Shown here piece by piece: positions 1-64,000 of a stretch of 64,000 nucleotides of DNA. The notes under the pieces are model-generated. The model was not told the DNA's origin, did no database searches, and was given only the letters and a program-made list of their open reading frames with translations. Position 1 is the first letter of the stretch. The number at the start of each line of letters is the position of its first letter. The stretch is from Bacteroidales bacterium SW299. Lineage in GTDB: Bacteria; Bacteroidota; Bacteroidia; Bacteroidales; Bacteroidaceae. The translations under genes were made by a program, and so were the position numbers. Location: positions 1-64,000 of the forward strand of contig SDWH01000014.1 of NCBI GenBank assembly GCA_019550975.1. The letters are read 5' to 3'.

Positions 1-145
1 TTATTGATTTGTTATTCCCTCGCTCGTCCGCGGTACCGCCGAATGCCGAAGCAAAACTGCGGAACCGCACTATCCTTGTTGTCTGTCCTCACAATTTCAA
101 TGATCTCTTTCTCATCTCGCCCCGGGTCATCCCCGAAAGCGAGTG
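1..145 (-). other. probable rRNA operon leader (5' part)
   Basis: Read leftward, this stretch follows a very strong Bacteroidetes-type promoter and carries no convincing gene. It contains GAAAGAGATCATTGAAATTG (reverse complement of about 94-113), which resembles the antitermination (boxA-like) leader sequence I associate with Bacteroides 16S rRNA operons. The 16S gene itself would lie beyond the left edge, so this assignment is inference from the promoter and leader only. Reading frames that cross it are unlikely to be coding. Confidence 0.5.
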
Positions 146-176
146 CAAAGGTACACACTTTTTCCGAAACTGCAAG
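146..176 (-). promoter_or_regulatory. strong promoter reading left, probably of an rrn operon
   Basis: On the minus strand CTTG (173-176) is followed after exactly 19 bases by TACCTTTG (146-153), matching the Bacteroidetes sigma-ABfr -33/-7 pattern with one mismatch in the -33 box. Runs of A/T lie just upstream (189-206), as expected for an UP-like region. Transcription would start near position 140 and leave the window to the left. Confidence 0.7.
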
Positions 177-400
177 ACTAAAGACAAACTTTTTTCAAAC
201 TTTTTTGCATCCCAAACAGCAATTATCTGAAAAACAGATATATACATTATATAAAAAGATGAAAAGAAAAAAGAGTAAAAGAGAAGGCCTTATACATATA
301 ATAATATACTTCAAACATTTATTCAGAAGAAAAACTGTTTGACCCCAATATTTTTTAGCAGGCCTGCAGTAAAAAAACAAACTTTTTCGGAAAAATCCAT

Positions 401-484
401 ATCTCCAACCTCAAGATGCAAATCTCCAGCCCAAAAATATATATCTCCAGGCTAAAGATAGACATCTTTAACCTAAGATTCTAT
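401..484. repeat. 21-bp palindromic repeat array 1 (four units)
   Basis: Four tandem 21-bp units start at 401, 422, 443 and 464. Each follows the 17-base palindromic pattern ATCTYYAGNCTRRAGAT plus a 4-base spacer, with some decay (for example unit 2 has CCC in the centre and AAAAAT on the right). It lies between the leftward putative rRNA promoter and the 3' side of the SulP gene. Three further arrays of identical layout occur at 25155, 45662 and 61849. Unit size, copy number and lack of non-repeated spacers rule out CRISPR. Confidence 0.9.
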
Positions 485-750
485 TTAATTTTTCCAATTA
501 ATCATCTTATCAGCTTTCCCTTACGTTTAAATCCTTGAGAACAATCCACAAATTAAAGCCGGAGAAAACTAAAAACAAACCCTAAGTTTGCAACCAGAGA
601 ATAATCATTTTCATGGAAATAAGAAACACCATTTCAATATCAAACCTTAAAATTCAAACAGTCTCCAAGGAATAATGGTTTCCATAAGGAAAATATAGCA
701 CAAAAAATACAGAACACATTCTTGTACAAAAGGAGAAAGAAACGAAAGGA
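485..750. other. intergenic, no gene seen
   Basis: AT-rich stretch with no credible reading frame. A -7-like TAAGTTTG occurs at 593-600 on the plus strand, and related sequences (TTTCATGGAAATAAG near 611 and ATGGTTTCCATAAG near 676) form a weak imperfect inverted repeat. A transcript here is possible, but nothing further supports one. Confidence 0.5.
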
Positions 751-751
751 C

Positions 752-816
752 ATAAAAAAAGGAGTACCGCTGTACTCCAACCTTTGTTAACCTTAAAATC
801 TAATACTATGAAAAAC
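752..816 (-). ncRNA. short intergenic RNA, copy A
   Basis: A promoter-to-terminator unit of roughly 65 nt on the minus strand. After the -7 box the transcript runs through a conserved single-stranded section and ends in hairpin GGAGTAC-AGCG-GTACTCC (778 down to 761) followed by seven U (760-754). The 104 bp from 751 to 854, promoter included, are identical to 10678-10781 in inverse orientation, and similarity continues upstream of the promoter. It lies between the 3' end of the SulP gene and repeat array 1. Multi-copy short RNAs of this kind are known in Bacteroides (the FopS paralogous family is a candidate identity, from memory only). The call rests on promoter, terminator and perfect two-copy conservation. 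Confidence 0.75.
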
Positions 817-822
817 ACATTG

Positions 823-853
823 CAAAGATACGGACTTTTGGGTTATCTGCAAA
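823..853 (-). promoter_or_regulatory. promoter of short RNA copy A
   Basis: Exact consensus on the minus strand: TTTG (850-853), 19 bases, TATCTTTG (823-830). The expected start is near 816. The same promoter, base for base, precedes copy B at 10679-10709. Confidence 0.85.
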
Positions 854-960
854 TATTCAGCCCCAAAGTCCATGCTTTATAACATCTTTTCAGCAATTAG
901 AATCCGGCATTAATAGTCTTTATCAATTAAATACTGGCTAGAACTGCAGGACATCAATCC

Positions 961-2643
961 TTAACCATTCAATTCCTTTCTGGCCACATCCAATGCTTCG
1001 TTAATGTTGCTGCAAATGTTTTCTTTTCCCAGCATCTCATAAAATCCGGCCTTTTCCAATACGGCATGCACTTGAGGATTCACTCCCGAAAGAATCAGAT
1101 GGATATTCTCTTTTTGCGACATTTCGCAGAAAGTTGTCAAGTTGTGGATGCCGGTGGAATCAATGAAAGGCACCTTCCGCATACGGATGATACGAATTTT
1201 AGGACGGTCACCCAAACGCGCCATGATTTCTTCGAATTTCGTAGCTATTCCAAAGAAATAAGGACCGTTGATTTCATACACCTCCACTCCGTCGGGCACA
1301 GCCAAATGCTCTTCGTGCATTTCCATATCCGACTCCTTATTCGGATCTATCTCATCCGTAATGACAGATATTTCAGTCGTTTCCATCACACGCTTCATAA
1401 ACAACACGCAAGCAATCACCAAGCCTACCTCAATAGCCACGGTCAGATCAAAGATGACAGTAAGAAAGAATGTCATAAGCAACACCACCACGTCAGACTT
1501 CGGATTTCTGAGCAGTCCCTTAAAAACCCGCCAGCCACTCATATTATAAGAAACCACGACAAGAACCCCCGCCAGACAAGCCATCGGAATATACTGGGCC
1601 AAAGGCATCAAAAAAAGCAATATCAGCAACAGCACCACCGCATGAACAATGCCGGCTACCGGCGAACGCCCGCCATTGTTTATATTAGTCATCGTACGTG
1701 CAATAGCTCCAGTTGCAGGGATTCCGCCCAACACAGGAGAGGCAATGTTGGCTATGCCTTGCGCAATCAGCTCTGTATTCGAATCGTGCCGGTCACCGAT
1801 CACACCGTCTGCAACTGTAGCTGAGAGCAGCGACTCGATAGCCCCCAAGACAGCGATGGTAATGGCCACAGGAAACAGGTTTTTAACGGCTTCCCAATTG
1901 AGTGAAGGGACAGCCGCTTCAGGAAGCTGCGACTTGATGCTGAAACGGTCGCCTATCGTATCGATACAGTCAACTCCGCCATACATCTTCAGGAAATACA
2001 CACCGGCCGTCACCAAAACGATAGCAACCAGCGAACCAGGCATCTTCCTTGAAAGCCTCGGAGTAAGAGCGATAACCACTATGCTTACAATGCTAACCGC
2101 CACATTCCACCAATTGACCGTATCAAAATGACGGGCATAAAGCATCCATTTCCCTATAAAGTCACCCGGCACTTTCTCATCTCCGAACCGCAGCCCGAAC
2201 ACATCCGCAATCTGAGTCGTAAAGATAGTCAATGCTATACCGCTCGTAAAGCCGACAATGATAGGATAGGGAATAAACTTGATGATTGTTCCCAGCTTAA
2301 ATACGCCCAACAATACGAGCAGCACCCCCGCCATCATTGTAGCGACCATCAGACCTTCGATTCTATATTGCTGAATAATTCCATAAATAATCACGATAAA
2401 GGCACCCGTCGGCCCGCCTATCTGCACCTTGCTTCCTCCCAAAAAAGAAACAATGAATCCGGCAACGATTGCTGTGATAATTCCCTTTTCCGGACTCACT
2501 CCAGATGCAATGCCAAAAGCGATGGCCAAAGGCAAAGCCACGATTCCCACAATAACTCCAGCCATTACATCCGTCATCAGATTGGCCCTCGAATAGTTTT
2601 TTAATGTTTCAAATAGTTTCGGTTTAAATTCAACCCCTTTCAT
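961..2643 (-). CDS. SulP family anion transporter with STAS domain
   Basis: A 560-residue inner-membrane transporter of the SLC26/SulP family, which moves sulfate, bicarbonate or other anions. The N-terminal SulP signature is clear (LPLAIAFGIASGVSP, about residues 37-51, then GGSKVQIGGPTGAF), followed by 10-12 hydrophobic segments to about residue 430. The C-terminal 110 residues form a cytoplasmic STAS domain with the diagnostic FIDSTGIHNL segment. Length is typical for the family. It is transcribed alone, away from rubrerythrin. Substrate cannot be decided from sequence; many Bacteroidetes members are annotated only as sulfate permeases, and bicarbonate uptake is equally possible. Confidence 0.93.
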   Translation of the reverse strand: MKGVEFKPKLFETLKNYSRANLMTDVMAGVIVGIVALPLAIAFGIASGVSPEKGIITAIVAGFIVSFLGGSKVQIGGPTGAFIVIIYGIIQQYRIEGLMVATMMAGVLLVLLGVFKLGTIIKFIPYPIIVGFTSGIALTIFTTQIADVFGLRFGDEKVPGDFIGKWMLYARHFDTVNWWNVAVSIVSIVVIALTPRLSRKMPGSLVAIVLVTAGVYFLKMYGGVDCIDTIGDRFSIKSQLPEAAVPSLNWEAVKNLFPVAITIAVLGAIESLLSATVADGVIGDRHDSNTELIAQGIANIASPVLGGIPATGAIARTMTNINNGGRSPVAGIVHAVVLLLILLFLMPLAQYIPMACLAGVLVVVSYNMSGWRVFKGLLRNPKSDVVVLLMTFFLTVIFDLTVAIEVGLVIACVLFMKRVMETTEISVITDEIDPNKESDMEMHEEHLAVPDGVEVYEINGPYFFGIATKFEEIMARLGDRPKIRIIRMRKVPFIDSTGIHNLTTFCEMSQKENIHLILSGVNPQVHAVLEKAGFYEMLGKENICSNINEALDVARKELNG

Positions 2644-2682
2644 AAAATATTCTGTTTAGTGTTATAATTCTCAAAAGAAGTG

Positions 2683-2690
2683 CAAAAGTA
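2683..2690 (-). promoter_or_regulatory. -7 box of the SulP gene
   Basis: TACTTTTG on the minus strand, 40 bases upstream of the ATG at 2643. A TTTG at 2714-2717 lies 23 bases further up, wider than the usual 19-21, so the -33 element is uncertain. Confidence 0.5.
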
Positions 2691-2828
2691 GGTAATTATT
2701 TGAACATTAACTCCAAATAATGCGTATTTTAGATAAATAAAAATTGCAATATCCATCCAGCACACAAGGAATAGTCTTAATAAAAACTAAATAAATATTG
2801 TAATTATTACAAATTTGAATAAAACAGT

Positions 2829-2836
2829 TACCTTTG
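2829..2836 (+). promoter_or_regulatory. -7 box of rubrerythrin
   Basis: TACCTTTG, 41 bases upstream of the rubrerythrin ATG. No good -33 TTTG is seen at the normal distance, so activation by a regulator is possible; this would fit an oxidative-stress gene but is inference. Confidence 0.55.
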
Positions 2837-2877
2837 TCAAAGAAAACAGATCACTAACCAATTAAAAACAGAAAATT

Positions 2878-3456
2878 ATGGAAAAGAGCATTAAAGGAAC
2901 AAGAACAGAAAAAAACCTTGGCATTTCGTTTGCAGGAGAATCACAGGCAAGAATGCGTTATACATATTTTGCAAGTGCAGCCAAAAAAGAAGGATATGAA
3001 CAAATCGCAGCCATCTTCACCGAAACGGCTGACCAGGAAAAAGAACATGCTAAACGGATGTTCAAATGGCTGGAAGGCGGAATGGTGGAAATCACCGCCA
3101 GCTATCCTTCGGGCGTAATAGGCACGACTCTCGAAAACCTGAAGGCAGCAGCAGCAGGAGAAAACGAAGAGTGGAGCCTTGACTATCCGAAATTTGCCGA
3201 CATCGCAGATGAAGAAGGATTCCCGGCCATCGCCAAAATGTATCGTGAAATTGCCGTAGCTGAAAAGGGCCACGAAGAAAGATACCTGGCTTTGGCAAAA
3301 AATGTAGAAGAAGGAAAGGTATTCAAGAAAGATGACGAAGTAATATGGCAATGCCGTAACTGCGGCTACCTGTTCGTCGGCAAAGAAGCTCCCGAAATCT
3401 GCCCGGCATGTTTGCATCCGCAGGCTTACTTTGAAGTAAAGAAAAATAATTATTGA
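2878..3456 (+). CDS. rbr: rubrerythrin
   Basis: A 192-residue cytoplasmic non-haem iron peroxidase that reduces hydrogen peroxide, usual in anaerobes. The N-terminal ferritin-like four-helix domain (about residues 5-145) has the diiron ligands in EKEHAKRMF and EKGHEERY, and the C-terminal rubredoxin-like knuckle carries CRNCGYLF and CPACLHP (two CxxC pairs, about residues 157-180). The full domain order and length match classical rubrerythrins. It is monocistronic, with its own -7 box upstream and a hairpin terminator just after the stop. Confidence 0.97.
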   Translation: MEKSIKGTRTEKNLGISFAGESQARMRYTYFASAAKKEGYEQIAAIFTETADQEKEHAKRMFKWLEGGMVEITASYPSGVIGTTLENLKAAAAGENEEWSLDYPKFADIADEEGFPAIAKMYREIAVAEKGHEERYLALAKNVEEGKVFKKDDEVIWQCRNCGYLFVGKEAPEICPACLHPQAYFEVKKNNY

Positions 3457-3474
3457 TTTTTCAACATATAAACA

Positions 3475-3523
3475 AGAGGATGGGAATTCGATTTTCAGAA
3501 TTGAGGGCTCCATCCTCTTTTTT
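3475..3523 (+). terminator. terminator after rubrerythrin
   Basis: AGAGGATGG (3475-3483) pairs with CCATCCTCT (3510-3518), with a smaller inner AATTC/GAATT stem, followed by a T-run to 3523. Confidence 0.8.
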
Positions 3524-3615
3524 AATCCTGCAAAATACCTAATTCAAGGTATTGCCTTCTTTGAAAGAAGTTCTCAATTTTGTAGCTGGAATATTGTATA
3601 ATCTCAAAAACATAA

Positions 3616-4902
<1,287 letters not shown>

Positions 4903-4924
4903 TCTTTAGCTAAATACTTTAATC

Positions 4925-4971
4925 CGCAGATTCCACTGATTCATAAATCGATGGAATCTGCGATTATTTTT
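4925..4971 (+). terminator. terminator after enolase
   Basis: CGCAGATTCCA (4925-4935) pairs perfectly with TGGAATCTGCG (4952-4962); a T-rich tail follows. It separates eno from the convergent radical SAM gene. Confidence 0.85.
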
Positions 4972-4981
4972 TATATCAGCT

Positions 4982-5761
4982 TCAATAAGAAACACTCACC
5001 GGGATTCCAGCTTTCTTCACCAACGCAGCGATCCGGTCAAGTTCCTCATGCGAAGCTTTCATCAAGAAATGGTCGGGCGTTTCGCGATCAATGGTATAAA
5101 TCATCACCTGACGGGGAGAAACCTCCTTCATCACTTCCAACCAAGGCAATACATACTTGTCAGAAGTATTATCCACATCTTCTCCTCCATCCGTTTTTCC
5201 CTTCATAAACATAGTCTGGATTATGAGATTTCCTTTAAATGCTTTCAACCCCTCGATAATTTCATCCAAATCATAATGCCCGACAGGACGGTCAACTTTC
5301 CGAATATAGTCAATATCCACCGTATCCAGTTTCAATATATTATTGTCCACCTTATTCAACGCCGCAAACACTTCGGGCTTGCGGATAAAAGTAGAATTGC
5401 TTAAAACACTCACTTTCGCATCTGGAAAATATTTATCTCGCAAGGCTAACGTATCATCGATAATCTCTGGAAAATAAGGATTGGCCGTAGGCTCTCCGTT
5501 ACCGGCAAAAGTCAGCACATCAGGAAATGGACCGTTTGCCTTCATTTCAATAAGCCGCTCCTCAAGTGATTCACGCACTGCCTCACGCGTCTGAACCTTC
5601 AATTTAGGACGATGCTGGCCGTTATACCCGCATTCACAATAGATACAATCGAAAGTACACACTTTACCGTCAGCAGGAAGCAGGTTGATACCTAACGATA
5701 CTCCCAAGCGCCGGCTATGAACAGGACCGAATATAGGAGCTGAATAAATGACTGTAGACAT
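4982..5761 (-). CDS. radical SAM protein
   Basis: A 259-residue protein with the 4Fe-4S/SAM motif in CTFDCIYCECG (CxxxCxxC, about residues 35-42), preceded by the conserved GPVHSRRLGVSLGINLLP opening of the COG0731-like group. The GNGEPTANPYFPEI segment is the SAM-binding GGEP-type motif. The barrel is nearly complete but there is no extra C-terminal cluster or domain, so the substrate is unknown. A TATTTTTG -7-like box lies about 20 bases upstream of the ATG. It converges on enolase and shares no operon. Annotating it as a specific maturase or tRNA-modifying enzyme would go beyond the evidence. Confidence 0.88.
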   Translation of the reverse strand: MSTVIYSAPIFGPVHSRRLGVSLGINLLPADGKVCTFDCIYCECGYNGQHRPKLKVQTREAVRESLEERLIEMKANGPFPDVLTFAGNGEPTANPYFPEIIDDTLALRDKYFPDAKVSVLSNSTFIRKPEVFAALNKVDNNILKLDTVDIDYIRKVDRPVGHYDLDEIIEGLKAFKGNLIIQTMFMKGKTDGGEDVDNTSDKYVLPWLEVMKEVSPRQVMIYTIDRETPDHFLMKASHEELDRIAALVKKAGIPVSVSY

Positions 5762-5830
5762 AACTGTATTTTTTTATTGATTACAAAAATAACAAATTAT
5801 TCAATCCCGTACGCATAATACCTTTGCTCT

Positions 5831-7876
5831 TCACCATTTTATTCGCAATTGCAATTGCAGGTCAAATTTATTGTTGCCTTGTATCTTTTCCATACCCGAA
5901 CCAATCGAGCTGCGGTCGCCATAATGTGTCCATCCCCATTTCGCTTGAATTGTCAACAGTTTTTTCCACCGCCAGTTCATATTTAATGCCAGCCTGGTTC
6001 CTTTTCCATAGAACGATATCATTGAAAAAGCATAAAGCAGTCCTGGTTCATAAAGATAGATGCGCGAAGCATAATCATCCGTAAAAAAACAAGAAGCCGA
6101 AACGGAGCCTCGCAAAGGAAACTTTTCAGTTCCCAACTTAAATGTTGCACTCCCCGCATACCCGTTAGAAGGCCGCTGTTTCCAATACGATGAACGGACA
6201 TATTCTGCCACACCTTTCATATGCATCCAGTCCGTACATTGATATGAAACCTGCCCATGAAAACGCTGCCGGATATTCGGCAAAATATATTTCTCCTCTT
6301 CTTTCCATATAAAGTTTTTCGCCTTGTTTTTGCAGCTATACTTTATCAACATATTCAGTGAATTTGAATGTGAATAACTTAACTGAAAAACACCTTCCAA
6401 TCCTATTGTTTTCCGTCTGTCCACCTGATACCGATACCACGGAAAGTAAAAGAAATCTACGTATGAAACCAATTTGCATTTAGACAATGCATTTGTTTCC
6501 AGTCCTATATAGAACCCAAGTTCATTTTGAGTCTTGGTATTTTCACCGAAACCGTTCGCATAAAGACTTTGATAACGCTTGTCATAATATCTGTTCATAA
6601 ATATGAATGTAGTATTAACAGACGGTGAATAACTCAATGTATGAAGCATGGCCAAAGCTCCCGACTTGTCAAAAGCCAGCTCGCCAGACAAAATCAGTTT
6701 TTGAAGAAAAAATTTATAATTTGCCCCGATATTGAAAAAACATTGCCCCCTCGGATAATACCGATTATACAAACGAGGGGCAGGATTCAACAGCTTGTTG
6801 AAAACATTATAAACAGTAGTTAATCCATATTCCATATATTTACCATTATAAGATAAATTACAACCAATCAAGTGATTATTGACTGTATTTTTCTTTTCCA
6901 TATCTTTCTTCAAACGATGATATCCATCCGTTTTCATCGTTCTTATAAACATGTCCTCCACACGTGCATCCTGCATGCGGAAAGAATAGAAAACCGATCC
7001 TGTCCACCTTCTTGCCAGCTCCACAGTTATTCCAGCTCCCTGAAGGTAGTCCGACTCATTGGTAGAAGCATATTTCATAAGCCCTCTTCCGACACGGTTC
7101 ATGCTTCCCAAAGAAGATGACTTCCCCATATTGAATCCCATGTTCATTACAAGCCCGTATCCGAAACTTGCCCGGTAGTTTCCAAGAACCAATGCCTTGA
7201 TCTTTCCAAAGTTGTTAAGAAACAGACTGGCCGAATAAAAATCATATCCCTTCCGGTTATACAAAGCAAAGAACGGTTCGCCCGCATCTTTTTCAGCAGC
7301 AAATCCAAAGAATATCCGATCTTTATATTGAAACTTGTACCGCACATTATGATAAAACGGATCACCTATATATTTTTTGTCAGGATTTTCAGAAAGCGTT
7401 TTTTCTGAATACTCAGCGTATCCAGCTTTCTTATTCACAGGGAAGTCAACACGAGCCATCAGTTCCTGCTTGCCATATTTCCATATTTTCCGGAACCCCA
7501 TATCTTTTCTGTCATCTTCTGCAGGCCCTATATATATAAAATCTTCAAGAAACCGCCTCGTCTGCACATCCATTCCCTCTACACCGAGAAGTTCATTCTT
7601 TGTCAGCATCGGACCATACTTATACAGATAATACAAAATATTTTCAATCATCTTATCAGAAAGAAAAGGCAACTGCTCTAACTGCTCTTTTGTGATGGTG
7701 TTGATATTGAAAGGATGCTCCGCAAGTTCGCTGAGCTCTTCATACTGCTCCTGCATAAACGACACGCCTTCGTCAGTATCCATATGCTCCCACCATTCCA
7801 TCCACTCAGACTGTGCACAGAGATTTGAACAGATGCAACAACTTAATATACAGACCAAATAAAACTTTTTCAACAT
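5831..7876 (-). CDS. helix-hairpin-helix protein, predicted outer-membrane type
   Basis: About 681 residues from the ATG at 7876, which opens a signal peptide (MLKKFYLVCILSCCICSN, cleavage after LCAQ). A longer in-frame start at 7924 would bury this signal and is not preferred. After an acidic segment there are tandem ComEA-like HhH motifs (FNINTITKEQLEQLPFLSD and LLGVEGMDVQTRRFLEDF, about residues 55-120). The remaining 550 residues alternate aromatic and polar residues and look like an outer-membrane beta-barrel ending in LQLRIKW. The family is common in Bacteroidetes and has no firm function. Combining an HhH DNA-binding-type fold with a secreted barrel suggests the HhH is used for protein contacts or extracellular DNA; that is speculation. 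Confidence 0.75.
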   Translation of the reverse strand: MLKKFYLVCILSCCICSNLCAQSEWMEWWEHMDTDEGVSFMQEQYEELSELAEHPFNINTITKEQLEQLPFLSDKMIENILYYLYKYGPMLTKNELLGVEGMDVQTRRFLEDFIYIGPAEDDRKDMGFRKIWKYGKQELMARVDFPVNKKAGYAEYSEKTLSENPDKKYIGDPFYHNVRYKFQYKDRIFFGFAAEKDAGEPFFALYNRKGYDFYSASLFLNNFGKIKALVLGNYRASFGYGLVMNMGFNMGKSSSLGSMNRVGRGLMKYASTNESDYLQGAGITVELARRWTGSVFYSFRMQDARVEDMFIRTMKTDGYHRLKKDMEKKNTVNNHLIGCNLSYNGKYMEYGLTTVYNVFNKLLNPAPRLYNRYYPRGQCFFNIGANYKFFLQKLILSGELAFDKSGALAMLHTLSYSPSVNTTFIFMNRYYDKRYQSLYANGFGENTKTQNELGFYIGLETNALSKCKLVSYVDFFYFPWYRYQVDRRKTIGLEGVFQLSYSHSNSLNMLIKYSCKNKAKNFIWKEEEKYILPNIRQRFHGQVSYQCTDWMHMKGVAEYVRSSYWKQRPSNGYAGSATFKLGTEKFPLRGSVSASCFFTDDYASRIYLYEPGLLYAFSMISFYGKGTRLALNMNWRWKKLLTIQAKWGWTHYGDRSSIGSGMEKIQGNNKFDLQLQLRIKW

Positions 7877-7943
7877 AGAAATAAACAGGGTTAACAACTC
7901 ACATAAATACGTTAATAACGGCATAAAATCAAATTATTATTTT

Positions 7944-7951
7944 TATTTTTG
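7944..7951 (+). promoter_or_regulatory. -7 box almost at the start codon of the DUF4294 gene
   Basis: TATTTTTG ends only five bases before the ATG at 7957. If used, transcription begins at or within a few bases of the start codon, giving a nearly leaderless mRNA. No clear -33 TTTG at 19-21 bases. Confidence 0.45.
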
Positions 7952-7956
7952 CCAAT

Positions 7957-8559
7957 ATGAAACGATGGCTATACATATTATTTTTTCTGCCGTTCGCTTT
8001 GGCATTCAAAGCTTACGGACAAGAACAGCTTCACACCGAAATCAAAGGGTATAAAGTCCCTGCCATCATATACAACGGTGACACTATACCTCATATAACG
8101 CTCAGACTTGTCTACGTTTACCCTGAACTGAAATTCAAGAACAAACGTCAGGAAAGATATTATTACAAACTGGTGAGAGATGTGAAGAAGACACTCCCTC
8201 TTGCCAAGGAAGTGCGGAATGCCGTCATAGAAACATACGAATACCTGGAAACTCTTCCCGATGAAGAGGCCAAACAGAAACACATCAAAGCTGTTGAAAA
8301 AGGCTTGAAAAAGCAATACACACCAAGAATGAAGAAATTAACATTCTCGCAAGGCAAGCTGTTGATAAAACTGGTTGACCGGGAATGCAACCAGTCTTCG
8401 TTCCAACTGGTGCGTGCCTTCATGGGGCCCTTCAAGGCCGGATTCTACCAGACTTTCGCTGCTCTGTTTGGAGCAAGCCTGAAAAAGGAGTATCGTCCGG
8501 ATGATGAAGACAAAATGATTGAAAGAGTCGCTACTCTTGTAGAAAACGGCCAACTGTAA
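7957..8559 (+). CDS. DUF4294 domain protein
   Basis: A 200-residue exported protein. The N-terminus is a signal peptide (MKRWLYILFFLPFALAFKAYG, cleavage before QEQL). The mature part matches the Bacteroidetes DUF4294 pattern, including the GDTIPHITLRLVYVYPELKF opening, the KNKRQERYYYKLVRDVKKTLP stretch and the LIKLVDRECNQSSFQLVRAF segment. It is probably periplasmic. It is divergent from the HhH gene, with 80 bases between the starts. No biochemical function is known for the family. Confidence 0.85.
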   Translation: MKRWLYILFFLPFALAFKAYGQEQLHTEIKGYKVPAIIYNGDTIPHITLRLVYVYPELKFKNKRQERYYYKLVRDVKKTLPLAKEVRNAVIETYEYLETLPDEEAKQKHIKAVEKGLKKQYTPRMKKLTFSQGKLLIKLVDRECNQSSFQLVRAFMGPFKAGFYQTFAALFGASLKKEYRPDDEDKMIERVATLVENGQL

Positions 8560-8612
8560 CTATTGTCGTTCAAATAATTAACATGTTATAAACCGACTAA
8601 TAAACATAGCGG

Positions 8613-9164
8613 TTAATATCCGAAAAGTTCCTTCATTTTATACGCAAATTCCCATAAAACGATACCTGCCGTAACAGAAACATTCAGGGAGTGTTTAGTT
8701 CCGTATTGCGGAATCTCGATACATCCGTCGCACATATTCACAACTTCCTGCTTTACCCCTTTCACTTCATTTCCCAATACAACGGCATATTTCTTCCCTG
8801 GCTCAAGCTGAAATTTGTCGAGCATGGTGCTGCCTTCACACTGCTCAACAGCCAATACCGTATATCCCAACGCATGAAGTTCATCTACAGCCTCTTGCGT
8901 TGTATCAAAATACTTCCATCCAACCGTAAGCTCTGCCCCCAAAGCCGTTTTGTGCATTTCCGGATGAGGAGGAGTGGCAGTTATTCCGCAAAGACAAATC
9001 CGATTGATAAGAAACGCATCCGAAGTACGGAACACGGCTCCGATGTTATGCAAACTTCTAACATCATCAAGCACCACCTCCAACGGCAACTTGCTGGCTT
9101 CCTTAAATTCATCTGCCGTCAGGCGGTTCATTTCCGTAATTTTCAGTTTTCTCATTTCAGACAT
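8613..9164 (-). CDS. SpoU/TrmH family RNA methyltransferase
   Basis: A 183-residue SPOUT-class enzyme likely to 2'-O-methylate tRNA or rRNA using SAM. The three knot motifs are visible: LDDVRSLHNIGAVFRTSDAF (about residues 31-50, with the catalytic-type N and R), VVLGNEVKGVKQEVV, and IPQYGTKHSLNVSVTAGIVL near the C-terminus. It is short and lacks the N-terminal RNA-binding extension of RlmB, so the RNA target cannot be named. It is a single gene with its own -7 box. Confidence 0.92.
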   Translation of the reverse strand: MSEMRKLKITEMNRLTADEFKEASKLPLEVVLDDVRSLHNIGAVFRTSDAFLINRICLCGITATPPHPEMHKTALGAELTVGWKYFDTTQEAVDELHALGYTVLAVEQCEGSTMLDKFQLEPGKKYAVVLGNEVKGVKQEVVNMCDGCIEIPQYGTKHSLNVSVTAGIVLWEFAYKMKELFGY

Positions 9165-9190
9165 AGAGTAAAAGTGTTTTTAGATGTGTA

Positions 9191-9198
9191 CAAAGATA
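9191..9198 (-). promoter_or_regulatory. -7 box of the SpoU methyltransferase gene
   Basis: TATCTTTG on the minus strand, 26 bases upstream of the ATG at 9164. No exact -33 TTTG at 19 bases. Confidence 0.55.
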
Positions 9199-9394
9199 CA
9201 AACTATATTCATAACCCTGTTGAAAACATGTAAATAGTATGGGAAAAGAAAATGAAAAAAAGTTCTTGCACATTTCGCATAAATTCCTATAAATGCCGGA
9301 AAGCGAACAATGCAAAGAAAGAAACTTATTTTTTGTATCTGCAATTTAAACACATTCTTACCCGATTTCAGCAAGCGGATAAATGAAAAGTTTT

Positions 9395-9402
9395 TAACTT
9401 TG
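9395..9402 (+). promoter_or_regulatory. -7 box upstream of nadA
   Basis: TAACTTTG, about 200 bases before the nadA start; the -33 element is poor. It would give a long leader (see next entry). Confidence 0.45.
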
Positions 9403-9602
9403 CAACAAGTGAACAATTTGTTAATAGAACATATAAAAAGAACAATATCAAGGATTAAAGATGTGAATGAAGCACTCATATCTCGTTTCCTTGCTTTAAT
9501 AACGGAAAAAGCAAATCAACAGATGTTTTTTTTCTAACACAATTAACCGGATATTATCACTATCATACATTTCTTTTAAAAAGAAGAAAAAATAATAAGA
9601 TT
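9403..9602 (+). other. long untranslated leader of nadA, no known riboswitch
   Basis: The 200 bases between the -7 box and nadA hold no credible gene. TTGCTTT (9491-9497) can pair with AAAGCAA (9508-9514), and a run of eight T follows eleven bases later (9526-9533), a weak attenuator-like arrangement. I do not recognise a published NAD-related riboswitch in it. Confidence 0.3.
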
Positions 9603-10598
9603 ATGATGAATAAAGAAAATTGGTTGAAAAAGGGTTATGCCGATGAAGCCGTTGACAAAGGCATTGATTTGAGAAAGGAGATAAAGAAACTCTGCAAGGA
9701 AAAGAACGCTGTCATTTTAGGGCACTTCTACCAGGCTGACGAAATCCAGGAGATAGCCGACTTTATAGGAGATAGCCTGGCACTTGCACAATGGGCCGCA
9801 AAGACTTCTGCAGATATCATTGTCATGTGCGGCGTACATTTTATGGGAGAAACAGCTAAAATTCTTTGTCCCGACAAGAAGGTGCTTATACCCGATCTGA
9901 ATGCAGGATGTTCGCTGGCCGACAGTTGTCCGGCCGATGAGTTTGCACGTTTTGTGAATGAACATCCCGGATACAAGGTGATTTCGTATGTAAATACAAG
10001 CGCAGCCGTAAAAGCTGTGACTGACGTTGTGGTCACATCTACCAATGCGCGCCAGATTGTAGAAAGCTTTCCGAAAGATCAGAAGCTGATATTCGGTCCC
10101 GACAAAAATCTGGGAAACTACATCAACTCGATTACAGGACGCGACATGCTTCTTTGGAACGGAGCCTGCCATGTGCATGAGAAGTTTTCGGTGGAGAAGA
10201 TTCTGGAACTGAAGAAACAGTATCCCGATGCGCAGGTGCTTGTGCATCCTGAATGCAAGGGAGCCGTTGCCAAACTGGCCGATAAAGTAGCGTCTACGGC
10301 CGGCTTGCTGAAGTTTGCCATGCAGAGCGACAACAAAAACTTCATTGTAGCTACAGAAAGCGGAATCCTGTATGAGATGAAAAAGAAGTGTCCGGGAAAA
10401 AATTTCATACCAGCTCCTCCGGAAGACAGTACCTGCGCATGCAACGAGTGCAATTTCATGCGCCTGAATACGCTTGAAAAACTGTATAACACCTTGAAGT
10501 TTGAATGGCCTGAAGTTCAGGTGGACCAGGAAATCGCAGAAAAAGCCATAAAGCCGATTGAAAAGATGCTGGAGATCTCTGCAAAGCTAGGTTTATGA
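9603..10598 (+). CDS. nadA: quinolinate synthase
   Basis: A 331-residue 4Fe-4S enzyme that condenses iminoaspartate with dihydroxyacetone phosphate to quinolinate in NAD synthesis. Recognisable segments are AVILGHFYQADEIQEIADF, DIIVMCGVHFMGETAKILCP, the DLNAGCSLADSC cluster ligand, GRDMLLWNGACHVHEKF, VHPECKGAVAKLAD and the final cluster cysteine in STCACNECNFMRLNT. Length is typical of the long NadA form. nadB and nadC are not adjacent. Two ATG codons in a row open the gene; either could be used. The Asp-tRNA/short-RNA region follows. Confidence 0.97.
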   Translation: MMNKENWLKKGYADEAVDKGIDLRKEIKKLCKEKNAVILGHFYQADEIQEIADFIGDSLALAQWAAKTSADIIVMCGVHFMGETAKILCPDKKVLIPDLNAGCSLADSCPADEFARFVNEHPGYKVISYVNTSAAVKAVTDVVVTSTNARQIVESFPKDQKLIFGPDKNLGNYINSITGRDMLLWNGACHVHEKFSVEKILELKKQYPDAQVLVHPECKGAVAKLADKVASTAGLLKFAMQSDNKNFIVATESGILYEMKKKCPGKNFIPAPPEDSTCACNECNFMRLNTLEKLYNTLKFEWPEVQVDQEIAEKAIKPIEKMLEISAKLGL

Positions 10599-10678
10599 CA
10601 TTTATTTGTTAACAGCCTCTAAGCTGAAACATCTTCTTGTTAAAACATGTTGTAAAACATGGATTTTTGGGCTGAACA

Positions 10679-10709
10679 TTTGCAGATAACCCAAAAGTCC
10701 GTATCTTTG
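10679..10709 (+). promoter_or_regulatory. promoter of short RNA copy B
   Basis: TTTG (10679-10682), 19 bases, TATCTTTG (10702-10709), an exact consensus. Identical to the promoter of copy A at 823-853. Confidence 0.85.
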
Positions 10710-10715
10710 CAATGT

Positions 10716-10778
10716 GTTTTTCATAGTATTAGATTTTAAGGTTAACAAAGGTTGGAGTACAGCGGTACTCCTTTTTTT
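10716..10778 (+). ncRNA. short intergenic RNA, copy B
   Basis: About 63 nt from the predicted start to the U-run. The terminator stem is GGAGTAC (10754-10760) with GTACTCC (10765-10771), loop AGCG, seven T (10772-10778). The whole promoter-to-terminator block (10678-10781, 104 bp) is identical to copy A, although the two lie 9.9 kb apart and in opposite directions. A reading frame on the opposite strand (10602-10799) is only a shadow of this conserved block. It sits between nadA and tRNA-Asp. Confidence 0.75.
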
Positions 10779-10914
10779 ATGCCTGCATGTTTGGTTCAAA
10801 TAGAGGCAACCAGTTTTGGTCGAGCAATGGAGAATGCAGTCTATTTAAGATGGTTTCAATAGATTCTGATATCCAGATGGTTAAAAAAAATAATAAAAAA
10901 AATATTCTGAAAAT

Positions 10915-10945
10915 ATTGCAGATAAGAAAAATAGTTGTACCTTTG
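10915..10945 (+). promoter_or_regulatory. promoter of tRNA-Asp
   Basis: ATTG (10915-10918), 19 bases, TACCTTTG (10938-10945), about 40 bases upstream of the mature tRNA. Confidence 0.75.
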
Positions 10946-10987
10946 CAACCGCAATCGAGAGAGAAAGCAGCAAAATCAAAACTTAAT

Positions 10988-11061
10988 GGTGCGTTAGTTC
11001 AGTTGGTTAGAATACATGCCTGTCACGCATGGGGTCACGGGTTCGAGTCCCGTACGCACCG
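10988..11061 (+). tRNA. tRNA-Asp (anticodon GTC)
   Basis: A 74-nt cloverleaf without encoded CCA. Acceptor GGTGCGT pairs with ACGCACC, the D-arm is GTTCAGTTGGTTAGAAT, the anticodon loop reads CCTGTCACG with GTC, and the T-arm contains GGTTCGAGTCCC. Its last 16 bases form the left half of an integration site: the element at 11046-21664 is inserted here and keeps the tRNA intact. Confidence 0.97.
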
Positions 11062-11064
11062 CAA
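11046..11064 (+). repeat. attL of the mobilizable element
   Basis: AGTCCCGTACGCACCGCAA, the 3' end of tRNA-Asp, is repeated exactly at 21646-21664. Flanking bases (GTT before, AAACAT after) are also shared with one or two mismatches. Confidence 0.93.
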
Positions 11065-11097
11065 TAAACATTAAAAATCAATGTTTTGCAAAATAAA

Positions 11098-11138
11098 CAC
11101 CCGATTTTACACCCAATAATGTAAAGTCGGGTGTTTTT
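11098..11138 (+). terminator. terminator supplied by the element after tRNA-Asp
   Basis: CACCCGATTTTAC (11098-11110) pairs with GTAAAGTCGGGTG (11121-11133), one G-T pair, followed by TTTTT. It lies inside the element, 37 bases after the tRNA, and can replace the host terminator that insertion moved to 21664. Confidence 0.75.
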
Positions 11139-11263
11139 ATTAATGGCAGTTTTAGAAATAATTGCTAAAACCATATCTATACGGATATACGGTATACATA
11201 CAAGTAAAGAGCAAAAAGTGTTTATTCCCCTTTGCTCTTTACTATTCTTTTCTATGATACACG

Positions 11264-12487
11264 TTATTCGCTTTCTCTTGTTACGTTAAATGTCTGCCTT
11301 TTCCCGTTGCGTTCTATTTCTAAAGTAAGACTGTTAGTCTGCTGAACATATTTCTCTAATTTCCCGTTTGATACGGACATTGCATTTACACTTACCGTTC
11401 CGTTATTAACAGCAATTACCTTATCTCCTAACATTAACCCTGATTTTTCTGCCGGTCCGTTTATTTCCAATGCAGTGATACAGATACTACCGTTACGAAT
11501 ATTAATACCTAACCCAAGTGCAGGAAATCCGTTGCAATCATTTAAAAGTGTATTAGTCCGTTGTTTGATATACAGATTTTCACCGGCAAGTATAAAATTC
11601 ATCTTGCCTGCAAAAAGATTTCCTGCGACATTTTTATTTATCGAAGGGATATAATCCAACACACAATTCGGAACAGCCACGCCATTGCAATACATTGTAA
11701 TTCCGCTGAACTCGGCAATCGTGTCTGTCAATCCCTCCCGGCGGAAATTAACATATTTTCTCGGGACATGATGCTGCCGTAATTTCTCATAAACATCTTT
11801 ATCTATTATAACATCATAATTCGAGCCTAAGTCCAACATCAAGTTCAAGCTATCTGTCTGCTCGCTGCAAAGCGGTAAATTGTTTACACCATCTTCAACT
11901 AAAGTAAATCCAGTTGTTTCTTGTTTTAGTTTTTCTTTGTTTTTAAGCGAGAATATGGTCATTTCATTATTATCCATATCGAACTTCCAAACCATATTTT
12001 CCATTATGGTACGTCCCAATACTGGACGGTAAAGCGCATTGTACATACCATTATCTTTGGGGACTGACGTGAAAATAACCTTTTCCAGTGTACAATCTCC
12101 AAGAGTGATATTATTCACTCTGTATAGTTTTGAAAAATAGACTTGTTTGTAAAAATTAAATGTCGGCATCGGTTTCCTTCTCCAATATTCCGCTCCATAC
12201 AGGTCAAGTGTTTCTTGTTTGGCAAGAGATGTAGAAGCTTGCGTGTCGAATAAAAGCGTATCAGTATATAGACCGTTTACGGTAGCGGCTACTCCAAAAT
12301 AACCGTTCGGGTCACGAATTATTTGAGAGGTTTGATAGAAAACAGAATCAACGTTTTCAACAATTTTATCTTGGTTAGCATGAAATTGGTAAGTCCAAAC
12401 GACTAAATAAACAAAGTATGCAAGAACTATAATGAGTAGGATAAGCAATACTTTAAGTGAATTACTAATAATCTTTTTAAGTTCCAT
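11264..12487 (-). CDS. membrane-anchored retropepsin-like protein with PDZ domain
   Basis: About 407 residues from the ATG at 12487; the -7 box at 12515 excludes the upstream in-frame start at 12568. One N-terminal membrane helix (LLILLIIVLAYFVYLVVW, about residues 12-29) anchors a large outer domain. Two aspartyl-protease-like half sites are visible, LLFDTQASTSL and LMLDLGSNYDVI, both departing from the canonical D-T/S-G (DTQ and DLG), so activity is doubtful. A PDZ domain ends the protein (NGPAEKSGLMLGDKVIAVNNG, then the IERNGKRQ strand). It is cargo at the left end of the element, clearly more AT-rich than the mobilization genes. Substrate unknown. Confidence 0.72.
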   Translation of the reverse strand: MELKKIISNSLKVLLILLIIVLAYFVYLVVWTYQFHANQDKIVENVDSVFYQTSQIIRDPNGYFGVAATVNGLYTDTLLFDTQASTSLAKQETLDLYGAEYWRRKPMPTFNFYKQVYFSKLYRVNNITLGDCTLEKVIFTSVPKDNGMYNALYRPVLGRTIMENMVWKFDMDNNEMTIFSLKNKEKLKQETTGFTLVEDGVNNLPLCSEQTDSLNLMLDLGSNYDVIIDKDVYEKLRQHHVPRKYVNFRREGLTDTIAEFSGITMYCNGVAVPNCVLDYIPSINKNVAGNLFAGKMNFILAGENLYIKQRTNTLLNDCNGFPALGLGINIRNGSICITALEINGPAEKSGLMLGDKVIAVNNGTVSVNAMSVSNGKLEKYVQQTNSLTLEIERNGKRQTFNVTRESE

Positions 12488-12514
12488 ATAATGACAATTT
12501 ATAATAAATGTATG

Positions 12515-12522
12515 CAAAGGTA
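12515..12522 (-). promoter_or_regulatory. -7 box of the PDZ protease-like gene
   Basis: TACCTTTG on the minus strand, 27 bases before the ATG at 12487. It shows that the cargo gene has its own promoter and fixes the start. Confidence 0.6.
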
Positions 12523-12568
12523 TAAACTTATTGCTTTGCATTATGAATTTTAACCAATTAATAACCAT

Positions 12569-13031
12569 TTATAATTTAATGCCTCTATTTTTCGGTTCAC
12601 TTAGTGTTCTTTGGATGCTATGCCGCAGCTTACCAAACTGTTCCTTGAACCAGTCTCCAATTGGCTGTTTGTTTATGGTTAGCACGAGTTTGCTACTATC
12701 GGTTGGACTTTGTTCTACCTTGAAGATATCATTCTTGATGTCAAACTTCCGTCTGTGTTCTTCGGAATAAATCCTGCCGTTGCATCTGATAGCCTCTTTC
12801 TTCGTCAGGAGGCTTTCTATCATTTCTTTGGTGAAGCCGATGGTAGCGCACAACTTTTCCATTCTCAGCATCTCCCTGAGCATCGGAAACCACTTGAAAG
12901 CCTTTTCAAGCAGGATATTCAGCCGTGATATTTCCTGTCTCTGGCTTCAAGTTCCTGATTGTGTATTCCTTGCAGATTGCGTATCTGCTTGCCGTGCTGT
13001 TCTTGCATGAGTTGCATTTGGGCTTTCAAGA
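12569..13031 (-). pseudogene. remnant of a second MobV relaxase (C-terminal part)
   Basis: This segment aligns along its length with 13394-13861, the 3' third of the intact relaxase. The last 104 codons still read in frame (TKEMIESLLTKKEAIRCNGR is identical in both copies), with scattered substitutions such as KQPIGDWF for MQPIGEWF. Upstream, a one-base loss near 12934 (CCTGTCTC against CCTTGTCTT) breaks the frame, and homology stops near 13031 without a start. The most likely origin is recombination between two related elements, leaving the 3' end of one relaxase beside the other. Confidence 0.85.
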
Positions 13032-13107
13032 ATAGTTGCTTTGACCGTAATTTGAAATAATACACAATGAAATTGTTGTCTATTTCCATTTCCCGCTTAT
13101 GCCTTGA

Positions 13108-13293
13108 TTATTTTTTCTTTTGTTTATAAACAGTCAAGAGAATTGCCAATGCACTAAAAATAACACCGAAAATCAGTCCAAGAGCTACTCCGATTTTAAT
13201 ATTTCCAATACTTGCACCTATTGCTGTACCAAGCATAAGTCCTAATGCAATAATCGGCCCGCTAATCAAATAGTATTTGTGTTTATTATTCAT
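13108..13293 (-). CDS. small two-helix membrane protein
   Basis: 61 residues, two hydrophobic segments (about 9-28 and 32-55) rich in small residues (GLMLGTAIGASIGNIKIGVA), a charged tail ending KQKKK. The TAACTTTG box 31 bases upstream of the ATG supports expression. I recognise no family; the glycine-rich helices resemble small glycine-zipper proteins. It sits between the relaxase and the relaxase remnant. Confidence 0.6.
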   Translation of the reverse strand: MNNKHKYYLISGPIIALGLMLGTAIGASIGNIKIGVALGLIFGVIFSALAILLTVYKQKKK

Positions 13294-13323
13294 ACTTATT
13301 CTATTAAATTATTCTTTGGGGTG

Positions 13324-13331
13324 CAAAGTTA
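13324..13331 (-). promoter_or_regulatory. -7 box of the small membrane protein gene
   Basis: TAACTTTG on the minus strand at a normal distance from the ATG at 13293. Confidence 0.5.
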
Positions 13332-13393
13332 AGTAAAAAAGAGCAAATCCGCATGGGTAAATTGCTCTTTTTACTATTAAAATGAATTAGCAA

Positions 13394-14797
13394 TTACAGC
13401 TTGAATCCTCTATTCTTTTTGGGTTCTTCAATGGCCTCTTTCCTGCCATGCCGCAATTTGCCAAGCTGTTCTTTGAACCATTCGCCAATTGGCTGCATGT
13501 TAATGGTCAGTACCAGTTTGGTGTCATCGGTCGGATTCTTTTCCACCTTGAAAATATCATTCTTGATGTCAAACTTCCGTCTGTGTTCTTCGGAATAAAT
13601 CCTGCCATTGCACCTGATAGCCTCTTTCTTGGTCAGGAGGCTCTCTATCATTTCTTTGGTGAAGCCGATGGCAGCACACAATTTTTCCATTCTCAACATC
13701 TCCTTGAGCATCGGAAACCACTTGAAAGCCTTTTCAAGCAAGGTATTCAGCCGTGATATTTCCTTGTCTTTGGCTTCAAGTTCCTGATTGTGTATTCCTT
13801 GAAGATTGCGTATCTGCTTGCCGTGCTGTTCCTGCATACGTTGCATTTGGGCTTTCAAGTCATCAATGCCCTTGTCCCGTTTGGCAATTTCCTGACGCAA
13901 TTCGTCATTGGATTGCTCCAGTTTCTTCATTTTCCCGCTGCCGAAAAGAGAACCCACTCCGCTTGCTATGACAGTGGCAGCATCGGTAGCCGCGCTTTTG
14001 AGCTTGTCCGTGCGTATCTCCGATTTTACCTGTCTGAGTTCCTGTTCTGCAAGGTTTACCTGCTGTTCCTTATGCCGCTTTATGGCTTCTATGCGTTGCA
14101 GTTCGGCTTTCTGTTTCTCAATGATGAAGTCGTTCCGTTCCAGATGTTCTTTGCCTGTTACGGCTTTTGACTTACCACGCTCCATCAGAAGGATGTCGGA
14201 TGCCAAGGTCTGCATCTGCATCATGTCATCGTCATTGAGTTTGCGGCTCTTGCCTGTATCGTGGTTCATCCAGTCAAATACGATATGCGCATGGTAATTC
14301 GGCTTGAACCACCTTTCGCCAACCTTGAAACTCTCCCTGTCCTCCTGGTCAGGCTGTCCATTCAGCCAATGCCCTTCGTCTTTGTGCAGGAAGATTTGGA
14401 GCGGTGTAATGCCCCAGCATTTTTGGCACTCCTCGCCAAATTTATGCACATCTGCCAGTGTCGTGTCCTGTCTGACGAGCAACACGCCCTCACGTATGGG
14501 TGAACATCCTGCCACTTTGATAATCTTGCCGTTCTTCCCTTTGCGCTCACGCTCTTTTTCCTGCATGGCACGACCAGTCTTTTCCTTGACCATCCGTTTG
14601 ATGTCCTCATAGTGCGCCTGCAATTCGGGATTGCCGAAGTCCGGGTTTATCCACTGCTCGTTATTCGCAGAGAGTTCGGATACCACATATACCTTGGATT
14701 TTCCGATGTTGCGCATATACTCGGCAGTTCTCCGGTTATGAGCCTCGCTTGATGCCACATTGCAAGGCTTGATATGTATGCTTGATTTTGTTGCCAT
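13394..14797 (-). CDS. MobV (Pre/Mob) family relaxase
   Basis: A 467-residue plasmid-recombination/mobilization enzyme that nicks oriT and leads DNA transfer. The N-terminal relaxase domain (about residues 1-210) opens with SSIHIKPCNVASSEAHNRR, has the acidic/histidine motif HKDEGHW (about residue 138) and the metal-binding NYHAHIVFDWMN (about residue 167). From about 215 to 350 it is a coiled coil (KAELQRIEAIKRHKEQQ, then LRQEIAKRDKGIDDLKAQM). The C-terminal 105 residues are duplicated in the remnant at 12569. No tyrosine nucleophile is obvious, as in MobV, where a histidine is used in some members. The element has no coupling protein, so transfer needs a helper. Confidence 0.92.
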   Translation of the reverse strand: MATKSSIHIKPCNVASSEAHNRRTAEYMRNIGKSKVYVVSELSANNEQWINPDFGNPELQAHYEDIKRMVKEKTGRAMQEKERERKGKNGKIIKVAGCSPIREGVLLVRQDTTLADVHKFGEECQKCWGITPLQIFLHKDEGHWLNGQPDQEDRESFKVGERWFKPNYHAHIVFDWMNHDTGKSRKLNDDDMMQMQTLASDILLMERGKSKAVTGKEHLERNDFIIEKQKAELQRIEAIKRHKEQQVNLAEQELRQVKSEIRTDKLKSAATDAATVIASGVGSLFGSGKMKKLEQSNDELRQEIAKRDKGIDDLKAQMQRMQEQHGKQIRNLQGIHNQELEAKDKEISRLNTLLEKAFKWFPMLKEMLRMEKLCAAIGFTKEMIESLLTKKEAIRCNGRIYSEEHRRKFDIKNDIFKVEKNPTDDTKLVLTINMQPIGEWFKEQLGKLRHGRKEAIEEPKKNRGFKL

Positions 14798-15023
14798 CTT
14801 TTTAGATTCTGATTGAGTTGTTTATTAAATCTGTTTGTTGCTTTCCGCGCATATCCGCAAGGGGTTCTTAGGGGTGTAACCCATGAGCGGAGTTTCCAAA
14901 GAGAGGGTCACTCTTTGGTTGGGTTGCATAGGGCTGAAAGCCCTTGCCGGGTTTTTAGGGCAGCGTCCTAAGCCCCTCGGGAGAGCCCACAACTACGCAA
15001 GCGAAGCGTGTAGTTATAGTGGG
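14798..15023. other. candidate oriT region
   Basis: 226 bases without a gene directly upstream of the relaxase, G+C-rich and full of inverted repeats. MobV elements normally have oriT just upstream of mob. The strongest hairpin is GCCCACAACTACGC (14985-14998) against GCGTGTAGTTATAGTGGGC (15006-15024), which overlaps the stop codon of the primase gene and has no T-run after it in either direction. A second GC-rich palindromic area (CTTAGGGGTG and CCTAAGCCCC) lies at 14868-14977. The nick site itself cannot be identified by eye. Confidence 0.5.
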
Positions 15024-15983
15024 CTATAACCGGAAGCCTTTCGGTTTCTTGGATAGCGTATCATTCTTCTTTCTGACGGATTGCATTTGCTCTTTTCCAT
15101 CAGCCATGCGCTTCTGCAAATACTCGTTCAGGTCTTTGCATCCGCAGTAGATTTGGGAAGCGTCCCGTATATGCCGGGTGTTGTCGTATTCCTTTCGGAT
15201 TTGCTGCAGGGCTTCCATTCCTGCACGGTCATTGTCAAAAAAGCAGTGGATGCGCTCATATCTTCCCAACGGATAAAGTGCTTTGGAAACATTGGCAACA
15301 GAGTTCAGAACCATGTAATCCTGCCTGTCGAAATCAGGGTATTGCGGACAGCTTTCGAGCCGTAGGGTCAGAAATGAGAGGTAGTCCATAAATCCCTCGA
15401 AAACGAAACACGTGCCCTTTGGCTCTCCCGACTGTCTGATGTGGGATATTTCCTTCGGTGCGATACAGCCCTTGAAATATTGGTTGCGGATTTCATAGCC
15501 GCCCGACATGTTGGGAAACGCAATGGCGAAGTACCGTTTGCCGTTGTGCGTAAACCGCGCTTCCTTACATTCTTTTTTCGCCAGTACCGGATTTATTCCC
15601 CTTTCCTGCAAGTAAGCGAGCAAGGCAGGAGAAGAAAGCGGCACGATTTCCAACTGTTGGAAACTCGGCTCTGTAAATGACTGCTTGCGAAAAGAGAAAG
15701 AAACGGGGCGCACGTGCGGTGCCTGTTCCTCTATGCGTTTCAAAAGGTACGGCACGCTGTCCGTTGCATAGAGGTGCGAAGCCAGCGCGATGATGTTGCC
15801 GCCCTTGCCGAGCGCAAAATCATACCATTGGTTCCGCTCGGTGTTCACCTTGAACGAGGCTTCGGTTTCTTCCCTGAACGGCGATTTGTACCAAAGATTG
15901 ATGCCCTGCCGCTTCACCGGGCTATATCCCAAGCTGTGCAGGTATTCTTCCAGTCTGATTTGTTTTGCTGTCTGTATGTCCAT
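15024..15983 (-). CDS. toprim-domain primase-like protein
   Basis: 319 residues. The N-terminal part matches the CHC2-adjacent region of DnaG-like primases (YKSPFREETEASFKVN, then WYDFALGKGGNIIALASHL) but the zinc cysteines are absent. The C-terminal half is a toprim fold: FVFEGFMDYLSFL (the catalytic E, about residue 195) and CFFDNDRAGMEAL (the DxD motif, about residue 252). Such proteins are standard in Bacteroides mobilizable elements and probably prime synthesis of the complementary strand after transfer. It lies between candidate oriT and an inverted-repeat region. Confidence 0.88.
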   Translation of the reverse strand: MDIQTAKQIRLEEYLHSLGYSPVKRQGINLWYKSPFREETEASFKVNTERNQWYDFALGKGGNIIALASHLYATDSVPYLLKRIEEQAPHVRPVSFSFRKQSFTEPSFQQLEIVPLSSPALLAYLQERGINPVLAKKECKEARFTHNGKRYFAIAFPNMSGGYEIRNQYFKGCIAPKEISHIRQSGEPKGTCFVFEGFMDYLSFLTLRLESCPQYPDFDRQDYMVLNSVANVSKALYPLGRYERIHCFFDNDRAGMEALQQIRKEYDNTRHIRDASQIYCGCKDLNEYLQKRMADGKEQMQSVRKKNDTLSKKPKGFRL

Positions 15984-16023
15984 AAATGATTGTCTTTATC
16001 GGTTATTGTTTGTTTTTCTTTTC

Positions 16024-16172
16024 GCCAGTACCTGTTTATAGGTTACTGGCTATATAACCACTTCACTTTATTGTCGTATATATAGGATACGGCTTAAAGT
16101 GAAGCGGTTTGGTGTGTCCCTCAACCACTTCGCTTTATCCTAATATATAGACCCGGAGAATAAAGTGAAGTG
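16024..16172. repeat. inverted repeats between primase and RepA genes, candidate replication site
   Basis: Three inverted repeats. The first, GCCAGT..ACTGGC, is at 16024-16050. The second pairs CCACTTCACTTTA (16058-16070) with TAAAGTGAAGCGG (16095-16107). The third pairs CCACTTCGCTTTAT (16125-16138) with ATAAAGTGAAGTG (16160-16172). The arms of the second and third are the same sequence, so the site has four copies of CACTTCACTTTA in alternating orientation, with ATATATAG inside both loops. Paired inverted repeats beside primase and helicase genes recall single-strand initiation sites of mobilizable plasmids such as RSF1010; operator sites are the alternative. Confidence 0.6.
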
Positions 16173-16188
16173 ATTGCGGAGAAGCGTG

Positions 16189-17265
16189 TCAATAGTGGAA
16201 ATCCGGTTCGTACCTGTACTTTCTGCCGTTTTCCTGCACTATCATCCGCTTGTTCTTCAACACTGTGATGAGTTTGACCAGCTTGTTGTCGCTTAACGGA
16301 ACACCCACCAAGGCATACGACTCTTTCAATGCTTTGCTCAGTTCCTTATATCCGTATTCGTCCTGCAACGAAAATGCTGCTTCCAGTGCTATCCGGTGTT
16401 GTTGCTCGGAAATGTCCTTGCAGGCATCGAACCTTTCGCCTTGGGGTCTGCCGGGTGTTTTGGCTTCTGTCTGGTAATCCTCCATCAGTTCAGGCAGTGC
16501 CCTGTCATTGACGCGGAAGGCAAACGGCTCGAAGTCCATTGCACGGATGTGCATGGCGGAAACCTTGCTTATGTCCCCGTTGCTCTTGTCCTTTTCAACA
16601 AGTAGCACGGTTTCAGCCTTGTTGTTCAGTTCCGTGCCGATATGTCCCCTCGCGTTCTCATCGCCCTTGTTCTGGTGGAGTATCGTATGGATATGTATCT
16701 GCCTGTCGTCCGTCCACTGCATCAGTTTCGATATGATGCGCGTCGATTCACTGGGGCTGTTGATGTCATACACCATGTCACGGATACCGTCTATCACCAC
16801 CAGACCAAGGTTCGGCGTATGGTAGATTGCCTGTTCGACAATCCTTATGCGCTGCTCCGGCGTGTATTTCCGCAGGGCAAGGAACTCAAGGTTCTCGTTA
16901 TCCCTGTCATCGGGCAGCCCTGCCATGCGCATGATGCGTTCCATCACATTCAGGCAGTGGTGGGGGCTTTGCTCCGTATCCACGTAAAGCACTTTCCGTT
17001 TGGCTTCGGGCAGTTCAGCCGCATACCGGAGTACCGTGCCGTTCTTCAATGCCGCTGCCACGATAGCCGACACATTGAATGTCTTCTTGCTCTTGGCTTT
17101 TCCGATGGATGCGCTGAAATTTCCCAACGTGCCGATTACAGAACCTTTCACGCTGAGGATTTCGGGCGCTTTCTCGTATTTTCCCGACAGGCTCAGCCGT
17201 GAGGCTTGCCAGAGGATTACCGCCTGTTCGTCCGATATTTCCCGGATGTCTTTCATATAGTCCAT
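16189..17265 (-). CDS. RepA-like AAA/RecA-fold ATPase
   Basis: 358 residues. An N-terminal RecA/DnaB-like ATPase fold: a degenerate Walker A (GNFSASIGKAKSKKT, about residues 48-62, lacking the exact GxxxxGKT form), KVLYVDTEQSPHHC, a Walker B-type LGLVVIDGIRDM (about residues 155-166), and the helicase-type HQNKGDENARGHIGTEL (about 198-214). A winged-helix-like C-terminus follows. This arrangement is the usual RepA partner of primase in Bacteroides mobilizable elements, likely a hexameric helicase. It begins 14 bases after the DUF3853 gene and is probably co-transcribed with it. Confidence 0.85.
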   Translation of the reverse strand: MDYMKDIREISDEQAVILWQASRLSLSGKYEKAPEILSVKGSVIGTLGNFSASIGKAKSKKTFNVSAIVAAALKNGTVLRYAAELPEAKRKVLYVDTEQSPHHCLNVMERIMRMAGLPDDRDNENLEFLALRKYTPEQRIRIVEQAIYHTPNLGLVVIDGIRDMVYDINSPSESTRIISKLMQWTDDRQIHIHTILHQNKGDENARGHIGTELNNKAETVLLVEKDKSNGDISKVSAMHIRAMDFEPFAFRVNDRALPELMEDYQTEAKTPGRPQGERFDACKDISEQQHRIALEAAFSLQDEYGYKELSKALKESYALVGVPLSDNKLVKLITVLKNKRMIVQENGRKYRYEPDFHY

Positions 17266-17279
17266 AGCGATTCCTCCCG

Positions 17280-17588
17280 TTATTTGCGTCCGCCTGTTTT
17301 CTTTCCTGCCAGTTCAAGGGCAAGTTCCGCGTCCACGATAATCTTGCGCCCTATCTGAGTGATAGCCTTGTCTATCTTTCCGCTTTTCTTTATGCGGTTG
17401 GCGGTAGGCAGGCTGCACCCGAACAGCTTGGCTATGCCGAGTATTCCGTACACATATTTCCTGCTTGTGTCCGTTACGGGCTGCGGCTGCGCTTCTGTCT
17501 GACCGGATGCGTGCCTGCTTAACATTATAAACTCTTCGCCTGTCATCTGCCAGACGGGTTTGGATAATAATTCTTGGATATTTGTCAT
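17280..17588 (-). CDS. DUF3853 family DNA-binding protein (excisionase/HTH type)
   Basis: 102 residues. The N-terminal VWQMTGEEFIMLSRHAS and the central YVYGILGIAKLFGCSLPTANRIKKSGKIDKAITQIGRK match the DUF3853 pattern; the second is a MerR/excisionase-like helix-turn-helix. In this position, before RepA and primase, it is likely the element's regulator or excision factor. It has a -7 box 70 bases upstream. Confidence 0.8.
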   Translation of the reverse strand: MTNIQELLSKPVWQMTGEEFIMLSRHASGQTEAQPQPVTDTSRKYVYGILGIAKLFGCSLPTANRIKKSGKIDKAITQIGRKIIVDAELALELAGKKTGGRK

Positions 17589-17657
17589 AGTCCAATCTAA
17601 TTAGTCGTTAAACAATCAGCCCTGCGCACTGGCTGTTATTTCTGTTCTCGAACGATG

Positions 17658-17665
17658 CAAAATTA
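17658..17665 (-). promoter_or_regulatory. -7 box for the DUF3853-RepA genes
   Basis: TAATTTTG on the minus strand, 69 bases upstream of the DUF3853 ATG. Confidence 0.5.
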
Positions 17666-17745
17666 GGTAGGTTTATGGGTGGTAAGGATGGGGACGGTAT
17701 AATCCGAATATTGATATATCTTATTGAATATCAGTAAATAAAAAT

Positions 17746-17771
17746 ACCACTCAAAAATTAATTTGAGTGGT
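17746..17771 (-). terminator. hairpin after the unknown coiled-coil gene
   Basis: ACCACTCAAA pairs with TTTGAGTGGT around a short AT-rich loop. A T-run follows on the minus strand, so it can end the transcript from 17812-20134. Confidence 0.65.
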
Positions 17772-17811
17772 AAAAGTGGAACTTTCGTAAAATATCAGGA
17801 TATGTCACGAA

Positions 17812-18867
17812 TTATCTGAATATATGCTCCATTTCTTTGGCGAATTTCTGGTTGCTGTCACTCGGAAAATCGGAAACAGGTTCCTTGTACTTGGACTTGT
17901 AGTAGCTGTCGTCAATATCCAGCAGTCCCAGTATTCCGGCTTTCCATTTGTCCCTGTCCTGTTTGGAGAGTTTCTCGCCCATCAGAAATATCAGATAGCA
18001 TACACGTATTTTCTCTCTTGGTTTGGTTTTCAGTTTGCAGTTACAGGGGTGCAGGTTCATATTGGCATAGAAATCCGGTGCGGAAATTTCCTCGAACTGT
18101 TCTCCAACACATACCTCATGAATGAGCGAAAGCAATTTCATGCTGAAATACTCTTGTTGTTCATCCTCCGTTTCCTGCTGACTGATTGGCTTGCTCGGCT
18201 CGTCCTGTCGTTTCCCGTCAGGAATGTATTTCTTCAATATATCCAGAAAAAGGCAGCTTTGACGGTACATGTCCGCACAACGGTTCTTCATATATTGGAA
18301 TGCCTCTTTCCTTGCTGCCTTTTGCTGGTCATAGAGTTCGTTCAGTTTAGCTCTTTCCTTGTCATATTCAGCCTTGCAGCGTTCATATTCTTTTTCAGCC
18401 TGTTTTTCCTCTTCGGCAGTATGTTCCCTGTAGCCAATGGAATCATATCTGTTGTTGGCTTCATTCAGCGGTTTGCTTAGGCTCCTTGTTACATCCAGTT
18501 GGGCTTCAATTTCAAGGGAATACCTTTCCATGTGTCGATAGCAAGCACGCTCTACGGCACTATCACTCAACGGGCACACCTCATAAGCCTGTATGCTCTT
18601 TTCTATTTCGGTTTTCAGGCTGTTGAGTATCAAGGTGTATTGTTCTTTCTGCCTGTCAAGCACCAGTTCAAGGATAGCAGCCTCAAAAGACTTCATGTCA
18701 TTGTATTCCTGACAGAAATCGGAAATGAATTTTTGTCTGTCAAAAGAGAAAACGCGATTGTCTATATAGTCCCTGTATATTCTGTTGAGTTCTCCGTATC
18801 GGGGTATCATCGTCTGTATCTTGTCTGCCATAGGTGTCCTACTTTTGTTTGTTCTTTTCATTGTCAA
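17812..18867 (-). CDS. unknown coiled-coil protein of the element
   Basis: 351 residues from 18867 (overlapping the upstream gene by 29 bases), or 339 from the internal ATG at 18831, which lies 8 bases past the upstream stop; I favour the second. No signal peptide or membrane segment. Charged helices fill the middle (EEEKQAEKEYERCKAEYDKE, about residues 150-170), and the C-terminal third has CVGEQFEEISAPDFYANMNL and CYLIFLMGEKLSKQDRDKW, which may be a small folded domain. I do not recognise a family. It is cotranscribed with the DUF1016 nuclease, so the two may act together. Confidence 0.75.
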   Translation of the reverse strand: MTMKRTNKSRTPMADKIQTMIPRYGELNRIYRDYIDNRVFSFDRQKFISDFCQEYNDMKSFEAAILELVLDRQKEQYTLILNSLKTEIEKSIQAYEVCPLSDSAVERACYRHMERYSLEIEAQLDVTRSLSKPLNEANNRYDSIGYREHTAEEEKQAEKEYERCKAEYDKERAKLNELYDQQKAARKEAFQYMKNRCADMYRQSCLFLDILKKYIPDGKRQDEPSKPISQQETEDEQQEYFSMKLLSLIHEVCVGEQFEEISAPDFYANMNLHPCNCKLKTKPREKIRVCYLIFLMGEKLSKQDRDKWKAGILGLLDIDDSYYKSKYKEPVSDFPSDSNQKFAKEMEHIFR

Positions 18868-20134
18868 GAAGCATAGTCAGTTCTTCTTCCACCTGTTCTA
18901 TGCTCGGCAACGCCGATTTCAGGTTCTCCGGCACAGCCTTGCTAAGCTGATAATCACTGATGCCGATAGGCTGGTCATAGCCTGTCAGCGCATATTGTGC
19001 GACAATCTCATCCTTGCCCTTGCACAACAGCAGTCCGATGGTCTTGTTGTCGTTCTCTCCCCTCAGCTTGTCATCCACTACATTGATGTAAAAATTCAAC
19101 TGTCCTGCATATTCCGGTTTGAACGGGGTCGCTTTCAGTTCCACGACCACATAGGCATGGAGCTTTATGTTGTACAGAATCAAGTCGGCATAGAAATCGC
19201 TGTCGCCAATCTGGAAATGCTTCTGCCTTGCGACAAAGGCGAATCCGCTGCCCATCTCCAGCAGATAACGGGTGACGTGCTTCACCAGTTGTTCCTCTAT
19301 GTCCCTTTCGTCCGCACGCTCTTTGGCTCCCGCCAAATCAAAGATATACGGGTCTTTCAACAGGTAGTTGGCAAGGTCACTTTGGGGTGCAGGAAGCGTG
19401 GCGGTAAAATTATTGACTTTGTGGCTGTTGATTTGCCTTTCGTACAATTTGCTTTCAATCTGCATTTTTAGGACATTGCTGCTCCAGCCCATTTCCACAG
19501 ATTGCTTCATATACCAGTAATCGACACCTAACGGAAGGGAACTGTTCAGCAGAATCACATGGCTTGCCCAATTGATTCTTGCAACAGGTGATGCCAGGAA
19601 CAGTTTTTCCATGTCCTCAATCGGTACTTGATAAACGGAGGCTACTGTTTGGACTACATCCTGAATTTGTGCAAGAGGTTCTTGCATAATTGCAACTTCC
19701 TTGTTGTCTGTGGATTGAATTTGCGCAAGAGCCTCTTGCGTAAATGTCATATTGTTCAGGCTTTGAAGTTCATCCGTGATTTTCTGCACACTTGGAATAA
19801 TCAATTTCGCATCGGTTTCGATAAAACTCCGTAATACGGTCAATGGATATGAACGTGCGAACTGGCACATATAAGCCAAGTTTCTGACCGAATACCCTTT
19901 CTTTTCAGGATAATTGAACCGTATCGCCTGCGCCAGTTTCTTGATGACCTTACCGCCCCAGCCTTGTCGGTTCTGGTGGTACAATATGTAATTGCCCATT
20001 TTCCAGTAGTGGAACAGCATCTGCGCATTGGCTGCACTGATGAGCCGGACTTGCGCCTGCTCTATTTCTGACCCGATGGCATTGACAAAAGCCTCGAAAC
20101 TTCTTTTCTCTATATTGTTATCGTTGTTGCTCAT
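18839..20134 (-). CDS. DUF1016 / PDDEXK nuclease domain protein (YhcG-like)
   Basis: 431 residues. The DUF1016 N-terminal domain is clear (AQMLFHYWKMGNYILYHQNR, GWGGKVIKKLAQAIRFNYPE, SVRNLAYMCQFARSYP, residues about 38-112). After a variable linker with repeated EALAQIQ/EPLAQIQ, it resumes with RINWASHVILLN and ends in a PD-(D/E)xK fold: HFQIGDSDFYADLILYN, then VVVELKATPFKPEYAGQLNF (catalytic E and K), and DNKTIGLLLCKGKDEIV. Family members often sit near restriction or mobile genes; function here may be DNA cleavage for recombination or defence. A TACCTTTG box at 20156-20163 gives its promoter. Confidence 0.9.
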   Translation of the reverse strand: MSNNDNNIEKRSFEAFVNAIGSEIEQAQVRLISAANAQMLFHYWKMGNYILYHQNRQGWGGKVIKKLAQAIRFNYPEKKGYSVRNLAYMCQFARSYPLTVLRSFIETDAKLIIPSVQKITDELQSLNNMTFTQEALAQIQSTDNKEVAIMQEPLAQIQDVVQTVASVYQVPIEDMEKLFLASPVARINWASHVILLNSSLPLGVDYWYMKQSVEMGWSSNVLKMQIESKLYERQINSHKVNNFTATLPAPQSDLANYLLKDPYIFDLAGAKERADERDIEEQLVKHVTRYLLEMGSGFAFVARQKHFQIGDSDFYADLILYNIKLHAYVVVELKATPFKPEYAGQLNFYINVVDDKLRGENDNKTIGLLLCKGKDEIVAQYALTGYDQPIGISDYQLSKAVPENLKSALPSIEQVEEELTMLLDNEKNKQK

Positions 20135-20155
20135 TGTTGTATGTATTGAAAGTTA

Positions 20156-20163
20156 CAAAGGTA
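20156..20163 (-). promoter_or_regulatory. -7 box of the DUF1016 gene
   Basis: TACCTTTG on the minus strand, 21 bases upstream of the ATG. It makes the DUF1016-unknown pair a transcription unit separate from the integrase. Confidence 0.6.
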
Positions 20164-20204
20164 AGCCGAATTACAGGCTTTCCATGAAACTTGATGATTG
20201 TTTT

Positions 20205-21491
20205 TTACAGTTGGTTGAATTTGCTCATCGCATTGGCTTTCACATCATCAGCGATGTCAATGTAAGGTTTCATCGCCTTGTAGTCGCTATGCCCCGTCCA
20301 TTTCATGACCACCTGAGCCGGAATGCCGAGAGCCAGAGCGTTACAGATGAAAGTCCTTCTCCCGGCATGGGTGCCCAGCAATGCGTATTTGGGTGTAATG
20401 GTGTCTATACGGCTGCTTCCTTTGTAGTAGGTTTCACTTACAGGCTCGTTGATTTCGGCAAGCTCGCCCAACTCCTTCAAATAATCGTTCATCTTTTGGT
20501 TGCTGATGACCGGGAGAGCCTTATGCCCCTCAAACTCCACATCTTTATATTTATCCAGTATCGCCTTGCTGTGGTTGTTCAGCTCGATGATAAGCCTTTC
20601 GGCGGTCTTTACGGTGGTGATTTCTATAAATCCGTCCCTGATGTCGCTTTTCTTCAGATTATGTACATCCGAATACCGGAGTCCGGTAAAGCAACAGAAC
20701 AGAAAGACATCCCTCACCCGTTCAAGATATTGCTTGGTTTCGGGTATCTGATAATTTTTGAGTTTGTTCAGTTCTTCCCAAGTGAGGAATATCACCTTTT
20801 TCGGTGTGCTTCGCAATTTGGGGTTGAAATCTTCATAGGCATTGTTCATGCAATACCCTTTCTTGGTACACCAGCGCAGAAACCATTTCAGATAAGCGAC
20901 TTGTTTCATGATGGATGTGTTCCGCATATCTTCGGTGTCTTTCAGGAAATTCACATACTTTGTCAGTTTGGGCTCGTCCAACGATTCAAATGTCAGCCCC
21001 TTGTCGAATTTTTCAAGATGTTTCCTGACTGCGGCAAATTTCTCATAGGTGGCATCAGACCAGCCGTTTTGCGTACCGCACTCCTTGATGAACTCATCAA
21101 ACACCTCCAAAGGCAGAAATACGACCGGAGCCTGTTCCTCATCTTCCTTTTTTCCATTGTGCAATCTGTTGAACGCGTCCTTTACCTGCTCGGTAGTCGG
21201 CATAAATCCCTGCACCTCGAACTCCTTGAAGATGTTCTGTATTTCGGTGTAGTATTTCAGCAAGTCCGCATTGATTTCCGATGCACTTTGCTTCAGCTTG
21301 TTGGTGCATCCGTTCTTCACACGCTGCTTGTCGGCATCCCATTTAGCGACATCAATGCGGTAGCCTGTCGTGAACTCGATGCGGTGGCTGTCAAAAACAA
21401 CACGCATACGGATAGGGACATTCTCCACGATTGGCACTCCGTTCTTCTTGCGGCTTTCCAATGAAAAGATGATGTTTCTCTTGATGTTCAT
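20205..21491 (-). CDS. int: tyrosine recombinase (site-specific integrase)
   Basis: About 428 residues from the ATG at 21491 (MNIKRNIIFSLESRKKNG); a start at 21527 would add a non-conserved extension. N-terminal arm-binding region, a core-binding SAM-like domain (about residues 105-200) and a C-terminal catalytic domain with the R in CFTGLRYSDVHNL, the H-x-x-R box in GTHAGRRTFICNAL, HSDYKAMKPYIDIADD with the second histidine and the tyrosine nucleophile. It inserts and excises the element at the tRNA-Asp 3' end. It is the gene nearest attR, as usual for such elements. Confidence 0.95.
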   Translation of the reverse strand: MNIKRNIIFSLESRKKNGVPIVENVPIRMRVVFDSHRIEFTTGYRIDVAKWDADKQRVKNGCTNKLKQSASEINADLLKYYTEIQNIFKEFEVQGFMPTTEQVKDAFNRLHNGKKEDEEQAPVVFLPLEVFDEFIKECGTQNGWSDATYEKFAAVRKHLEKFDKGLTFESLDEPKLTKYVNFLKDTEDMRNTSIMKQVAYLKWFLRWCTKKGYCMNNAYEDFNPKLRSTPKKVIFLTWEELNKLKNYQIPETKQYLERVRDVFLFCCFTGLRYSDVHNLKKSDIRDGFIEITTVKTAERLIIELNNHSKAILDKYKDVEFEGHKALPVISNQKMNDYLKELGELAEINEPVSETYYKGSSRIDTITPKYALLGTHAGRRTFICNALALGIPAQVVMKWTGHSDYKAMKPYIDIADDVKANAMSKFNQL

Positions 21492-21645
21492 AGCTGGGTG
21501 TATTAAAATCAACACCCAAATATACACCCAATAATTGAAACAGCAAAAGGTATTTAATGATATTTAGTAATATAGTTTATTTGTAATAACTTGATTATTA
21601 TCAGTATATTGCAGTTTTATGAGATTTCTTGATTGTGTAAGTTAA

Positions 21646-21664
21646 AGTCCCGTACGCACCGCAA
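21646..21664 (+). repeat. attR of the mobilizable element
   Basis: Exact copy of the 19-bp attL core. Here it is detached from any tRNA: preceding bases do not form the rest of a tRNA-Asp. Confidence 0.93.
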
Positions 21665-21715
21665 CAAACATCCGGCTTTGCATTCTTTGATGCAAAGCCG
21701 GATGTTTGTTTTCTA
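21664..21715 (+). terminator. original tRNA-Asp terminator, displaced by insertion
   Basis: A 20-bp perfect stem: ACAAACATCCGGCTTTGCAT (21664-21683) and its complement (21690-21709), followed by T-rich sequence. It begins right at attR, where the end of the uninterrupted tRNA gene would be. Confidence 0.85.
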
Positions 21716-21812
21716 TTATAATGCAATGGGGCTTTTCTGAACAAACTGGCAAATAAATCAATATTGAAGAATTGATTTTGTCTAACGGCGATGATATTAA
21801 TTAAGAATTTCC

Positions 21813-21820
21813 TATGTTTG
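21813..21820 (+). promoter_or_regulatory. -7 box of the S41 peptidase gene
   Basis: TATGTTTG, 57 bases upstream of the ATG at 21878; no -33 TTTG at the usual distance. Confidence 0.45.
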
Positions 21821-21877
21821 CAATCGAATAGAGGTAATTCTAAGATTATAGAAATTGCATATTGAATTTATCATAAG

Positions 21878-23182
21878 ATGAAAAAGATTCTTATACTATT
21901 ATGTGTTTGTTTATTTGTAAAAAATACTTTTGCATATGGACAAACTGGGGAAACCGAACTAAATGCACCTACGAAAGCTTATATATTGTCGCGTTTTTGC
22001 ACAGAAGTAAAATACAATTTTGCTTTTTATGATAAACTAAAATTCGATTGGGATAGTTTGTGCGTAGCTTCGATGCCGTCTTTGATAGCAACTTCATCCG
22101 ATGAAGATTTCTTGAAAGGGATGCAAATTCTTTGTAATCAGCTTCATGATGGACATACATATATTTTCCCGATGAATAATCCCAAGAATCCGTCTGATTG
22201 GACTCGGCCGTTTCCGATGAAAACTAAAAGAATCGGTGATAGAGTATTTGTAACGGATGTATATAGTTCAAATCTGCAACAGTCGGGAGTACGTCCCGGG
22301 TGTGAGATTGTAGAAATAGATGGCGAAAATGTACTGGATTATGGAAATAGACATATTCGACCTTATTTAGCTTCTTCAACTCCCCAATGGTCAAAATATA
22401 GACCATTTGCAGAGTTTGAATTGACCAAGGATAAAGGCTCTAAATCAAGTAAAATTTTATTCAAGAATGAAAAAGGGAAGGAGTTTGTAGTAGAGAGTAA
22501 TAGAAATCTTTCATGGGACTTACAAAAAGATACTCCTTCGATGAGCTTTAGGGTAAAGGAAGATAATATAGGCTTGTTGACTGTGGGTAGTTTTCAAAAT
22601 TCCGATTTCAATCGTGCATATTTCGATGAACTGTATGATGAAATATTAAAAACAGATGCTTTAATTATTGATATTCGTAATAATAGCGGTGGAAATTCAT
22701 TAAATGCAGATTACCTTGTCAGCCATTTTATCCATCTGCCCATTCCACAAGGAACATGGAGTTCGCCAATGTATATAGCAGCCCATGCTTCTTGGAATTA
22801 TCCGCGGGAATGGTATATGCAAACTCCAGCCCCCATTTTACCTATTAATGAAAAGGAAATTTATCAGAAACCTATTGTGTTATTGGTAAATGCTACCACT
22901 TTTTCTTCCGCTGAAAATTTTTGCGTACTGTTCAGAGGTGCTAAAAGAGGAAAAATTATCGGGACTCCTACCGGAGGAAGTACAGGAAATCCAATCTTTA
23001 TTGATCTTGGATTTGGATTGGGTTGTTGTATTTGCACCAAACATGAATTAGATACCGATGGAAATGAATTTATAGGTGTTGGAATTCAACCAGATATTGT
23101 AGCTGAAGAAGATATTGACACGTTTTTAAATAATGGAGATAGTGTAATAGAAAAAGCCCTTGATCTTTTGAGAAATAAGTAA
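21878..23182 (+). CDS. S41 family peptidase
   Basis: 434 residues with a signal peptide (MKKILILLCVCLFVKNTFAYG). A helical N-terminal part is followed by a short PDZ-like segment (NLQQSGVRPGCEIVEIDGENV, about residues 130-150) and the S41 catalytic domain: DALIIDIRNNSGGNSLN (about residues 262-278) and the nucleophile region VNATTFSSAENF (about 340-351), then GTPTGGSTGNPIFIDL. A periplasmic C-terminal-processing-type protease; substrate unknown. It is noticeably AT-richer than its neighbours and lies between attR and a MITE-like element, so recent acquisition is possible. Its stop codon abuts the MITE. Confidence 0.88.
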   Translation: MKKILILLCVCLFVKNTFAYGQTGETELNAPTKAYILSRFCTEVKYNFAFYDKLKFDWDSLCVASMPSLIATSSDEDFLKGMQILCNQLHDGHTYIFPMNNPKNPSDWTRPFPMKTKRIGDRVFVTDVYSSNLQQSGVRPGCEIVEIDGENVLDYGNRHIRPYLASSTPQWSKYRPFAEFELTKDKGSKSSKILFKNEKGKEFVVESNRNLSWDLQKDTPSMSFRVKEDNIGLLTVGSFQNSDFNRAYFDELYDEILKTDALIIDIRNNSGGNSLNADYLVSHFIHLPIPQGTWSSPMYIAAHASWNYPREWYMQTPAPILPINEKEIYQKPIVLLVNATTFSSAENFCVLFRGAKRGKIIGTPTGGSTGNPIFIDLGFGLGCCICTKHELDTDGNEFIGVGIQPDIVAEEDIDTFLNNGDSVIEKALDLLRNK

Positions 23183-23375
23183 GAAACTGTTTTGAATTTC
23201 TCCAAAAAGTTTTTCTTGGCTTGATGTATTCGTTTTCGTGTGTGCTTTGGGCTATTTTTTGGTCTTTTCCGCTTCTGTTCTTCGTCAGATAGCCCGCTAT
23301 CTTCCTCATCACACAAACGGAAATGCCTCAAAAACTCATCCCAAATCAGCACACGATAAATTCAAAACAGTTTCT
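23182..23375. mobile_element. MITE-like element with 18-bp perfect terminal inverted repeats
   Basis: AGAAACTGTTTTGAATTT (23182-23199) is exactly complementary to AAATTCAAAACAGTTTCT (23358-23375). The 194-bp unit has no intact gene; a reading frame on the minus strand (WDEFLRHFRL, DEEQKRKRP) could be a remnant of the parent transposase. No obvious target duplication. The left repeat begins at the last base of the S41 stop codon. Confidence 0.75.
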
Positions 23376-23551
23376 AAGATATCAATTGAAATAAGAATCA
23401 GCATAATCTTAAGGCTGAATAATGTGGAAAAATGAACGGACTGCACTTATTTTGAAGTGTGGAAAAGAAGTAATTCCTGCCATGCATTTTGGCATACCCT
23501 CGCTCGATTATTTTCTTTCTGTTTTTCGTCAGCAGATAAATCTGAATTCCG

Positions 23552-23559
23552 TATATTTG
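23552..23559 (+). promoter_or_regulatory. -7 box of the DUF169 gene
   Basis: TATATTTG, 23 bases before the ATG at 23583; supports this start over an in-frame ATG at 23457. Confidence 0.5.
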
Positions 23560-23582
23560 TTGCTTTCCAAACTATTGTTGCT

Positions 23583-24311
23583 ATGAATATCTCTTGTTTT
23601 GTCAATGATTATAGGGAAGCGTTCGGAGAATGTGCTCCTTTGCCTGTTCTGTTCTTTTATTCAGACACTCCTTTGGCCGACACTGAGAAAACCGGAGGCT
23701 GCTTTTTTAAGGTGCTGCAACGTGTGCGTCAGGGCATTCCGGTGAGTCTGAACGGAGAAGTAATCGGTTGTGGCGGAGGTAAGTTTTATACCGGATTTGC
23801 GTCGATGCCTGAATATGTTCCCGATTTTGTTTCGCAGAAAGAACATTACAAGCAGACACCCGGAATGGTGGCGGATTATATAGAGCAGCTCGGACTTGAA
23901 GCGGCCGGCAAGAAATTTCTGAATTTCGTGCGGGCTGATCAGGTAGACGACGGTTTTGAAGATGCCGAAGGACTTTTGTTTTTTGCCACTCCCGATATAC
24001 TTTCCGGTCTGTGTGCCTGGGCATTCTATGACAACAATTCGCCTGATGCCGTGACTTCCATGTTCGGTTCGGGATGTTCTTCTGTGGTATCGCTTGCCGT
24101 GAAGGAAAACAGGGATAAGGGAAGCCGTACCTTTCTTGGCCTGTTTGATCCTTCGGTGCGGCCGCATGTAGGGGAGAATGAATTGAGTTTTGTCATTCCT
24201 TTTCATCGGTTTAAAACCATGTGCGTAACTATGCGGCAATGTTGTCTGTTCGGCACACGTGCCTGGGGTAAAGTAAAAGAAAGGATAAACGGGCATTGCA
24301 GCGGCATTTGA
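23583..24311 (+). CDS. DUF169 family protein
   Basis: 242 residues from the ATG at 23583 (MNISCFVNDYREAFGECAPL). No signal peptide or membrane segment. The sequence has the DUF169 features: CAPLPVLFFYSDTP, a CFFKVLQRVRQGIPVSLN segment, CGGGKFYTGF (a C-G-G motif), and later GLLFFATPDILSGLCAWAFYD and GSGCSSVVSL. Two conserved cysteine sites suggest metal or cluster binding, but no activity is known. Overlaps nothing; a DUF2490 gene follows after 68 bases. Confidence 0.85.
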   Translation: MNISCFVNDYREAFGECAPLPVLFFYSDTPLADTEKTGGCFFKVLQRVRQGIPVSLNGEVIGCGGGKFYTGFASMPEYVPDFVSQKEHYKQTPGMVADYIEQLGLEAAGKKFLNFVRADQVDDGFEDAEGLLFFATPDILSGLCAWAFYDNNSPDAVTSMFGSGCSSVVSLAVKENRDKGSRTFLGLFDPSVRPHVGENELSFVIPFHRFKTMCVTMRQCCLFGTRAWGKVKERINGHCSGI

Positions 24312-24327
24312 GTTTTTTGGCAATTTC

Positions 24328-24359
24328 CTTGATTCTCCCCTTAATATTCAGTACATTTG
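24328..24359 (+). promoter_or_regulatory. promoter of the DUF2490 gene
   Basis: CTTG (24328-24331), 20 bases, TACATTTG (24352-24359). The expected start near 24366 agrees with translation from the ATG at 24380. Confidence 0.6.
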
Positions 24360-24379
24360 TTTTTTTAAACAGGGGTACT

Positions 24380-25036
24380 ATGGGGTTGCACAAAATATCG
24401 TTTGCTGTTGTTTTCGTTTTGCTTATGCTGCCGGGCGCCGTTCCTGCCGTTGCAGCGAACTCGGGGAACTTCGCCACATGGAGTCTGATAAAGGTGGATT
24501 ACAGAATGACGCATAAGCTGGGATTTGTCGGTTATGCGGAATTTCGTTCCAAAGACAATCTGAAGCACACCGACCGTTGGACTTTGAGCGCGATGCTGAA
24601 TTACAGGCTGAATTCTTATTTGAAGGTTGAAGGAGGGTACGCTTTCCATTATCGGTATAAAGGCGAAGGTGTCTGGGGTGTCCGTAACCGCTATAAATTG
24701 GGCTTGACGGGCACTTTAGGCTGGAGCAATATAAAGCTGTCCCTTCGTGAAAGATTGCAGCGTACAACGGCTGACGGCGTGTCGGAAGACAGGTTGCGCT
24801 CGCGGCTTAAGCTGAGCTATTCTTCCGGCAAGAGTGTGTTGTCCCCTTATTTCTCGGCGGAACTTTTTCAGCCTTTGGGTGACGACGCTTTTTTTACTGT
24901 CAGCAGAATGCGTTACCGTCCGGGAATTGTGTTCAAGCTTTCAAGGGTCTGTTCATTGGACTTGTTTTATTGCCGGCAATATGAACCGAAAGAATGCCGC
25001 AATATCATGGGGGTAGAGTTGGGGCTGAAATTCTGA
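24380..25036 (+). CDS. DUF2490 outer-membrane-type protein
   Basis: 218 residues from the ATG at 24380, chosen because the promoter lies at 24328-24359, downstream of the in-frame start at 24296. The signal peptide is GLHKISFAVVFVLLMLPGAV with cleavage near AVAA. The mature protein alternates hydrophobic and polar residues (LGFVGYAEFRSKD, YLKVEGGYAFHYR, LSLRERLQR) as expected for a small beta-barrel of the DUF2490 family and ends in an aromatic residue (LGLKF). No function is established. Confidence 0.85.
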   Translation: MGLHKISFAVVFVLLMLPGAVPAVAANSGNFATWSLIKVDYRMTHKLGFVGYAEFRSKDNLKHTDRWTLSAMLNYRLNSYLKVEGGYAFHYRYKGEGVWGVRNRYKLGLTGTLGWSNIKLSLRERLQRTTADGVSEDRLRSRLKLSYSSGKSVLSPYFSAELFQPLGDDAFFTVSRMRYRPGIVFKLSRVCSLDLFYCRQYEPKECRNIMGVELGLKF

Positions 25037-25154
25037 AACTCTGCAGGTCGGTCCGGGTAATCAAGGCAAGGCTATGCGTGCTAAGATGTGGCGGTGCAGG
25101 ACAGGGAGGGCCATGCAAGCCGCATGGAAATCTGCCATTCCCATGAAAATCTGT

Positions 25155-25238
25155 ATCTCTAGCCTAGAGATATGAATCTCCAGCTTAGAGATACATGTCT
25201 TCAGGCTGAAAATATATATATCCAGCCTGGATATGAAT
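25155..25238. repeat. 21-bp palindromic repeat array 2 (four units)
   Basis: Units at 25155, 25176, 25197 and 25218. Unit 1 core ATCTCTAGCCTAGAGAT and unit 4 core ATATCCAGCCTGGATAT are both perfect palindromes around a central C but differ at paired positions, so the symmetry is conserved by compensating changes. A degenerate partial unit may precede it (near 25139). It lies between the convergent ends of the DUF2490 gene and folK. Confidence 0.92.
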
Positions 25239-25268
25239 TTTCTGTAAAGTCCGGCGGTTTTTTTATGG

Positions 25269-25748
25269 TCAGAATACGCCTTTGCCGGATGTAGACTGTT
25301 TGAGTTCGGAGATGGTTTTTCGGAATACGGGATGAAGCAGGCCACCCGCTATTTCGCTCAGCGGAGTCATGACAAACGCTCGTTCCGTCATCAGCGGATG
25401 CGGAAGTACAAGTTCCGGAGAGTTAAAAACAATGTTGTCATACAGAAGCAGATCAATGTCTATCACTCGGTCGGAATAAACGCCCTTCACGGACTTTTTG
25501 CTGCGTCCCATCGCTTTTTCTATGTCTTGTGTGAGGTGCAGTACTTCCAGCGGGGGAAAAGCCGTTTCTACGCATGCCGCCGCGTTCAGAAAGCTGTTTT
25601 CCGAGTCGAATCCCCAGGGGGCGGTTTCATAAAAAGAAGAAAGGGAAACAACTTTCCCTATCTTCTCTTTTATTGCTTCTATGGCTCTGAGCATGTTTTG
25701 CTTTTTGTCGCCCAGATTGGTGCCTAATCCTAAATAAACTTTTGACAC
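25269..25748 (-). CDS. folK: 2-amino-4-hydroxy-6-hydroxymethyldihydropteridine pyrophosphokinase
   Basis: 159 residues; transfers pyrophosphate from ATP to 6-hydroxymethyl-dihydropterin in folate synthesis. Motifs present: YLGLGTNLGDKKQN, the SFYETAPWGF pterin-binding loop, the metal-binding DRVIDIDLLLYD (about residues 93-104) and LPHPLMTERAFVM. Length is standard. It is the last gene of the minus-strand cluster, 7 bases after queA. Confidence 0.97.
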   Translation of the reverse strand: MSKVYLGLGTNLGDKKQNMLRAIEAIKEKIGKVVSLSSFYETAPWGFDSENSFLNAAACVETAFPPLEVLHLTQDIEKAMGRSKKSVKGVYSDRVIDIDLLLYDNIVFNSPELVLPHPLMTERAFVMTPLSEIAGGLLHPVFRKTISELKQSTSGKGVF

Positions 25749-25755
25749 GTCACCG

Positions 25756-26811
25756 TCATTTATCGAGAATCAACATAGCGTCCCCATACGTGCCGAAGCG
25801 ATAGTCTTCCTTGAGCGCCACATCGTAGGCATGCATGACCAGTTCGTATCCTCCGTATGCACATACCAGCATCAGCATGGTGGAAAGCGGCATGTGGAAG
25901 TTTGTAACCATGGCGTTAGCTACAGAGAATTCGTAAGGAGGGAAGATGAACTTGTTGGTCCACCCTTCGAACTCTTTCAGATGGCCGTCTGTGCCCACCG
26001 CCGTTTCGATGGTGCGCATGACGGTAGTTCCTACGGCACACACCTTGTTTCCCCGGTCTTTGGCCTCGTTGACAATCCGGCAGGCTTCGGCATTGACAAA
26101 CATCTGCTCCGAATCCATCTTGTGTTTGGTAAGATCTTCCACATCGATGTCGCGGAAATTGCCGAGCCCGGCGTGCATGGTGATGAAGGCAAAATCTATT
26201 CCTTTGATTTCCATGCGCTTCATCAGCTCGCGACTGAAATGGAGTCCGGCTGCAGGAACGGTTACTGCCCCTTCATTTCTGGCGAATATGGTCTGGAAAC
26301 GTTCTTCGTCGAGCGGTTCTGCCGGACGGTGTATGAATGGAGGCAATGGCGGTTCTCCCAAGGCATAGAGTGCTTTCTTGAATTCGTCGTGCGGCCCGTC
26401 ATAAAGGAAACGGAGCGTGCGTCCGCGCGAAGTGGTATTATCGATAACTTCGGCTACCATCGAGTCGTCGTCGCCGAAATAAAGCTTGTTTCCGATACGG
26501 ATTTTCCGTGCGGGGTCTACCAGTACGTCCCACAAGCGGAGTTCTTCGTTCAGTTCGCGGAGCAGAAATACCTCGATTCTGGCTCCCGTCTTTTCCTTGT
26601 TTCCGTACAAACGTGCAGGAAATACTTTTGTGTCATTAAAGATAAAAGCATCCTTGTCATCAAAGTAGTTCAGAATATCCTTAAAAATGACATGTTCTAT
26701 TTCGCCTGTTGACTTGTGTACAACCATCAGGCGCGATTCATCCCTGTACTTTGCCGGGTAAAGAGCGATTTTCTCTTCCGGCAGCTTGAATTTGAATTGT
26801 GACAGTTTCAT
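25756..26811 (-). CDS. queA: S-adenosylmethionine:tRNA ribosyltransferase-isomerase
   Basis: About 351 residues from the ATG at 26811 ([19 protein letters not shown]), the usual QueA beginning; an earlier in-frame start at 26868 lies inside truB. QueA transfers the ribosyl part of SAM onto preQ1-tRNA to make epoxyqueuosine. Conserved parts include [68 protein letters not shown] and [18 protein letters not shown]. It follows truB with a small gap. Confidence 0.97.
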
Positions 26812-26828
26812 CTTCTTTCTTTCTTTCC

Positions 26829-27536
26829 TTAATCGTTTATAACATCTATTTCTTGTTGGTTGAGCCATTGCTCGAAGTCGTCCACCTTCATGCAGTTTTC
26901 CAGCTTCACATCACCCACACGTGTGCGTATCAGTCCGGTCAGGTGCGCTCCGCTTTCAAGCGCTTCGCCGATGTCGCGCGCCAGTGCCCGTATGTAGGTT
27001 CCTTTGCTGCATACCACGCGTATCTTTATTTCGGGCAGGTTGCATTCCAGCAGTTCAATTTCGTCGATGACAAGAATTTTAGGTTTCAGTTCCACTTCAT
27101 CACCTTTTCTTGCCAGGTCGTAGGCACGCTTCCCGTCGATCTTGCATGCTGAGAATGCCGGCGGAATCTGCTCGATTGTGCCGACAAATTTTTTCAGCGC
27201 TTCTTCCACCGCTTCTCTTGTGATGTGCTCTGTAGGGTATACAGCGTCTATTTCTTTCTCAAGATCAAACGACGGTGTGGTGGCACCTAGCTGAAGGGTG
27301 GCGATATATTCTTTGGTATGATGCTGAAACTCTTCGATGCGCTTCGTTGCTTTTCCGGTACAGATTATCATCACTCCGGTTGCCAGCGGGTCGAGCGTTC
27401 CTGCATGACCGACCTTTATCTTTTTTACTCCCAGCTTTCTGCTGATATGGTATCTTATTTTATTGACAACCGCGAACGATGTCCATCGGTACGGCTTGTC
27501 GAAATACAGCACTTCTCCTTCCTTGAAATTCATCAA
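26829..27536 (-). CDS. truB: tRNA pseudouridine(55) synthase
   Basis: 235 residues; makes pseudouridine 55 in the T-loop of tRNAs. The catalytic aspartate is in [14 protein letters not shown] (about residue 48), preceded by [19 protein letters not shown] and followed by [11 protein letters not shown] and [19 protein letters not shown] (the standard late motif). It lacks a long PUA tail, as in other short TruB proteins. The start overlaps the uppP stop by 4 bases, indicating translational coupling. Confidence 0.97.
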
Positions 27537-28393
27537 ACCAATTCTAAATTATAACCCATTAATATCATGGCAAGTATTATTCCTCCTACGATAATCCGGT
27601 ACCATCCGAAAGCTTTGAATCCGTATCTGGTGACAAAGCTGATGAAGAATTTGATGGCCAGCATCGCCACGATGAAAGCTACTACGTTTCCTACTATCAG
27701 CGCAGTGAGGTTGGTGGTTATGATTTCAATGCCTCCGTCCATGAAAAGTTTGGCCATTTTATATACGGTGGCCGCAAACATGGTAGGAACTGCCAGGAAG
27801 AATGAAAATTCTGCCGCGGCTTTCCGTGTGAGCTTCTGTGCCATACCTCCTACGATGGTGGCCATGGAGCGTGACACGCCCGGTATCATTGAGATACATT
27901 GGAAAAGTCCGATGATGAAGGCGCGCTTTTCGGTCATTTGGGTATTTTCTTTTCCGTTTCCGAATATTTTGTCGCAGAACAGCATGAATACGCCTCCCAC
28001 GATCAGCATGACTGCTACTACCGTTACGCTTTCAAGCATTTCGTCGATGAAGTCGCTGAAAAGCAGACCAAGAACGGCCGCCGGAATGAAAGCTACCAGA
28101 AGTTTCCAGTAAAAGTCATACTTGTGGAGAAAACGTTGCAATGCGCCGCTTCCTTCGGGAACCGGTGTGTGGTTCAGCCGGAAAAAGCGTTTCCAGTAAA
28201 GCACTACAACCGACAGGATGGCACCGAACTGGATGATAAAGGTAAATGCCTTTACGAACTCGGTGCTTTTTACTCCCAGCATGTTCTGTGCTATAATCAT
28301 GTGTCCGGTTGAAGATACCGGAAGAAACTCGGTCAGTCCCTCAACAATCGCAATGATGATTGTCTGCAATAAATTCAAATCCCCTTCCATCAT
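27533..28393 (-). CDS. uppP: undecaprenyl-diphosphatase
   Basis: 286 residues, an integral membrane enzyme recycling undecaprenyl pyrophosphate for cell-wall carriers and contributing to bacitracin tolerance. [19 protein letters not shown] near the N-terminus and [14 protein letters not shown] (about residues 168-181) are the two family signatures; about eight hydrophobic helices follow the same order as in BacA. It overlaps the DUF3098 gene by 4 bases upstream and truB by 4 bases downstream. Confidence 0.96.
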
Positions 28394-28656
28394 TTATCTG
28401 TTTTATTCGTTGTGTCTATATTGTCTGTTGTTTTGTCCGACGGTTTGCGCAGGATTCCGTAGATCATCGAGATAAATCCGATGAAGCATACGGCTGGCGC
28501 TACTTTGATGCGGCGTGCACTGAATATGTCCGGCTGAAAAGTAGTTTCTGTTGATCCGGGACCTGACATCAGCAGAAAGCCGATGATAATGACAATCATC
28601 CCTGCCGCAAGCAGGATGAAGTTTGTCTTGTCGAAGGCAAATTTTTTTCTGTCCAT
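28390..28656 (-). CDS. DUF3098 small membrane protein
   Basis: 88 residues with two membrane helices (about 12-32 and 54-72) and a short periplasmic loop, ending in a polar tail ([13 protein letters not shown]). This is the Bacteroidetes DUF3098 family, regularly encoded beside ftsX and uppP. Function unknown; context suggests an envelope or division role. Confidence 0.85.
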
Positions 28657-28701
28657 ATTGTTTCTTGTTTTTATTGTTTTCTTTTGGAGTGCGTCTTGAA
28701 T

Positions 28702-29571
28702 TTATAAGTTGTAAAGGTCGCCCACCTTCATCCTGAGGTATTTGTTGATGGAAAAGTAGGCGCAGAGCGAAGTGATGGCGATTCCGAACACGAACACCGC
28801 ACCCATAACGGTCAGCATTACCGCAGGGGTGATGATTTCCAGCAGTCCCCTTTCGTATTTCACCAGAAAATAAGCCATGCCTATCAGCAGCGCGTCAGCC
28901 ATGGCCGAGGCCAAAACTCCTATCCATATGTGTCTTGTCATGAAAGGCCTGCGGATGAACGACCAGCTTGCTCCCACCAGTTTCATGGTATGGATGAGAA
29001 AACGTTTGGAATAAATGCCCAGTCGTATCGTATTGTTGATGAGCGCAAACGAGATGAAGGTCAGCAGCGCGGCCAGTCCGAGAAGAAAGAAACTGATTTT
29101 CTTGATGTTCCGGTTCACCGAATCCATCAGTTCTTCGGGATAGTTCACTTCCATCACCTTCTTGTTTGCAAGCAGTTCTTCCTGAATCCATTTCAGGCTG
29201 TCGGTGTTGGCATAAGCTGAGTTCAGCTTGATTTCGATGGATGCCGTGAACGGATTGTATCCCAGAAACTCGGCCGGGTCGGTTCCCATCGCTTCCGTCT
29301 GTTCCTTCAGAGCCTGCGCCTTGGATATGTATGTGGTCTGTTTGACGAAAGGCTTCTGTTCGAGTTTCTTCTGAAAGCTGATGATTTCCGGTTCTTTCAT
29401 GTCGTCGCTGAGCACAACAGAGCAGGAAATGTTTTCGCGCACGTATACAGAAAGGTTGTTTGCGGTCATTACAAAGAAGACCACCATTCCGAGCAGCATC
29501 AGCACCAGCATCGTGCTGATGCATGAAGTGATGAACTGCATGTCGAAAAATGTTCCGTTTTTTCTGCTCAT
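28702..29571 (-). CDS. ftsX: cell-division permease FtsX
   Basis: 289 residues. One N-terminal helix (FITSCISTMLVLMLLGMVVF), a periplasmic domain (about residues 50-165), then three helices of the FtsX/MacB type (FLLGLAALLTFISFALIN and others). FtsX with the ATPase FtsE regulates peptidoglycan hydrolases at the septum; ftsE is not adjacent, as common in Bacteroidetes. It begins 3 bases after the methyltransferase stop and the DUF3098 gene follows. Confidence 0.94.
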   Translation of the reverse strand: MSRKNGTFFDMQFITSCISTMLVLMLLGMVVFFVMTANNLSVYVRENISCSVVLSDDMKEPEIISFQKKLEQKPFVKQTTYISKAQALKEQTEAMGTDPAEFLGYNPFTASIEIKLNSAYANTDSLKWIQEELLANKKVMEVNYPEELMDSVNRNIKKISFFLLGLAALLTFISFALINNTIRLGIYSKRFLIHTMKLVGASWSFIRRPFMTRHIWIGVLASAMADALLIGMAYFLVKYERGLLEIITPAVMLTVMGAVFVFGIAITSLCAYFSINKYLRMKVGDLYNL

Positions 29572-29573
29572 AC

Positions 29574-30470
29574 TTATTTCTTTCTAAATACATAAATGAT
29601 AGAGCTGCTGCGTTCTTTCGTTGCCAGCGAGCTGAACAATCCTTCTGTTCCGCTTGCCATTCCTTTCAGGAAAGGCAATGCACTTTTCTTGTATTTTTCA
29701 CTCAGCATGGACACATAGAATGCGTCGAGCGGCATCGGGAGGAATTTGGTAAGAATAAAACCATGTTTGGCTCCGAATTGTTGCATAACGGCCGGAGAAA
29801 AATGCCATAAATGCCGCGGCACATCGTATGCTGCCCACATTTCTTTGTATTTTTTTGCGTCGAACGAGGTCGGGTTCGGAACAGCCACCACCAGTATGCC
29901 TCTGTCTTTCAGAATGCGGTTCAATGTTTCCCATGTTTCGTTGAGGTGTTCCAGATGCTCCATGACGTGCCAGAGCGTAATGACGTCAAACGACTTGTCC
30001 TCTTTCTGCTCCAGCGTTTCGGGAGGATCTATGTCGAGGCCGAAATGTTCTTTGGCGAATGCCCGTGCCTGGGGGCTTTTCTCGATGGCTGAAACCCGCC
30101 AGCCTTTTTTCTTCATATAATGAGGGAAGTAGCCCGTGCCTGTGCCTATGTCGAGCAGGATTCCGCGGCTCAGCCCGCTGTGCCGCTTGATGAGGCGTGC
30201 CTTGCGTGCGAGCATAAAGCGGCGCACCCAGTGATAGATACGGTTTGTGAGGCCCTTGTTCGTGTCACTGTGTGAAATATAGTCGGGTGATTCGTAGTAG
30301 CGTCCGATTTCGTTTTCGGCAGGAAATGATTGCGTGAACAGAAAACCGCACTTCTTGCATCGCCAAATGTCGAATGATTCCCCCGTGGCATAATGATCTA
30401 TGCACGTCATTTCCTTTTCAAAATGATTCTCTCCGCAGAGCGGACATTTGTCTATATTTCGTAGATTCAC
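29574..30470 (-). CDS. zinc-ribbon class I SAM methyltransferase
   Basis: About 299 residues from a GTG start at 30470 (VNLRNIDKCPLCGENHF). The longer form from 30500 would begin with TTG inside a -7-like box (TTTCTTTG, 30490-30497), so I prefer GTG. Two CxxC pairs (CPLCGEN, CKKCGFL) form an N-terminal zinc ribbon; LLDIGTGTGYFPHYMKK (about residues 101-117) is the SAM-binding glycine motif, and VITLWHVMEHLEHL the acceptor-side motif. It resembles the Methyltransf_23/C-methyltransferase group, probably acting on a small molecule or sugar. It heads the ftsX cluster. Confidence 0.85.
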   Translation of the reverse strand: MNLRNIDKCPLCGENHFEKEMTCIDHYATGESFDIWRCKKCGFLFTQSFPAENEIGRYYESPDYISHSDTNKGLTNRIYHWVRRFMLARKARLIKRHSGLSRGILLDIGTGTGYFPHYMKKKGWRVSAIEKSPQARAFAKEHFGLDIDPPETLEQKEDKSFDVITLWHVMEHLEHLNETWETLNRILKDRGILVVAVPNPTSFDAKKYKEMWAAYDVPRHLWHFSPAVMQQFGAKHGFILTKFLPMPLDAFYVSMLSEKYKKSALPFLKGMASGTEGLFSSLATKERSSSIIYVFRKK

Positions 30471-30489
30471 TTTAATCCCTAATTTCTTG

Positions 30490-30497
30490 CAAAGAAA
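30490..30497 (-). promoter_or_regulatory. possible -7 box of the methyltransferase-ftsX-uppP-truB-queA-folK cluster
   Basis: TTTCTTTG on the minus strand (T for A at position 2), 20 bases upstream of the preferred GTG. No good -33 box. It would overlap the longer reading frame, which argues against a TTG start. Confidence 0.35.
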
Positions 30498-30570
30498 CAA
30501 ATAAAATGAGCATGGGTCGTTTTTCTTTAAAAGTTTTTAAGAGATTCGGTGGTTTTCAGCAGGTTTTTAT

Positions 30571-30578
30571 TATCTTCG
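30571..30578 (+). promoter_or_regulatory. -7-like box of the PspC gene
   Basis: TATCTTCG, one mismatch from TAnnTTTG, about 30 bases upstream of the ATG. Confidence 0.35.
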
Positions 30579-30609
30579 CCCTCATTATTGAAACAGATAT
30601 TGATGTGAT

Positions 30610-30810
30610 ATGGGAAATAAAAAACTGACACGCTCGAACAACCGCATGATTGCGGGAGTTTGTGCAGGAATAGCGGATTACTTTAACTGGGACATAACGC
30701 TGGTGCGTATCGTATATGTGCTGCTTACTTTCTTCACGGTATTTTCCGGAGGCATTGTCTACCTCGTTTTGTGGCTGATCATGCCGGAGGCTCCTCGGAG
30801 CGTGGAGTAA
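30610..30810 (+). CDS. PspC domain protein
   Basis: 66 residues, a complete single PspC domain: the cationic N-terminus (KLTRSNNRMIAGVCAGIADYF), an amphipathic segment (NWDITLVRIVYVLLTFFTVF) and the membrane helix GIVYLVLWLIMPE. Stand-alone PspC proteins are usual in Bacteroidetes and are associated with envelope stress; partners are not encoded here. It ends before a bidirectional terminator. Confidence 0.93.
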   Translation: MGNKKLTRSNNRMIAGVCAGIADYFNWDITLVRIVYVLLTFFTVFSGGIVYLVLWLIMPEAPRSVE

Positions 30811-30815
30811 AAAGT

Positions 30816-30891
30816 TGACCCGGGAAGTCTTCCGGCCTGGCCGCACAAGTCGGTTGACTTGCCGGCACAAATTGAAAAGCTTCCCGGGTCA
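30816..30891. terminator. bidirectional terminator between PspC gene and miaB
   Basis: TGACCCGGGAAG (30816-30827) pairs exactly with CTTCCCGGGTCA (30880-30891), with a smaller GGCCTGGCC and CCGGC/GCCGG structure inside. Serves the two convergent genes. Confidence 0.75.
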
Positions 30892-30901
30892 GAATATTTG
30901 G

Positions 30902-32275
30902 TCATTCGGTTATCTCCACGCCTTTCAGTGTAGCCGAACTAGCTTCGGTAATGCGTACCTTCACGAAGTCGCCGATACGGTGTGTGCCGCGGTCGAATAC
31001 AACAACCTTGTTTTGTTCGGTACGTCCGAAGAGCTGTTCTTTCGAGCGTTTCGACACTCCTTCGGCAAGCACTTCGAATGTCTTGCCTACATCTTTTGCG
31101 TTGCTTTCTGCCGAAAGTCTGTTCTGAAGTTCGATGAGTTCGTTCAGCCGGCGGATTTTCACATCCTCCGGAACATCGTCCGGCAGGTGTTTAGATGCGT
31201 ATGTGCCCGGACGTTCAGAATATTTGAACATGAAAGCGGAGTCGTATGCACACTCGCGCATGAGCGAGAGCGACATCTGGTGGTCTTCTTCCGTTTCCGA
31301 GTGGAATCCGGAGAAGATGTCTGTGCTCAGACCGCAGTCGGGAATGATGCGCCGGATGGCTTCCACCCGTTCCAGATACCACTCACGGGTATATTTGCGG
31401 TTCATCAGTTTCAGAATGCGCGAGCTTCCGCTCTGTACGGGCAGGTGGATGTGTTTGCATACGTTAGGCATTTCTGCAATCACGCGGAGCGTTTCGTCGC
31501 TCATGTCTTTAGGATGCGAGGTGGTAAAGCGGATACGCATTCCGGGCACTGCCATGGCCACGGTTTGCAGCAGAGTAGGGAAGTCCACCGTTTTTCCGTC
31601 CTTCTCGAAATGATAGGAGTTTACGTTTTGTCCGAGCAGCGTCACTTCCTTGTAGCCTTTTCTTTCGAGATCATGAACTTCGTTCAGGATGCTTTCCACA
31701 TCACGGCTCCGTTCGCGCCCCCTTGTATAAGGAACGATGCAGTAGTGGCAGAAGTTGTTGCATCCACGCATAATCGAAACGAAGCCCGAAATATGGTTCC
31801 CGCAGATGCGTGAAGGGATGACGTCGCGGTAGGTTTCGCTTGTCGACAGCTCTACGTTGATGGCTTTTTCTCCGTGTTCTACCGATGCGATAAGGTCGGG
31901 GAGAGTGAGATAAGCGTCGGGGCCGGCCACAAGATCTACATGATAGTTGTCGATCAGGTTGTTTTTCACGCGTTCGGCCATACATCCCAATACTCCCACA
32001 ATCAGATTCTTGCGCTTTTTCCGGAGCGAATGGAAAAATTCCAGGCGGTTCAGAATTTTCTGTTCCGCGTTGTCCCGGATGGAGCAGGTGTTCAGAAATA
32101 CGGCGTCGGCTTCATCAAGCGAATCGCATGGAGAATATCCCGCCATCTGCATGATGGAGGCAACTACCTCGCTGTCAGCCACATTCATCTGACATCCGTA
32201 AGTTTCGATAAACAGTTTCTTGTTTTCGTTTTCAGTCGCAGATTTAAAGTCTGTTCCTGTAGTTTCTTTTGTCAT
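30902..32275 (-). CDS. miaB: tRNA-2-methylthio-N6-dimethylallyladenosine synthase
   Basis: 457 residues; a two-cluster radical SAM enzyme that methylthiolates position 37 of tRNAs. N-terminal UPF0004 cysteines in ETYGCQMNVADSEV, FLNTCSIRDNAEQ and GVLGCMAERVK; the radical SAM motif is in SIMRGCNNFCHYCIVPYTRG (CxxxCxxC, about residues 170-178); a C-terminal TRAM domain (GKTFEVLAEGVS to ITEASSATLKG) is complete. Typical length and single-gene context. Confidence 0.97.
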   Translation of the reverse strand: MTKETTGTDFKSATENENKKLFIETYGCQMNVADSEVVASIMQMAGYSPCDSLDEADAVFLNTCSIRDNAEQKILNRLEFFHSLRKKRKNLIVGVLGCMAERVKNNLIDNYHVDLVAGPDAYLTLPDLIASVEHGEKAINVELSTSETYRDVIPSRICGNHISGFVSIMRGCNNFCHYCIVPYTRGRERSRDVESILNEVHDLERKGYKEVTLLGQNVNSYHFEKDGKTVDFPTLLQTVAMAVPGMRIRFTTSHPKDMSDETLRVIAEMPNVCKHIHLPVQSGSSRILKLMNRKYTREWYLERVEAIRRIIPDCGLSTDIFSGFHSETEEDHQMSLSLMRECAYDSAFMFKYSERPGTYASKHLPDDVPEDVKIRRLNELIELQNRLSAESNAKDVGKTFEVLAEGVSKRSKEQLFGRTEQNKVVVFDRGTHRIGDFVKVRITEASSATLKGVEITE

Positions 32276-32365
32276 ACTGTATTTATATTAAATGATTCGG
32301 CCGCAAAGATACCTGTTTCTTGGTTAACTTCCATGAAAACGGTAGGAGATAATGGATTTTATTCG

Positions 32366-32373
32366 TATCTTTG
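32366..32373 (+). promoter_or_regulatory. -7 box of the small membrane-anchored protein gene
   Basis: TATCTTTG, so transcription starts near 32380, leaving a very short leader before the ATG at 32387. Confidence 0.55.
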
Positions 32374-32386
32374 ACCGGAACCTCAT

Positions 32387-32782
32387 ATGATTGGCCTTAT
32401 GGATTTTATAACGATATTGGTATTCATGCTGGTCATGGCGGCTGTTTTTTATCAGCGTGTGACCGACAACATCCAGAAGAAAGCTGCGAAGAAAAAAACA
32501 GCCTCTCCGCATCAGACCTTTCAGCCTGTTCAGGAAAAGCCGTTTGTGCAGACCGAAGGGGAATATTCTGTACCATCATACATATCTGTGGAAGAAGGGC
32601 TGAAAAATACTTCTGTACGGAAAAAGAAAGAACGTAAGAAACGGAATGAAATGCCGGCGGAAAGAAAGGAGCAGGGCAAAGAGAAAGGCAACGAAATACA
32701 TCCGTTGCCGTCCTTGAAAAATGCTTCCGAAGCGCGCCGCGCGTTTATCTATTCCGAAATATTCAATCGCAAATATGATTGA
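32387..32782 (+). CDS. hypothetical membrane-anchored basic protein
   Basis: 131 residues (or 127 from ATG 32399). An N-terminal membrane helix (FITILVFMLVMAAVFYQ, about residues 7-23) is followed by a lysine-rich, proline-containing tail (KKAAKKKTASPH, KKKERKKRNEMPAERK) that ends with a short conserved-looking ASEARRAFIYSEIFNRKY. It is probably cytoplasmic after the helix. No family recognised. The promoter and reading frame position support a real gene. Confidence 0.65.
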   Translation: MIGLMDFITILVFMLVMAAVFYQRVTDNIQKKAAKKKTASPHQTFQPVQEKPFVQTEGEYSVPSYISVEEGLKNTSVRKKKERKKRNEMPAERKEQGKEKGNEIHPLPSLKNASEARRAFIYSEIFNRKYD

Positions 32783-32798
32783 AGATCCCTTACCTGAA

Positions 32799-32806
32799 TA
32801 ACTTTG
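32799..32806 (+). promoter_or_regulatory. -7 box of the CoA-transferase gene
   Basis: TAACTTTG, 29 bases upstream of the ATG at 32836. Confidence 0.55.
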
Positions 32807-32835
32807 ACTGATAACACTAAAAACACATTAATACC

Positions 32836-34332
32836 ATGAATTTCAATTTTATTTCGGCGGTTGAGGCCGCCCATGTGATAAAGAACGGGGATATTGTCGG
32901 ACTTAGCGGGTTTACTCCTGCGGGAAGTCCGAAAGCTGTGATGGCAGAGGTGGCGAAAATGGCGGAAGAAAAGCATGCGAAGGGCGAGGAGTTTCAGATA
33001 GGATTGATAACTGGAGCCTCGACGGGCGATTCGTGTGACGGGACGCTTACACGCGCCCATGCCCTTAAGTTTCGCGCTCCTTATACAACTAACGCAGATT
33101 TCCGCAAAGCGGTAAACAACGGAGAAATCAATTATACTGACATTCATCTTTCGCAAGTGGCTCAGCGTTTGCGCTCCGGCTTTCTGGGTCATGTGAACGT
33201 TGCGGTGATCGAGGCCTGCGAAATAACAGAAGACGGACGGGTATATCTGACCGCCGGTGTGGGCATCACGCCAACCATTGCGCGTTTGGCCGATAAGGTG
33301 ATTATCGAACTGAACGCGGCTCATAGCAAGAAACTTATCGGCATTCACGACCTGTATGAAATGGAGCGTCCGCCTTACCGCCGTCCGATTCCCATCGTGC
33401 GTCCGAGCGACCGTATCGGTCTGCCTTATGTCCAGTTGGATTTGAGCAAGCTGGTAGGCATCGTTGAAACGAACATGCCTGACGAGGCGCGCGGATTTCA
33501 TGAGCCGGATGCCGTTACTGAAAAGATTGGCCAGAACGTGGCCGAATTTCTGTCGGCAGACATGAAGAGAGGAATCATCCCTTCTACTTTCCTTCCTTTG
33601 CAGTCGGGAGTAGGAAATATAGCCAATGCCGTGCTGAGCGCATTGGGAAAAGACCAAAGCATTCCGCCTTTTGAAATGTATACGGAAGTGATTCAGAATT
33701 CTGTTATCAAGCTGATAAAAGAAGGCCGGGTGAAGTTCGGAAGCACCTGCTCGCTGAGTGTGACGAATGATTGTCTGGAAGATATCTACGATAATATGGA
33801 TTTCTTCCGCCATAAGCTGGTTCTCCGCCCGTCCGAAATATCCAATTGTCCGGAAGTTGTACGCCGCATCGGTGTAATAACCATGAATACGGCTATTGAG
33901 GCCGATATTTATGGCAATGTCAACTCTACGCACATTTGCGGGACGAAAATGATGAACGGTATCGGAGGCTCGGGTGATTTCACACGCAGTGCTTACATTT
34001 CTATTTTTTCTTGTCCTTCAACGGCGAAAGGCGGGTGTATCAGCTCGATTGTTCCGATGGTTTCTCATCTTGACCATAGCGAGCACTCGGTCAATGTGAT
34101 CATAACTGAACAGGGTGTGGCTGATTTGCGCGGAAAAAGTCCGATGGAACGTGCAAAAGCCATTATTGAGAATTGTGCGCATCCCGACTACAAGCAGTTG
34201 CTTTGGGATTACCTGAAGATTTCTACCAAAGGACAGACTTGCCATTGCCTGTCGGCTGCATTGGGAATGCATCAGGTGTTCCTGAAGAAAGGGGATATGC
34301 GTCTGACCGACTGGGCTGACTTCCCTGCATGA
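32836..34332 (+). CDS. acetyl-CoA hydrolase/transferase family protein (succinyl-CoA:acetate/propionate type)
   Basis: 498 residues of the CoA-transferase class that moves CoA between acetate, succinate or propionate through a glutamyl-CoA intermediate; relevant to succinate/propionate fermentation. The N-terminal half opens SAVEAAHVIKNGDIVGLSGF, the middle has PLQSGVGNIANAVLSALG (catalytic-region glycine motif), and the C-terminal half GIGGSGDFTRSAYISIF and VNVIITEQGVADLRGKSP. Length matches the cat1/AarC-like group. The exact acceptor acid is not determined by sequence. Confidence 0.93.
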   Translation: MNFNFISAVEAAHVIKNGDIVGLSGFTPAGSPKAVMAEVAKMAEEKHAKGEEFQIGLITGASTGDSCDGTLTRAHALKFRAPYTTNADFRKAVNNGEINYTDIHLSQVAQRLRSGFLGHVNVAVIEACEITEDGRVYLTAGVGITPTIARLADKVIIELNAAHSKKLIGIHDLYEMERPPYRRPIPIVRPSDRIGLPYVQLDLSKLVGIVETNMPDEARGFHEPDAVTEKIGQNVAEFLSADMKRGIIPSTFLPLQSGVGNIANAVLSALGKDQSIPPFEMYTEVIQNSVIKLIKEGRVKFGSTCSLSVTNDCLEDIYDNMDFFRHKLVLRPSEISNCPEVVRRIGVITMNTAIEADIYGNVNSTHICGTKMMNGIGGSGDFTRSAYISIFSCPSTAKGGCISSIVPMVSHLDHSEHSVNVIITEQGVADLRGKSPMERAKAIIENCAHPDYKQLLWDYLKISTKGQTCHCLSAALGMHQVFLKKGDMRLTDWADFPA

Positions 34333-34338
34333 TTTTTT

Positions 34339-34392
34339 GTTTGAACGCAGAAAGGCAAAGAATCCCGGATTCCCGTCTTTCTGCGTTCAAAC
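34339..34392. terminator. bidirectional terminator between CoA-transferase and PUL
   Basis: GTTTGAACGCAGAAAG (34339-34354) pairs perfectly over 16 bp with CTTTCTGCGTTCAAAC (34377-34392). It lies between the CoA-transferase stop and the stop of the GH2-GH53 gene and has T-runs on both sides. Confidence 0.9.
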
Positions 34393-34397
34393 AGTTT

Positions 34398-37300
34398 TCA
34401 GTTCTCTTTAAATGCTTCCATGATGGCTGTAGGACGGCCGTTTTCTGTAAAGGCTCCCAATACATACGGAGTAGGCTTGCATTCGGGTTCCCAATAAAAT
34501 ACGCCCTTGCAATGTCCGTCCGTATTGTTTTTTGCCTCCCGGATAATCCGGCTCAGTATTTCTTTTCCTTCTTCCGGTTTTGCCGATTCCATTCCGGTTT
34601 CCACTATCATTACGTCACATCCATATTTTCGGCTCACTTTGCGGATATTGTCCATGCACCGGACAATTGCTTCATCGGCCGACTTTACATGTTTGTACAT
34701 GATCGACCAGTATGGATAAAGCGACATGCCGATCATATCCCATTTTCCTCCGTTGGCCTTCAGACCGTCGAAGATGTAATTGTACAGATCGTTGTTGAAG
34801 CCGTTGTCCAGATGGACAATGGCAATGACATCAGGAAAAACAGACTTGGCGGCATCGTATCCGGCTGTAGTCAGCCCTGCATATTGTGCCATCTGTTTGC
34901 TTGCACGTCCCATTTCCCAAAGAAACCCGTCGCTGGTTTCGTTTCCTATCTGCACCCATTTGGGAGTGATGCCATTGTCTTTCAATAATTGCAGCACTTC
35001 TTTCGTATGAGAGGCGAGCGCTTTCTTCATGTCTTCGTATGAAAGTCCTTTCCATGCTTCGGGTACATTCTGTTTTGCCGGGTCGGCCCACCAGTCGCTG
35101 TAATGAAAGTCGACCATCAGATCCATTCCGTTTGCCTTGGCGCGTTTGGCCAGAACAAGCATGTCTTCTTTGCTGCTCCATCCGTCTTTCGGATTCACCC
35201 ATACGCGCAGACGGATGGCATTCAATCCCAGTTCTTTCATCAATGCTGTACATTCGCGTTCTTCTCCCTTTGAATTATAGAAACGATGTCCTTCTGATTC
35301 AAGTTGTGTAGTCCAGCTTATGTCAGCTCCTTTATAGAAAGTGTCCTCCACAATTTTCCCTGAAGAAGAGGAGGTCGTTGCGGTTGCTTGCGGGTATTCT
35401 GTCTTTATTTGGATCTTCCCGGCTTTAATGCCTTTGGCGGTTGCCTGTAGTTCCATTATACCGGCTTCCTCTTCGGCCTGCACGATGATTGTCAGCATCC
35501 CGTTGAATGCGTGCATTTGCGGGAGATGGAAAAGGTCGAGGCAAGCCGGATCACCATTGGCAGAAGCACGGTATTTTCCCTTGCCTTTTACCTTGAAACT
35601 AACCAGCCTTCCATCGGTGGGGCAGAGATTGCCGTTCTTGTCCACAATCCGCAATGTGACATATGCCAGATCTTTTCCGTCGGCTTTCAAAGTACTCCGG
35701 CTGCTTGTCAGTTCGATGTGATGAGGTTTTCCGGCCGTGCGGACTATTTTTTCGGCTACAGCCTTTCCTTTATCGTCGTAAGCCACCACTTTTACTTCTC
35801 CCGGAGTATAGGGAACGTCCATCCACATCAGGCGGTACCGGCGTTGCAGCCAGAGTGAATCTTTTCCCTGCAAAGCCTTGCTTTCCTCACGGGTGAGTTT
35901 GTGCTGTTTGCCGTAGCTTTTTCCATTGACGAAGAGTTCAGCTTCAGGATAGCTGGTGTATACAAATACAGGCGTATTTTCTCCTTCTCTTCCATGCCAG
36001 TTCCAGTGAGGCAAGACATGCAGGGTGGGCGATTCTTTATTCCAAAGACTGCGGTAAAGATAGTAGCGGTCTTTGGGCAGACTTGCCAAATCGATGATTC
36101 CGAAAAGTGAACTGTGGCTGGGCCAGGCATCGGTATCATAGGGAGAAGGCTCGCCCAGATAGTCGAATCCTGTCCATACAAATTGGCCGATGGTCCAGGG
36201 ATAGTCGTCTGCCAAGGCGAGGTCTTCATCCGGGACATTGCTCCATGAACAATGTTCCAGGTCATATCCCGTTGACTGGTGGTCGTCGTATATGGCTGTA
36301 TGTTGTTTGATAACCGGAAATTTGTATACGCCCCGTGAACTGACCGTCGAGGAAGTTTCGGATCCCAGCACCAGATTTTGGGGCAGACGGTTATAGGCTT
36401 CCTGATAGCGGTGTGCGCGGTAATTGAATCCGGGGATATCTATCATGGCAGCAAATCCATTGTCAAGCACACAGCTCACCTGATCCATTCCGCAAGTGAC
36501 AGGGCGTGTGGGATCTTCCCGATGACAGATGTCCTGCAAGAATTTGGCTACTTTGTAGCCTTCCGGACTGCATTGGGTGGGCACTTCGTTTCCGATGCTC
36601 CACATCACTACACACGGGTTGTTGCGGTAATGATGCAACATGTTGATCATGTCTTTTTCCGCCCATTCGTTGAAATAGCGGTGATAGCCATTCTCGCATT
36701 TGGCGATGTCCCATTCATCAAAAGGTTCAATCATCATCATGAATCCCATTTCGTCGCAAAGCTCAACCAGTTCGGGGGCAGGCATGTTGTGAGATGTGCG
36801 GATAGCGTCGCATCCCATATCCTTCAGCATGACAAGCTGGTGGCGCAAGGCAGAAACATTGATTGCCGCTCCCAGCGGACCCAAGTCGTGGTGATTGCAT
36901 ACCCCTTGAAACTTGCGGTGCTTTCCGTTGAGGTAGAATCCCTTGTCGGCAATAAATTCGATGGAGCGGATTCCGAAACGGGTGGCATAGCTGTCGAGCA
37001 ATGTTTCTCCTTTATAGATTTTTGAAACAGCACGATAAAGTGCAGGTGATTCGGGTGACCAGAGTTTCGGCTTTTCTACAATGAAATTCTGTGTGAAAGG
37101 TTGTCCGTGGTTGATATATCCTTTATTTTTCTTGGTAGCAACCGTTTTTCCTTCAGGAGAAATGATGTCCGTTATAACCGTCAGCTCCATGCCTTCCGCG
37201 TTTTCGATGGAAGTTTTCAGGCAAACCGAGGCGTAGTCTTCTGCAACATGAGGAGTTGTAAGCTGCGTTCCCCATACCGGCACATGGATTTTCCCGGTTG

Positions 37301-37871
37301 TTATAACGTGTACATTGCGGTAAAGTCCGGCTCCCGGGTACCAGCGTGATGATTGCGGACGGTTCTCCAGTCGGACAGCAAGCACGTTGTCTTTTCCATT
37401 CCCGTTGAGCAGAGAAGTGACATTGCAATGGAATGAGTTGTATCCCAACGGCCAGAAACAAGCCTCTTTTCCGTTTACATAGACACGCGCCTCACTCATG
37501 GCTCCGTCGAACACCAATGTGGTCTGTTTCCCTGGTTCTGAATTGAACGTTGTGCGATACCATCCCACCCCTACATACGGCAGTCCTCCCGTGCGTCCGG
37601 TTTTGACAGAAGCCTGCGTTTCGAAGTTTTGTGTTACGGCTACGTTCTGCAAGTCGTTGTTCCTGTCGAAAGGGCCGTAGATGGCCCAATCGTGAGGAAC
37701 AGTAACTTCTTCCCATTTATCATCGTTGAATCCAACGGTCTGCGCGTTCTCTATATCTCCTTTCGTGAATTTCCAGCCTTTTTCCAAAGTCTGTTCCGAG
37801 CGCTGTGCGAATGTTGTACAGACGCATCCCAGAAAAAAAACTGTCGCAAGCAGAAGTTTTTTGTGCTTCAT
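34398..37871 (-). CDS. GH2 beta-galactosidase fused to GH53 endo-galactanase
   Basis: 1157 residues with an N-terminal signal (MKHKKLLLATVFFLGCVCTT; cleavage near TFAQ, or a lipobox ending at C16). About 25-300 are the GH2 sugar-binding and immunoglobulin-like domains; about 300-610 the GH2 TIM barrel with acid/base in VVMWSIGNEVPTQ (E about 429) and nucleophile in VLGSETSSTVSSRG (E about 505); then DUF4982 and a Glyco_hydro2_C5-like domain (about 640-815). Residues about 835-1157 are a complete GH53 domain with acid/base in WVQIGNETSDG (E about 978) and nucleophile in MIVETGMES (E about 1091). It joins exo-beta-galactosidase to endo-beta-1,4-galactanase in one chain. It is the last gene of the PUL, 49 bases after the separate GH53 gene. 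Confidence 0.93.
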   Translation of the reverse strand: MKHKKLLLATVFFLGCVCTTFAQRSEQTLEKGWKFTKGDIENAQTVGFNDDKWEEVTVPHDWAIYGPFDRNNDLQNVAVTQNFETQASVKTGRTGGLPYVGVGWYRTTFNSEPGKQTTLVFDGAMSEARVYVNGKEACFWPLGYNSFHCNVTSLLNGNGKDNVLAVRLENRPQSSRWYPGAGLYRNVHVITTGKIHVPVWGTQLTTPHVAEDYASVCLKTSIENAEGMELTVITDIISPEGKTVATKKNKGYINHGQPFTQNFIVEKPKLWSPESPALYRAVSKIYKGETLLDSYATRFGIRSIEFIADKGFYLNGKHRKFQGVCNHHDLGPLGAAINVSALRHQLVMLKDMGCDAIRTSHNMPAPELVELCDEMGFMMMIEPFDEWDIAKCENGYHRYFNEWAEKDMINMLHHYRNNPCVVMWSIGNEVPTQCSPEGYKVAKFLQDICHREDPTRPVTCGMDQVSCVLDNGFAAMIDIPGFNYRAHRYQEAYNRLPQNLVLGSETSSTVSSRGVYKFPVIKQHTAIYDDHQSTGYDLEHCSWSNVPDEDLALADDYPWTIGQFVWTGFDYLGEPSPYDTDAWPSHSSLFGIIDLASLPKDRYYLYRSLWNKESPTLHVLPHWNWHGREGENTPVFVYTSYPEAELFVNGKSYGKQHKLTREESKALQGKDSLWLQRRYRLMWMDVPYTPGEVKVVAYDDKGKAVAEKIVRTAGKPHHIELTSSRSTLKADGKDLAYVTLRIVDKNGNLCPTDGRLVSFKVKGKGKYRASANGDPACLDLFHLPQMHAFNGMLTIIVQAEEEAGIMELQATAKGIKAGKIQIKTEYPQATATTSSSSGKIVEDTFYKGADISWTTQLESEGHRFYNSKGEERECTALMKELGLNAIRLRVWVNPKDGWSSKEDMLVLAKRAKANGMDLMVDFHYSDWWADPAKQNVPEAWKGLSYEDMKKALASHTKEVLQLLKDNGITPKWVQIGNETSDGFLWEMGRASKQMAQYAGLTTAGYDAAKSVFPDVIAIVHLDNGFNNDLYNYIFDGLKANGGKWDMIGMSLYPYWSIMYKHVKSADEAIVRCMDNIRKVSRKYGCDVMIVETGMESAKPEEGKEILSRIIREAKNNTDGHCKGVFYWEPECKPTPYVLGAFTENGRPTAIMEAFKEN

Positions 37872-37920
37872 GGTTTTAAAGTTTGAGTTGGTATAAAATT
37901 ACGGAAAAACGTTCAGTTTT

Positions 37921-39042
37921 TCAATCCCTTTTAAATGCGTTCAATGAGGTCATTGGACGTCCGTCATCATCAAACATTCCTTTGTGATAGCTTTTCCAGC
38001 CTCCATAGCATTGGGGTTCCCATGCGAATACGCCCAGACAACCTTCTACTTGTTTTGCTTTTGTGATAAAATCAGTGTAGAAAGCTTCGGCTTCTTCGTA
38101 GTTCCATGGAATGCCGATTTCGCACATCATGACTTTTGTGCTGTATTTTTCGATGAGCGCTTTCATGTTGGCGATACAGGCATCGTTCTGTTGCATCCAG
38201 GTGTTTCCGTTTTCATCAATGGGATTCCACTCCGTCAGGCCGTTTGTATCGCTTGGGTCTTCGCCCGGATAGAGCGACATGCCGATGATATCCCATTTGG
38301 CATTTGCTGCTTTCAAGGCATCAAACAGCCCGTTGTAATATTGTGGCCGGTTGCCTTTGTCAATATGGATGATAACCTGTGCATCGGGGTATACTGTCTT
38401 TACCGCATCATACCCCGCATTGATGAGTTGGGCGAAGTTGGCGGCGTTGCTATAGTCGTATTCTGTGAATCCGTCGTTCCAAAGCATACCGTAACGGGTT
38501 TCATTGCCTACCTGTACCCATTCTACATCAATGTTCTGGGCTTTCAGTGCAGACAGGACATCTGTTGTATGGTCTGCTACAGCCTGTTCCAGTTCGGTAA
38601 GCGAATAGTTTTCCCATGCCACCGGTTTCTTTTGGTCACCCGGATCCGCCCATTCGTCGCTGTAATGGAAGTCAATCATCAGGCGGTAGCCTAACTGACT
38701 TGCTCTCCACGCCTTTACCAGTACGTCCTGTTTGTTGCACCATCCGTCGGTTGGATTTACCCACACGCGCAGGCGGACGGAATTCATGCCAAGTTCGCGG
38801 AGCAGTTCCATGCATTCGCGTTCCACTCCCGTAGAGTCGTAGAATCTGCGTCCGCTGGCTTCCATCTCGGTAAGCCAGCTTATGTCAGCTCCGCGTGCGA
38901 AGCCTGTCATGTCATAACCTCCCGTCGGGTCCGTGTTTTCCGGCTGTTCCGGGAAGGTCGGGTTATCATCATCGTTGCAAGAAACGGTTGTCAAGCCGCA
39001 AAGGAGGATGAAACTCATCCACCAGGTTTTTATCTTTTTCAT
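37921..39042 (-). CDS. GH53 endo-beta-1,4-galactanase lipoprotein
   Basis: 373 residues. A lipoprotein signal ends at TTVSC, followed directly by NDDDNPT, an acidic surface-export signal, so it is probably on the cell surface. The GH53 barrel (about residues 45-370) has GADISWLTEMEASGRRFYD, the RLRVWVNPTDGW strand, acid/base in WVQVGNETRYG (E about 192) and nucleophile in MCEIGIPWN (E about 308). It is paralogous to the GH53 half of the fusion. It would cut pectic galactan outside the cell. It lies between the SusE-like and fusion genes. Confidence 0.95.
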   Translation of the reverse strand: MKKIKTWWMSFILLCGLTTVSCNDDDNPTFPEQPENTDPTGGYDMTGFARGADISWLTEMEASGRRFYDSTGVERECMELLRELGMNSVRLRVWVNPTDGWCNKQDVLVKAWRASQLGYRLMIDFHYSDEWADPGDQKKPVAWENYSLTELEQAVADHTTDVLSALKAQNIDVEWVQVGNETRYGMLWNDGFTEYDYSNAANFAQLINAGYDAVKTVYPDAQVIIHIDKGNRPQYYNGLFDALKAANAKWDIIGMSLYPGEDPSDTNGLTEWNPIDENGNTWMQQNDACIANMKALIEKYSTKVMMCEIGIPWNYEEAEAFYTDFITKAKQVEGCLGVFAWEPQCYGGWKSYHKGMFDDDGRPMTSLNAFKRD

Positions 39043-39057
39043 AATGTAATTCTGTTT

Positions 39058-40785
39058 TTAGTTGTTTTCAGTATAACTCCATGTCATAGTGGTGAGATTG
39101 ACTGTAATGGTAAGATTCGGTGTTACTCCCCATTCGTATCCGTAGATCCAAAGCGGACTTCCGAAACTGTTTGCTTCGAGCGATGTGCCATTCTGATTGG
39201 TTTCGCTCCATGTCGTTCCGTAGAGTGTTCCGTCTTCGCCAACGAACACAAAGTCAAAATCATAATAGCTGTTGAACGTGCCTGTAAAGATATTTTCTGA
39301 AGTTTCTTCTAGTTCAATGACCAAGTCACTTATTGTCCATGTATCTCTGTTGAATTTGTACATTGACATGTTGCCTGTGCCGGTTCCAATCGGTTCGTAT
39401 CTCCATGTCATTTCGCTTAGGTTCACTGTGATGGAAACGGCTCCAGATCCGTCAAACCAGATATTCCATTTGTCATCGGCAGAAGAAAGTTTCGAGTTGT
39501 CGGTCGGATCGCATCCGTACCATACCCCGTTCGTTCTGTCCACTATGTTGATTTCACTGCGATATTCGCCGGAATATGTTCCGGTATAAATACCATTCGC
39601 ACTATCAGTAAGGCGAAGAGTTGTCATGAAGGTTTCGCTTCCATCATTAGAATAACATACAACATCCAAGGTTTCCGGATATGTCACAGGGATCTCTGCT
39701 CCACCTGCTTCAACCGTCACTGTCCAGTTTGTCGGGTCGGACAGATTCAGACGAATTGTACATTCTCCTGCCTGAGGAACTTCCACGTTGATGCTTCCTG
39801 CCGTTTCTGCAAGCGACAGACTTTCACCGTTCATGGCGAAAGCAATAGATGTTGATTGTCCTGAATCTGTTCCGGTAGTAGCATTGAACTGTTCCCCTTG
39901 TCCGGAAATAGTTATTGTCCGGCTTTCAGCTCCATCTGCTGTGAAGGTTGCCAGCCATTCATTGCTGCTTTCATTCAACGTCATGGCTACGTCCTCACCC
40001 GCAAGGCCGCTGACCGTGAGCGAAGAAACATGAAGCGCACTCCATTCTTCATCTTGTGTGTTGACTGTTACATAGTAACATCCGCTTGCATTGGGGTACC
40101 ACATATTCCATTGGGTAGATTCATTTGAAAGAACGAAGGGCTTTCCATCTTCACCGATGTTTCCCCAAACCATTCCGTTTCCTTCGCGCATATAGAAGTT
40201 CTCCCAAGCATTAGCCACAATAAATCCTGAGTAAATTCCGTCTGCATTTGCCGAATAAAGAGTTTCGCCAGTAGCATTTTTGCTTGCGTCCAATATGATT
40301 CCTGTATTCATATCCATTTCATACGGAGTGACATTCACTTTCACCACATTGCTGTATGCAGAAGGTATATTGGTTCCCGTTGCACTTCCCAAACGGAAAT
40401 AGATGGCATTCGACTGGCCGATTGTTGCACCTACCGTATTTGCGATTGTATTCAATTCTGCTCCTGTAAAGGCGTGTGACAAGGAAGTGGTTTCTGTTTC
40501 AGACACAGTACCGGAAAAATCTTCCGACAAAGACGCTTCAAGGCTGGCTACTACTTTGGCAGCCGTTCCTACATTTTCATCGCTGATTACGATTGTTTGG
40601 TCTGTCCATGCGAACGAGAGAACGATTTGCTGCGCAACGTCTGCGTTTAATGTCACATCGGTTGTGGATGCGATCAGTTCGTTGCCGCTCAAACTCTGCA
40701 AATAGATCTTGTCGCCGTCCTCCTCACACGATGTAAAGGAGAGCAAAGTTGCGATTACGGCAAACAGGTATTTTATCGTTTTCAT
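39058..40785 (-). CDS. SusE-like surface glycan-binding lipoprotein (DUF5114 type)
   Basis: 575 residues. The lipoprotein signal MKTIKYLFAVIATLLSFTSC is followed by EEDGDKIY, an acidic export signal. An N-terminal SusE-like domain (LNADVAQQIVLSFAWTD, about residues 45-160) is followed by several repeated beta-sandwich modules ending in a Trp-rich unit with repeated TVNLxxMTW (for example ITVNLSEMTWRYEP and ITVNLTTMTWSYTE), fitting the SusE/DUF5114 surface binding proteins. It probably holds galactan at the surface for the SusC/SusD transporter. Expressed between susD and GH53. Confidence 0.88.
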   Translation of the reverse strand: MKTIKYLFAVIATLLSFTSCEEDGDKIYLQSLSGNELIASTTDVTLNADVAQQIVLSFAWTDQTIVISDENVGTAAKVVASLEASLSEDFSGTVSETETTSLSHAFTGAELNTIANTVGATIGQSNAIYFRLGSATGTNIPSAYSNVVKVNVTPYEMDMNTGIILDASKNATGETLYSANADGIYSGFIVANAWENFYMREGNGMVWGNIGEDGKPFVLSNESTQWNMWYPNASGCYYVTVNTQDEEWSALHVSSLTVSGLAGEDVAMTLNESSNEWLATFTADGAESRTITISGQGEQFNATTGTDSGQSTSIAFAMNGESLSLAETAGSINVEVPQAGECTIRLNLSDPTNWTVTVEAGGAEIPVTYPETLDVVCYSNDGSETFMTTLRLTDSANGIYTGTYSGEYRSEINIVDRTNGVWYGCDPTDNSKLSSADDKWNIWFDGSGAVSITVNLSEMTWRYEPIGTGTGNMSMYKFNRDTWTISDLVIELEETSENIFTGTFNSYYDFDFVFVGEDGTLYGTTWSETNQNGTSLEANSFGSPLWIYGYEWGVTPNLTITVNLTTMTWSYTENN

Positions 40786-40805
40786 TGTAACTTTGATTTA
40801 TACGG

Positions 40806-42386
40806 TTAATAATTTTCGTTATACAGATTCGGATTTGCCGTAAGTTCAGTCGACGGGATGGGGTAGATGTTGAATTTGCTGTCCACTGAAGTCCCGCTTG
40901 ACGAGCCTCCTTTCCATTCCCAAAGCTTATCGGCTGTAGTGAATCGGTTGAAGCGTATCAGGTCTGTACGGCGTGTGCTTTCCCAATAAAGCTCGCGGCA
41001 ACGCTCATCAAGATAGAAGTCGGTATTAAGGTCGGCTTCTGTCACGTTCTCACTGGTGTCGCCGAACGCACGTTCACGCAATTCGTTCACATATCCCATT
41101 GCTGTTGTGGCGTTTCCTCCTTGTCCGCCTCTGGCAACGGCTTCACCATACATTAAATATACGTCTGCCAGACGGAAGAGCGGATAATCAGTGTTTGCAC
41201 CGTTTTCTGCCGTATTTGATGCGGATTGTCCGTCATCGGTCAGATTGGTCCATTTCGTTACCAGCCATCCGGTTGACTGGTCGTCCATGGCCGTTACTTC
41301 CTGCGTCTGTCCTTCCTTGAAAAACATGCCTCTTCGGTCGTCGGGGTCAAACACCTCTGATGCCGTCTGACGGATTCTCATGTTTCCCCAGCCGTTGGCA
41401 GCACCATAGTCAGCCGGCTGCTGTGCGGTAGAAGTATTGCTGATTGCTCCGCACACCATATAAGTTCCCGCTCCCCATGAAACCGTAGTTGTAGCGTCAA
41501 TCGGGAGTGTGAAGATGATTTCGTTGGTGCGCAAGTGATTGTCTGCATTGAAAAGCTTGCTGTAGTCTGTTTCCAGCGAGTATCCTTGAGCTATGGCATT
41601 GTTGCAGGCCGTGATGCATTCTGTGTATTTGGCTTCGTTGATATACACTTCTGCATTCAGATACATCTTTGCCAGCAAGGTATAGGCAGCACCTTTCGAT
41701 GCACGTCCGTAGGGGCAGTCGGCTCTGTCGAGCAACAAATTCGAACCTTCAGTGAGGTCGGTAAGTTCATCCTCAATGAAGTCGAAGATCTGCTGCGCCG
41801 TATAGCGTGGAGGAATATAGCTTCCCACCGGATCATTTTCCGTAACGAAAGGAATGTTGCGGAAGAAGTCCATTGCGTGATAATAGAACAGAGCGCGGAG
41901 GAAACGGGCTTCCGCACGGTATTGGCGGATTGTGTTCTGGTCTTCCGCGCTGAACGAAGCGATGCTTTCTTCCGTAGCGTTGCGCAGGAATTCATTGCAA
42001 AGCGCGATGTTGTAATAGATGCGGTAATACATGTCCGACACCCATGAGTCGTTTGCATCCCACGAAAGGTTGTTGATGTCAGTCAGGTTCTCGCCGCTCA
42101 GCCACGTATAAGCCACTTCGTCGGTGCAGACTTCCTGCAGGTTGAAGAAGCAGCGCGAATAGTCCTGGCCGTTATTGGTAGACAAGTCTGCACTTCCGTT
42201 TTTTTCTTGTCCGTTGGTCACCATGGACGTATAAATTTTCGCCAATACCTGGAAATAGCTTTCCGGAGTGTGGTAGATGCTTTCGGAGGTGGTTTCCGTA
42301 TGCGGATACTGGTTCAAGTCGTCCACGCAAGAAGGAGTCAGTACCGCTGTGCAGCAGATCAGTGCTGTGTATAATATCCTTTTCAT
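40806..42386 (-). CDS. susD: SusD/RagB family nutrient-binding lipoprotein
   Basis: 526 residues. Signal ending at LTPSC with VDDLNQYPH after it. The helical SusD fold is clear: EARFLRALFYYHAMDFFRNIPF (about residues 144-165), a TPR-like segment with GAAYTLLAKMYLNAEVYIN, and the C-terminal YPLFRLADVYLMYGEAVARGG and FYLDERCRELYWESTRRTDLIRF. It closes the SusC barrel as the surface lid for the substrate oligosaccharide. It follows susC by 92 bases. Confidence 0.97.
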   Translation of the reverse strand: MKRILYTALICCTAVLTPSCVDDLNQYPHTETTSESIYHTPESYFQVLAKIYTSMVTNGQEKNGSADLSTNNGQDYSRCFFNLQEVCTDEVAYTWLSGENLTDINNLSWDANDSWVSDMYYRIYYNIALCNEFLRNATEESIASFSAEDQNTIRQYRAEARFLRALFYYHAMDFFRNIPFVTENDPVGSYIPPRYTAQQIFDFIEDELTDLTEGSNLLLDRADCPYGRASKGAAYTLLAKMYLNAEVYINEAKYTECITACNNAIAQGYSLETDYSKLFNADNHLRTNEIIFTLPIDATTTVSWGAGTYMVCGAISNTSTAQQPADYGAANGWGNMRIRQTASEVFDPDDRRGMFFKEGQTQEVTAMDDQSTGWLVTKWTNLTDDGQSASNTAENGANTDYPLFRLADVYLMYGEAVARGGQGGNATTAMGYVNELRERAFGDTSENVTEADLNTDFYLDERCRELYWESTRRTDLIRFNRFTTADKLWEWKGGSSSGTSVDSKFNIYPIPSTELTANPNLYNENY

Positions 42387-42422
42387 TTTAGTATCGTTTG
42401 CTATTGTTGATATTTGACCGTT

Positions 42423-42443
42423 GACAGCTAACAGCCAGCTGTC
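42423..42443 (-). repeat. hairpin between susC and susD
   Basis: GACAGCT (42423-42429) pairs with AGCTGTC (42437-42443); CAGCTG and GCTGNNAG repeats extend the structure. With no T-run, it may stabilise or limit expression of the downstream genes in the PUL transcript. Confidence 0.6.
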
Positions 42444-42478
42444 AGCAGCCGGTTGTCAATTGTTGATTATCGGTTAGT

Positions 42479-45448
42479 TTAAAAATTGAGTCCCAGATTC
42501 AATGAATAAGTCCTTGGGCGCGGATAGAACGAGTTGTCCATTCCGTTGGGCACTTCCGGGTCTACGCCGCTGTATTTGGTAATGCAGAACACATTCTGGA
42601 TCATTGCGCTGACATTAAGGCTGCATCCTTTGAATATTTCTCCGAAGTTATATCCCAAAGTCAGGTTGTCCATTTTCAGGAACGAAGCGTTTTCTACATA
42701 ATAGTCCGACAAATACTGGCGTGTCTGGAATCCCGTTTCAAGATAACTTGTCGAGAGGTTGTTCAGCTGGTAGCTGTTGTAGCTCATTGTTTCAAACGCT
42801 CCCGTGTTCATAGCCATGCCGTTGTATACGTAGTTGCCGATATTGGCGCGGAAGCTCATGCCCAGATTCCACTGTTTCCAGCGGAGCGAAGTGCTGAGTC
42901 CCATGATATAGTCGGGAGCCGGCGAATGGTAGCGGTATAAGTCGTCCGAATTAATCGTGCCGTCATTGTTGAGGTCGGCATACGCGCCTTCAATTGGCTT
43001 TCCGGTTTTTTCGTCATAGAGCTGCTTGTAGACGTAGAACATGTAAGGTTCGTAACCTTCGGTTAATGTCTGGAACTGGTAGCCGTCGATAGAAGGTCCT
43101 ACCGGTGTATTGGTTGCTTCGCCGCCCTGTACAAGCGAGAGGTTCTTTACTTTCATTTTCTGCCAGGTCATGTTGAAGCTGATGTCCCAGATCAGGTCAT
43201 CGGTCTGTATGGGAGTAGCGTTCAAGGAGAATTCGATACCTTGGCTATCCACATTTCCTACGTTGGTGGTAATGGTTTTGTTGAAGGTAGATCCTGCGGC
43301 CGCGGGAACTGTGGCGATCAGATCTTTTGTCTGGCGGGTATAATAATCGAAGCTACCGGTCAGACGGTCATCCAGAAATCCGAAATCAAATCCGACATTC
43401 CATGAAGTAGTCGTTTCCCATTTCAAGTCTGAAACGTATGCTTCCGGACGGTAAGTGTAGACAGGTGTTCCGCCTACTATTCCCTGCGCTCCGTCCTGGC
43501 TCAGCGTATAGAGCGGAAGATAGTTGTAGTTCCCGATTCCGTCTTGCTGTCCGGTGACACCGTAGCTGGCACGGAGCTTCAGGTTGCTCAGAACTTTCTG
43601 GTCTTTCATGAACTCCTCTTCGGTCAATCTCCATCCCAGGGCGACAGAGGGGAAAGTACCCCAACGTTGGTCGGGTGCGAAACGGGAAGTGGCATCACGG
43701 CGCACGGTAGCGGTCAGCATATAGCGCGAGCCGTATGAATAGTTGATACGTCCGTAGTACGAAAGCAGGACATGACGGTAATCCGTAGCTCTGTAAGTGG
43801 TCTGAACATCTCCTGCCGCATTCATGGATGCCGTGGCAGGAGAGCTTGACTTCCAGTATTGGTAATCGTATCCTGCCGTAATGTCGAAGCTGCTGTTTAT
43901 CGAGTCGAAGAACTTGTTGTAGTTGGCATAGAGGGTCAGCAGCCGGTTGATGTTTTTCTGTGGCCCGTAAGGATAATAATATCCGCCCGTTGTGTAATAT
44001 TGTGCGGCTTCCGGACTGACGTATTCAGAGCCTTTTCCTTCGGCATAGTCGTAGCCCAGTGTGGCGTGAAGCTTCAGTTCGGGAAGAAAATGCACCCGGT
44101 AGTCAATATCGAAGTTCCCGATAAAGCGCACTACCTTGCTGTGTGCGTCGCGCTGTTCCAGCAGTCCGACCGGGTTCACCAGCGCACCGTTTACCGGATT
44201 TCCGTCGCTTCCTATCGCTTCGTTGAACCCTCCGAAGGCATCATTGCCCGAATAGACGGGGATGGTGGGGTTCATGGTGGCTCCTCCCCAAATGGCTGAA
44301 GTGTTGGCAAACTGGTTTTTGTTGAGCGCTCCCTTTGCGTTGAGTGTCAGTTTCAGATGGTCATCGAAGAACGAGGGAGAGAGCGAAACGCTTCCCGTGA
44401 AACGTTCTGCGTTGTCGGTTTTCAGCAGACCGTCCTGGTTGTAGTAGCCGATGGAAACTCGGATGGGCCAGTTGGGAGCGATGCGTCCCGAAAGGCTCAG
44501 GTTGTTGTCGGTTCCGTATGCGTTGTGATAAATCTGGTCGTTCCAGTCGGTGCGTGCTGTTCCGAGTAGAGCTTGCTGGGCTGCAGAACCTTGTGTGTTG
44601 ACTACGTTGATAAACTGGTCGTAGTCGAGCATGTCGGCCAGTTTGGTTCTTGTCTGAATGGAATGGGTCGTGCTGAGCGAAATCTTCAGCTTGTCGGAGT
44701 TTCCTTTCTTGGTAGTGATGATGATGACACCGTTCGACGCGCGCGATCCGTAGATGGCGGTTGATGAAGCATCCTTCAGGATGGTCATGCTTTCGATGTC
44801 ATTCGGATTGATGAGGCTGAGGAAGTTTCCGTCGTTGCCGCTGATTCCTCCTTGTTCCAGGGGAACTCCGTCAAGCACGATGAGCGGGTCGTTGCTGGCA
44901 TTAAGCGAAGCTCCGCCACGCACGCGGATGGTGCTTCCCGATGTAGGAGAACCGCTGTTCGACATAATCTGTACGCCTGAAATTTTTCCGTTGATAAGCT
45001 GTTCGGGCGAACTGACAAGTCCTGTATTGAAGTCTTCGCTCGATACGTTGGTTACGGCACCGGTGAGGTCGCTTTTCCGTTGCGTTCCGTAGCCAATAAC
45101 CACAACGTCGCTCAGCACCTGGCTGTCGGGCTGCAGCTGCACGTTCAATACGTTGCCTTTGATGGCAATTGTTTGCGAGGCATAGCCGATATAAGAGAAC
45201 TGCAGTTCTTTCGCTCCGTCGGGTACGGTGAGCGAATAATTTCCGTCGAAGTCTGTAATGGTTCCTACGGCTGTTCCTGCTACAAGTACGTTTACGCCGA
45301 TAAGCGGCTCGTTGGTGTCATCGGTTACTTTGCCTGTAATCGTTCTGCCTCCCGACTGGGCGAAGGCGGCTGACACGCAGACCTGCCAGAGGATGCAGAA
45401 AAGCAGGAGCATCTTGGCTTTGGTCACGGTTAAAAGGTTTGTTTTCAT
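42479..45448 (-). CDS. susC: SusC/RagA family TonB-linked outer-membrane transporter
   Basis: 989 residues. Signal peptide (CILWQVCVSAAFAQ), a CarboxypepD-regulatory-like domain (TGKVTDDTNEPLIGVNVLVAG, about residues 38-120), the plug domain (DVVVIGYGTQRKSDLTGAVT, about residues 122-225, with SGSTIRVRGGASLNASNDPL), and a 22-strand barrel to the last residues LNLGLNF. It imports galacto-oligosaccharides with SusD using TonB energy. It is the first gene of the PUL; a TACTTTTG box lies 70 bases upstream. No sensor or sigma factor precedes it. Confidence 0.97.
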   Translation of the reverse strand: MKTNLLTVTKAKMLLLFCILWQVCVSAAFAQSGGRTITGKVTDDTNEPLIGVNVLVAGTAVGTITDFDGNYSLTVPDGAKELQFSYIGYASQTIAIKGNVLNVQLQPDSQVLSDVVVIGYGTQRKSDLTGAVTNVSSEDFNTGLVSSPEQLINGKISGVQIMSNSGSPTSGSTIRVRGGASLNASNDPLIVLDGVPLEQGGISGNDGNFLSLINPNDIESMTILKDASSTAIYGSRASNGVIIITTKKGNSDKLKISLSTTHSIQTRTKLADMLDYDQFINVVNTQGSAAQQALLGTARTDWNDQIYHNAYGTDNNLSLSGRIAPNWPIRVSIGYYNQDGLLKTDNAERFTGSVSLSPSFFDDHLKLTLNAKGALNKNQFANTSAIWGGATMNPTIPVYSGNDAFGGFNEAIGSDGNPVNGALVNPVGLLEQRDAHSKVVRFIGNFDIDYRVHFLPELKLHATLGYDYAEGKGSEYVSPEAAQYYTTGGYYYPYGPQKNINRLLTLYANYNKFFDSINSSFDITAGYDYQYWKSSSPATASMNAAGDVQTTYRATDYRHVLLSYYGRINYSYGSRYMLTATVRRDATSRFAPDQRWGTFPSVALGWRLTEEEFMKDQKVLSNLKLRASYGVTGQQDGIGNYNYLPLYTLSQDGAQGIVGGTPVYTYRPEAYVSDLKWETTTSWNVGFDFGFLDDRLTGSFDYYTRQTKDLIATVPAAAGSTFNKTITTNVGNVDSQGIEFSLNATPIQTDDLIWDISFNMTWQKMKVKNLSLVQGGEATNTPVGPSIDGYQFQTLTEGYEPYMFYVYKQLYDEKTGKPIEGAYADLNNDGTINSDDLYRYHSPAPDYIMGLSTSLRWKQWNLGMSFRANIGNYVYNGMAMNTGAFETMSYNSYQLNNLSTSYLETGFQTRQYLSDYYVENASFLKMDNLTLGYNFGEIFKGCSLNVSAMIQNVFCITKYSGVDPEVPNGMDNSFYPRPRTYSLNLGLNF

Positions 45449-45518
45449 AAAGCGGTAATTAGATTAAATTTTGGTTTAATGTTTTCCATCAGAATTTCAG
45501 GTCCTTGAAACTCAAGTA

Positions 45519-45526
45519 CAAAAGTA
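45519..45526 (-). promoter_or_regulatory. -7 box of the galactan PUL
   Basis: TACTTTTG on the minus strand, 70 bases upstream of the SusC ATG. No -33 TTTG at the usual spacing (nearest at 45551, 24 bases), as expected for a promoter that depends on an activator. Confidence 0.55.
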
Positions 45527-45661
45527 GAGAATGGAAATATGGAACAACGACAAATATTGGACATATCAAGACAATTTTTGGACAAAAGCCTGTGGAGGGT
45601 GTCCGAAAGGCTTTTCGGGCTTGTGCAGCTTGGTCTGATTTGTGTGCAGGGAAGGTTCAAG

Positions 45662-45745
45662 GTCTTTAGTCTAGAGATATGCATCTCCTGTCTGAGGATA
45701 TGTATCTTTAGTCTGAAGATTTATATCTCCAGTCTGAAGATAAAG
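45662..45745. repeat. 21-bp palindromic repeat array 3 (four units)
   Basis: Units at 45662, 45683, 45704 and 45725; examples are ATCTCCTGTCTGAGGAT and ATCTCCAGTCTGAAGAT. The 21-bp period makes every frame repeat seven residues, which explains apparent small reading frames here. This copy lies between divergently transcribed susC and metK, upstream of both promoters. Confidence 0.92.
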
Positions 45746-45831
45746 ATTGGTTTGCGGTGCCCGGCTTTTGCCTTCCTGTGTCTGCTATGTTAAAAATAGA
45801 GTAAGGCTGCATTTATTCCGATAATAAATTC

Positions 45832-45839
45832 TATCTTTG
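45832..45839 (+). promoter_or_regulatory. -7 box of metK
   Basis: TATCTTTG; expected start near 45846, a few bases before the SAM-II-like element. Confidence 0.65.
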
Positions 45840-45854
45840 CAGGCGAAATAAAAA

Positions 45855-45915
45855 AAGTGGAAAGATTTGAGTAGCTTGCAACCACGGAAAAAAATGCTAA
45901 AACACAGACTTGTTT
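45855..45915 (+). promoter_or_regulatory. probable SAM-II riboswitch in the metK leader
   Basis: It starts just after the predicted transcript start. P1 is GTGG (45857-45860) with CCAC (45882-45885); inside are the SAM-II-like GATTTGA and GCTTGCAA; downstream is the conserved AAAATGCTAAAAC (45891-45903), and ACTT near 45908 can pair back to GAGT in the loop as an H-type pseudoknot. Family match is by recall of the consensus, not by alignment. A location before S-adenosylmethionine synthetase fits feedback by SAM. It lies 74 bases before the start codon, further than in many SAM-II examples. Confidence 0.65.
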
Positions 45916-45988
45916 CCCCGATGATTACTTTCCTACTCTGTCCGTACACGGATAAACAAACAATCATTTTTTTAATTTATTCAGTAAA

Positions 45989-47284
45989 ATGGGATACTTA
46001 TTCACATCCGAATCGGTGTCTGAAGGACACCCCGACAAAGTGGCCGATCAAATATCGGACGCTGTGCTTGACAAACTGCTGGCGTATGACCCCAGTTCGA
46101 AAGTAGCTTGCGAAACTCTGGTGACTACCGGACAGGTGGTACTGGCGGGAGAAGTGAAAACCAAGGCGTATATCGATTTGCAGCGTGTGGCGCGCGAAGT
46201 GATCAATAGAATCGGATATACCAAGAGTGACTACATGTTTGAAGGAAATTCGTGCGGCGTGCTTTCTGCCATCCACGAGCAAAGCCCCGACATCAACCGA
46301 GGCGTGGAACGCGAAGACCCGATGAATCAGGGAGCCGGCGACCAGGGCATGATGTTTGGCTATGCCACCAACGAAACGGAAAACTACATGCCGCTTTCGC
46401 TCGATCTTGCGCACAAGCTGCTGATGGTGCTGGCTGAAATCCGCCGCGAAGGAAAGTATATGACTTATCTCCGTCCGGACTCGAAGAGCCAGGTTACCAT
46501 CGAATACGATGATGACCGCCGTCCGGTGCGCATCGATACCATTGTGGTTTCTACTCAGCACGATGAATTTATCCGTCCTGCCGACGAATCTGCAGAAGCG
46601 CAGCTGAAGGCAGACGAGGAGATGCTTGAACAGATCCGCAAGGATGTGATCGAAGTGCTGATGCCTCGCGTGGTAGCTGAAATCCATAATCCGGAAGTGT
46701 TGAAGCTCTTTAACGACAAAATCAAATATTATGTCAACCCGACCGGAAAATTCGTTATCGGCGGCCCGCACGGAGATACGGGTCTTACGGGACGTAAAAT
46801 CATCGTAGACACATACGGGGGTGCCGGCGCGCACGGCGGAGGAGCTTTCTCGGGGAAAGACCCCAGCAAGGTTGACCGCAGCGCGGCATACGCGGCGCGT
46901 CATATCGCGAAGAATCTGGTGGCCGCCGGTGTAGCCGACGAAGTGCTTGTGCAGGTTTCATACGCTATCGGCGTGGCACGGCCCATCAATATCTTTGTAA
47001 ATACTTACGGCCGCAGCCATGTGTCTATGAGCGACGGAGAGATAGCAAAGAAGGTGGACGAACTGTTTGACATGCGTCCGCGTGCCATTGAAGAGCGTCT
47101 GAAATTGCGCTATCCGATTTATAGCGAAACCGCGGCTTACGGACATATGGGACGTGAACCGAAAATGGTGACCAAGCATTTTGAATCGGCTTACGAAGGC
47201 AACAAGGATATCGAAGTGGAGCTCTTCACTTGGGAAAAGCTTGATTATGTGGACAAAGTGAAGGAAGCATTCGGGCTGAAATAA
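45989..47284 (+). CDS. metK: S-adenosylmethionine synthetase
   Basis: 431 residues; makes SAM from methionine and ATP. The motifs are complete: [20 protein letters not shown] (residues about 8-27), [17 protein letters not shown], and [20 protein letters not shown] (about 286-305). It is about 45 residues longer than the E. coli enzyme, mainly in insertions such as [19 protein letters not shown], as common in Bacteroidetes. Preceded by its own promoter and a SAM-II-like element. Confidence 0.98.
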
Positions 47285-47303
47285 GAAAGGGCTCCCCAAA
47301 GGA

Positions 47304-47442
47304 TGTGTCAAAACGGAAAATGACAGTCAAAAATCAAGGTCATTCTGGCATAGCGGAGAATCTCGTGTAAATCATTTGTCTTTTCGAGATCCTTCACTGC
47401 ATTCAGGATGACGAAATGAAGGCTGGTTTTCGTTTTGACACA
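47304..47442. mobile_element. MITE-like element with terminal inverted repeats
   Basis: TGTGTCAAAACGGAAAA (47304-47320) is nearly complementary to TTTTCGTTTTGACACA (47427-47442), one extra G. The 139-bp interior has no gene and contains GGATCC-free sequence resembling the widespread GAGATCCTTC..CAGGATGACGAAATG repeat (47385-47417). It lies between metK and the LOG-family gene. Confidence 0.7.
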
Positions 47443-47510
47443 GCCTCTTGAATAAATGGTCATAATCTTCCTCTAGGAGGGGGTTGGTTAGACTTTAAAC
47501 CACAATTCCT

Positions 47511-48098
47511 ATGAATGAAATCAAGAACGTATGCGTTTATTGCGCTTCGAGCACGCAGGTTGCGCCTGTCTATTTCGATGCCGCTTCCAGACTGGGGGAG
47601 ATTCTTGCTTCTCAAGGCATCAACCTGATTAACGGGGCGGGATGCCAGGGGCTGATGCGCAGCGTGTCAGACGCAGTGTTGGCCGGAGGGGGAACCGTGA
47701 CGGGAGTTATTCCCCGGTTCATGGTAGAACGCGGATGGCACCACAGCGGGCTTACCCGGCTTGTACAGACAGAAACCATGCACGAGCGCAAGCAGCTGAT
47801 GATTGACATGGCCGACGGCATCATAGCCTTGCCGGGCGGATGCGGTACGCTGGAGGAGCTGCTTGAGGCAATTACATGGAAACAGCTCGGGCTGCACCCG
47901 AAGCCTATCGTTGTGCTCAACACCAATCGTTTTTACGACCCCTTGCTTGAACTTCTGAGGCAGGCCGCTGATCAGAAATTCATGCGCGAGCAGCACATGA
48001 ATCTTTGGCAGATGGCTTATACTCCCGAAGAAGCGGTAGATTTATTGTATACAATACCTTATTGGAGCAAAGAAATTTGTAAATTTGCGGCAATATGA
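47511..48098 (+). CDS. LOG family / TIGR00730 Rossmann-fold protein
   Basis: 195 residues. It has the nucleotide-phosphoribohydrolase features: NVCVYCASSTQVAP, the INGAGCQGLMRSVSDAVLAG glycine motif, RKQLMIDMADGIIALPGGCG and the PGGxGTxEE-type site, followed by EELLEAITWKQLGLHPKP. Such enzymes cleave AMP-like cytokinin riboside monophosphates; the substrate in gut bacteria is not known. The DUF4271 gene overlaps by 4 bases. Confidence 0.93.
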   Translation: MNEIKNVCVYCASSTQVAPVYFDAASRLGEILASQGINLINGAGCQGLMRSVSDAVLAGGGTVTGVIPRFMVERGWHHSGLTRLVQTETMHERKQLMIDMADGIIALPGGCGTLEELLEAITWKQLGLHPKPIVVLNTNRFYDPLLELLRQAADQKFMREQHMNLWQMAYTPEEAVDLLYTIPYWSKEICKFAAI

Positions 48099-48904
48099 AT
48101 GAATATTGCCATACAGGTTTTTCACAGGTCAGGGTGCTTTATCAGCAGCATAAGGCAGAAACAGACAGCGCGTTGGTCCGGAGCATGGAAGCGAAGGACG
48201 CTTCGGGGATGCAGGGCGAGCCTTTGCCCTATTCGCTTTATGCCGACTGGTCTGTAACCTGTGTGATATTCTGCTGCTTCTTTTTGATCTTTTATGCCAT
48301 AAGGAACGGAAAGAAATACCTGTACCAGCATTTTAAGGGCTTTTTCAAGCAGAAAGACCGCGCCAGTCTGTTTGATGATGATTCCGGCTACAATTTCAGA
48401 TATGCGCTGGCTTTGTCGACTTCATGCTGTGTGCTGTATGGCCTGTTCCTTTACGGTTATTTCACGGAAACCGCTCCTTCCCTCCTGCATGTCATGCCTC
48501 ATATTCTTCTGCTGGGCATTTATATAGCCAGCGTTCTTTTGCTTGTCTGCATCAAGTGGGGGGCTTATCTTTTTGTCAACTGGGTCTTCTTCGAAAAAGA
48601 GCAGAACGCGCGCTGGATAACCTCTTATTTCGACCTTTTGGGGGGCTGCGGACTCATGCTTTTCCCGGTTTCTCTGCTGGCTGTTTATTTCGGTCTGTCT
48701 GCCGGATTTTCGTGCGGCATAGTTCTTTTTATATTAATTTGTGGCAAAATATTGTTATTTTATAAGTGCATTAGGAACTTTTTCAGCCGATTTTATGGCA
48801 TTTTACATTTAATTCTGTACTTTTGTGCCCTCGAAATAGGACCTCTTCTTTTTCTTTGGAAAGGATTGGCGTATATAAACAACTTATTAATTCTAAATTT
48901 TTAG
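48095..48904 (+). CDS. DUF4271 multi-pass membrane protein
   Basis: 269 residues with about six membrane helices, the first near residue 50 (VTCVIFCCFFLIFYAI) and the others between 100 and 260. The Bacteroidetes DUF4271 family is usually next to hemD, as here. It may support a step in envelope or haem metabolism; no activity is known. Overlaps the upstream gene by 4 bases and stops 4 bases before the hemD start. Confidence 0.85.
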   Translation: MNEYCHTGFSQVRVLYQQHKAETDSALVRSMEAKDASGMQGEPLPYSLYADWSVTCVIFCCFFLIFYAIRNGKKYLYQHFKGFFKQKDRASLFDDDSGYNFRYALALSTSCCVLYGLFLYGYFTETAPSLLHVMPHILLLGIYIASVLLLVCIKWGAYLFVNWVFFEKEQNARWITSYFDLLGGCGLMLFPVSLLAVYFGLSAGFSCGIVLFILICGKILLFYKCIRNFFSRFYGILHLILYFCALEIGPLLFLWKGLAYINNLLILNF

Positions 48905-48908
48905 AACA

Positions 48909-49655
48909 TTGAAGATAAAGAAAGTACTGGTTTCTCAGCCTAAACCGACGTCAGAAAAGTCACCGTATTATGACATCGCTGAGAAGTACGGAGTGAAGAT
49001 AGATTTTCGCCCGTTCATAAAGGTAGAGAGTTTGTCGGCTAAAGAATTTAGACAACAGAAGATTTCTATTTTGGACCACACAGCTGTTGTGTTTACTTCA
49101 CGTCATGCAATAGACCATTTCTTTAGTCTTTGTACAGAGTTGCGTGTGACCATTCCTGAAACGATGAAATATTTCTGTACGTCAGAAACAATTGCACTTT
49201 ATATCCAGAAGTATGTGCAGTATCGCAAGCGCAAGGTGTTTTTCGGGTCTACAGGCAAGTTTGCCGACCTGGTTCCGCTGATGGTGAAGCACGGTGGAGA
49301 GAAATACCTGATTCCGATGTCCGACGTACATAATGATGAGGTGAAGAACCTGCTCGACAAAAATAAAATCCAGCATACAGAAGCGGTGATGTACCGGACT
49401 GTCAGCAACGACTTCACTCCGGAAGAGGAATTCAACTATGACATGCTGATTTTTTTCAGCCCGGCGGGAATCCAGTCGCTCATGAAGAACTTTCCGAACT
49501 TCGAGCAGAAGGATATCGCTATCGGCAGTTTCGGACCGACAACGGCGAAGGCTGTGAAAGATGCAGGCTTGCGTCTGGATCTGGAAGCTCCGACAAGCGC
49601 CGCTCCTTCCATGCCTGCCGCATTGGATATGTTTATCCGCGAGCATAACAAATAA
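48909..49655 (+). CDS. hemD: uroporphyrinogen-III synthase
   Basis: 248 residues; cyclises hydroxymethylbilane to uroporphyrinogen III. The start is a TTG at 48909 (translated KIKKVLVSQPKPTSEKSPYYD after the initiator), the only plausible one. Family marks are VSQPKPTSEKSPYYDIA, VVFTSRHAIDHFFSL, DMLIFFSPAGIQSLMKNF, SFGPTTAKAVKDAGLRLDLE and APTSAAPSMPAAL. HemD is divergent, so the call rests on these and on context beside DUF4271. The rest of the haem genes are not in the window. Confidence 0.9.
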   Translation: MKIKKVLVSQPKPTSEKSPYYDIAEKYGVKIDFRPFIKVESLSAKEFRQQKISILDHTAVVFTSRHAIDHFFSLCTELRVTIPETMKYFCTSETIALYIQKYVQYRKRKVFFGSTGKFADLVPLMVKHGGEKYLIPMSDVHNDEVKNLLDKNKIQHTEAVMYRTVSNDFTPEEEFNYDMLIFFSPAGIQSLMKNFPNFEQKDIAIGSFGPTTAKAVKDAGLRLDLEAPTSAAPSMPAALDMFIREHNK

Positions 49656-49675
49656 ATAAAAGAATAGCATTTTCG

Positions 49676-49738
49676 CCGCAGAGGCTGCAGAGGCGCACAG
49701 AGCTTTCATCTTTCTGTGAAACTCTGCGGCCTCTGTGG
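49676..49738. repeat. imperfect inverted repeat after hemD
   Basis: CCGCAGAGG (49676-49684) and CTCTGCGGCCTCTGTGG (49722-49738) form a hairpin with GCAGAGGCGCACAGAG in between. It resembles the widespread GCAGAGGACGCAGAG-type dispersed repeat. It may also end transcription of hemD, although there is no T-run. Confidence 0.6.
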
Positions 49739-49752
49739 TGTATTGACAAGAT

Positions 49753-50139
49753 ATGAAAACATATGCGTTGCCAAAGAAAGAACGGCTGAACAGCCGGATA
49801 CTTATCGAAAAGCTCTTTTCCGGAGGGAGCAGATCGCTTCCTGCCTTTCCGCTGCGTATTGTATACATGCAGGTGGAAGGGGAGAATCTTCCTGCGGCAA
49901 GTATTATGGTAAGTGTGCCTAAAAAGCGGTTTAAACGAGCTGTCAAGCGCAACAGGGTGAAAAGGCAAATACGTGAGGCTTATCGTATGCATAAGGATAT
50001 CCTTCTTGACGCGCTGGAAGCGGCCGGACGCAAAGTTGCCGTCGCCTTTATCTGGCTCGACAACGAACTGCATGATTCGTCCGAAGTGGAAGCTAAGGTG
50101 AAAAAACTGTTGCAACTTGTAGCGGAACGCATTTCATGA
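49753..50139 (+). CDS. rnpA: ribonuclease P protein component
   Basis: 128 residues; the basic protein that helps RNase P RNA mature tRNA 5' ends. It begins [20 protein letters not shown] and contains the RNR motif [20 protein letters not shown] (about residues 56-75). Overlaps yidD by 4 bases, a widely conserved pair. Confidence 0.95.
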
Positions 50140-50360
50140 TCCGGAAATTCTTTACTTTTCTGCTTCTGCTTCCCATTTATTTTTACAGGAACTGCATTTC
50201 TCCGTTTACGCCTCCTTCCTGCCGTTTCACTCCGACCTGCTCGCAATATGCTGTTGAGGCGATAAAGAAGCACGGGCCTGTCAAAGGTTTGTATCTGGCC
50301 ATACGCCGCATTCTGCGCTGTCATCCGTGGGGCGGTTCGGGATATGACCCCGTTCCATAA
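50136..50360 (+). CDS. yidD: membrane protein insertion efficiency factor
   Basis: 74 residues, complete: the N-terminal amphipathic/membrane helix [17 protein letters not shown], then the signature [20 protein letters not shown] and [18 protein letters not shown]. Two conserved cysteine pairs are present. It assists YidC-dependent insertion; yidC itself is not in the window. Encoded directly after rnpA. Confidence 0.96.
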
Positions 50361-50379
50361 CTTTTTCTTTTCCCCGATT

Positions 50380-51024
50380 ATGTTGCTTGATGTCCATACC
50401 CATCATTTGCCGCCCTTGCCCGAAACGGCGCTATGGAGCTGCTGCATGCAGGACAGGGATCTGCCGGCGTTTGAGCAGGCCCGGTGGATTTCGCCGGGAA
50501 TTCATCCGTGGTATCTTTCTTCCGGTACGCTTGACAGGCAGGCAGAATGGCTGGAGTCGCTTCTTGCCGGCGATGCGCGTGTGCTTGCGGTGGGCGAATC
50601 GGGCCTTGACCGGCTGTGCGGCACTCCTTTTGATGTTCAGCAGGAAGCGTTCAGGATATCTGTTTCCCTTTCCGAGCGTTACCGGATTCCGCTTGTTATC
50701 CATGCGGTGAAGAGTTTCAATGAACTTGTTGCGTGTAAAAAAGAAGCGAATCCTTCCCAGCCCTGGATCATTCATGGATTCCGCGGGAAAAAGGAGCTGG
50801 CCGCAAGTCTGCTCCGTCACGGTTTTTATCTGTCGGTGGGGGATAAGTTCAATGCCGAAGCGGTGAAGATTGTTCCTTCGGGACGTTTGCTGGCGGAAAC
50901 AGACGATAAAGGCTGCAATATCTCAGAGGTAGTGCGTAAATTGGCTGAAGTGCGGGGCGAAACATGTCAGGCATTGCGCACAGTCCTCAGCCTCAATGCT
51001 GCGCATCTCTTTTTTAAGCGATAA
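50380..51024 (+). CDS. TatD family hydrolase
   Basis: 214 residues from the ATG at 50380 (MLLDVHTHHLPPLPETALW); an upstream start at 50344 overlaps yidD and is less likely. A shorter relative of TatD metal-dependent hydrolases. Metal ligands: HTHH near the N-terminus, the E of AVGESGLD (about residue 77), H of LVIHAVKSF, H of WIIHGFRGKK and D of LAETDDKG. The N-terminal half is shortened compared with classical TatD, so substrate (DNA or RNA ends) is not assured. Confidence 0.85.
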   Translation: MLLDVHTHHLPPLPETALWSCCMQDRDLPAFEQARWISPGIHPWYLSSGTLDRQAEWLESLLAGDARVLAVGESGLDRLCGTPFDVQQEAFRISVSLSERYRIPLVIHAVKSFNELVACKKEANPSQPWIIHGFRGKKELAASLLRHGFYLSVGDKFNAEAVKIVPSGRLLAETDDKGCNISEVVRKLAEVRGETCQALRTVLSLNAAHLFFKR

Positions 51025-51050
51025 AAATTGGTTATTCAGATAAAGTGTCG

Positions 51051-51058
51051 TATTTTTG
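51051..51058 (+). promoter_or_regulatory. -7 box of tyrS
   Basis: TATTTTTG, about 55 bases upstream of the tyrS ATG; ATTG or TTGG occurs 19-20 bases further upstream. Confidence 0.5.
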
Positions 51059-51112
51059 CTTCCCACAATATATCTATAAAATCATAATATGTTAAATTAA
51101 GAAACTCATTCG

Positions 51113-52405
51113 ATGAACTTTGTAGAAGAATTAAAATGGCGTGGAATGGTCCACAACATGATGCCGGGTACAGAAGAATTACTGGAAAAAGAAATGGTTA
51201 CTGCTTATTTGGGTATTGACCCTACTGCCGATTCGTTGCATATCGGCCATCTGTGCGGAGTCATGATGCTCCGTCATTTTCAGCGGTGCGGCCATAAGCC
51301 TTTGGCATTGGTGGGAGGAGCTACCGGCATGATCGGTGATCCGTCGGGAAAGTCGCAGGAACGCAACTTGCTTGACGAAGAAACGCTGCGCCATAATCAG
51401 GAGTGTATCAAGAAACAGTTAGGAAAATTCCTTGATTTTGAGTCGGATGCACCCAATAAGGCGGAATTGGTGAACAATTACGACTGGATGAAAGACTTTA
51501 CTTTCCTTGAATTTGCGCGTACGGTAGGAAAACATATCACTGTGAACTATATGATGGCGAAAGAATCGGTTCAGAAACGTCTGAACGGTGAAGCGCGTGA
51601 CGGCCTTTCGTTTACGGAGTTCACTTATCAGCTTTTGCAGGGATATGACTTCCTGCATTTATATGAAACTAGATACTGCAAACTGCAGTTGGGCGGTTCC
51701 GACCAGTGGGGGAACATCACGACAGGTGCCGAGCTGATCCGTCGTACGAATGGAGGAGAGGTCTTTGCGTTGACTTGTCCGTTGGTGACTAAGGCTGATG
51801 GAACAAAATTCGGCAAGACCGAGTCGGGCAATGTATGGCTTGACCCTAGATATACTTCTCCTTACAAGTTCTATCAGTTCTGGCTGAATGTAAGCGATGA
51901 TGACGCAGAGCGTTACATCAAGATTTTCACTTCGCTTACTAAAGAAGAAATAGACGCGCTGGTTGCTGAGCATAAACAGACTCCGCATCTGCGTGTGCTT
52001 CAGAAGCGTTTGGCTAAAGAAGTGACCGTGATGGTTCATTCAGAAGAAGATTACAATGCTGCGGTGGAGGCATCGGGCATTCTCTTCGGCAACTCAACCT
52101 CTGAAGCGTTGAAGAAACTGGATGAGGATACGCTTTTGTCGGTATTCGAGGGAGTTCCTCAGTTTGAGGTTGCCAAGACGGAAATCGAGGCAGGCATTAA
52201 GGCTGTTGATCTCTTTACAGAAAAAGCGGCTATTTTCCCGTCAAAAGGGGAGATGCGCAAGCTGGTGCAGGGAGGCGGCGTTTCGCTTAACAAGGAAAAA
52301 CTGTCTGCTTTCGACCAACTAATCACTGCTGCGGATCTGCTGGATGACAAGTATCTTCTGGTTCAGAAAGGAAAGAAAAACTATTATCTGGTTATTGCTA
52401 AATAA
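51113..52405 (+). CDS. tyrS: tyrosyl-tRNA synthetase
   Basis: 430 residues; charges tRNA-Tyr. Class I motifs are clear: HIGH in [14 protein letters not shown] (about residue 42), and the KMSKS equivalent [11 protein letters not shown] (about residue 229). The specificity region FSFT-like [20 protein letters not shown] and [12 protein letters not shown] are intact. A C-terminal S4 RNA-binding domain ([17 protein letters not shown]) completes it. Normal length. Confidence 0.98.
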
Positions 52406-52440
52406 GCAGGCAATAGTTGCAGATATATTCCGATAAAAGA

Positions 52441-52482
52441 GATTGTGCCAATTTATAGGTTGAATCTATAATTGGCACAATC
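52441..52482. terminator. bidirectional terminator between tyrS and the tricorn-like gene
   Basis: GATTGTGCCAATTTATAG (52441-52458) pairs with CTATAATTGGCACAATC (52466-52482), one bulged T, with T-runs on the plus strand and A-runs before it. Confidence 0.85.
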
Positions 52483-52491
52483 TTTTTGTTT

Positions 52492-55400
52492 TTACGGCTT
52501 CTTGTCCAGCTCTTTCAACAATTCGTCAACTGCGGCTTTCAGTTGCGTGTCTTCACCTGTCACTATCGTTTCGGGAGCATTCAGCACGTAAATGTCCGGT
52601 TCGAGCTGTTTGTTCTCCAGGTAGCTTCCGTCCGGCAGCTGGTAGCCTATAACAGGGATTCCGAATATTAGCGACGGGTCTTGCAGCCGTACCCAGTTGA
52701 CACTGGTCATGGTTCCCGGTACCGGTGCTCCTACCAGTTTCCCGATGTTCCGGTGTTTGTAGACCCAGGGCGTACCGTGTGCGTTCGAGTAGTTCGCTTC
52801 ACACTGCAGCATGATGGAAGGTTTGTTCCAGCGACGGCTTGGCATGTCACAGGCGGCACGTCCGCGGATTACCTGAGTCAGGTATTTTTTTCCGCTGAAC
52901 AGCACTTCAATGTCTTCATGCAGGCGTCCTCCTCCATTGAAACGCGTATCGATGACGATACCGTCGCAATTGTTGTATTTGCCCAGGATGTCTGAATATA
53001 CGGTGCGGAAACTTCCGTCGTCCATCGATTCGATATGTACATAGCCCAGCCGTCCGTTTGACCATTTTTCTACATCGGCGGCGCGCTGTTTTACCCAGCG
53101 TTCATAAAGCAGCCCGTTCATTGTTCCGCTGCTTACCGGTTTCACAACCTCGTCCCAGCGCTCCTTGGTTGCCGGATTGCAGAAAGAAACCAGTACCTTT
53201 TTCCCGGCTTTCCCGTTCAGCAGAGCTGTGCAGTCGGTTGTGCCGGTCAGTTCTTTGCCGTCTATTTTTTCAATGACAGTGCCGGCTTCCACTCGTGAAG
53301 ATTTTCTGTCGAAGGGGCCTTTCTCAATCACTTCAGCCACTTTCAGACCGTTATCCGTGTAGTTCCAGTCGTAAAGCAGGCCGAGGCTGGCTGTTTTCTC
53401 TCCTCCAGACTTGCTGTAGCGCCCTCCGGTGTGCGACACATTCAGTTCGCCCAGCCATTCGCTCAGTAGTTCTGCAAAGTCGTAATTGTTGGTGATGTGC
53501 GGAAGAAACTTGCGGTAGGTGGCCGTCATCGCTTCCCAGTCAACTCCGTGCATGTTCTCATCGTAGAATCTCTTCTTTTCCTCTTTATATACATAGTTGA
53601 ACATGAATTCCCGTTCGGCCGCCAGATCCATCTTCATTTCTGCGCGATAGCTGATCAGTTTCAGTGCATCCGAAGCCAGATCCATTTTCTGCATGGCACT
53701 TCCTCCCAGAATGAACAGGTTCTTTTCTTCCTTATCTAGCTGCATGCCTCCCCATCCGGCATTCATCTTGTGGATGAGCTTGGTGTCATGCTTGCGGAGA
53801 TTCATTTTCCACATGTCGAATCCCCCTTCGAAAGCCGACAAGTAATACAGCGACTCGCCGTCTTTGGGTATGATGGCCGAAGCGATGCTTGATGAATTTG
53901 GGGTCAGACGCACGATGCGGTCTTCGATGCCGTCGAGTTCTACCACAATGTCTTTTGTTTCTTCTTTCTTGGCTTCATCTTTCTTGCCGTCATCCTTTTT
54001 CTTCTTGTCTTGCTTCTTTTCAGCTTCTGCCTTTGCTTTTTCCTGTTCTTTTTCAAGTTCTTTCTGCAGTTCGTAGTCCTCTTTGCTCAAACGGAACTTG
54101 TCGTAGGCATCTTGATTGACAAATGCAAGCATCACGTCATCGAGCGATCCCCATGAGGCATGGTTGCGCATACCGTACCGTTCGGTTGTGAAAAGGATGG
54201 CGTTTCCTCCCATCACCCATTGGGGAGAGCCGCTGGTATATCCGCTGTTGGTGAGGTTGACCGGAGATCCTTTTCCGTCGGCACTTGCAATTGCTATATC
54301 GGTATACGGGTCGTGGTGGTTTGCGACGAATTCGAACGTGAACCATTTTCCGTCGGGCGACCAGGAGTAGCTGAACGGGCTTCCCAGGCTGTACCATGTA
54401 GACCCGTCTGTAATCTGGCGCACCTTCTTCGATTGCAGGTTAACGACTTTCAGGCGGAGCCGGTCTTCGATGAAAGCCACTTCTTTCCCGTCGGGAGAAA
54501 AAGAGGGATGCGTTCTTTCAACCGTTTTCGAAGGCAGCAGCGCTTCTTCTTCGATCAGCGTGGCGTTTGGAAAGTTGAGGTCTTCCTTGCGTGATATTCG
54601 GGCAATGTACATTTCCCAATTGCCGTTGCGCAGGCTGGAATAAACCAGTGAGCGGTTGTCGGCACCGAACGACAGCCCTTCTTCTGCTTCGGGAGTATGG
54701 GTGATCTGTTTGGTCGTTCCGTACTCGACGGAGGTAACAAACACATCTCCGCGGACGATGAACGCCACCTGCTTGCCGTCGGGCGAAACCACCGCTTCGC
54801 TGGCTCCTCTGGTGAATGTCAGTGTGGCCGGGATGTCTTCATCGTCGCGTGTAAGCGAAATGTTTACTTTTTTCGGTTTTCCTCCGGTTTGCTGTGTATA
54901 GATTTCTCCGTCATAAGTATAGCAGAGCAGGCCGTTGTTTCCGGCGGAAAGGAAACGCACCGGATTGGTTTTGAATGCGGTGAGCTGTTCTGTCTGTTGC
55001 GGATTGTCAAGAGAAGCTTTGTATACGTTGAACGAGCCTCCGTTGCGTTCGCTCAGGAAATAAAACGCATTCTCGTCGCCGGTCCATACCGGATTGCGGT
55101 CCTCTCCTGCATGGTTTGTCAGATTGGTATGCTTTCCCGTCTGGGTGTCGTACATCCAGACGTCGCGGGTGATGGACGAAGTATGGTGCTTGCGCCATTC
55201 GTCTTCGAATCCCTTCCTGTCCTGGTAAAGGAATCTGCTTCCGGCCTTGTCAAAGCAGACAAGTTCGGCTGGAGTTCCAAGAATCTGTTCTGTCTTTCCT
55301 CCCTCTGCCGGCACTTTATACAGTTCGGTCATGGCAGAGGTCGGGAAGAGAGCACTGTTGGCCGGGTCCTGTATGCTGGCTGAGAACACCACGTACTTTC

Positions 55401-55752
55401 CGTCGGGAGTGAAAGCCGAAGGAGTTTCTGCGGCCGAATTCATTGTCAGCCGTTTAGCCGACCCTCCTTCTGCCGGCATTACGAAGATGTCGGCGTTTCC
55501 GTAGCGGTCGCTTGCAAAGGCGATTTGTTTGCCGTCAGGGCTCCACACGGGAGAGGATTCATACGAATCTTGCGTTGTGAGCCGCACGGCTTCTCCGCCC
55601 GTTGCGGCTACCTTATAAATATCCCCTTTGTAACAAAACACAATATTCTTTCCGTCGGGCGAGATTCGCACGTCGCGCATCCAAAGAGGGGTGGCTGCCG
55701 TGGCTCCTGCCGTAACGGTTCCCAATACAAGGCTTAGCAATAGTTTCTTCAT
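52492..55752 (-). CDS. tricorn-like S41 protease with beta-propellers
   Basis: About 1086 residues from the ATG at 55752, which opens a signal peptide (KKLLLSLVLGTVTAGATAATP); the in-frame start at 55842 is upstream of it. Two beta-propellers of PD40/TolB type fill about residues 25-640 (SPDGKQIAFASDRYGNADIF and many similar units). A lysine/glutamate-rich linker (EKEQEKAKAEAEKKQDKKKK) sits in the second. Then come the tricorn C1 domain, a PDZ domain (GLKVAEVIEKGPFDRKSSRV) and an S41 core with VIDTRFNGGGRLHEDIEVLF and a probable nucleophile in CEANYSNAHGTPWV. A periplasmic peptidase of unknown substrate, normal in Bacteroidetes. Single gene. Confidence 0.92.
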   Translation of the reverse strand: MKKLLLSLVLGTVTAGATAATPLWMRDVRISPDGKNIVFCYKGDIYKVAATGGEAVRLTTQDSYESSPVWSPDGKQIAFASDRYGNADIFVMPAEGGSAKRLTMNSAAETPSAFTPDGKYVVFSASIQDPANSALFPTSAMTELYKVPAEGGKTEQILGTPAELVCFDKAGSRFLYQDRKGFEDEWRKHHTSSITRDVWMYDTQTGKHTNLTNHAGEDRNPVWTGDENAFYFLSERNGGSFNVYKASLDNPQQTEQLTAFKTNPVRFLSAGNNGLLCYTYDGEIYTQQTGGKPKKVNISLTRDDEDIPATLTFTRGASEAVVSPDGKQVAFIVRGDVFVTSVEYGTTKQITHTPEAEEGLSFGADNRSLVYSSLRNGNWEMYIARISRKEDLNFPNATLIEEEALLPSKTVERTHPSFSPDGKEVAFIEDRLRLKVVNLQSKKVRQITDGSTWYSLGSPFSYSWSPDGKWFTFEFVANHHDPYTDIAIASADGKGSPVNLTNSGYTSGSPQWVMGGNAILFTTERYGMRNHASWGSLDDVMLAFVNQDAYDKFRLSKEDYELQKELEKEQEKAKAEAEKKQDKKKKDDGKKDEAKKEETKDIVVELDGIEDRIVRLTPNSSSIASAIIPKDGESLYYLSAFEGGFDMWKMNLRKHDTKLIHKMNAGWGGMQLDKEEKNLFILGGSAMQKMDLASDALKLISYRAEMKMDLAAEREFMFNYVYKEEKKRFYDENMHGVDWEAMTATYRKFLPHITNNYDFAELLSEWLGELNVSHTGGRYSKSGGEKTASLGLLYDWNYTDNGLKVAEVIEKGPFDRKSSRVEAGTVIEKIDGKELTGTTDCTALLNGKAGKKVLVSFCNPATKERWDEVVKPVSSGTMNGLLYERWVKQRAADVEKWSNGRLGYVHIESMDDGSFRTVYSDILGKYNNCDGIVIDTRFNGGGRLHEDIEVLFSGKKYLTQVIRGRAACDMPSRRWNKPSIMLQCEANYSNAHGTPWVYKHRNIGKLVGAPVPGTMTSVNWVRLQDPSLIFGIPVIGYQLPDGSYLENKQLEPDIYVLNAPETIVTGEDTQLKAAVDELLKELDKKP

Positions 55753-55930
55753 TTTGTCTGATAAATTTAAATTTCCGTTTACAGCGCGGAAAGTTATCAA
55801 AAATAACCGAATCGGCAAAATCAGTTTTTGAATGTTGTGCAATTTGCCAGCTCAGGGGCAGACCGACGGGCATTGGCTGGTGACCTGCGGGCGGAAAGGA
55901 AGGTTGCGCAACAAAAAAAGTGAAGATTTA

Positions 55931-55963
55931 TTTGGAGCATATTCTAAAAAACATGTATCTTTG
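55931..55963 (+). promoter_or_regulatory. promoter of tRNA-Gln
   Basis: TTTG (55931-55934), 21 bases, TATCTTTG (55956-55963), about 30 bases before the tRNA. Confidence 0.75.
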
Positions 55964-55993
55964 CACCGTTTTCTGAGGAAAACGCATGAAGTT

Positions 55994-56064
55994 TGGACTA
56001 TGGTGTAATGGTAGCACAACAGGTTTTGGTTCTGTTTGTCCAGGTTCGAATCCTGGTAGTCCAA
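55994..56064 (+). tRNA. tRNA-Gln (anticodon TTG)
   Basis: 71 nt. Acceptor TGGACTA pairs with TAGTCCA; D-arm TGGTGTAATGGTAGCA; anticodon loop TTTTGGT with TTG; T-arm CAGGTTCGAATCCTG. CCA is not encoded. A hairpin terminator follows. Confidence 0.95.
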
Positions 56065-56067
56065 CAG

Positions 56068-56108
56068 AGATTCTCCGAAAAGCTTTGCTCTTCGGAGAAT
56101 CTTATTTT
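56068..56108 (+). terminator. terminator after tRNA-Gln
   Basis: AGATTCTCCGAA (56068-56079) and TTCGGAGAATCT (56091-56102) form a perfect 12-bp stem, followed by a T-rich run. Confidence 0.9.
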
Positions 56109-56388
56109 GAGGGCACTCCTGATATGCCTTGTCCGCCGCTGGAAGATAACAGGCAACTTAAAAAAATGAGCCGTCATCTTCATGAAGATAAGCCGTCATC
56201 TTGTCCAACTTGTCCCATCATCTTAATCGGTTTTTCCCATCATATTTTTTCAGGTTGTTTTTATTTTCCGAATACGCATGGCAAGAAACTTGTACCTGTA
56301 AAAGATTGTTACATAATTCATGCAAAAGTAATCCGAAAGAAACCGTTCTGTAACATAAAACAGCGACTTTTGTGCAAACTAAAATCAA
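56109..56388. other. intergenic, no gene seen
   Basis: Contains two copies of GCCGTCATCTT (about 56171 and 56192) but no credible gene. An apparent reading frame through tRNA-Gln is not coding. Confidence 0.5.
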
Positions 56389-56397
56389 GAGGAGGAC
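56389..56397 (+). promoter_or_regulatory. unusually strong Shine-Dalgarno of the HicB-like gene
   Basis: AGAGGAGGA, 7 bases before the ATG at 56405. Strong SDs are rare in this genome type, and it fixes the start at 56405 rather than 56372. Confidence 0.6.
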
Positions 56398-56404
56398 ACA
56401 GACA

Positions 56405-56596
56405 ATGGAAACTATCGGAAACAAATACGTAGTGGAATGCACTTCGGGCGGAGAGTATTATGCTTATCTGTTGAATCACGAACAATGCTGCGCTTTCGGG
56501 GAAACGGCAGAAGAGGCCATTGAAAACCTTGAAGAGGCCGCCGAAGAGTTCTTCAGCGAAATCAATTCGGTCTTCTACATCGAAGACATCGCGTGA
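56405..56596 (+). CDS. small HicB-like protein, orphan
   Basis: 63 residues from the ATG at 56405 (METIGNKYVVECTSGGEYYAY). The YVVECTSGGEYYAYLLNHEQ and CCAFGETAEEAIENLEEAAE parts resemble the HicB partial RNase H fold (beta-beta-alpha with xxGET-EEA). No HicA toxin or other toxin is next to it, so it may be a free-standing member or a leftover antitoxin. No membrane segment. Clear SD supports expression. Confidence 0.6.
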   Translation: METIGNKYVVECTSGGEYYAYLLNHEQCCAFGETAEEAIENLEEAAEEFFSEINSVFYIEDIA

Positions 56597-56734
56597 GAGG
56601 AAAGCTCTAACACACCAAATAGATAATTGCCAATATTTTTTAGTCATTCGGCCATCTCTGTGCGAACAGCGATGGCTTGTTTTTTTGAAATGCCATATTA
56701 ACTCGGCAGACATATCTCTGTAATATTATCGGGC

Positions 56735-56742
56735 TATTTTTG
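56735..56742 (+). promoter_or_regulatory. -7 box of the LpxH-like/glycosyltransferase operon
   Basis: TATTTTTG, about 27 bases upstream of the ATG at 56769. Confidence 0.5.
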
Positions 56743-56768
56743 TATGTCGTTAAGAGAAAAACATAGAT

Positions 56769-57587
56769 ATGGAAGGAAGACCTTATTACCGGACCATTGT
56801 AGTTTCGGACATTCATCTGGGTACATCCCACTCGAAGGTAAACCAAATCAGCGATTTCTTAAGAAGGGTTGACTGTGACCGGCTCATCCTGAACGGGGAC
56901 ATCATCGACGGCTGGCATCTGCAGAAGTCGGGCATCGGCAAATGGAAACAGGAGCATACGCACTTCTTCAAGATCATCATGAAGATGATGGAGAAGCACG
57001 GGACGGAAATCATTTATGTGAGAGGGAACCACGATGACTTTCTCGACAATCTGGCTCCGCTGCGCCTTGCCAATCTCCATATTGTAAAAGATTATATGCT
57101 GGAGAGCAACGGGAAGCATTACTTCGTGACGCATGGGGATGTTTTCGACAAGGTGACGACCGAAATGAAATGGCTCGCCAAGTTGGGCGATATAGGCTAC
57201 ACCCTGCTGCTCTGGCTCAACAGCCTGTATAACAAGTATCGCGTGAAGCGGGGAAAGCCTTACTATTCGCTTTCGCAGGCCATCAAGCAGAAAGTGAAGT
57301 CTGCCGTATCTTATATTTCTGACTTTGAAAATGTGCTGGTTGATTTTGCGCGTGCGCGCCAGTGCGAGGGAGTGATTTGCGGGCATATCCATCACCCTGA
57401 GAACCGGATGATAAACGGCATCCATTACCTTAATTCGGGCGACTGGGTAGAAACCATGTCGGCTCTGACGGAAGACGTGGACGGAGAATGGAGGGTTGTC
57501 TATTATTCAGACCTTGCCGGAGCGGTTTCGCCGGAAGAGGAGAGCGAACAAGAAAATGTATTACCTTTAATATCTATAGCTTCATGA
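56769..57587 (+). CDS. LpxH-like UDP-2,3-diacylglucosamine diphosphatase family phosphoesterase
   Basis: 272 residues. The calcineurin-like metal site is complete: VVSDIHLGTS, NGDIIDGW, YVRGNHDDFL, FVTHGDVFD and CGHIHHPENR. The spacing and the W/K-rich insert are those of the LpxH-like group (annotated UDP-2,3-diacylglucosamine diphosphatase in many genomes), longer than E. coli LpxH (240). It may act on lipid A precursors or other nucleotide-linked lipids. The stop overlaps the start of the next gene by 4 bases. Confidence 0.85.
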   Translation: MEGRPYYRTIVVSDIHLGTSHSKVNQISDFLRRVDCDRLILNGDIIDGWHLQKSGIGKWKQEHTHFFKIIMKMMEKHGTEIIYVRGNHDDFLDNLAPLRLANLHIVKDYMLESNGKHYFVTHGDVFDKVTTEMKWLAKLGDIGYTLLLWLNSLYNKYRVKRGKPYYSLSQAIKQKVKSAVSYISDFENVLVDFARARQCEGVICGHIHHPENRMINGIHYLNSGDWVETMSALTEDVDGEWRVVYYSDLAGAVSPEEESEQENVLPLISIAS

Positions 57588-58702
57588 AAGTACTGTTTGT
57601 TGTTCAGGGTGAGGGCAGAGGACATCTTACTCAGGCTATAACAATGGAAAAGTTGCTGAAAGGCAACGGGCACGAGGTGGTTGAAGTGCTGGTCGGAAAA
57701 AGCGAGTCGAGGCGTCTGCCTGGATTCTTCATCCGTTCCATGCATGCTCCCATCAGGCAGTTTACGAGTCCGAACTTTTTGCCTACGCATGCCAACAAGC
57801 GGGCGAATCTCTCCCGGAGTGTGGCGTATAATCTGCTGAAGCTTCCTGAATACTTCGAGAGCATGTGCTATATCCGGCAGCGCATAGAAGAAACCGGTGC
57901 GGAGCTGGTCATTAACTTTTATGAGCTGCTGACGGGGCTGACTTATTTCTTTCTCCGTCCCAATGTGCCGCAAATCTGCATCGGCCATCAGTATCTTTTC
58001 TTACATAAGGATTTCAAGTTTCCCAAGGCCAACCGTTTCAGCCTTTTTTTCCTGAACCTTTTTACGAAGATGACTTCGCTGAGAGCATCCCACAGGCTGG
58101 CTCTTTCGTTCCGTCCGATGGACGAAGACGCAGAAAGGCATATCACGGTTGTTCCCCCTCTGCTGCGTTCGGATGTGTTCCGTCAGGAAAGCAGGCAAGG
58201 CGACTATATTCACGGGTATATGGTCAATTCGGGCTTTTCGGAAAGCATTATGAAGTGGCACAAGATTCATCCAGAGATGCCTCTCCGCTTCTTTTGGGAT
58301 CATTGGGAAGAAGAACCGGTGAAGAAAATAGACGGCACGCTTTCGTTTTACCAGCTTGATGACGTGGAGTTCTTGCGTCAGATGGCAGGATGCAAGGCTT
58401 ATGCCAGCACGGCGGGGTTCGAGTCGATCTGCGAGGCCATGTATTTGGGGAAGCCGATCATGATGGTTCCGGCCCATATCGAACAGGAATGCAATGCCTT
58501 CGATGCAGAACAGAACGGAGCCGGCATCATTGACGGGAACTTCAATCTGGACAATCTGGTTGACTTTGCCGGCAGATTCCGGCCCAACAGAGAGTTCCGC
58601 AGATGGGTTGAATCGGCCGAATACATCATCTTGAATGAAATCGAGCGTTTTGCTCCGCAAAATTCTTTGCATCAGATGTATATGGTAGAAGAATTTGTGT
58701 AA
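57584..58702 (+). CDS. MurG-like glycosyltransferase (GT-B fold)
   Basis: About 372 residues from the ATG at 57584, which overlaps the upstream stop (ATGA). The N-terminal KVLFVVQGEGRGHLTQAITM is a GT28-like nucleotide-sugar/acceptor Rossmann opening; the C-terminal half has LSFYQLDDVEFLRQMAGCKA and the donor-site STAGFESICEAMYLGKPIMM followed by PAHIEQECNA. It resembles glycosyltransferase family 28/1_3 proteins of unknown acceptor. Coupling to an LpxH-like phosphoesterase suggests a glycolipid pathway. Confidence 0.85.
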   Translation: MKVLFVVQGEGRGHLTQAITMEKLLKGNGHEVVEVLVGKSESRRLPGFFIRSMHAPIRQFTSPNFLPTHANKRANLSRSVAYNLLKLPEYFESMCYIRQRIEETGAELVINFYELLTGLTYFFLRPNVPQICIGHQYLFLHKDFKFPKANRFSLFFLNLFTKMTSLRASHRLALSFRPMDEDAERHITVVPPLLRSDVFRQESRQGDYIHGYMVNSGFSESIMKWHKIHPEMPLRFFWDHWEEEPVKKIDGTLSFYQLDDVEFLRQMAGCKAYASTAGFESICEAMYLGKPIMMVPAHIEQECNAFDAEQNGAGIIDGNFNLDNLVDFAGRFRPNREFRRWVESAEYIILNEIERFAPQNSLHQMYMVEEFV

Positions 58703-58773
58703 AAAAGTCTAAAATCCTCTGTTGAAATCATCTTGTAACATAAAATCGTTTATTTTGCAAAAAAAGTGATTTT

Positions 58774-60843
58774 ATGGCACAGAAGAAGAAAGAAAACCCT
58801 TATCTGGAAAGGGATATCAGTTGGATGTATTTTAACAGACGTATTTTGCAGGAGGCGTGTCGCCCGCATGTTCCTATTCTGGAACGTATGGCTTTTCTGG
58901 GGATCTACTCGAACAATCTTGATGAATTTTTCCGCGTGCGTGTCGCCACACAAAGCCGTATTGCCGAGTGTATGGACCGCTCGGCTGCGGCTGAGAGGGA
59001 AAAGGCGAAAAAGCTGCTCAAGCAGATCGGAAAAATAAACTCTCATTACGTAAAGGACTATGAAGAAGCTGTGCATAATGTAACTGCCGACCTGCGCAAA
59101 GACAACATTTATCTGGTTTCAGACGCGGAAGTGACTTCCGAGCAGTTGGAATTCATACGCTCGTTCTATAAAGCTAAAATTTACGGATTTCTGATTCCCG
59201 TATGGTTCTCGGCAATCAAGCTGCTTGATTATGAAAACGACGAGAATATCTATCTTGCGGTGAAGGCAACGAAAACAGGGGAAAAAGCTGTGTCGGACTA
59301 TGCCTTCTTGGAGCTTCCGGTAAATATCTGCGGACGCTTTGTGCGTCTTCCGGACAGCGGCGACAAGAGTTATCTGATGTATCTTGATGACGCAATCCGC
59401 TGCTGCCTGCCTCTGGTGTTTGAGGGGCTGGGCTTCGACAAGTTCGAAGCGTATGCTTTCAAGTTTACGCGTGACGCAGAAATGGAAATAGACAACGACC
59501 TGCGTACGGGTACGCTGCAGAAAATCTCGAAGGGTGTGAAAAGCCGTAAGCGCGGTGAGCCGCTGCGTGTGATTTATGACTCGAATATGCCGAAAGACTT
59601 GCTGAAACGGGTATTGAAGAAGCTTGATCTCGACAGCATGGACACGGTAATCAGCAGCGGACGCTATCAGAACCATAAAGACCTGATGAAATTCCCTGAC
59701 TGCGGACGTCCGCATCTGAAATATCCTTCCTGGCAGCCCATTCTGAAGAAAGAGCTTGACGGGTCGGACAGCCTGCTGCACAAGATTCAGGAGAAAGACC
59801 GCTTTATCCATGTGCCTTATCACAGCTTTGATTCATTTATCCGTGTGCTTCAGGAGGCGGCTGTGAGCAAGGAGGTAGAAAGCATCAAGATTACCCTCTA
59901 CCGCCTGGCCAAGGAGTCGAAGGTGGTGAAGGCTCTTATCGGTGCAGCTCGGAACGGAAAAAAAGTGACCGTATGCATTGAACTGCTGGCACGGTTTGAC
60001 GAAGCGTCAAACATCAACTGGTCGAAAAAGATGCAGGATGCGGGAATTAAGGTGATTTTTGGTGTGGAAGGCTTGAAAGTGCATTCCAAGATCACGCATA
60101 TCGGCATGAAGAAGGGGCCGGATATAGCCTGCATCAGCACCGGCAACTTCCATGAGGGCAATGCGCGCATGTATACCGACTGCATGCTGATGACCGCTTA
60201 TCCGCGGCTGGTAAGGGACGTTGACCATGTATTTGATTTCATCGAACGCCCGTATACTCCCATTAGATTCAAGGAGCTGCTGGTTTCTCCCAACGAGATG
60301 AAGAACAAGTTTGTGGCGCTCATCAATAATGAAATCAAGAACAAGAAGGCGGGAAAACCGGCTTACATCAAGATAAAGATCAACCATATCACCGACCCGA
60401 TTATGGTGAACAAGCTGTATGAAGCGTCGCAGGCCGGTGTCGACATTGATCTGGTGCTCCGTGGCAACTGCTCGCTGGTGACTGGAATTCCCGGAATCAG
60501 CTCCAACATCAGAATTCACGGAATTATTGACCGTTATTTGGAACATTCACGTATCTTTGTATTTGCCAACGGCGGTGAGGAGAAGGTGTTTATCGGTTCT
60601 GCCGACTGGATGCCGCGCAACCTCGACAACCGCATTGAAGTGATCACTCCTGTCTATAATCCGGAAATCAAGGAGGAGATGAAGCTCATCGTTGAATACG
60701 GGCTGAAAGACACGATGCAGGGACGCATCGTCGACGGGCACGGAGAAAACAAGTTCTGGGGAGAGGAAGAAGAAGGCGCCCAGCCTTTCCGCTCTCAAGA
60801 AGCACTTTACAACCATTATGTGGCAGAGAACATGAATGACTAA
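58774..60843 (+). CDS. ppk1: polyphosphate kinase 1
   Basis: 689 residues; reversibly makes polyphosphate from ATP. The N-terminal PPK domain begins NPYLERDISWMYFNRRILQE; the middle domain and two PLD-like catalytic halves follow, with the phosphorylated histidine in LKVHSKITHIGMK (KxHxK type, about residue 435) and the second in RYLEHSRIFVFANG (about residue 592). Cofactor-binding R and K in FVPYHSFDSFIR and SNIRIHGIIDRY are present. ppx follows 6 bases later, a kinase-phosphatase pair. Confidence 0.97.
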   Translation: MAQKKKENPYLERDISWMYFNRRILQEACRPHVPILERMAFLGIYSNNLDEFFRVRVATQSRIAECMDRSAAAEREKAKKLLKQIGKINSHYVKDYEEAVHNVTADLRKDNIYLVSDAEVTSEQLEFIRSFYKAKIYGFLIPVWFSAIKLLDYENDENIYLAVKATKTGEKAVSDYAFLELPVNICGRFVRLPDSGDKSYLMYLDDAIRCCLPLVFEGLGFDKFEAYAFKFTRDAEMEIDNDLRTGTLQKISKGVKSRKRGEPLRVIYDSNMPKDLLKRVLKKLDLDSMDTVISSGRYQNHKDLMKFPDCGRPHLKYPSWQPILKKELDGSDSLLHKIQEKDRFIHVPYHSFDSFIRVLQEAAVSKEVESIKITLYRLAKESKVVKALIGAARNGKKVTVCIELLARFDEASNINWSKKMQDAGIKVIFGVEGLKVHSKITHIGMKKGPDIACISTGNFHEGNARMYTDCMLMTAYPRLVRDVDHVFDFIERPYTPIRFKELLVSPNEMKNKFVALINNEIKNKKAGKPAYIKIKINHITDPIMVNKLYEASQAGVDIDLVLRGNCSLVTGIPGISSNIRIHGIIDRYLEHSRIFVFANGGEEKVFIGSADWMPRNLDNRIEVITPVYNPEIKEEMKLIVEYGLKDTMQGRIVDGHGENKFWGEEEEGAQPFRSQEALYNHYVAENMND

Positions 60844-60849
60844 ATAATT

Positions 60850-61797
60850 ATGGATTTGAAAGACAAATTTGAAAGCTACGGCTTCAACTATGCTGCAATT
60901 GACATCGGTTCGAACGCAGTCCGTCTGCTCATCAAGCATGTGGAGGAAGACCGGAACGGAAAGGCGACTTTCTCGAAAGTGCTTCTTTTGCGCGTGCCTC
61001 TCCGTTTGGGATTTGATGTGTTTGCCATGGGGAAGCTCTCCGAACGGAAAGAGAAAGACATGATCCGGCTGATGGACGCTTTCCAGAATCTTATGAAAAT
61101 TTACGATGTGGAGGATTATCGTGCCTGCGCCACTTCGGCCATGCGTGATGCCAAGAACGGAAAGGCAATCATCAAGCGCATCAAGAAGAAAACGGGCATC
61201 AACATCGAAATCATTGACGGACAGGAAGAAGCGAAGATGGTCTACAATAACCACATCGAATGCATGGAAGACCGGAACGGAAACTATATGTATGTGGATG
61301 TGGGCGGCGGAAGCACCGAGATCAACTTGCTTTCTCAGGGAGAACTGGTGTGCAGCCGTTCGTATAACATCGGCACGGTAAGAATCCTGAACAAGGCGGT
61401 GAAATCCAGCGAATGGGAACGCCTGAAAACCGACATGGCTGATATTGCCAAATCATATCCCGGAACAAACATTATCGGTTCGGGAGGAAATATCAACAAG
61501 ATTTACCGTCTGGTTGAAAAGAAAGACAAGAAAGAGCAGAAAATGCCGGTTGAGGCGCTCCACGAGCTGCACGACAGTCTGAAGGTGCTCTCGGTGGAAG
61601 AACGTATGGAGAAATACCAGTTGAAGCCCGACCGTGCGGATGTTATCGTGCCGGCAGGGGAAATATTCACGACCATTGCCGACATTATCCATGCCAACTA
61701 TGTATACGTGCCGGTAATCGGTTTGTCTGACGGCATCATCGACGGACTGTATGCGCACCATCTGGAAGAGGAAAAGGCTGCGTTGGGCGGCAACTGA
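60850..61797 (+). CDS. ppx: Ppx/GppA family exopolyphosphatase
   Basis: 315 residues of the ASKHA fold. AAIDIGSNAVRLLIKHVEE and YVDVGGGSTEINLLSQGEL are the phosphate-1 and phosphate-2 loops; IGSGGNINKIYRLVEKK is the adenosine-like loop. It removes terminal phosphates from polyphosphate (or pppGpp). The C-terminal HD-like extension of long Ppx is absent. In an operon with ppk1. Confidence 0.93.
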   Translation: MDLKDKFESYGFNYAAIDIGSNAVRLLIKHVEEDRNGKATFSKVLLLRVPLRLGFDVFAMGKLSERKEKDMIRLMDAFQNLMKIYDVEDYRACATSAMRDAKNGKAIIKRIKKKTGINIEIIDGQEEAKMVYNNHIECMEDRNGNYMYVDVGGGSTEINLLSQGELVCSRSYNIGTVRILNKAVKSSEWERLKTDMADIAKSYPGTNIIGSGGNINKIYRLVEKKDKKEQKMPVEALHELHDSLKVLSVEERMEKYQLKPDRADVIVPAGEIFTTIADIIHANYVYVPVIGLSDGIIDGLYAHHLEEEKAALGGN

Positions 61798-61848
61798 ATG
61801 CGTGTGGGGCTTCCCACATCAAACCTTTTCTGAAAGGATAAAATCTCT

Positions 61849-61932
61849 TTCTCCAGGTTAAAGATATGTATCTCCAGTCTGGAGATACATATCTTTAACC
61901 TGAAGATGCATATCTTTAGGCTGAAGACAGAA
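61849..61932. repeat. 21-bp palindromic repeat array 4 (four units)
   Basis: Units at 61849, 61870, 61891 and 61912. Unit 2 has the perfect palindrome ATCTCCAGTCTGGAGAT; others carry TTTA or TTAA changes at paired positions. It lies between the tandem genes ppx and mutS; the mutS promoter is downstream. A degenerate partial unit may precede it. Confidence 0.92.
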
Positions 61933-62017
61933 ATGTGGCTGGCATTTCTGTCTTTTTGTATCCGGAACTTCCGGAGTGTTCTGCCCGGCGCATCCTCCTT
62001 TTTCGTATGCCCGAGAA

Positions 62018-62048
62018 TTTCGCCGTATCATAAAATCACGTATCTTTG
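62018..62048 (+). promoter_or_regulatory. promoter of mutS
   Basis: TTTC (62018-62021), 19 bases, TATCTTTG (62041-62048), about 50 bases upstream of the GTG. Confidence 0.7.
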
Positions 62049-62097
62049 CAGGAGTTTTTCATTTACGTCGAACACAACAAAAAGAAAGGGAAACATT

Positions 62098-64000
62098 GTG
62101 GCTAAAGATAATGAAGTGGTATTGACCCCGATGATGAAGCAGTACTTTGAACTGAAGGCGAAGCACCCGGACGCGATCATGCTGTTCCGGTGCGGTGACT
62201 TTTATGAAACTTATTCGGAGGATGCTGTGACTGCTGCCGATATTTTGGGAATCACGCTGACCCGGCGCGCCAACGGACAAAGCAAGACTGTAGAAATGGC
62301 GGGTTTTCCTTACCATGCGCTCGACACTTACCTGCCCAAGCTGATACGTGCAGGCAGGCGTGTGGCTATCTGTGACCAGCTGGAGGATCCGAAAACGACG
62401 AAAAAGCTGGTGAAGCGGGGCATCACGGAGCTGGTGACACCGGGAGTAGCCATCAATGACAATGTGCTTTCTTATAAAGAGAACAACTTTCTGGCAGCCA
62501 TACACTTCGGGAAAACCGCTTGTGGTGTGGCTTTTCTAGACATCTCGACCGGAGAGTTTCTCACGGCGGAAGGTCCTGCGGACCATATAGACAAGCTGCT
62601 GAACAATTTCGCTCCGAAGGAAGTGCTTTTTGAACGCGGAAAGAAGCCGATGTTCGAAGGAAACTTCGGCAACAAATTCTTCACTTTCGAGCTTGAAGAC
62701 TGGGTGTTTACCGAAAACTTCGGGAGAGAAAAGCTGCTGAAGCATTTCGACACCAAGAACCTCAAAGGGTTCGGTATCGAGAATCTTCATAACGGCATCG
62801 TGGCTTCGGGAGCTATCCTTCAGTATCTGGAGATGACGCAGCATTTCCAGATTGACCATATCACTTCGATCACGCGCATCGAAGAGGAGCGGTACGTGCG
62901 TCTTGACAAGTTTACGGTGAGAAGCTTGGAGCTTGTAGGAAGCATGAATGACGAAGGAACCAGCCTGCTCGACATTATCGACCGTACGGTCAGTCCGATG
63001 GGCGCGCGTATGCTGAAGCGCTGGGTGCTGTTCCCTTTGAAGGAGATACGGCCGATAAACGAGAGGCTGGATGTGGTGGAGTATTTTTTCCGGGAACCGG
63101 ATTTCAAGGATTTTGTTGAGGAAAAGCTGCATCTGATCGGCGATCTGGAACGCATCATCTCGAAGGCGGCGGTAGGACGCATTTCGCCGAGGGAGGTGGT
63201 GCAGCTGAAAGTGGCTTTGCAGGCAATCGAACCGATTAAGAATGCATGTCTGAATGCGGACAACGAGAGCCTGCGGCGCATCGGCGAACAGCTGCAGCCC
63301 TGCGCTGAACTGCGCGACCGGATTGCCGGAGAGATAAAGAACGATCCGCCGCTGCTCATCAATAAAGGCGGAGTGATTGCGGATAACGTGAGCGGAGAGC
63401 TTGATGAACTGCGCAAGATTGCTTATTCGGGAAAAGACTATCTGCTTCAGATACAGCAGCGGGAGATCGAACAGACAGGCATTCCCAGCTTGAAGATCGC
63501 CTATAACAATGTGTTCGGCTATTATATTGAAGTAAGGAATACCCACAAGGATAAGGTCCCTTCCGACTGGATCCGCAAGCAGACGCTGGTCAATGCGGAG
63601 CGTTACATCACGCAGGAACTGAAGGAGTATGAAGAAAAGATTCTGACAGCGGAAGAAAAGATTCTGATTCTGGAAACCCGCCTGTATAATGAACTGGTGG
63701 CCGGACTGACCGAATACATTCCTTCCATCAAGGTCGACGCATCGCATATTGCGCGGCTGGATTGCCTGCTTGCATTTGCCGGCGTGGCGAAGGAGAACAG
63801 ATACATCCGCCCGGTAGTGGCTGACGATGACATTCTTGATATCAGACAGGGACGCCATCCGGTCATTGAGAAGCAGTTGCCTTTGGGAGAGAAATACATA
63901 GCCAATGATGTTTATCTGGATACGGAGAAACAGCAGATCATCATTATTACCGGACCGAATATGGCCGGAAAGTCGGCTTTGCTCCGGCAGACCGCATTGA
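62098..64000 (+). CDS. mutS: DNA mismatch repair protein MutS (5' part, cut by window)
   Basis: The first 634 codons, starting at GTG 62098 ([20 protein letters not shown]), which follows AAAGGGAAACATT; no other start fits. Residues about 20-125 are MutS-I with the mismatch-binding FYE in RCGDFYETY; the connector and lever domains follow; the C-terminal part reaches the ATPase Walker A in [20 protein letters not shown] at the window edge, so the remaining ATPase and dimer region lies outside. MutS1 type, not MutS2. Promoter upstream, array 4 behind it. Confidence 0.97.

Follow-up and report, generated by a model that had tools for sequence, protein, structure and literature searches.

Four-unit palindromic arrays of constant layout and changing sequence in Bacteroidales, putative sites for a chromosome-organising protein

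Introduction

The window analysed here, a 64-kb stretch (C6:1-64000) of the 3.87-Mb, 64-contig draft genome of a Phocaeicola sp. (genome G000), contains four intergenic arrays of short palindromes. They raise the question left by a first-pass annotation of this DNA, namely whether such arrays are binding sites for a nucleoid protein or regulator, or copies of a selfish repeat. The arrays are real and part of a wider class across Bacteroidales, in which the letters differ between species and the layout is constant, and they look like sites for an unrecognised chromosome-organising protein. The folding and segregation of Bacteroidales chromosomes, and the role of their many HU-HIG proteins, are not settled in the open-access literature searched.

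Results

Arrays of the window and their neighbours

Each of the four arrays (starts at 401, 25155, 45662 and 61849) consists of four units whose starts lie 21 bp apart. A unit is a 17-bp near-palindrome about one central base, and the units are separated by 4-bp spacers, so that the exact repeated core measures 80 bp (4x17 + 3x4). The first-pass annotation, which described four arrays of 84 bp (4x21), was right about the four units and the 21-bp starts, its length including a trailing spacer that is not part of the core. The 16 units match ATCTYYAGNCTRRAGAT at 13-17 of 17 positions; outside the arrays, the 64 kb hold 3 matches to it scoring at least 14, and shuffles give 1-3. The arrays and their neighbouring genes are:

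401..480, no strand assigned: array 1, units at 401, 422, 443 and 464, the fourth one base short and degenerate
961-2643, minus strand: SulP-type sulfate permease gene, neighbour of array 1, which lies on the 3' end side of the gene
25155..25234, no strand assigned: array 2, four 17-bp units with 4-bp spacers, between the convergent genes DUF2490 (plus) and folK (minus)
45662..45741, no strand assigned: array 3, four units, between the divergent genes for a TonB-dependent receptor (minus) and metK with its SAM-II riboswitch (plus)
61849..61928, no strand assigned: array 4, four units, between the parallel genes for Ppx/GppA (plus) and mutS (plus)

The MutS protein of the window shares 95% identity with its counterpart in an uncultured Phocaeicola bin, and 87% with those of P. 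coprophilus and P. coprocola. The SAM-II riboswitch (RF01726) occupies 45851-45910, between array 3 and metK, and two copies of the FopS sRNA family of Bacteroidetes (RF04319) were found at 751-818 (minus strand) and 10714-10781 (plus strand). A lone 21-bp-periodic block (CAGCTAACAGCCAGCTGTCAG-like, 42391-42470), weaker than the arrays, lies upstream of an operon gene. The stretch 20000-21633, part of the integrated element mentioned in the first-pass annotation, matches a plasmid record of Parabacteroides distasonis at 75% identity over an integrase / PDDEXK nuclease stretch.

Compared with the nearest relative (G203), the segment ~24300-45600 is inverted, with the folK side and the TonB-receptor side swapped. 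Arrays were considered and rejected as the breakpoints of this ~20-kb inversion: array 3 lies at one breakpoint and the other has no array. The adjacency of folK and metK is retained in G204, G205, G206, G080 and G094. An array is present upstream of metK in G094 as well as in the window, and arrays of other sequence lie upstream of metK in G013 (L277:3041-3127, ~250 bp) and G002 (L281:3361-3470, ~570 bp).

Unit number and period

Genome-wide, cores of the window's family (hereafter family A) with at most 2 mismatches numbered 291, compared to 7 for the reversed pattern, and unit pairs numbered 183-192 compared to 0. In the 1.354 Mb of contiguous G000 sequence covered by the census, where an array was defined as two or more units, 36 family-A arrays were found. 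Thirty-one of them had four units, three had two, one had three and one reads as five, while 101 of the 102 gaps were exactly 21 bp, so that unit number does not vary freely among copies. An earlier, partly array-centred sample of the same genome gave four units in 42 of 52 arrays, with 2 more made of four units plus a chance match, and gaps of 21 bp in 143 of 146 cases. Four units were also the rule elsewhere (29/31 arrays in G051, 8/10 in G094, and all 7 loci read in genus g3); the nearest relative, G203, carries three remnants with 2-3 units each.

The array has a polarity, as its end sequences and spacers are position-specific in an oriented alignment, and the order of the units is informative (positional identity across arrays of 1569.6, compared to 1520±5.5 with units shuffled). 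Together, these two properties imply that the four-unit element, and not the single unit, is the thing inherited.

Symmetry of the units

Paired positions had been described as changing together, a claim that the wider sample contradicts. In 44 oriented arrays, complementary pairs within units numbered 1105, compared to 1112 expected with partners shuffled. None of the 16 left/right half-site pairings showed strong positive covariation (best z = +2.1), and the central half-site pair covaried negatively in both genomes tested. Moreover, the arrays folded no better than their column-permuted versions, and those of G051 folded clearly worse (RNA -42.1 versus -45.4±0.7). Covariation as support for hairpins was rejected on the pair counts, the z-scores and the folding.

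The half-sites follow the profile [A/G]T C [T/c] Y Y A [G/a], in which T2 and A7 are each kept in 348 of 352 half-sites and Y5 is 178 C versus 174 T. Variation consists mostly of transitions (498:68 transversions in G000 and 264:1 in G051). Most arrays differ from their nearest neighbour array at 14-27 of 96 bases; with copies this distant and T2 and A7 near-invariant, constraint must have acted on old copies. Two g3 species (G800 and G683) share an orthologous array that is identical over 124 bp, within an alignment whose identity is 94% as a whole and ~80% in the intergenic DNA next to the array, and a second orthologous array of the same species pair shows 3 transitions (38 bp compared). 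Judging from these substitution patterns, independent half-sites and transitions would fit a dimeric protein reading two half-sites rather than a stem.

Periodic flanks

The periodicity extends beyond the units. Counted from the outermost unit into the flank, TTT peaks at +26, +48 and +70 on both sides of the array, with GC-rich boxes in between. By permutation, the register of these T-tracts was significant in G000 (+26 and +48, p < 0.001), in G051 (three tracts, p < 0.001), and in G022 and G094 (first two tracts, p ≤ 0.016), and the tracts are in register in up to four genera. The flank pattern of G051 had 103 occurrences near arrays and 5 elsewhere (321 kb). Within the window, inspection found the first T-tract in six of the eight flanks, distributed as follows:

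373..508, no strand assigned: array 1 with flanks to the first T-tract, TTT in register on the left and not on the right (inspection)
25127..25262, no strand assigned: array 2 with register-locked flanks, each with TTT at +25 to +30 (inspection)
45634..45769, no strand assigned: array 3 with flanks, of which the right one alone has TTTT in register (inspection)
61821..61956, no strand assigned: array 4 with flanks, both of which have TTT in register (inspection)

The right TTT of array 4 overlaps a terminator-like hairpin and T-run 3' of ppx. The whole element is a two-fold-symmetric, 21-22-bp-periodic structure of ~250 bp. Flanking GC hairpins were rejected as part of it, their stems not exceeding those of control intergenic DNA in length (3.95 compared to 3.96).

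Further families with the same layout

A sequence-blind scan for purine/pyrimidine periodicity, which recovers the window's family at lag 21, was used to search for other families. Family B of G000, with the core TCACTNNAGTGA, has a 22-bp period, with four units in 5/5 arrays and 22 bp in 15/15 gaps. Family C (AAACCRCNNYGYGGTTT) has a 21-bp period and four units in 8/8 arrays, as called with a strict motif scan, a looser scan giving mostly noise; the ends of several of its arrays resemble family A (GAAGTTT, GCAGAAT). The earlier suggestion that the sites face the same side of the helix fits the period, which is 21 or 22 bp throughout the families.

In other genomes, the scan covered 848 kb around mutS from 80 other Bacteroidales. 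Before filtering, hits numbered 12 at lag 22, 2 at lag 21, and 2 for lags 18-20 and 23-25 combined; with a simple-repeat filter, 11 were found at lag 22, one at 18, and none at 19-21 or 23-30. Eight of these 11 lag-22 arrays had four units and three had five; most families were detected with a scan that requires four units, so that arrays with fewer units outside family A are under-counted. Their cores were mutually unrelated (e.g. TGGCAANNNNTTGCCA, GTTCCCANNNTGGGAAC, GCAACRTGTTGC), and since each species' motif looks private, the arrays confound repeat annotation. Both these further families and the register-locked flanks were missed in the first-pass annotation. Non-palindromic intergenic direct repeats of the ACAAAATAAGCCGTCATCCAAA type have the same 22-bp period (G000 C12:248692 and L071:6701).

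Spacing and gene context

Spacing between the window arrays is 24.8, 20.5 and 16.2 kb, and the 36 family-A arrays alone have a mean interval of 24.9 kb, values that replace the about 14-20 kb of core DNA proposed at first. The intervals do not vary freely and are over-regular, with a CV of 0.595 compared to ~1.06 for random placement and none below 6.3 kb; this exclusion also holds with sites drawn from intergenic regions (p ≤ 0.004). Moreover, families of different sequence avoid each other. Families A, B and C together comprise 49 arrays with a mean interval of 21.8 kb (CV 0.60 versus 1.07), no two of which lie within 6.3 kb, and intervals below 6 kb numbered 0 compared to 9.5 expected under uniform placement (p < 0.001; 0/6000 simulations). 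Such avoidance across families is not easily explained by repeat recombination or independent insertion.

The region C1:1-300000 of G000 is array-poor, with 3 arrays compared to 10.9 expected (heterogeneity over all stretches, chi-square p = 0.24), and has a + to - GC-skew switch near 80 kb. It is possibly the terminus; a search for dif to fix the terminus yielded no convincing site.

The arrays are intergenic, two calls overlapping predicted start extensions, and were found in 21 tandem, 17 divergent and 11 convergent contexts (200, 104 and 65 for background intergenic regions). The parallel, convergent and divergent arrangements noted earlier in the window are thus present on a larger scale, in proportions that match the intergenic background, and with all gene orientations represented the arrays are not limited to transcript ends.

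Distribution and mobility

Arrays occur in other genomes and genera than that of the window. The family-A motif itself was seen only in Bacteroidaceae, with a patchy distribution (few genomes, high in few genera). Array positions are mostly not conserved between genera, and position conservation was rejected: coincidences are few and about as frequent as by chance, except at the HU-HIG gene (see below) and for weak hints at folK/metK. A mobile history of the arrays is likely. In G000, the two closest copies share 160 bp at 94% identity while the DNA beyond is unrelated, which indicates that dispersal happens. Array 4 is absent in the nearest relative, where divergence of the intergenic DNA prevents recognition of an exact empty site. 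The ends of the element read AAAGTTT / AAACTTT in G094, and two differing end types were observed in G000 and G051.

A search for a Y1 transposase (RAYT) found none in the carriers G051, G022 and G094, and in G000 one 64-position fragment with an IS605-like neighbour. A RAYT-driven REP was rejected on account of these carriers without transposase; a virus or plasmid origin was also rejected, with no exact pair match in viral_contigs and no plasmid match. As a separate observation, contig C123 (L267) of another Phocaeicola bin (G159) has 1.6 kb at 99.6% identity to G000, array included, which reflects recent transfer or bin contamination.

A candidate protein

One and the same gene is preceded by an array, ~30-160 bp upstream of its start codon, in three genera, namely g3 (G800, G683), g9 (G094) and g25 (G051). 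Its product of ~210 aa belongs to the HU family and matches HU-HIG, a family described as 'HU domain fused to wHTH, Ig, or Glycine-rich motif'. Among the other genomes with at least 7 family-A hits, 6/6 possess an HU-HIG homolog at ≥50% identity. Two genomes (G074 and G036) possess homologs at ≥58% identity, yet have no family-A arrays and may carry another array family, and the best homolog in G000 reaches 41% identity (C9:65673), with several genomes lacking family A no lower. For these reasons, the link to HU-HIG is suggestive and not a proof. HU-type bending combined with a sequence-reading wHTH would fit the array anatomy.

Discussion

Each array is a putative composite site for a sequence-specific protein with a chromosome-scale role, a reading to which, on sequence evidence, we attach about an even chance. 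The candidate binding protein is most likely of the HU-HIG type (HU domain and winged HTH). A homodimer would read each 17-bp dyad with one wHTH per half-site, and four dimers would sit adjacent to one another on one helix face, 21-22 bp corresponding to two turns. The HU bodies would bend or wrap the DNA, flanks included, with T-tracts and GC boxes extending the period outward on both sides. Sites recur about every 20 kb, at least ~6 kb apart regardless of sequence family, and spacing of this family-independent kind makes a chromosome-scale job (domain or loop anchoring, segregation) likely, rather than the control of one neighbouring gene. Each of the several site families in a genome would presumably have its own paralogous protein, and site sequence and protein would turn over jointly between lineages, giving a single motif its patchy appearance. 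The two options of the first-pass annotation thus fare differently: the binding-site reading is favoured, the argument from covariation brought forward at the time is refuted, and the mobility that a selfish repeat implies is still a likely part of the arrays' history.

The main rival to a tetrad binding site is a selfish or domesticated dispersed repeat (REP- or MITE-like), i.e. a ~96-250-bp element moved by a trans-acting enzyme, with the units as recognition ends. The defined, inverted-looking ends in G094, the informative unit order (1569.6 versus 1520±5.5), the recent copy pair with 160 bp in common, the (near) absence of family A in almost all Bacteroidaceae examined and its high numbers in few genera, and an intergenic context resembling background all argue for it. 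We nevertheless consider it somewhat unlikely, as no Y1 transposase was found in G051, G022 and G094 and the one in G000 is a fragment with IS605-like surroundings, most copies are old, judging from their mutual distances, and have kept the invariant bases, one orthologous array is unchanged between species, and differently sequenced families mutually exclude each other over at least 6 kb. The same exclusion across families, along with the regular spacing, speaks against a local role of the arrays as operators, through which a transcription regulator, silencer or terminator would act on neighbouring genes. Such operators would agree with the intergenic location, with the position upstream of the HU-HIG gene in three genera and with the terminator-like hairpins adjoining some arrays, but the neighbour genes are unrelated and tandem, divergent and convergent contexts are as in the background, making this explanation improbable.

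A topology site used by a universal enzyme (gyrase, for instance), recognised by in-phase bends as in the E. coli BIME-gyrase case and requiring no dedicated protein, appears more improbable still. The 21-22-bp phasing, the purine/pyrimidine conservation, the T-tracts and the ~20-kb spacing are consistent with it, but several families with distinct, strictly symmetric cores exist per genome and per species, which suggests dedicated sequence readers. Finally, a structured RNA or cruciform DNA, in which the palindromes act as hairpins, is very improbable indeed. Although the units are foldable (RNA energy of about -37 compared to -14.5 kcal/mol for shuffles), compensatory change is absent, the real letter combinations fold no better than permuted ones (worse in G051), a covariance-model search of Rfam gave no match at the window arrays, and the arrays are symmetric in all gene orientations.

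Several known systems share part of the anatomy of the arrays. Phased T-tracts and DNA bending are typical of IHF/HU-type architectural sites; the arrays likewise have phased T-tracts and their linked protein is of the HU-HIG family, and no description of sequence-specific symmetric tetrads for HU proteins was found in open-access papers. The iterons of plasmid origins form arrays of a few 17-22-bp direct repeats at two-turn spacing, with dimers or monomers on one helix face. Unlike iterons, the arrays occur in tens of chromosomal copies, each unit is two-fold symmetric, and no rep gene adjoins those of the window. REP, BIME and REPIN elements resemble the arrays in being short, palindromic and intergenic, in numbering tens to hundreds of copies, and in their patchy distribution between species, but the arrays differ by their carriers without RAYT, the absence of co-varying stems, the fixed four units and the exclusion between families.

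Noc-binding sites number ~70 per genome (PMC4331003). Like the sites of Noc (B. subtilis) and SlmA (E. coli), which have a dedicated DNA-binding protein, the arrays are dispersed chromosomal palindromes, with roughly one tetrad every 20-25 kb and a 300-kb stretch poor in arrays around a GC-skew switch, and like sites of the NBS/SBS/matS type in general they are symmetric and non-randomly spaced. Unlike Noc and SlmA sites, they are made of four phased dyads with long periodic flanks, belong to several sequence families in one genome, and are not conserved in sequence between species; furthermore, the candidate protein is HU-HIG and not ParB- or TetR-like, and the terminus exclusion of the arrays is only suggestive. 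Within Bacteroidales, the BrickBuilt MITE of Porphyromonas gingivalis has 23-nt units, 1 to 22.8 per copy and without spacers, in 19 copies with a long leader and tail (PMC4596501). BrickBuilt and the arrays are both intergenic tandem repeats near two helical turns with flanking segments, whereas the arrays have exactly four spaced dyads at 21 or 22 bp and a total of ~250 bp. No earlier description of such four-unit tetrads was found in full-text open-access papers, where BrickBuilt and the Noc and SlmA sites came nearest, and their novelty is provisional.

Because the geometry of this site class is fixed, and both a spacing rule and a candidate protein are at hand, it can be tested in culturable gut species, and several families of the same geometry in one genome would represent an unusual co-diversification of sites and proteins. 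We tentatively propose, while rating it below an even chance, that Bacteroidales chromosomes may be divided by a hitherto unrecognised system of tetrad sites, spaced at about 20 kb and recognised by paralogous HU-wHTH nucleoid proteins that evolve fast, with several site-protein pairs coexisting in a cell and obeying a common spacing rule. If true, tetrad sites would be a bacterial counterpart of boundary elements, in which the letters change and the architecture stays constant.

Follow-up and report, generated by a model that had tools for sequence, protein, structure and literature searches.

A GH2-GH53 fusion protein encoded by the last gene of a putative pectic galactan locus in Bacteroidota

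Results

The window, i.e. the whole stretch of 64,000 nucleotides of DNA that was analyzed, carries on its minus strand an operon encoding a SusC-like TonB-dependent transporter (42479..45448) and a SusD-like protein (40806..42386), both identified by profile matches, a SusE-like glycan-binding protein with the Pfam domains SusE, DUF5111 and DUF5114 (39058..40785), a separate GH53 lipoprotein of 373 amino acids (37921..39042) and, as its last gene, a GH2-GH53 fusion (34398..37871). The intergenic gaps are 15-92 bases long. The signal of the GH53 lipoprotein ends with VSC followed by NDDD and was judged by eye to be of the surface-export type, in line with the separate surface GH53 lipoprotein that the initial annotation had placed upstream of the fusion. 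NDDD after the lipoprotein cysteine fits what we take to be the surface-export signal of Bacteroidota lipoproteins. No HTCS regulator was found among the 18 ORFs of the window scanned with Pfam; a gene provisionally taken for one encodes a tricorn-like protease, hence it is no evidence on the regulator. An antisense ORF (34329-34988, plus strand) matched no Pfam family and was taken as spurious.

The fusion gene was called as an ORF with an ATG start and consists of one uninterrupted frame of 1157 codons (1157 aa) with zero internal stops. All of its features lie on the minus strand. The signal peptide (aa 1-23, 37803..37871; ...TTFAQ followed by RSE) was assigned by eye to type I, which directs proteins to the periplasm. 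The GalB-like GH2 part (aa 31-820, 35412..37781) and the GH53 part (aa 846-1155, 34407..35336, or aa 843-1155 when counted from the end of the linker) were delimited by Pfam, alignments and structure matches, and between them lies a linker (aa 828-842, 35346..35390) that is disordered according to the AlphaFold model. Within aa 31-820, Pfam identified Glyco_hydro_2_N, the Ig-like Glyco_hydro_2, the TIM-barrel Glyco_hydro_2_C, DUF4982 and Glyco_hydro2_C5. This part belongs to GH2, as the N, Ig-like and TIM-barrel domains scored above cut-off and the acid/base and nucleophile glutamates are present, at E429 (36585-36587, motif SIGNEV) and E505 (36357-36359, motif GSETS). Pfam GH53 (PF07745) matched aa 846-1133 of the fusion with 272.8 bits against a curated cut-off of 24 bits, and with an E value of 4.9e-81 the match is not due to chance. 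Both GH53 catalytic glutamates, E978 (34938-34940, motif IGNET) and E1091 (34599-34601, motif VETG), and the barrel fold likewise identify the C-terminal part as GH53. The catalytic roles of these glutamates other than the GH53 nucleophile are presumed from family knowledge; a glutamate as GH53 nucleophile agrees with the title of structure 2gft, the E263A nucleophile mutant from B. licheniformis. The earlier claim of a GH2 and a GH53 joined in one chain, each with both glutamates apparently intact, thus holds for the Pfam domains and for all four residues, and by sequence and catalytic residues the protein is a multicatalytic CAZyme with two distinct catalytic domains.

E429, E505, E978 and E1091 are invariant in an alignment of eight fused chains (8/8 rows; the window chain and seven fused relatives), as are A22, Q23 and R24 at the end of the signal peptide. 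The signals of all eight chains end with AQ before R, in contrast to the SC-NDDD of the lipoprotein GH53. In a wider alignment of 14 fused rows, including two of the L152 type, E429, E978 and E1091 were present in 14/14 rows and E505 in 12/14, the two L152-type rows being without an aligned residue at E505.

The AlphaFold model of the fusion, built on a 42-row alignment of which 14 rows span GH53, had a mean pLDDT of 82.1 and a pTM of 0.68 and consisted of two confident bodies connected by the linker at 828-842 (pLDDT < 50). The predicted GH53 body matched the B. thetaiotaomicron galactanase 6gp5 with a Z score of 40.9 and an rmsd of 2.1 (305 residues aligned, 48% identity). For the predicted GH2 body the best Z score was obtained with 6b6l (Z 38.8, 692 residues aligned, 32% identity), and the nearest structure by sequence was BuGH2A, 5t99 (Z 37.0, rmsd 2.4, 727 aligned, 44% identity). 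The solved relatives nearest to the GH2 part by sequence are BuGH2A, which we take to be an agarose pathway enzyme, a lambda-carrageenan-active GH2 and the B. circulans beta-galactosidase. Against the NCBIfam GalB equivalog (NF041463) the GH2 part stayed narrowly under the curated cut-off (873 vs 900 bits), unlike the GH2 of a B. faecis locus, which reached 919.7 bits. With the GalB cut-off missed and these enzymes as nearest solved relatives by sequence, the linkage specificity of the GH2 part rests on synteny.

The order SusC-SusD-SusE-like-GH53-GH2 is that of a pectic galactan PUL of the BT4667-4673 type. In the accessible parts of the literature, BT4667-BT4673 of B. thetaiotaomicron combines SusC, SusD, a SusE-like protein, a surface GH53 and a GH2 in one locus as in the window, but there the GH2 is a separate protein and a second GH53 is not described, whereas the window has a fused GH2 and a second GH53; BT4673 is an HTCS regulator, unlike anything found among the window ORFs scanned. 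According to the same partial sources, galactan is depolymerised at the cell surface by the GH53 BT4668, and the GH2 BT4667 frees galactose in the periplasm (PMC8002723, PMC5238430), which agrees with the initial annotation in that a known Bacteroides locus keeps GH53 and GH2 separate. The gene order of the B. faecis locus equals that of BT4667-BT4673. As far as described in the text available, the galactan PUL NQ544_12965-12985 of Segatella copri, which is induced by pectic galactan, comprises a TBDT, SGBP-A, SGBP-B, GH53 and GH2, again with GH53 and GH2 as separate members and not fused as in the window (PMC11784079). In GH53 trees the fused GH53 falls in another branch than the upstream lipoprotein and is an extra paralogue; the counterpart of the GH53 that is usual in galactan loci remains the separate lipoprotein of surface type encoded upstream of the fusion.

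The genus of the window, which judging from its named members is Phocaeicola or a near relative, was searched for GH53 in 61 genomes. A match was obtained in 30, and frames were re-called in all 30 regions, with the window standing for its own genome (G000); only frames that had been fetched and re-called were counted as fused. GH2-GH53 chains were present in 9/61 genomes, namely G000, four Bacteroides caecigallinarum strains (G003, G004, G005, G012), Candidatus Phocaeicola faecipullorum (G013), an uncultured Phocaeicola MAG (G045), G051 and G049, in which the contig ends within the chain. The fusion is thus found in other species, as had been proposed for checking, and not a one-off as the initial annotation had hinted, since chains with other GH2 types also occur in other Bacteroidota lineages. 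The arrangement is unfused in four of the 61 genomes (G014, G016, G047 and G019, which is B. mediterraneensis), where the gene downstream of GH2 encodes a GH53 that has a signal peptide of its own. This downstream GH53 belongs to the window's branch in G014, G019 and G047 and to another branch in G016; in G014 the adjacent GH2 and GH53 genes overlap by 4 bp. By eye, the signals of the four separate GH53 proteins end with YGQ, YAQ or HAQ and those of the GH2 proteins likewise with Q, all without a canonical lipobox. The partners that were fused therefore look like two periplasm-type enzymes, with the surface GH53 as a third.

Beyond the genus, named loci were searched with the fused alignment. 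Among the best 80 of a larger set, GH2 and GH53 lie in one frame in nine: L070-L075 and L107, from genomes already in the genus count, and L076 and L077, from Bacteroidales MAGs. Of the 71 unfused loci among these 80, 24 have SusC-SusD-SusE-GH53-GH2 as separate genes, in genera including Bacteroides, Dysgonomonas, Proteiniphilum, Chitinophaga and Sphingobacterium; some of the others are truncated because the contig stops there. In the family-level set of 399 genomes, of which 149 had GH53, at least three GH2-GH53 chains (L152-L154) were identified among 20 regions fetched, all from one genus and with a GH2 type other than that of the window. Of the 393 genomes searched at order level, 107 had GH53, and all five new candidates with frames >1000 aa were GH2-GH53 chains (at least five), one of them cut by a contig end; the three that were scanned (L169, L171, L172) were above the NCBIfam GalA cut-off. 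At phylum level (296 genomes, 80 with GH53), two of four fetched candidates (L183, L184) were GH2-GH53 chains, and their GH53 domains clustered with the GalA-type ones in a quick tree. L183 has the locus order SusC-SusD-SusE-GH53-fusion, as in the window; its separate GH53 carries a signal of lipoprotein type, and the signal of its fusion ends with AQ. The GalA-type chains L171 and L173 start with lipoprotein-like signals (ISCSEK and FSCGRK), so fused chains need not be soluble periplasmic proteins in every case. GH2 was N-terminal and GH53 C-terminal in every fused chain re-called; the GalA-like chains (L169-L173, L183, L184) and L152-L154 share this domain order with the window but belong to other GH2 groups and other GH53 branches.

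Several long frames were rejected. In G091, G113 and G201 (listed with 1181-1234 aa) GH53 and GH2 are separate genes in the same frame, and the intervening stop was read in G091. G410 (listed with 1145 aa) contains a 366-aa GH53 alone, the phylum-level candidates L185 and L186 are not GH2-GH53, and in the phylum-level long frames G957 and G859 the GH53 match was below cut-off.

To trace the origins of the fusion, trees were inferred after exclusion of second copies of records (13 loci). For the GH53 tree, 39 of 114 rows were removed (8 long or odd rows and 31 from the surface-type GH53 clade). On the remaining 75 rows, which held none of the GalA-type domains, all of these except L171 having been too short for the 114-row set as well, the fused label required five changes, and 0/200 bootstrap trees had one change. 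When six GalA-type domains were added in a later quick tree, leaving out the contig-cut L173, they formed one clade and six changes were needed. A 97-row GH2 tree gave five changes, at least four of them forced by strongly supported branches; its depths were set aside because very long branches meet in it. The state changes on these trees are not all necessarily gains. AU tests rejected a single clade of the window and G045 (p 0.00048) as well as one of the window, G045 and seven caecigallinarum-group rows (p 1.1e-6), so that descent of the genus's chains from one old fusion is rejected. In the caecigallinarum group the GH53 part comes from a branch other than the window's, and the fusion has been kept in seven rows; separate members of this GH53 branch (L045, L046, L048) have lipoprotein-type signals by eye. 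Since the trees need five to six changes and the AU tests reject common descent, the GH2-GH53 chain probably arose repeatedly in the genus.

The linkers differ by group: the window has TEYPQATATTSSSSGKIVED, G045 a glycine-rich stretch and the caecigallinarum group a short acidic one. The window's junction is unlike the linkers of its seven aligned relatives, and it was absent from G045 and G047, to which the search for it beyond its own genome was confined.

The fused chain of G045, a genome that is a MAG and is to be read with that caution, could be compared with the unfused genes of G047, to which it is 95.4% identical at the DNA level over 2455 aligned bases of GH2 and likewise over 948 bases of GH53. 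The stop, spacer and signal peptide that part the two genes in G047 are replaced in G045 by 103 bases that are read through in frame. A 111-base stretch spanning this junction folds into a strong hairpin (-59.7 kcal/mol, RNA parameters). The window's genome contains further copies of the element, two with 75% identity (C8:32566-32658, E 4.2e-9; C8:46066-46141, E 5.1e-8) and two partial ones (C8:46188-46220 and C1:169694-169727); the copy at C8:32566 was judged by eye to lie between what looks like a stop codon and the following ATG. The G045 linker is therefore likely to be a dispersed intergenic palindromic repeat acting as the join of a gene fusion. Such a source was rejected for the window's own linker, for which no second copy better than E 1.66 was found in its genome. 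A shared fusion that was later split again in G047 is formally still compatible with these data; it would require G047 to have a regained stop, spacer and signal peptide resembling that of G014.

Discussion

The GH2-GH53 fusion is probably a periplasmic endo/exo enzyme for beta-1,4-galactan, produced from the last gene of a pectic galactan locus. This reading builds on the anatomy, the catalytic residues, the synteny, the unfused adjacent forms in relatives and the disordered linker of the model; the substrate, the location, the import of long oligomers and a possible advantage of the tether are inferred. The GH53 lipoprotein would cut galactan outside the cell, and SusC/SusD would carry the oligomers into the periplasm. 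There the GH53 at the C terminus of the fusion would shorten long oligomers by endo cuts, while the N-terminal GH2 beta-galactosidase, flexibly tethered, would take galactose off non-reducing ends, both old and newly made. As the second GH53 looks periplasmic, imported oligomers may be long enough for a second cutting, and it is a reasonable idea that oligomers cut by GH53 may be trimmed at once by the tethered GH2. The chain would have originated from adjacent genes for a periplasm-type GH2 and a periplasm-type GH53 through loss of what had separated them, namely the stop codon, the spacer and the signal peptide of the second gene.

A catalytic benefit need not follow from this. The fusion of two co-exported neighbors could have been nearly neutral, bringing at most a 1:1 ratio and the saving of one signal peptide, and we regard this as a serious contender with a somewhat less than even chance of being right. 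It would account for the adjoining GH2 and GH53 genes, down to the 4-bp overlap in G014, for linkers that vary by lineage and in G045 consist of an intergenic-type repeat, and for the presence of both fused and unfused states in the genus. It also fits reports, in the portions of the source available, of several multicatalytic enzymes without intramolecular synergy (PMC8417218). Against it stands that the fused state was seemingly reached several times, always as GH2 then GH53 in the chains re-called, and was retained in the seven caecigallinarum-group rows.

It is rather unlikely that the fused GH53 is specialized for another substrate, for example branched arabinogalactan I fragments, or for exo-type cuts, and so handles side-branched oligomers. 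Its branch does differ from that of the lipoprotein, two GH53 enzymes per locus suggest separate tasks, and the B. thetaiotaomicron GH53 is described, in the accessible part of the source, as cutting DP3 to DP2 and galactose (PMC5238430); the 48% identity to the characterized B. thetaiotaomicron galactanase in the structural match and the retained catalytic motifs nevertheless argue against it. The initial annotation named a frameshift or a join made in assembly at about codon 825 as what would undo its claim. Such an artifact is highly improbable even though the exact junction occurs in one of the three assemblies searched (G000, G045, G047), since GH2 and GH53 are in one frame without a stop, named genomes with assemblies of their own have the same domain architecture, and the linker replaces, and does not merely skip, the stop, spacer and signal of relatives.

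Both enzyme families, this type of locus and multicatalytic enzymes as a class are already known. As far as their published descriptions were available, BoCE6-CE1, FjCE6-CE1, BeCE15A-Rex8A and F. johnsoniae ChiA have two catalytic domains per chain like the window fusion, and ChiA pairs an exo- and an endo-chitinase as proposed here; they belong to other families, act on other substrates and have been studied biochemically, whereas the window fusion is known from sequence (PMC8417218, PMC7110780). The same sources, to the extent available, report interdomain synergy in some multicatalytic enzymes and its absence in others (PMC8417218, PMC7110780). The literature searched, which was mostly titles and abstract openings, with CAZy and PULDB beyond its scope, yielded no mention of a galactan locus with a GH2-GH53 chain or of such a chain having arisen repeatedly. 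A bifidobacterial paper found on GH2 and GH53 is, judging from its accessible text, not about a fusion, and a 2025 paper on GH2 subfamilies, as far as accessible, places its multimodularity data in the supplement (PMC12243196).

With what may be at least three separate joins in one genus, one of them apparently by a dispersed palindromic repeat that supplied the linker, and others in the phylum, it is tempting to regard the fusion of GH2 to GH53 as a convergently favored design for periplasmic galactan digestion in Bacteroidota, a proposal that we put forward tentatively and with slightly more doubt than belief. In G045 a palindromic repeat of intergenic type has probably served as the join of a gene fusion, and G045 and G047 form a natural fused/unfused pair for asking whether the tethering of endo and exo activities speeds the breakdown of imported glycans. 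The fusion thereby bears on whether Bacteroidota import long oligomers: if the design is indeed convergent, SusCD would import chains long enough to need an inner endo enzyme coupled to an exo enzyme.

GH2-GH53 chains in another genus and other GH53 arrangements

GH2-GH53 chains of 1322 amino acids were identified at loci L152-L154, which belong to a single other genus of the family, and in these an additional region of ∼200 amino acids separates GH2 from GH53. In the alignment, neither of the two L152-L154 chains checked had a residue aligned with the GH2 nucleophile (E505 in the chain of the window), and their GH2 part may be inactive or merely divergent. In further genera of the family (L156-L158), esterase-type alpha/beta-hydrolase domains and GH53 occur in fused chains. 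In one relative from the genus of the window (G022), a GH53 gene is split into overlapping frames (L053, 6317-7343, minus strand).

A tricorn-like protease with PD40 and Peptidase_S41 domains is encoded in the window (52492-55842, minus strand) and at locus L042 (1-3099), and in the congeneric G016 such a gene adjoins the galactan locus.

Palindromic repeats

The fusion linker of G045, a relative with a fused chain, is a dispersed palindromic repeat, CTCCCC..GGGGAGG (L039, about 12093-12195), copies of which are present in the genome of the window on contigs C8 (32566-32658 and 46066-46220) and C1 (169694-169727).

Tandem 21-base palindromic units, ATCTYYAGWCTRRAGAT, were observed in the metK-susC intergenic region (45663-45742), upstream of susC, and the palindrome was also found at 61870-61886. 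When four genomes were searched, 29 sites were found in the genome of the window, three of them inside the window, a single site in G047, a congeneric genome with separate GH2 and GH53 genes, and none in G045 or the congeneric G003. Among these four genomes, the palindrome is dispersed and largely restricted to that of the window.
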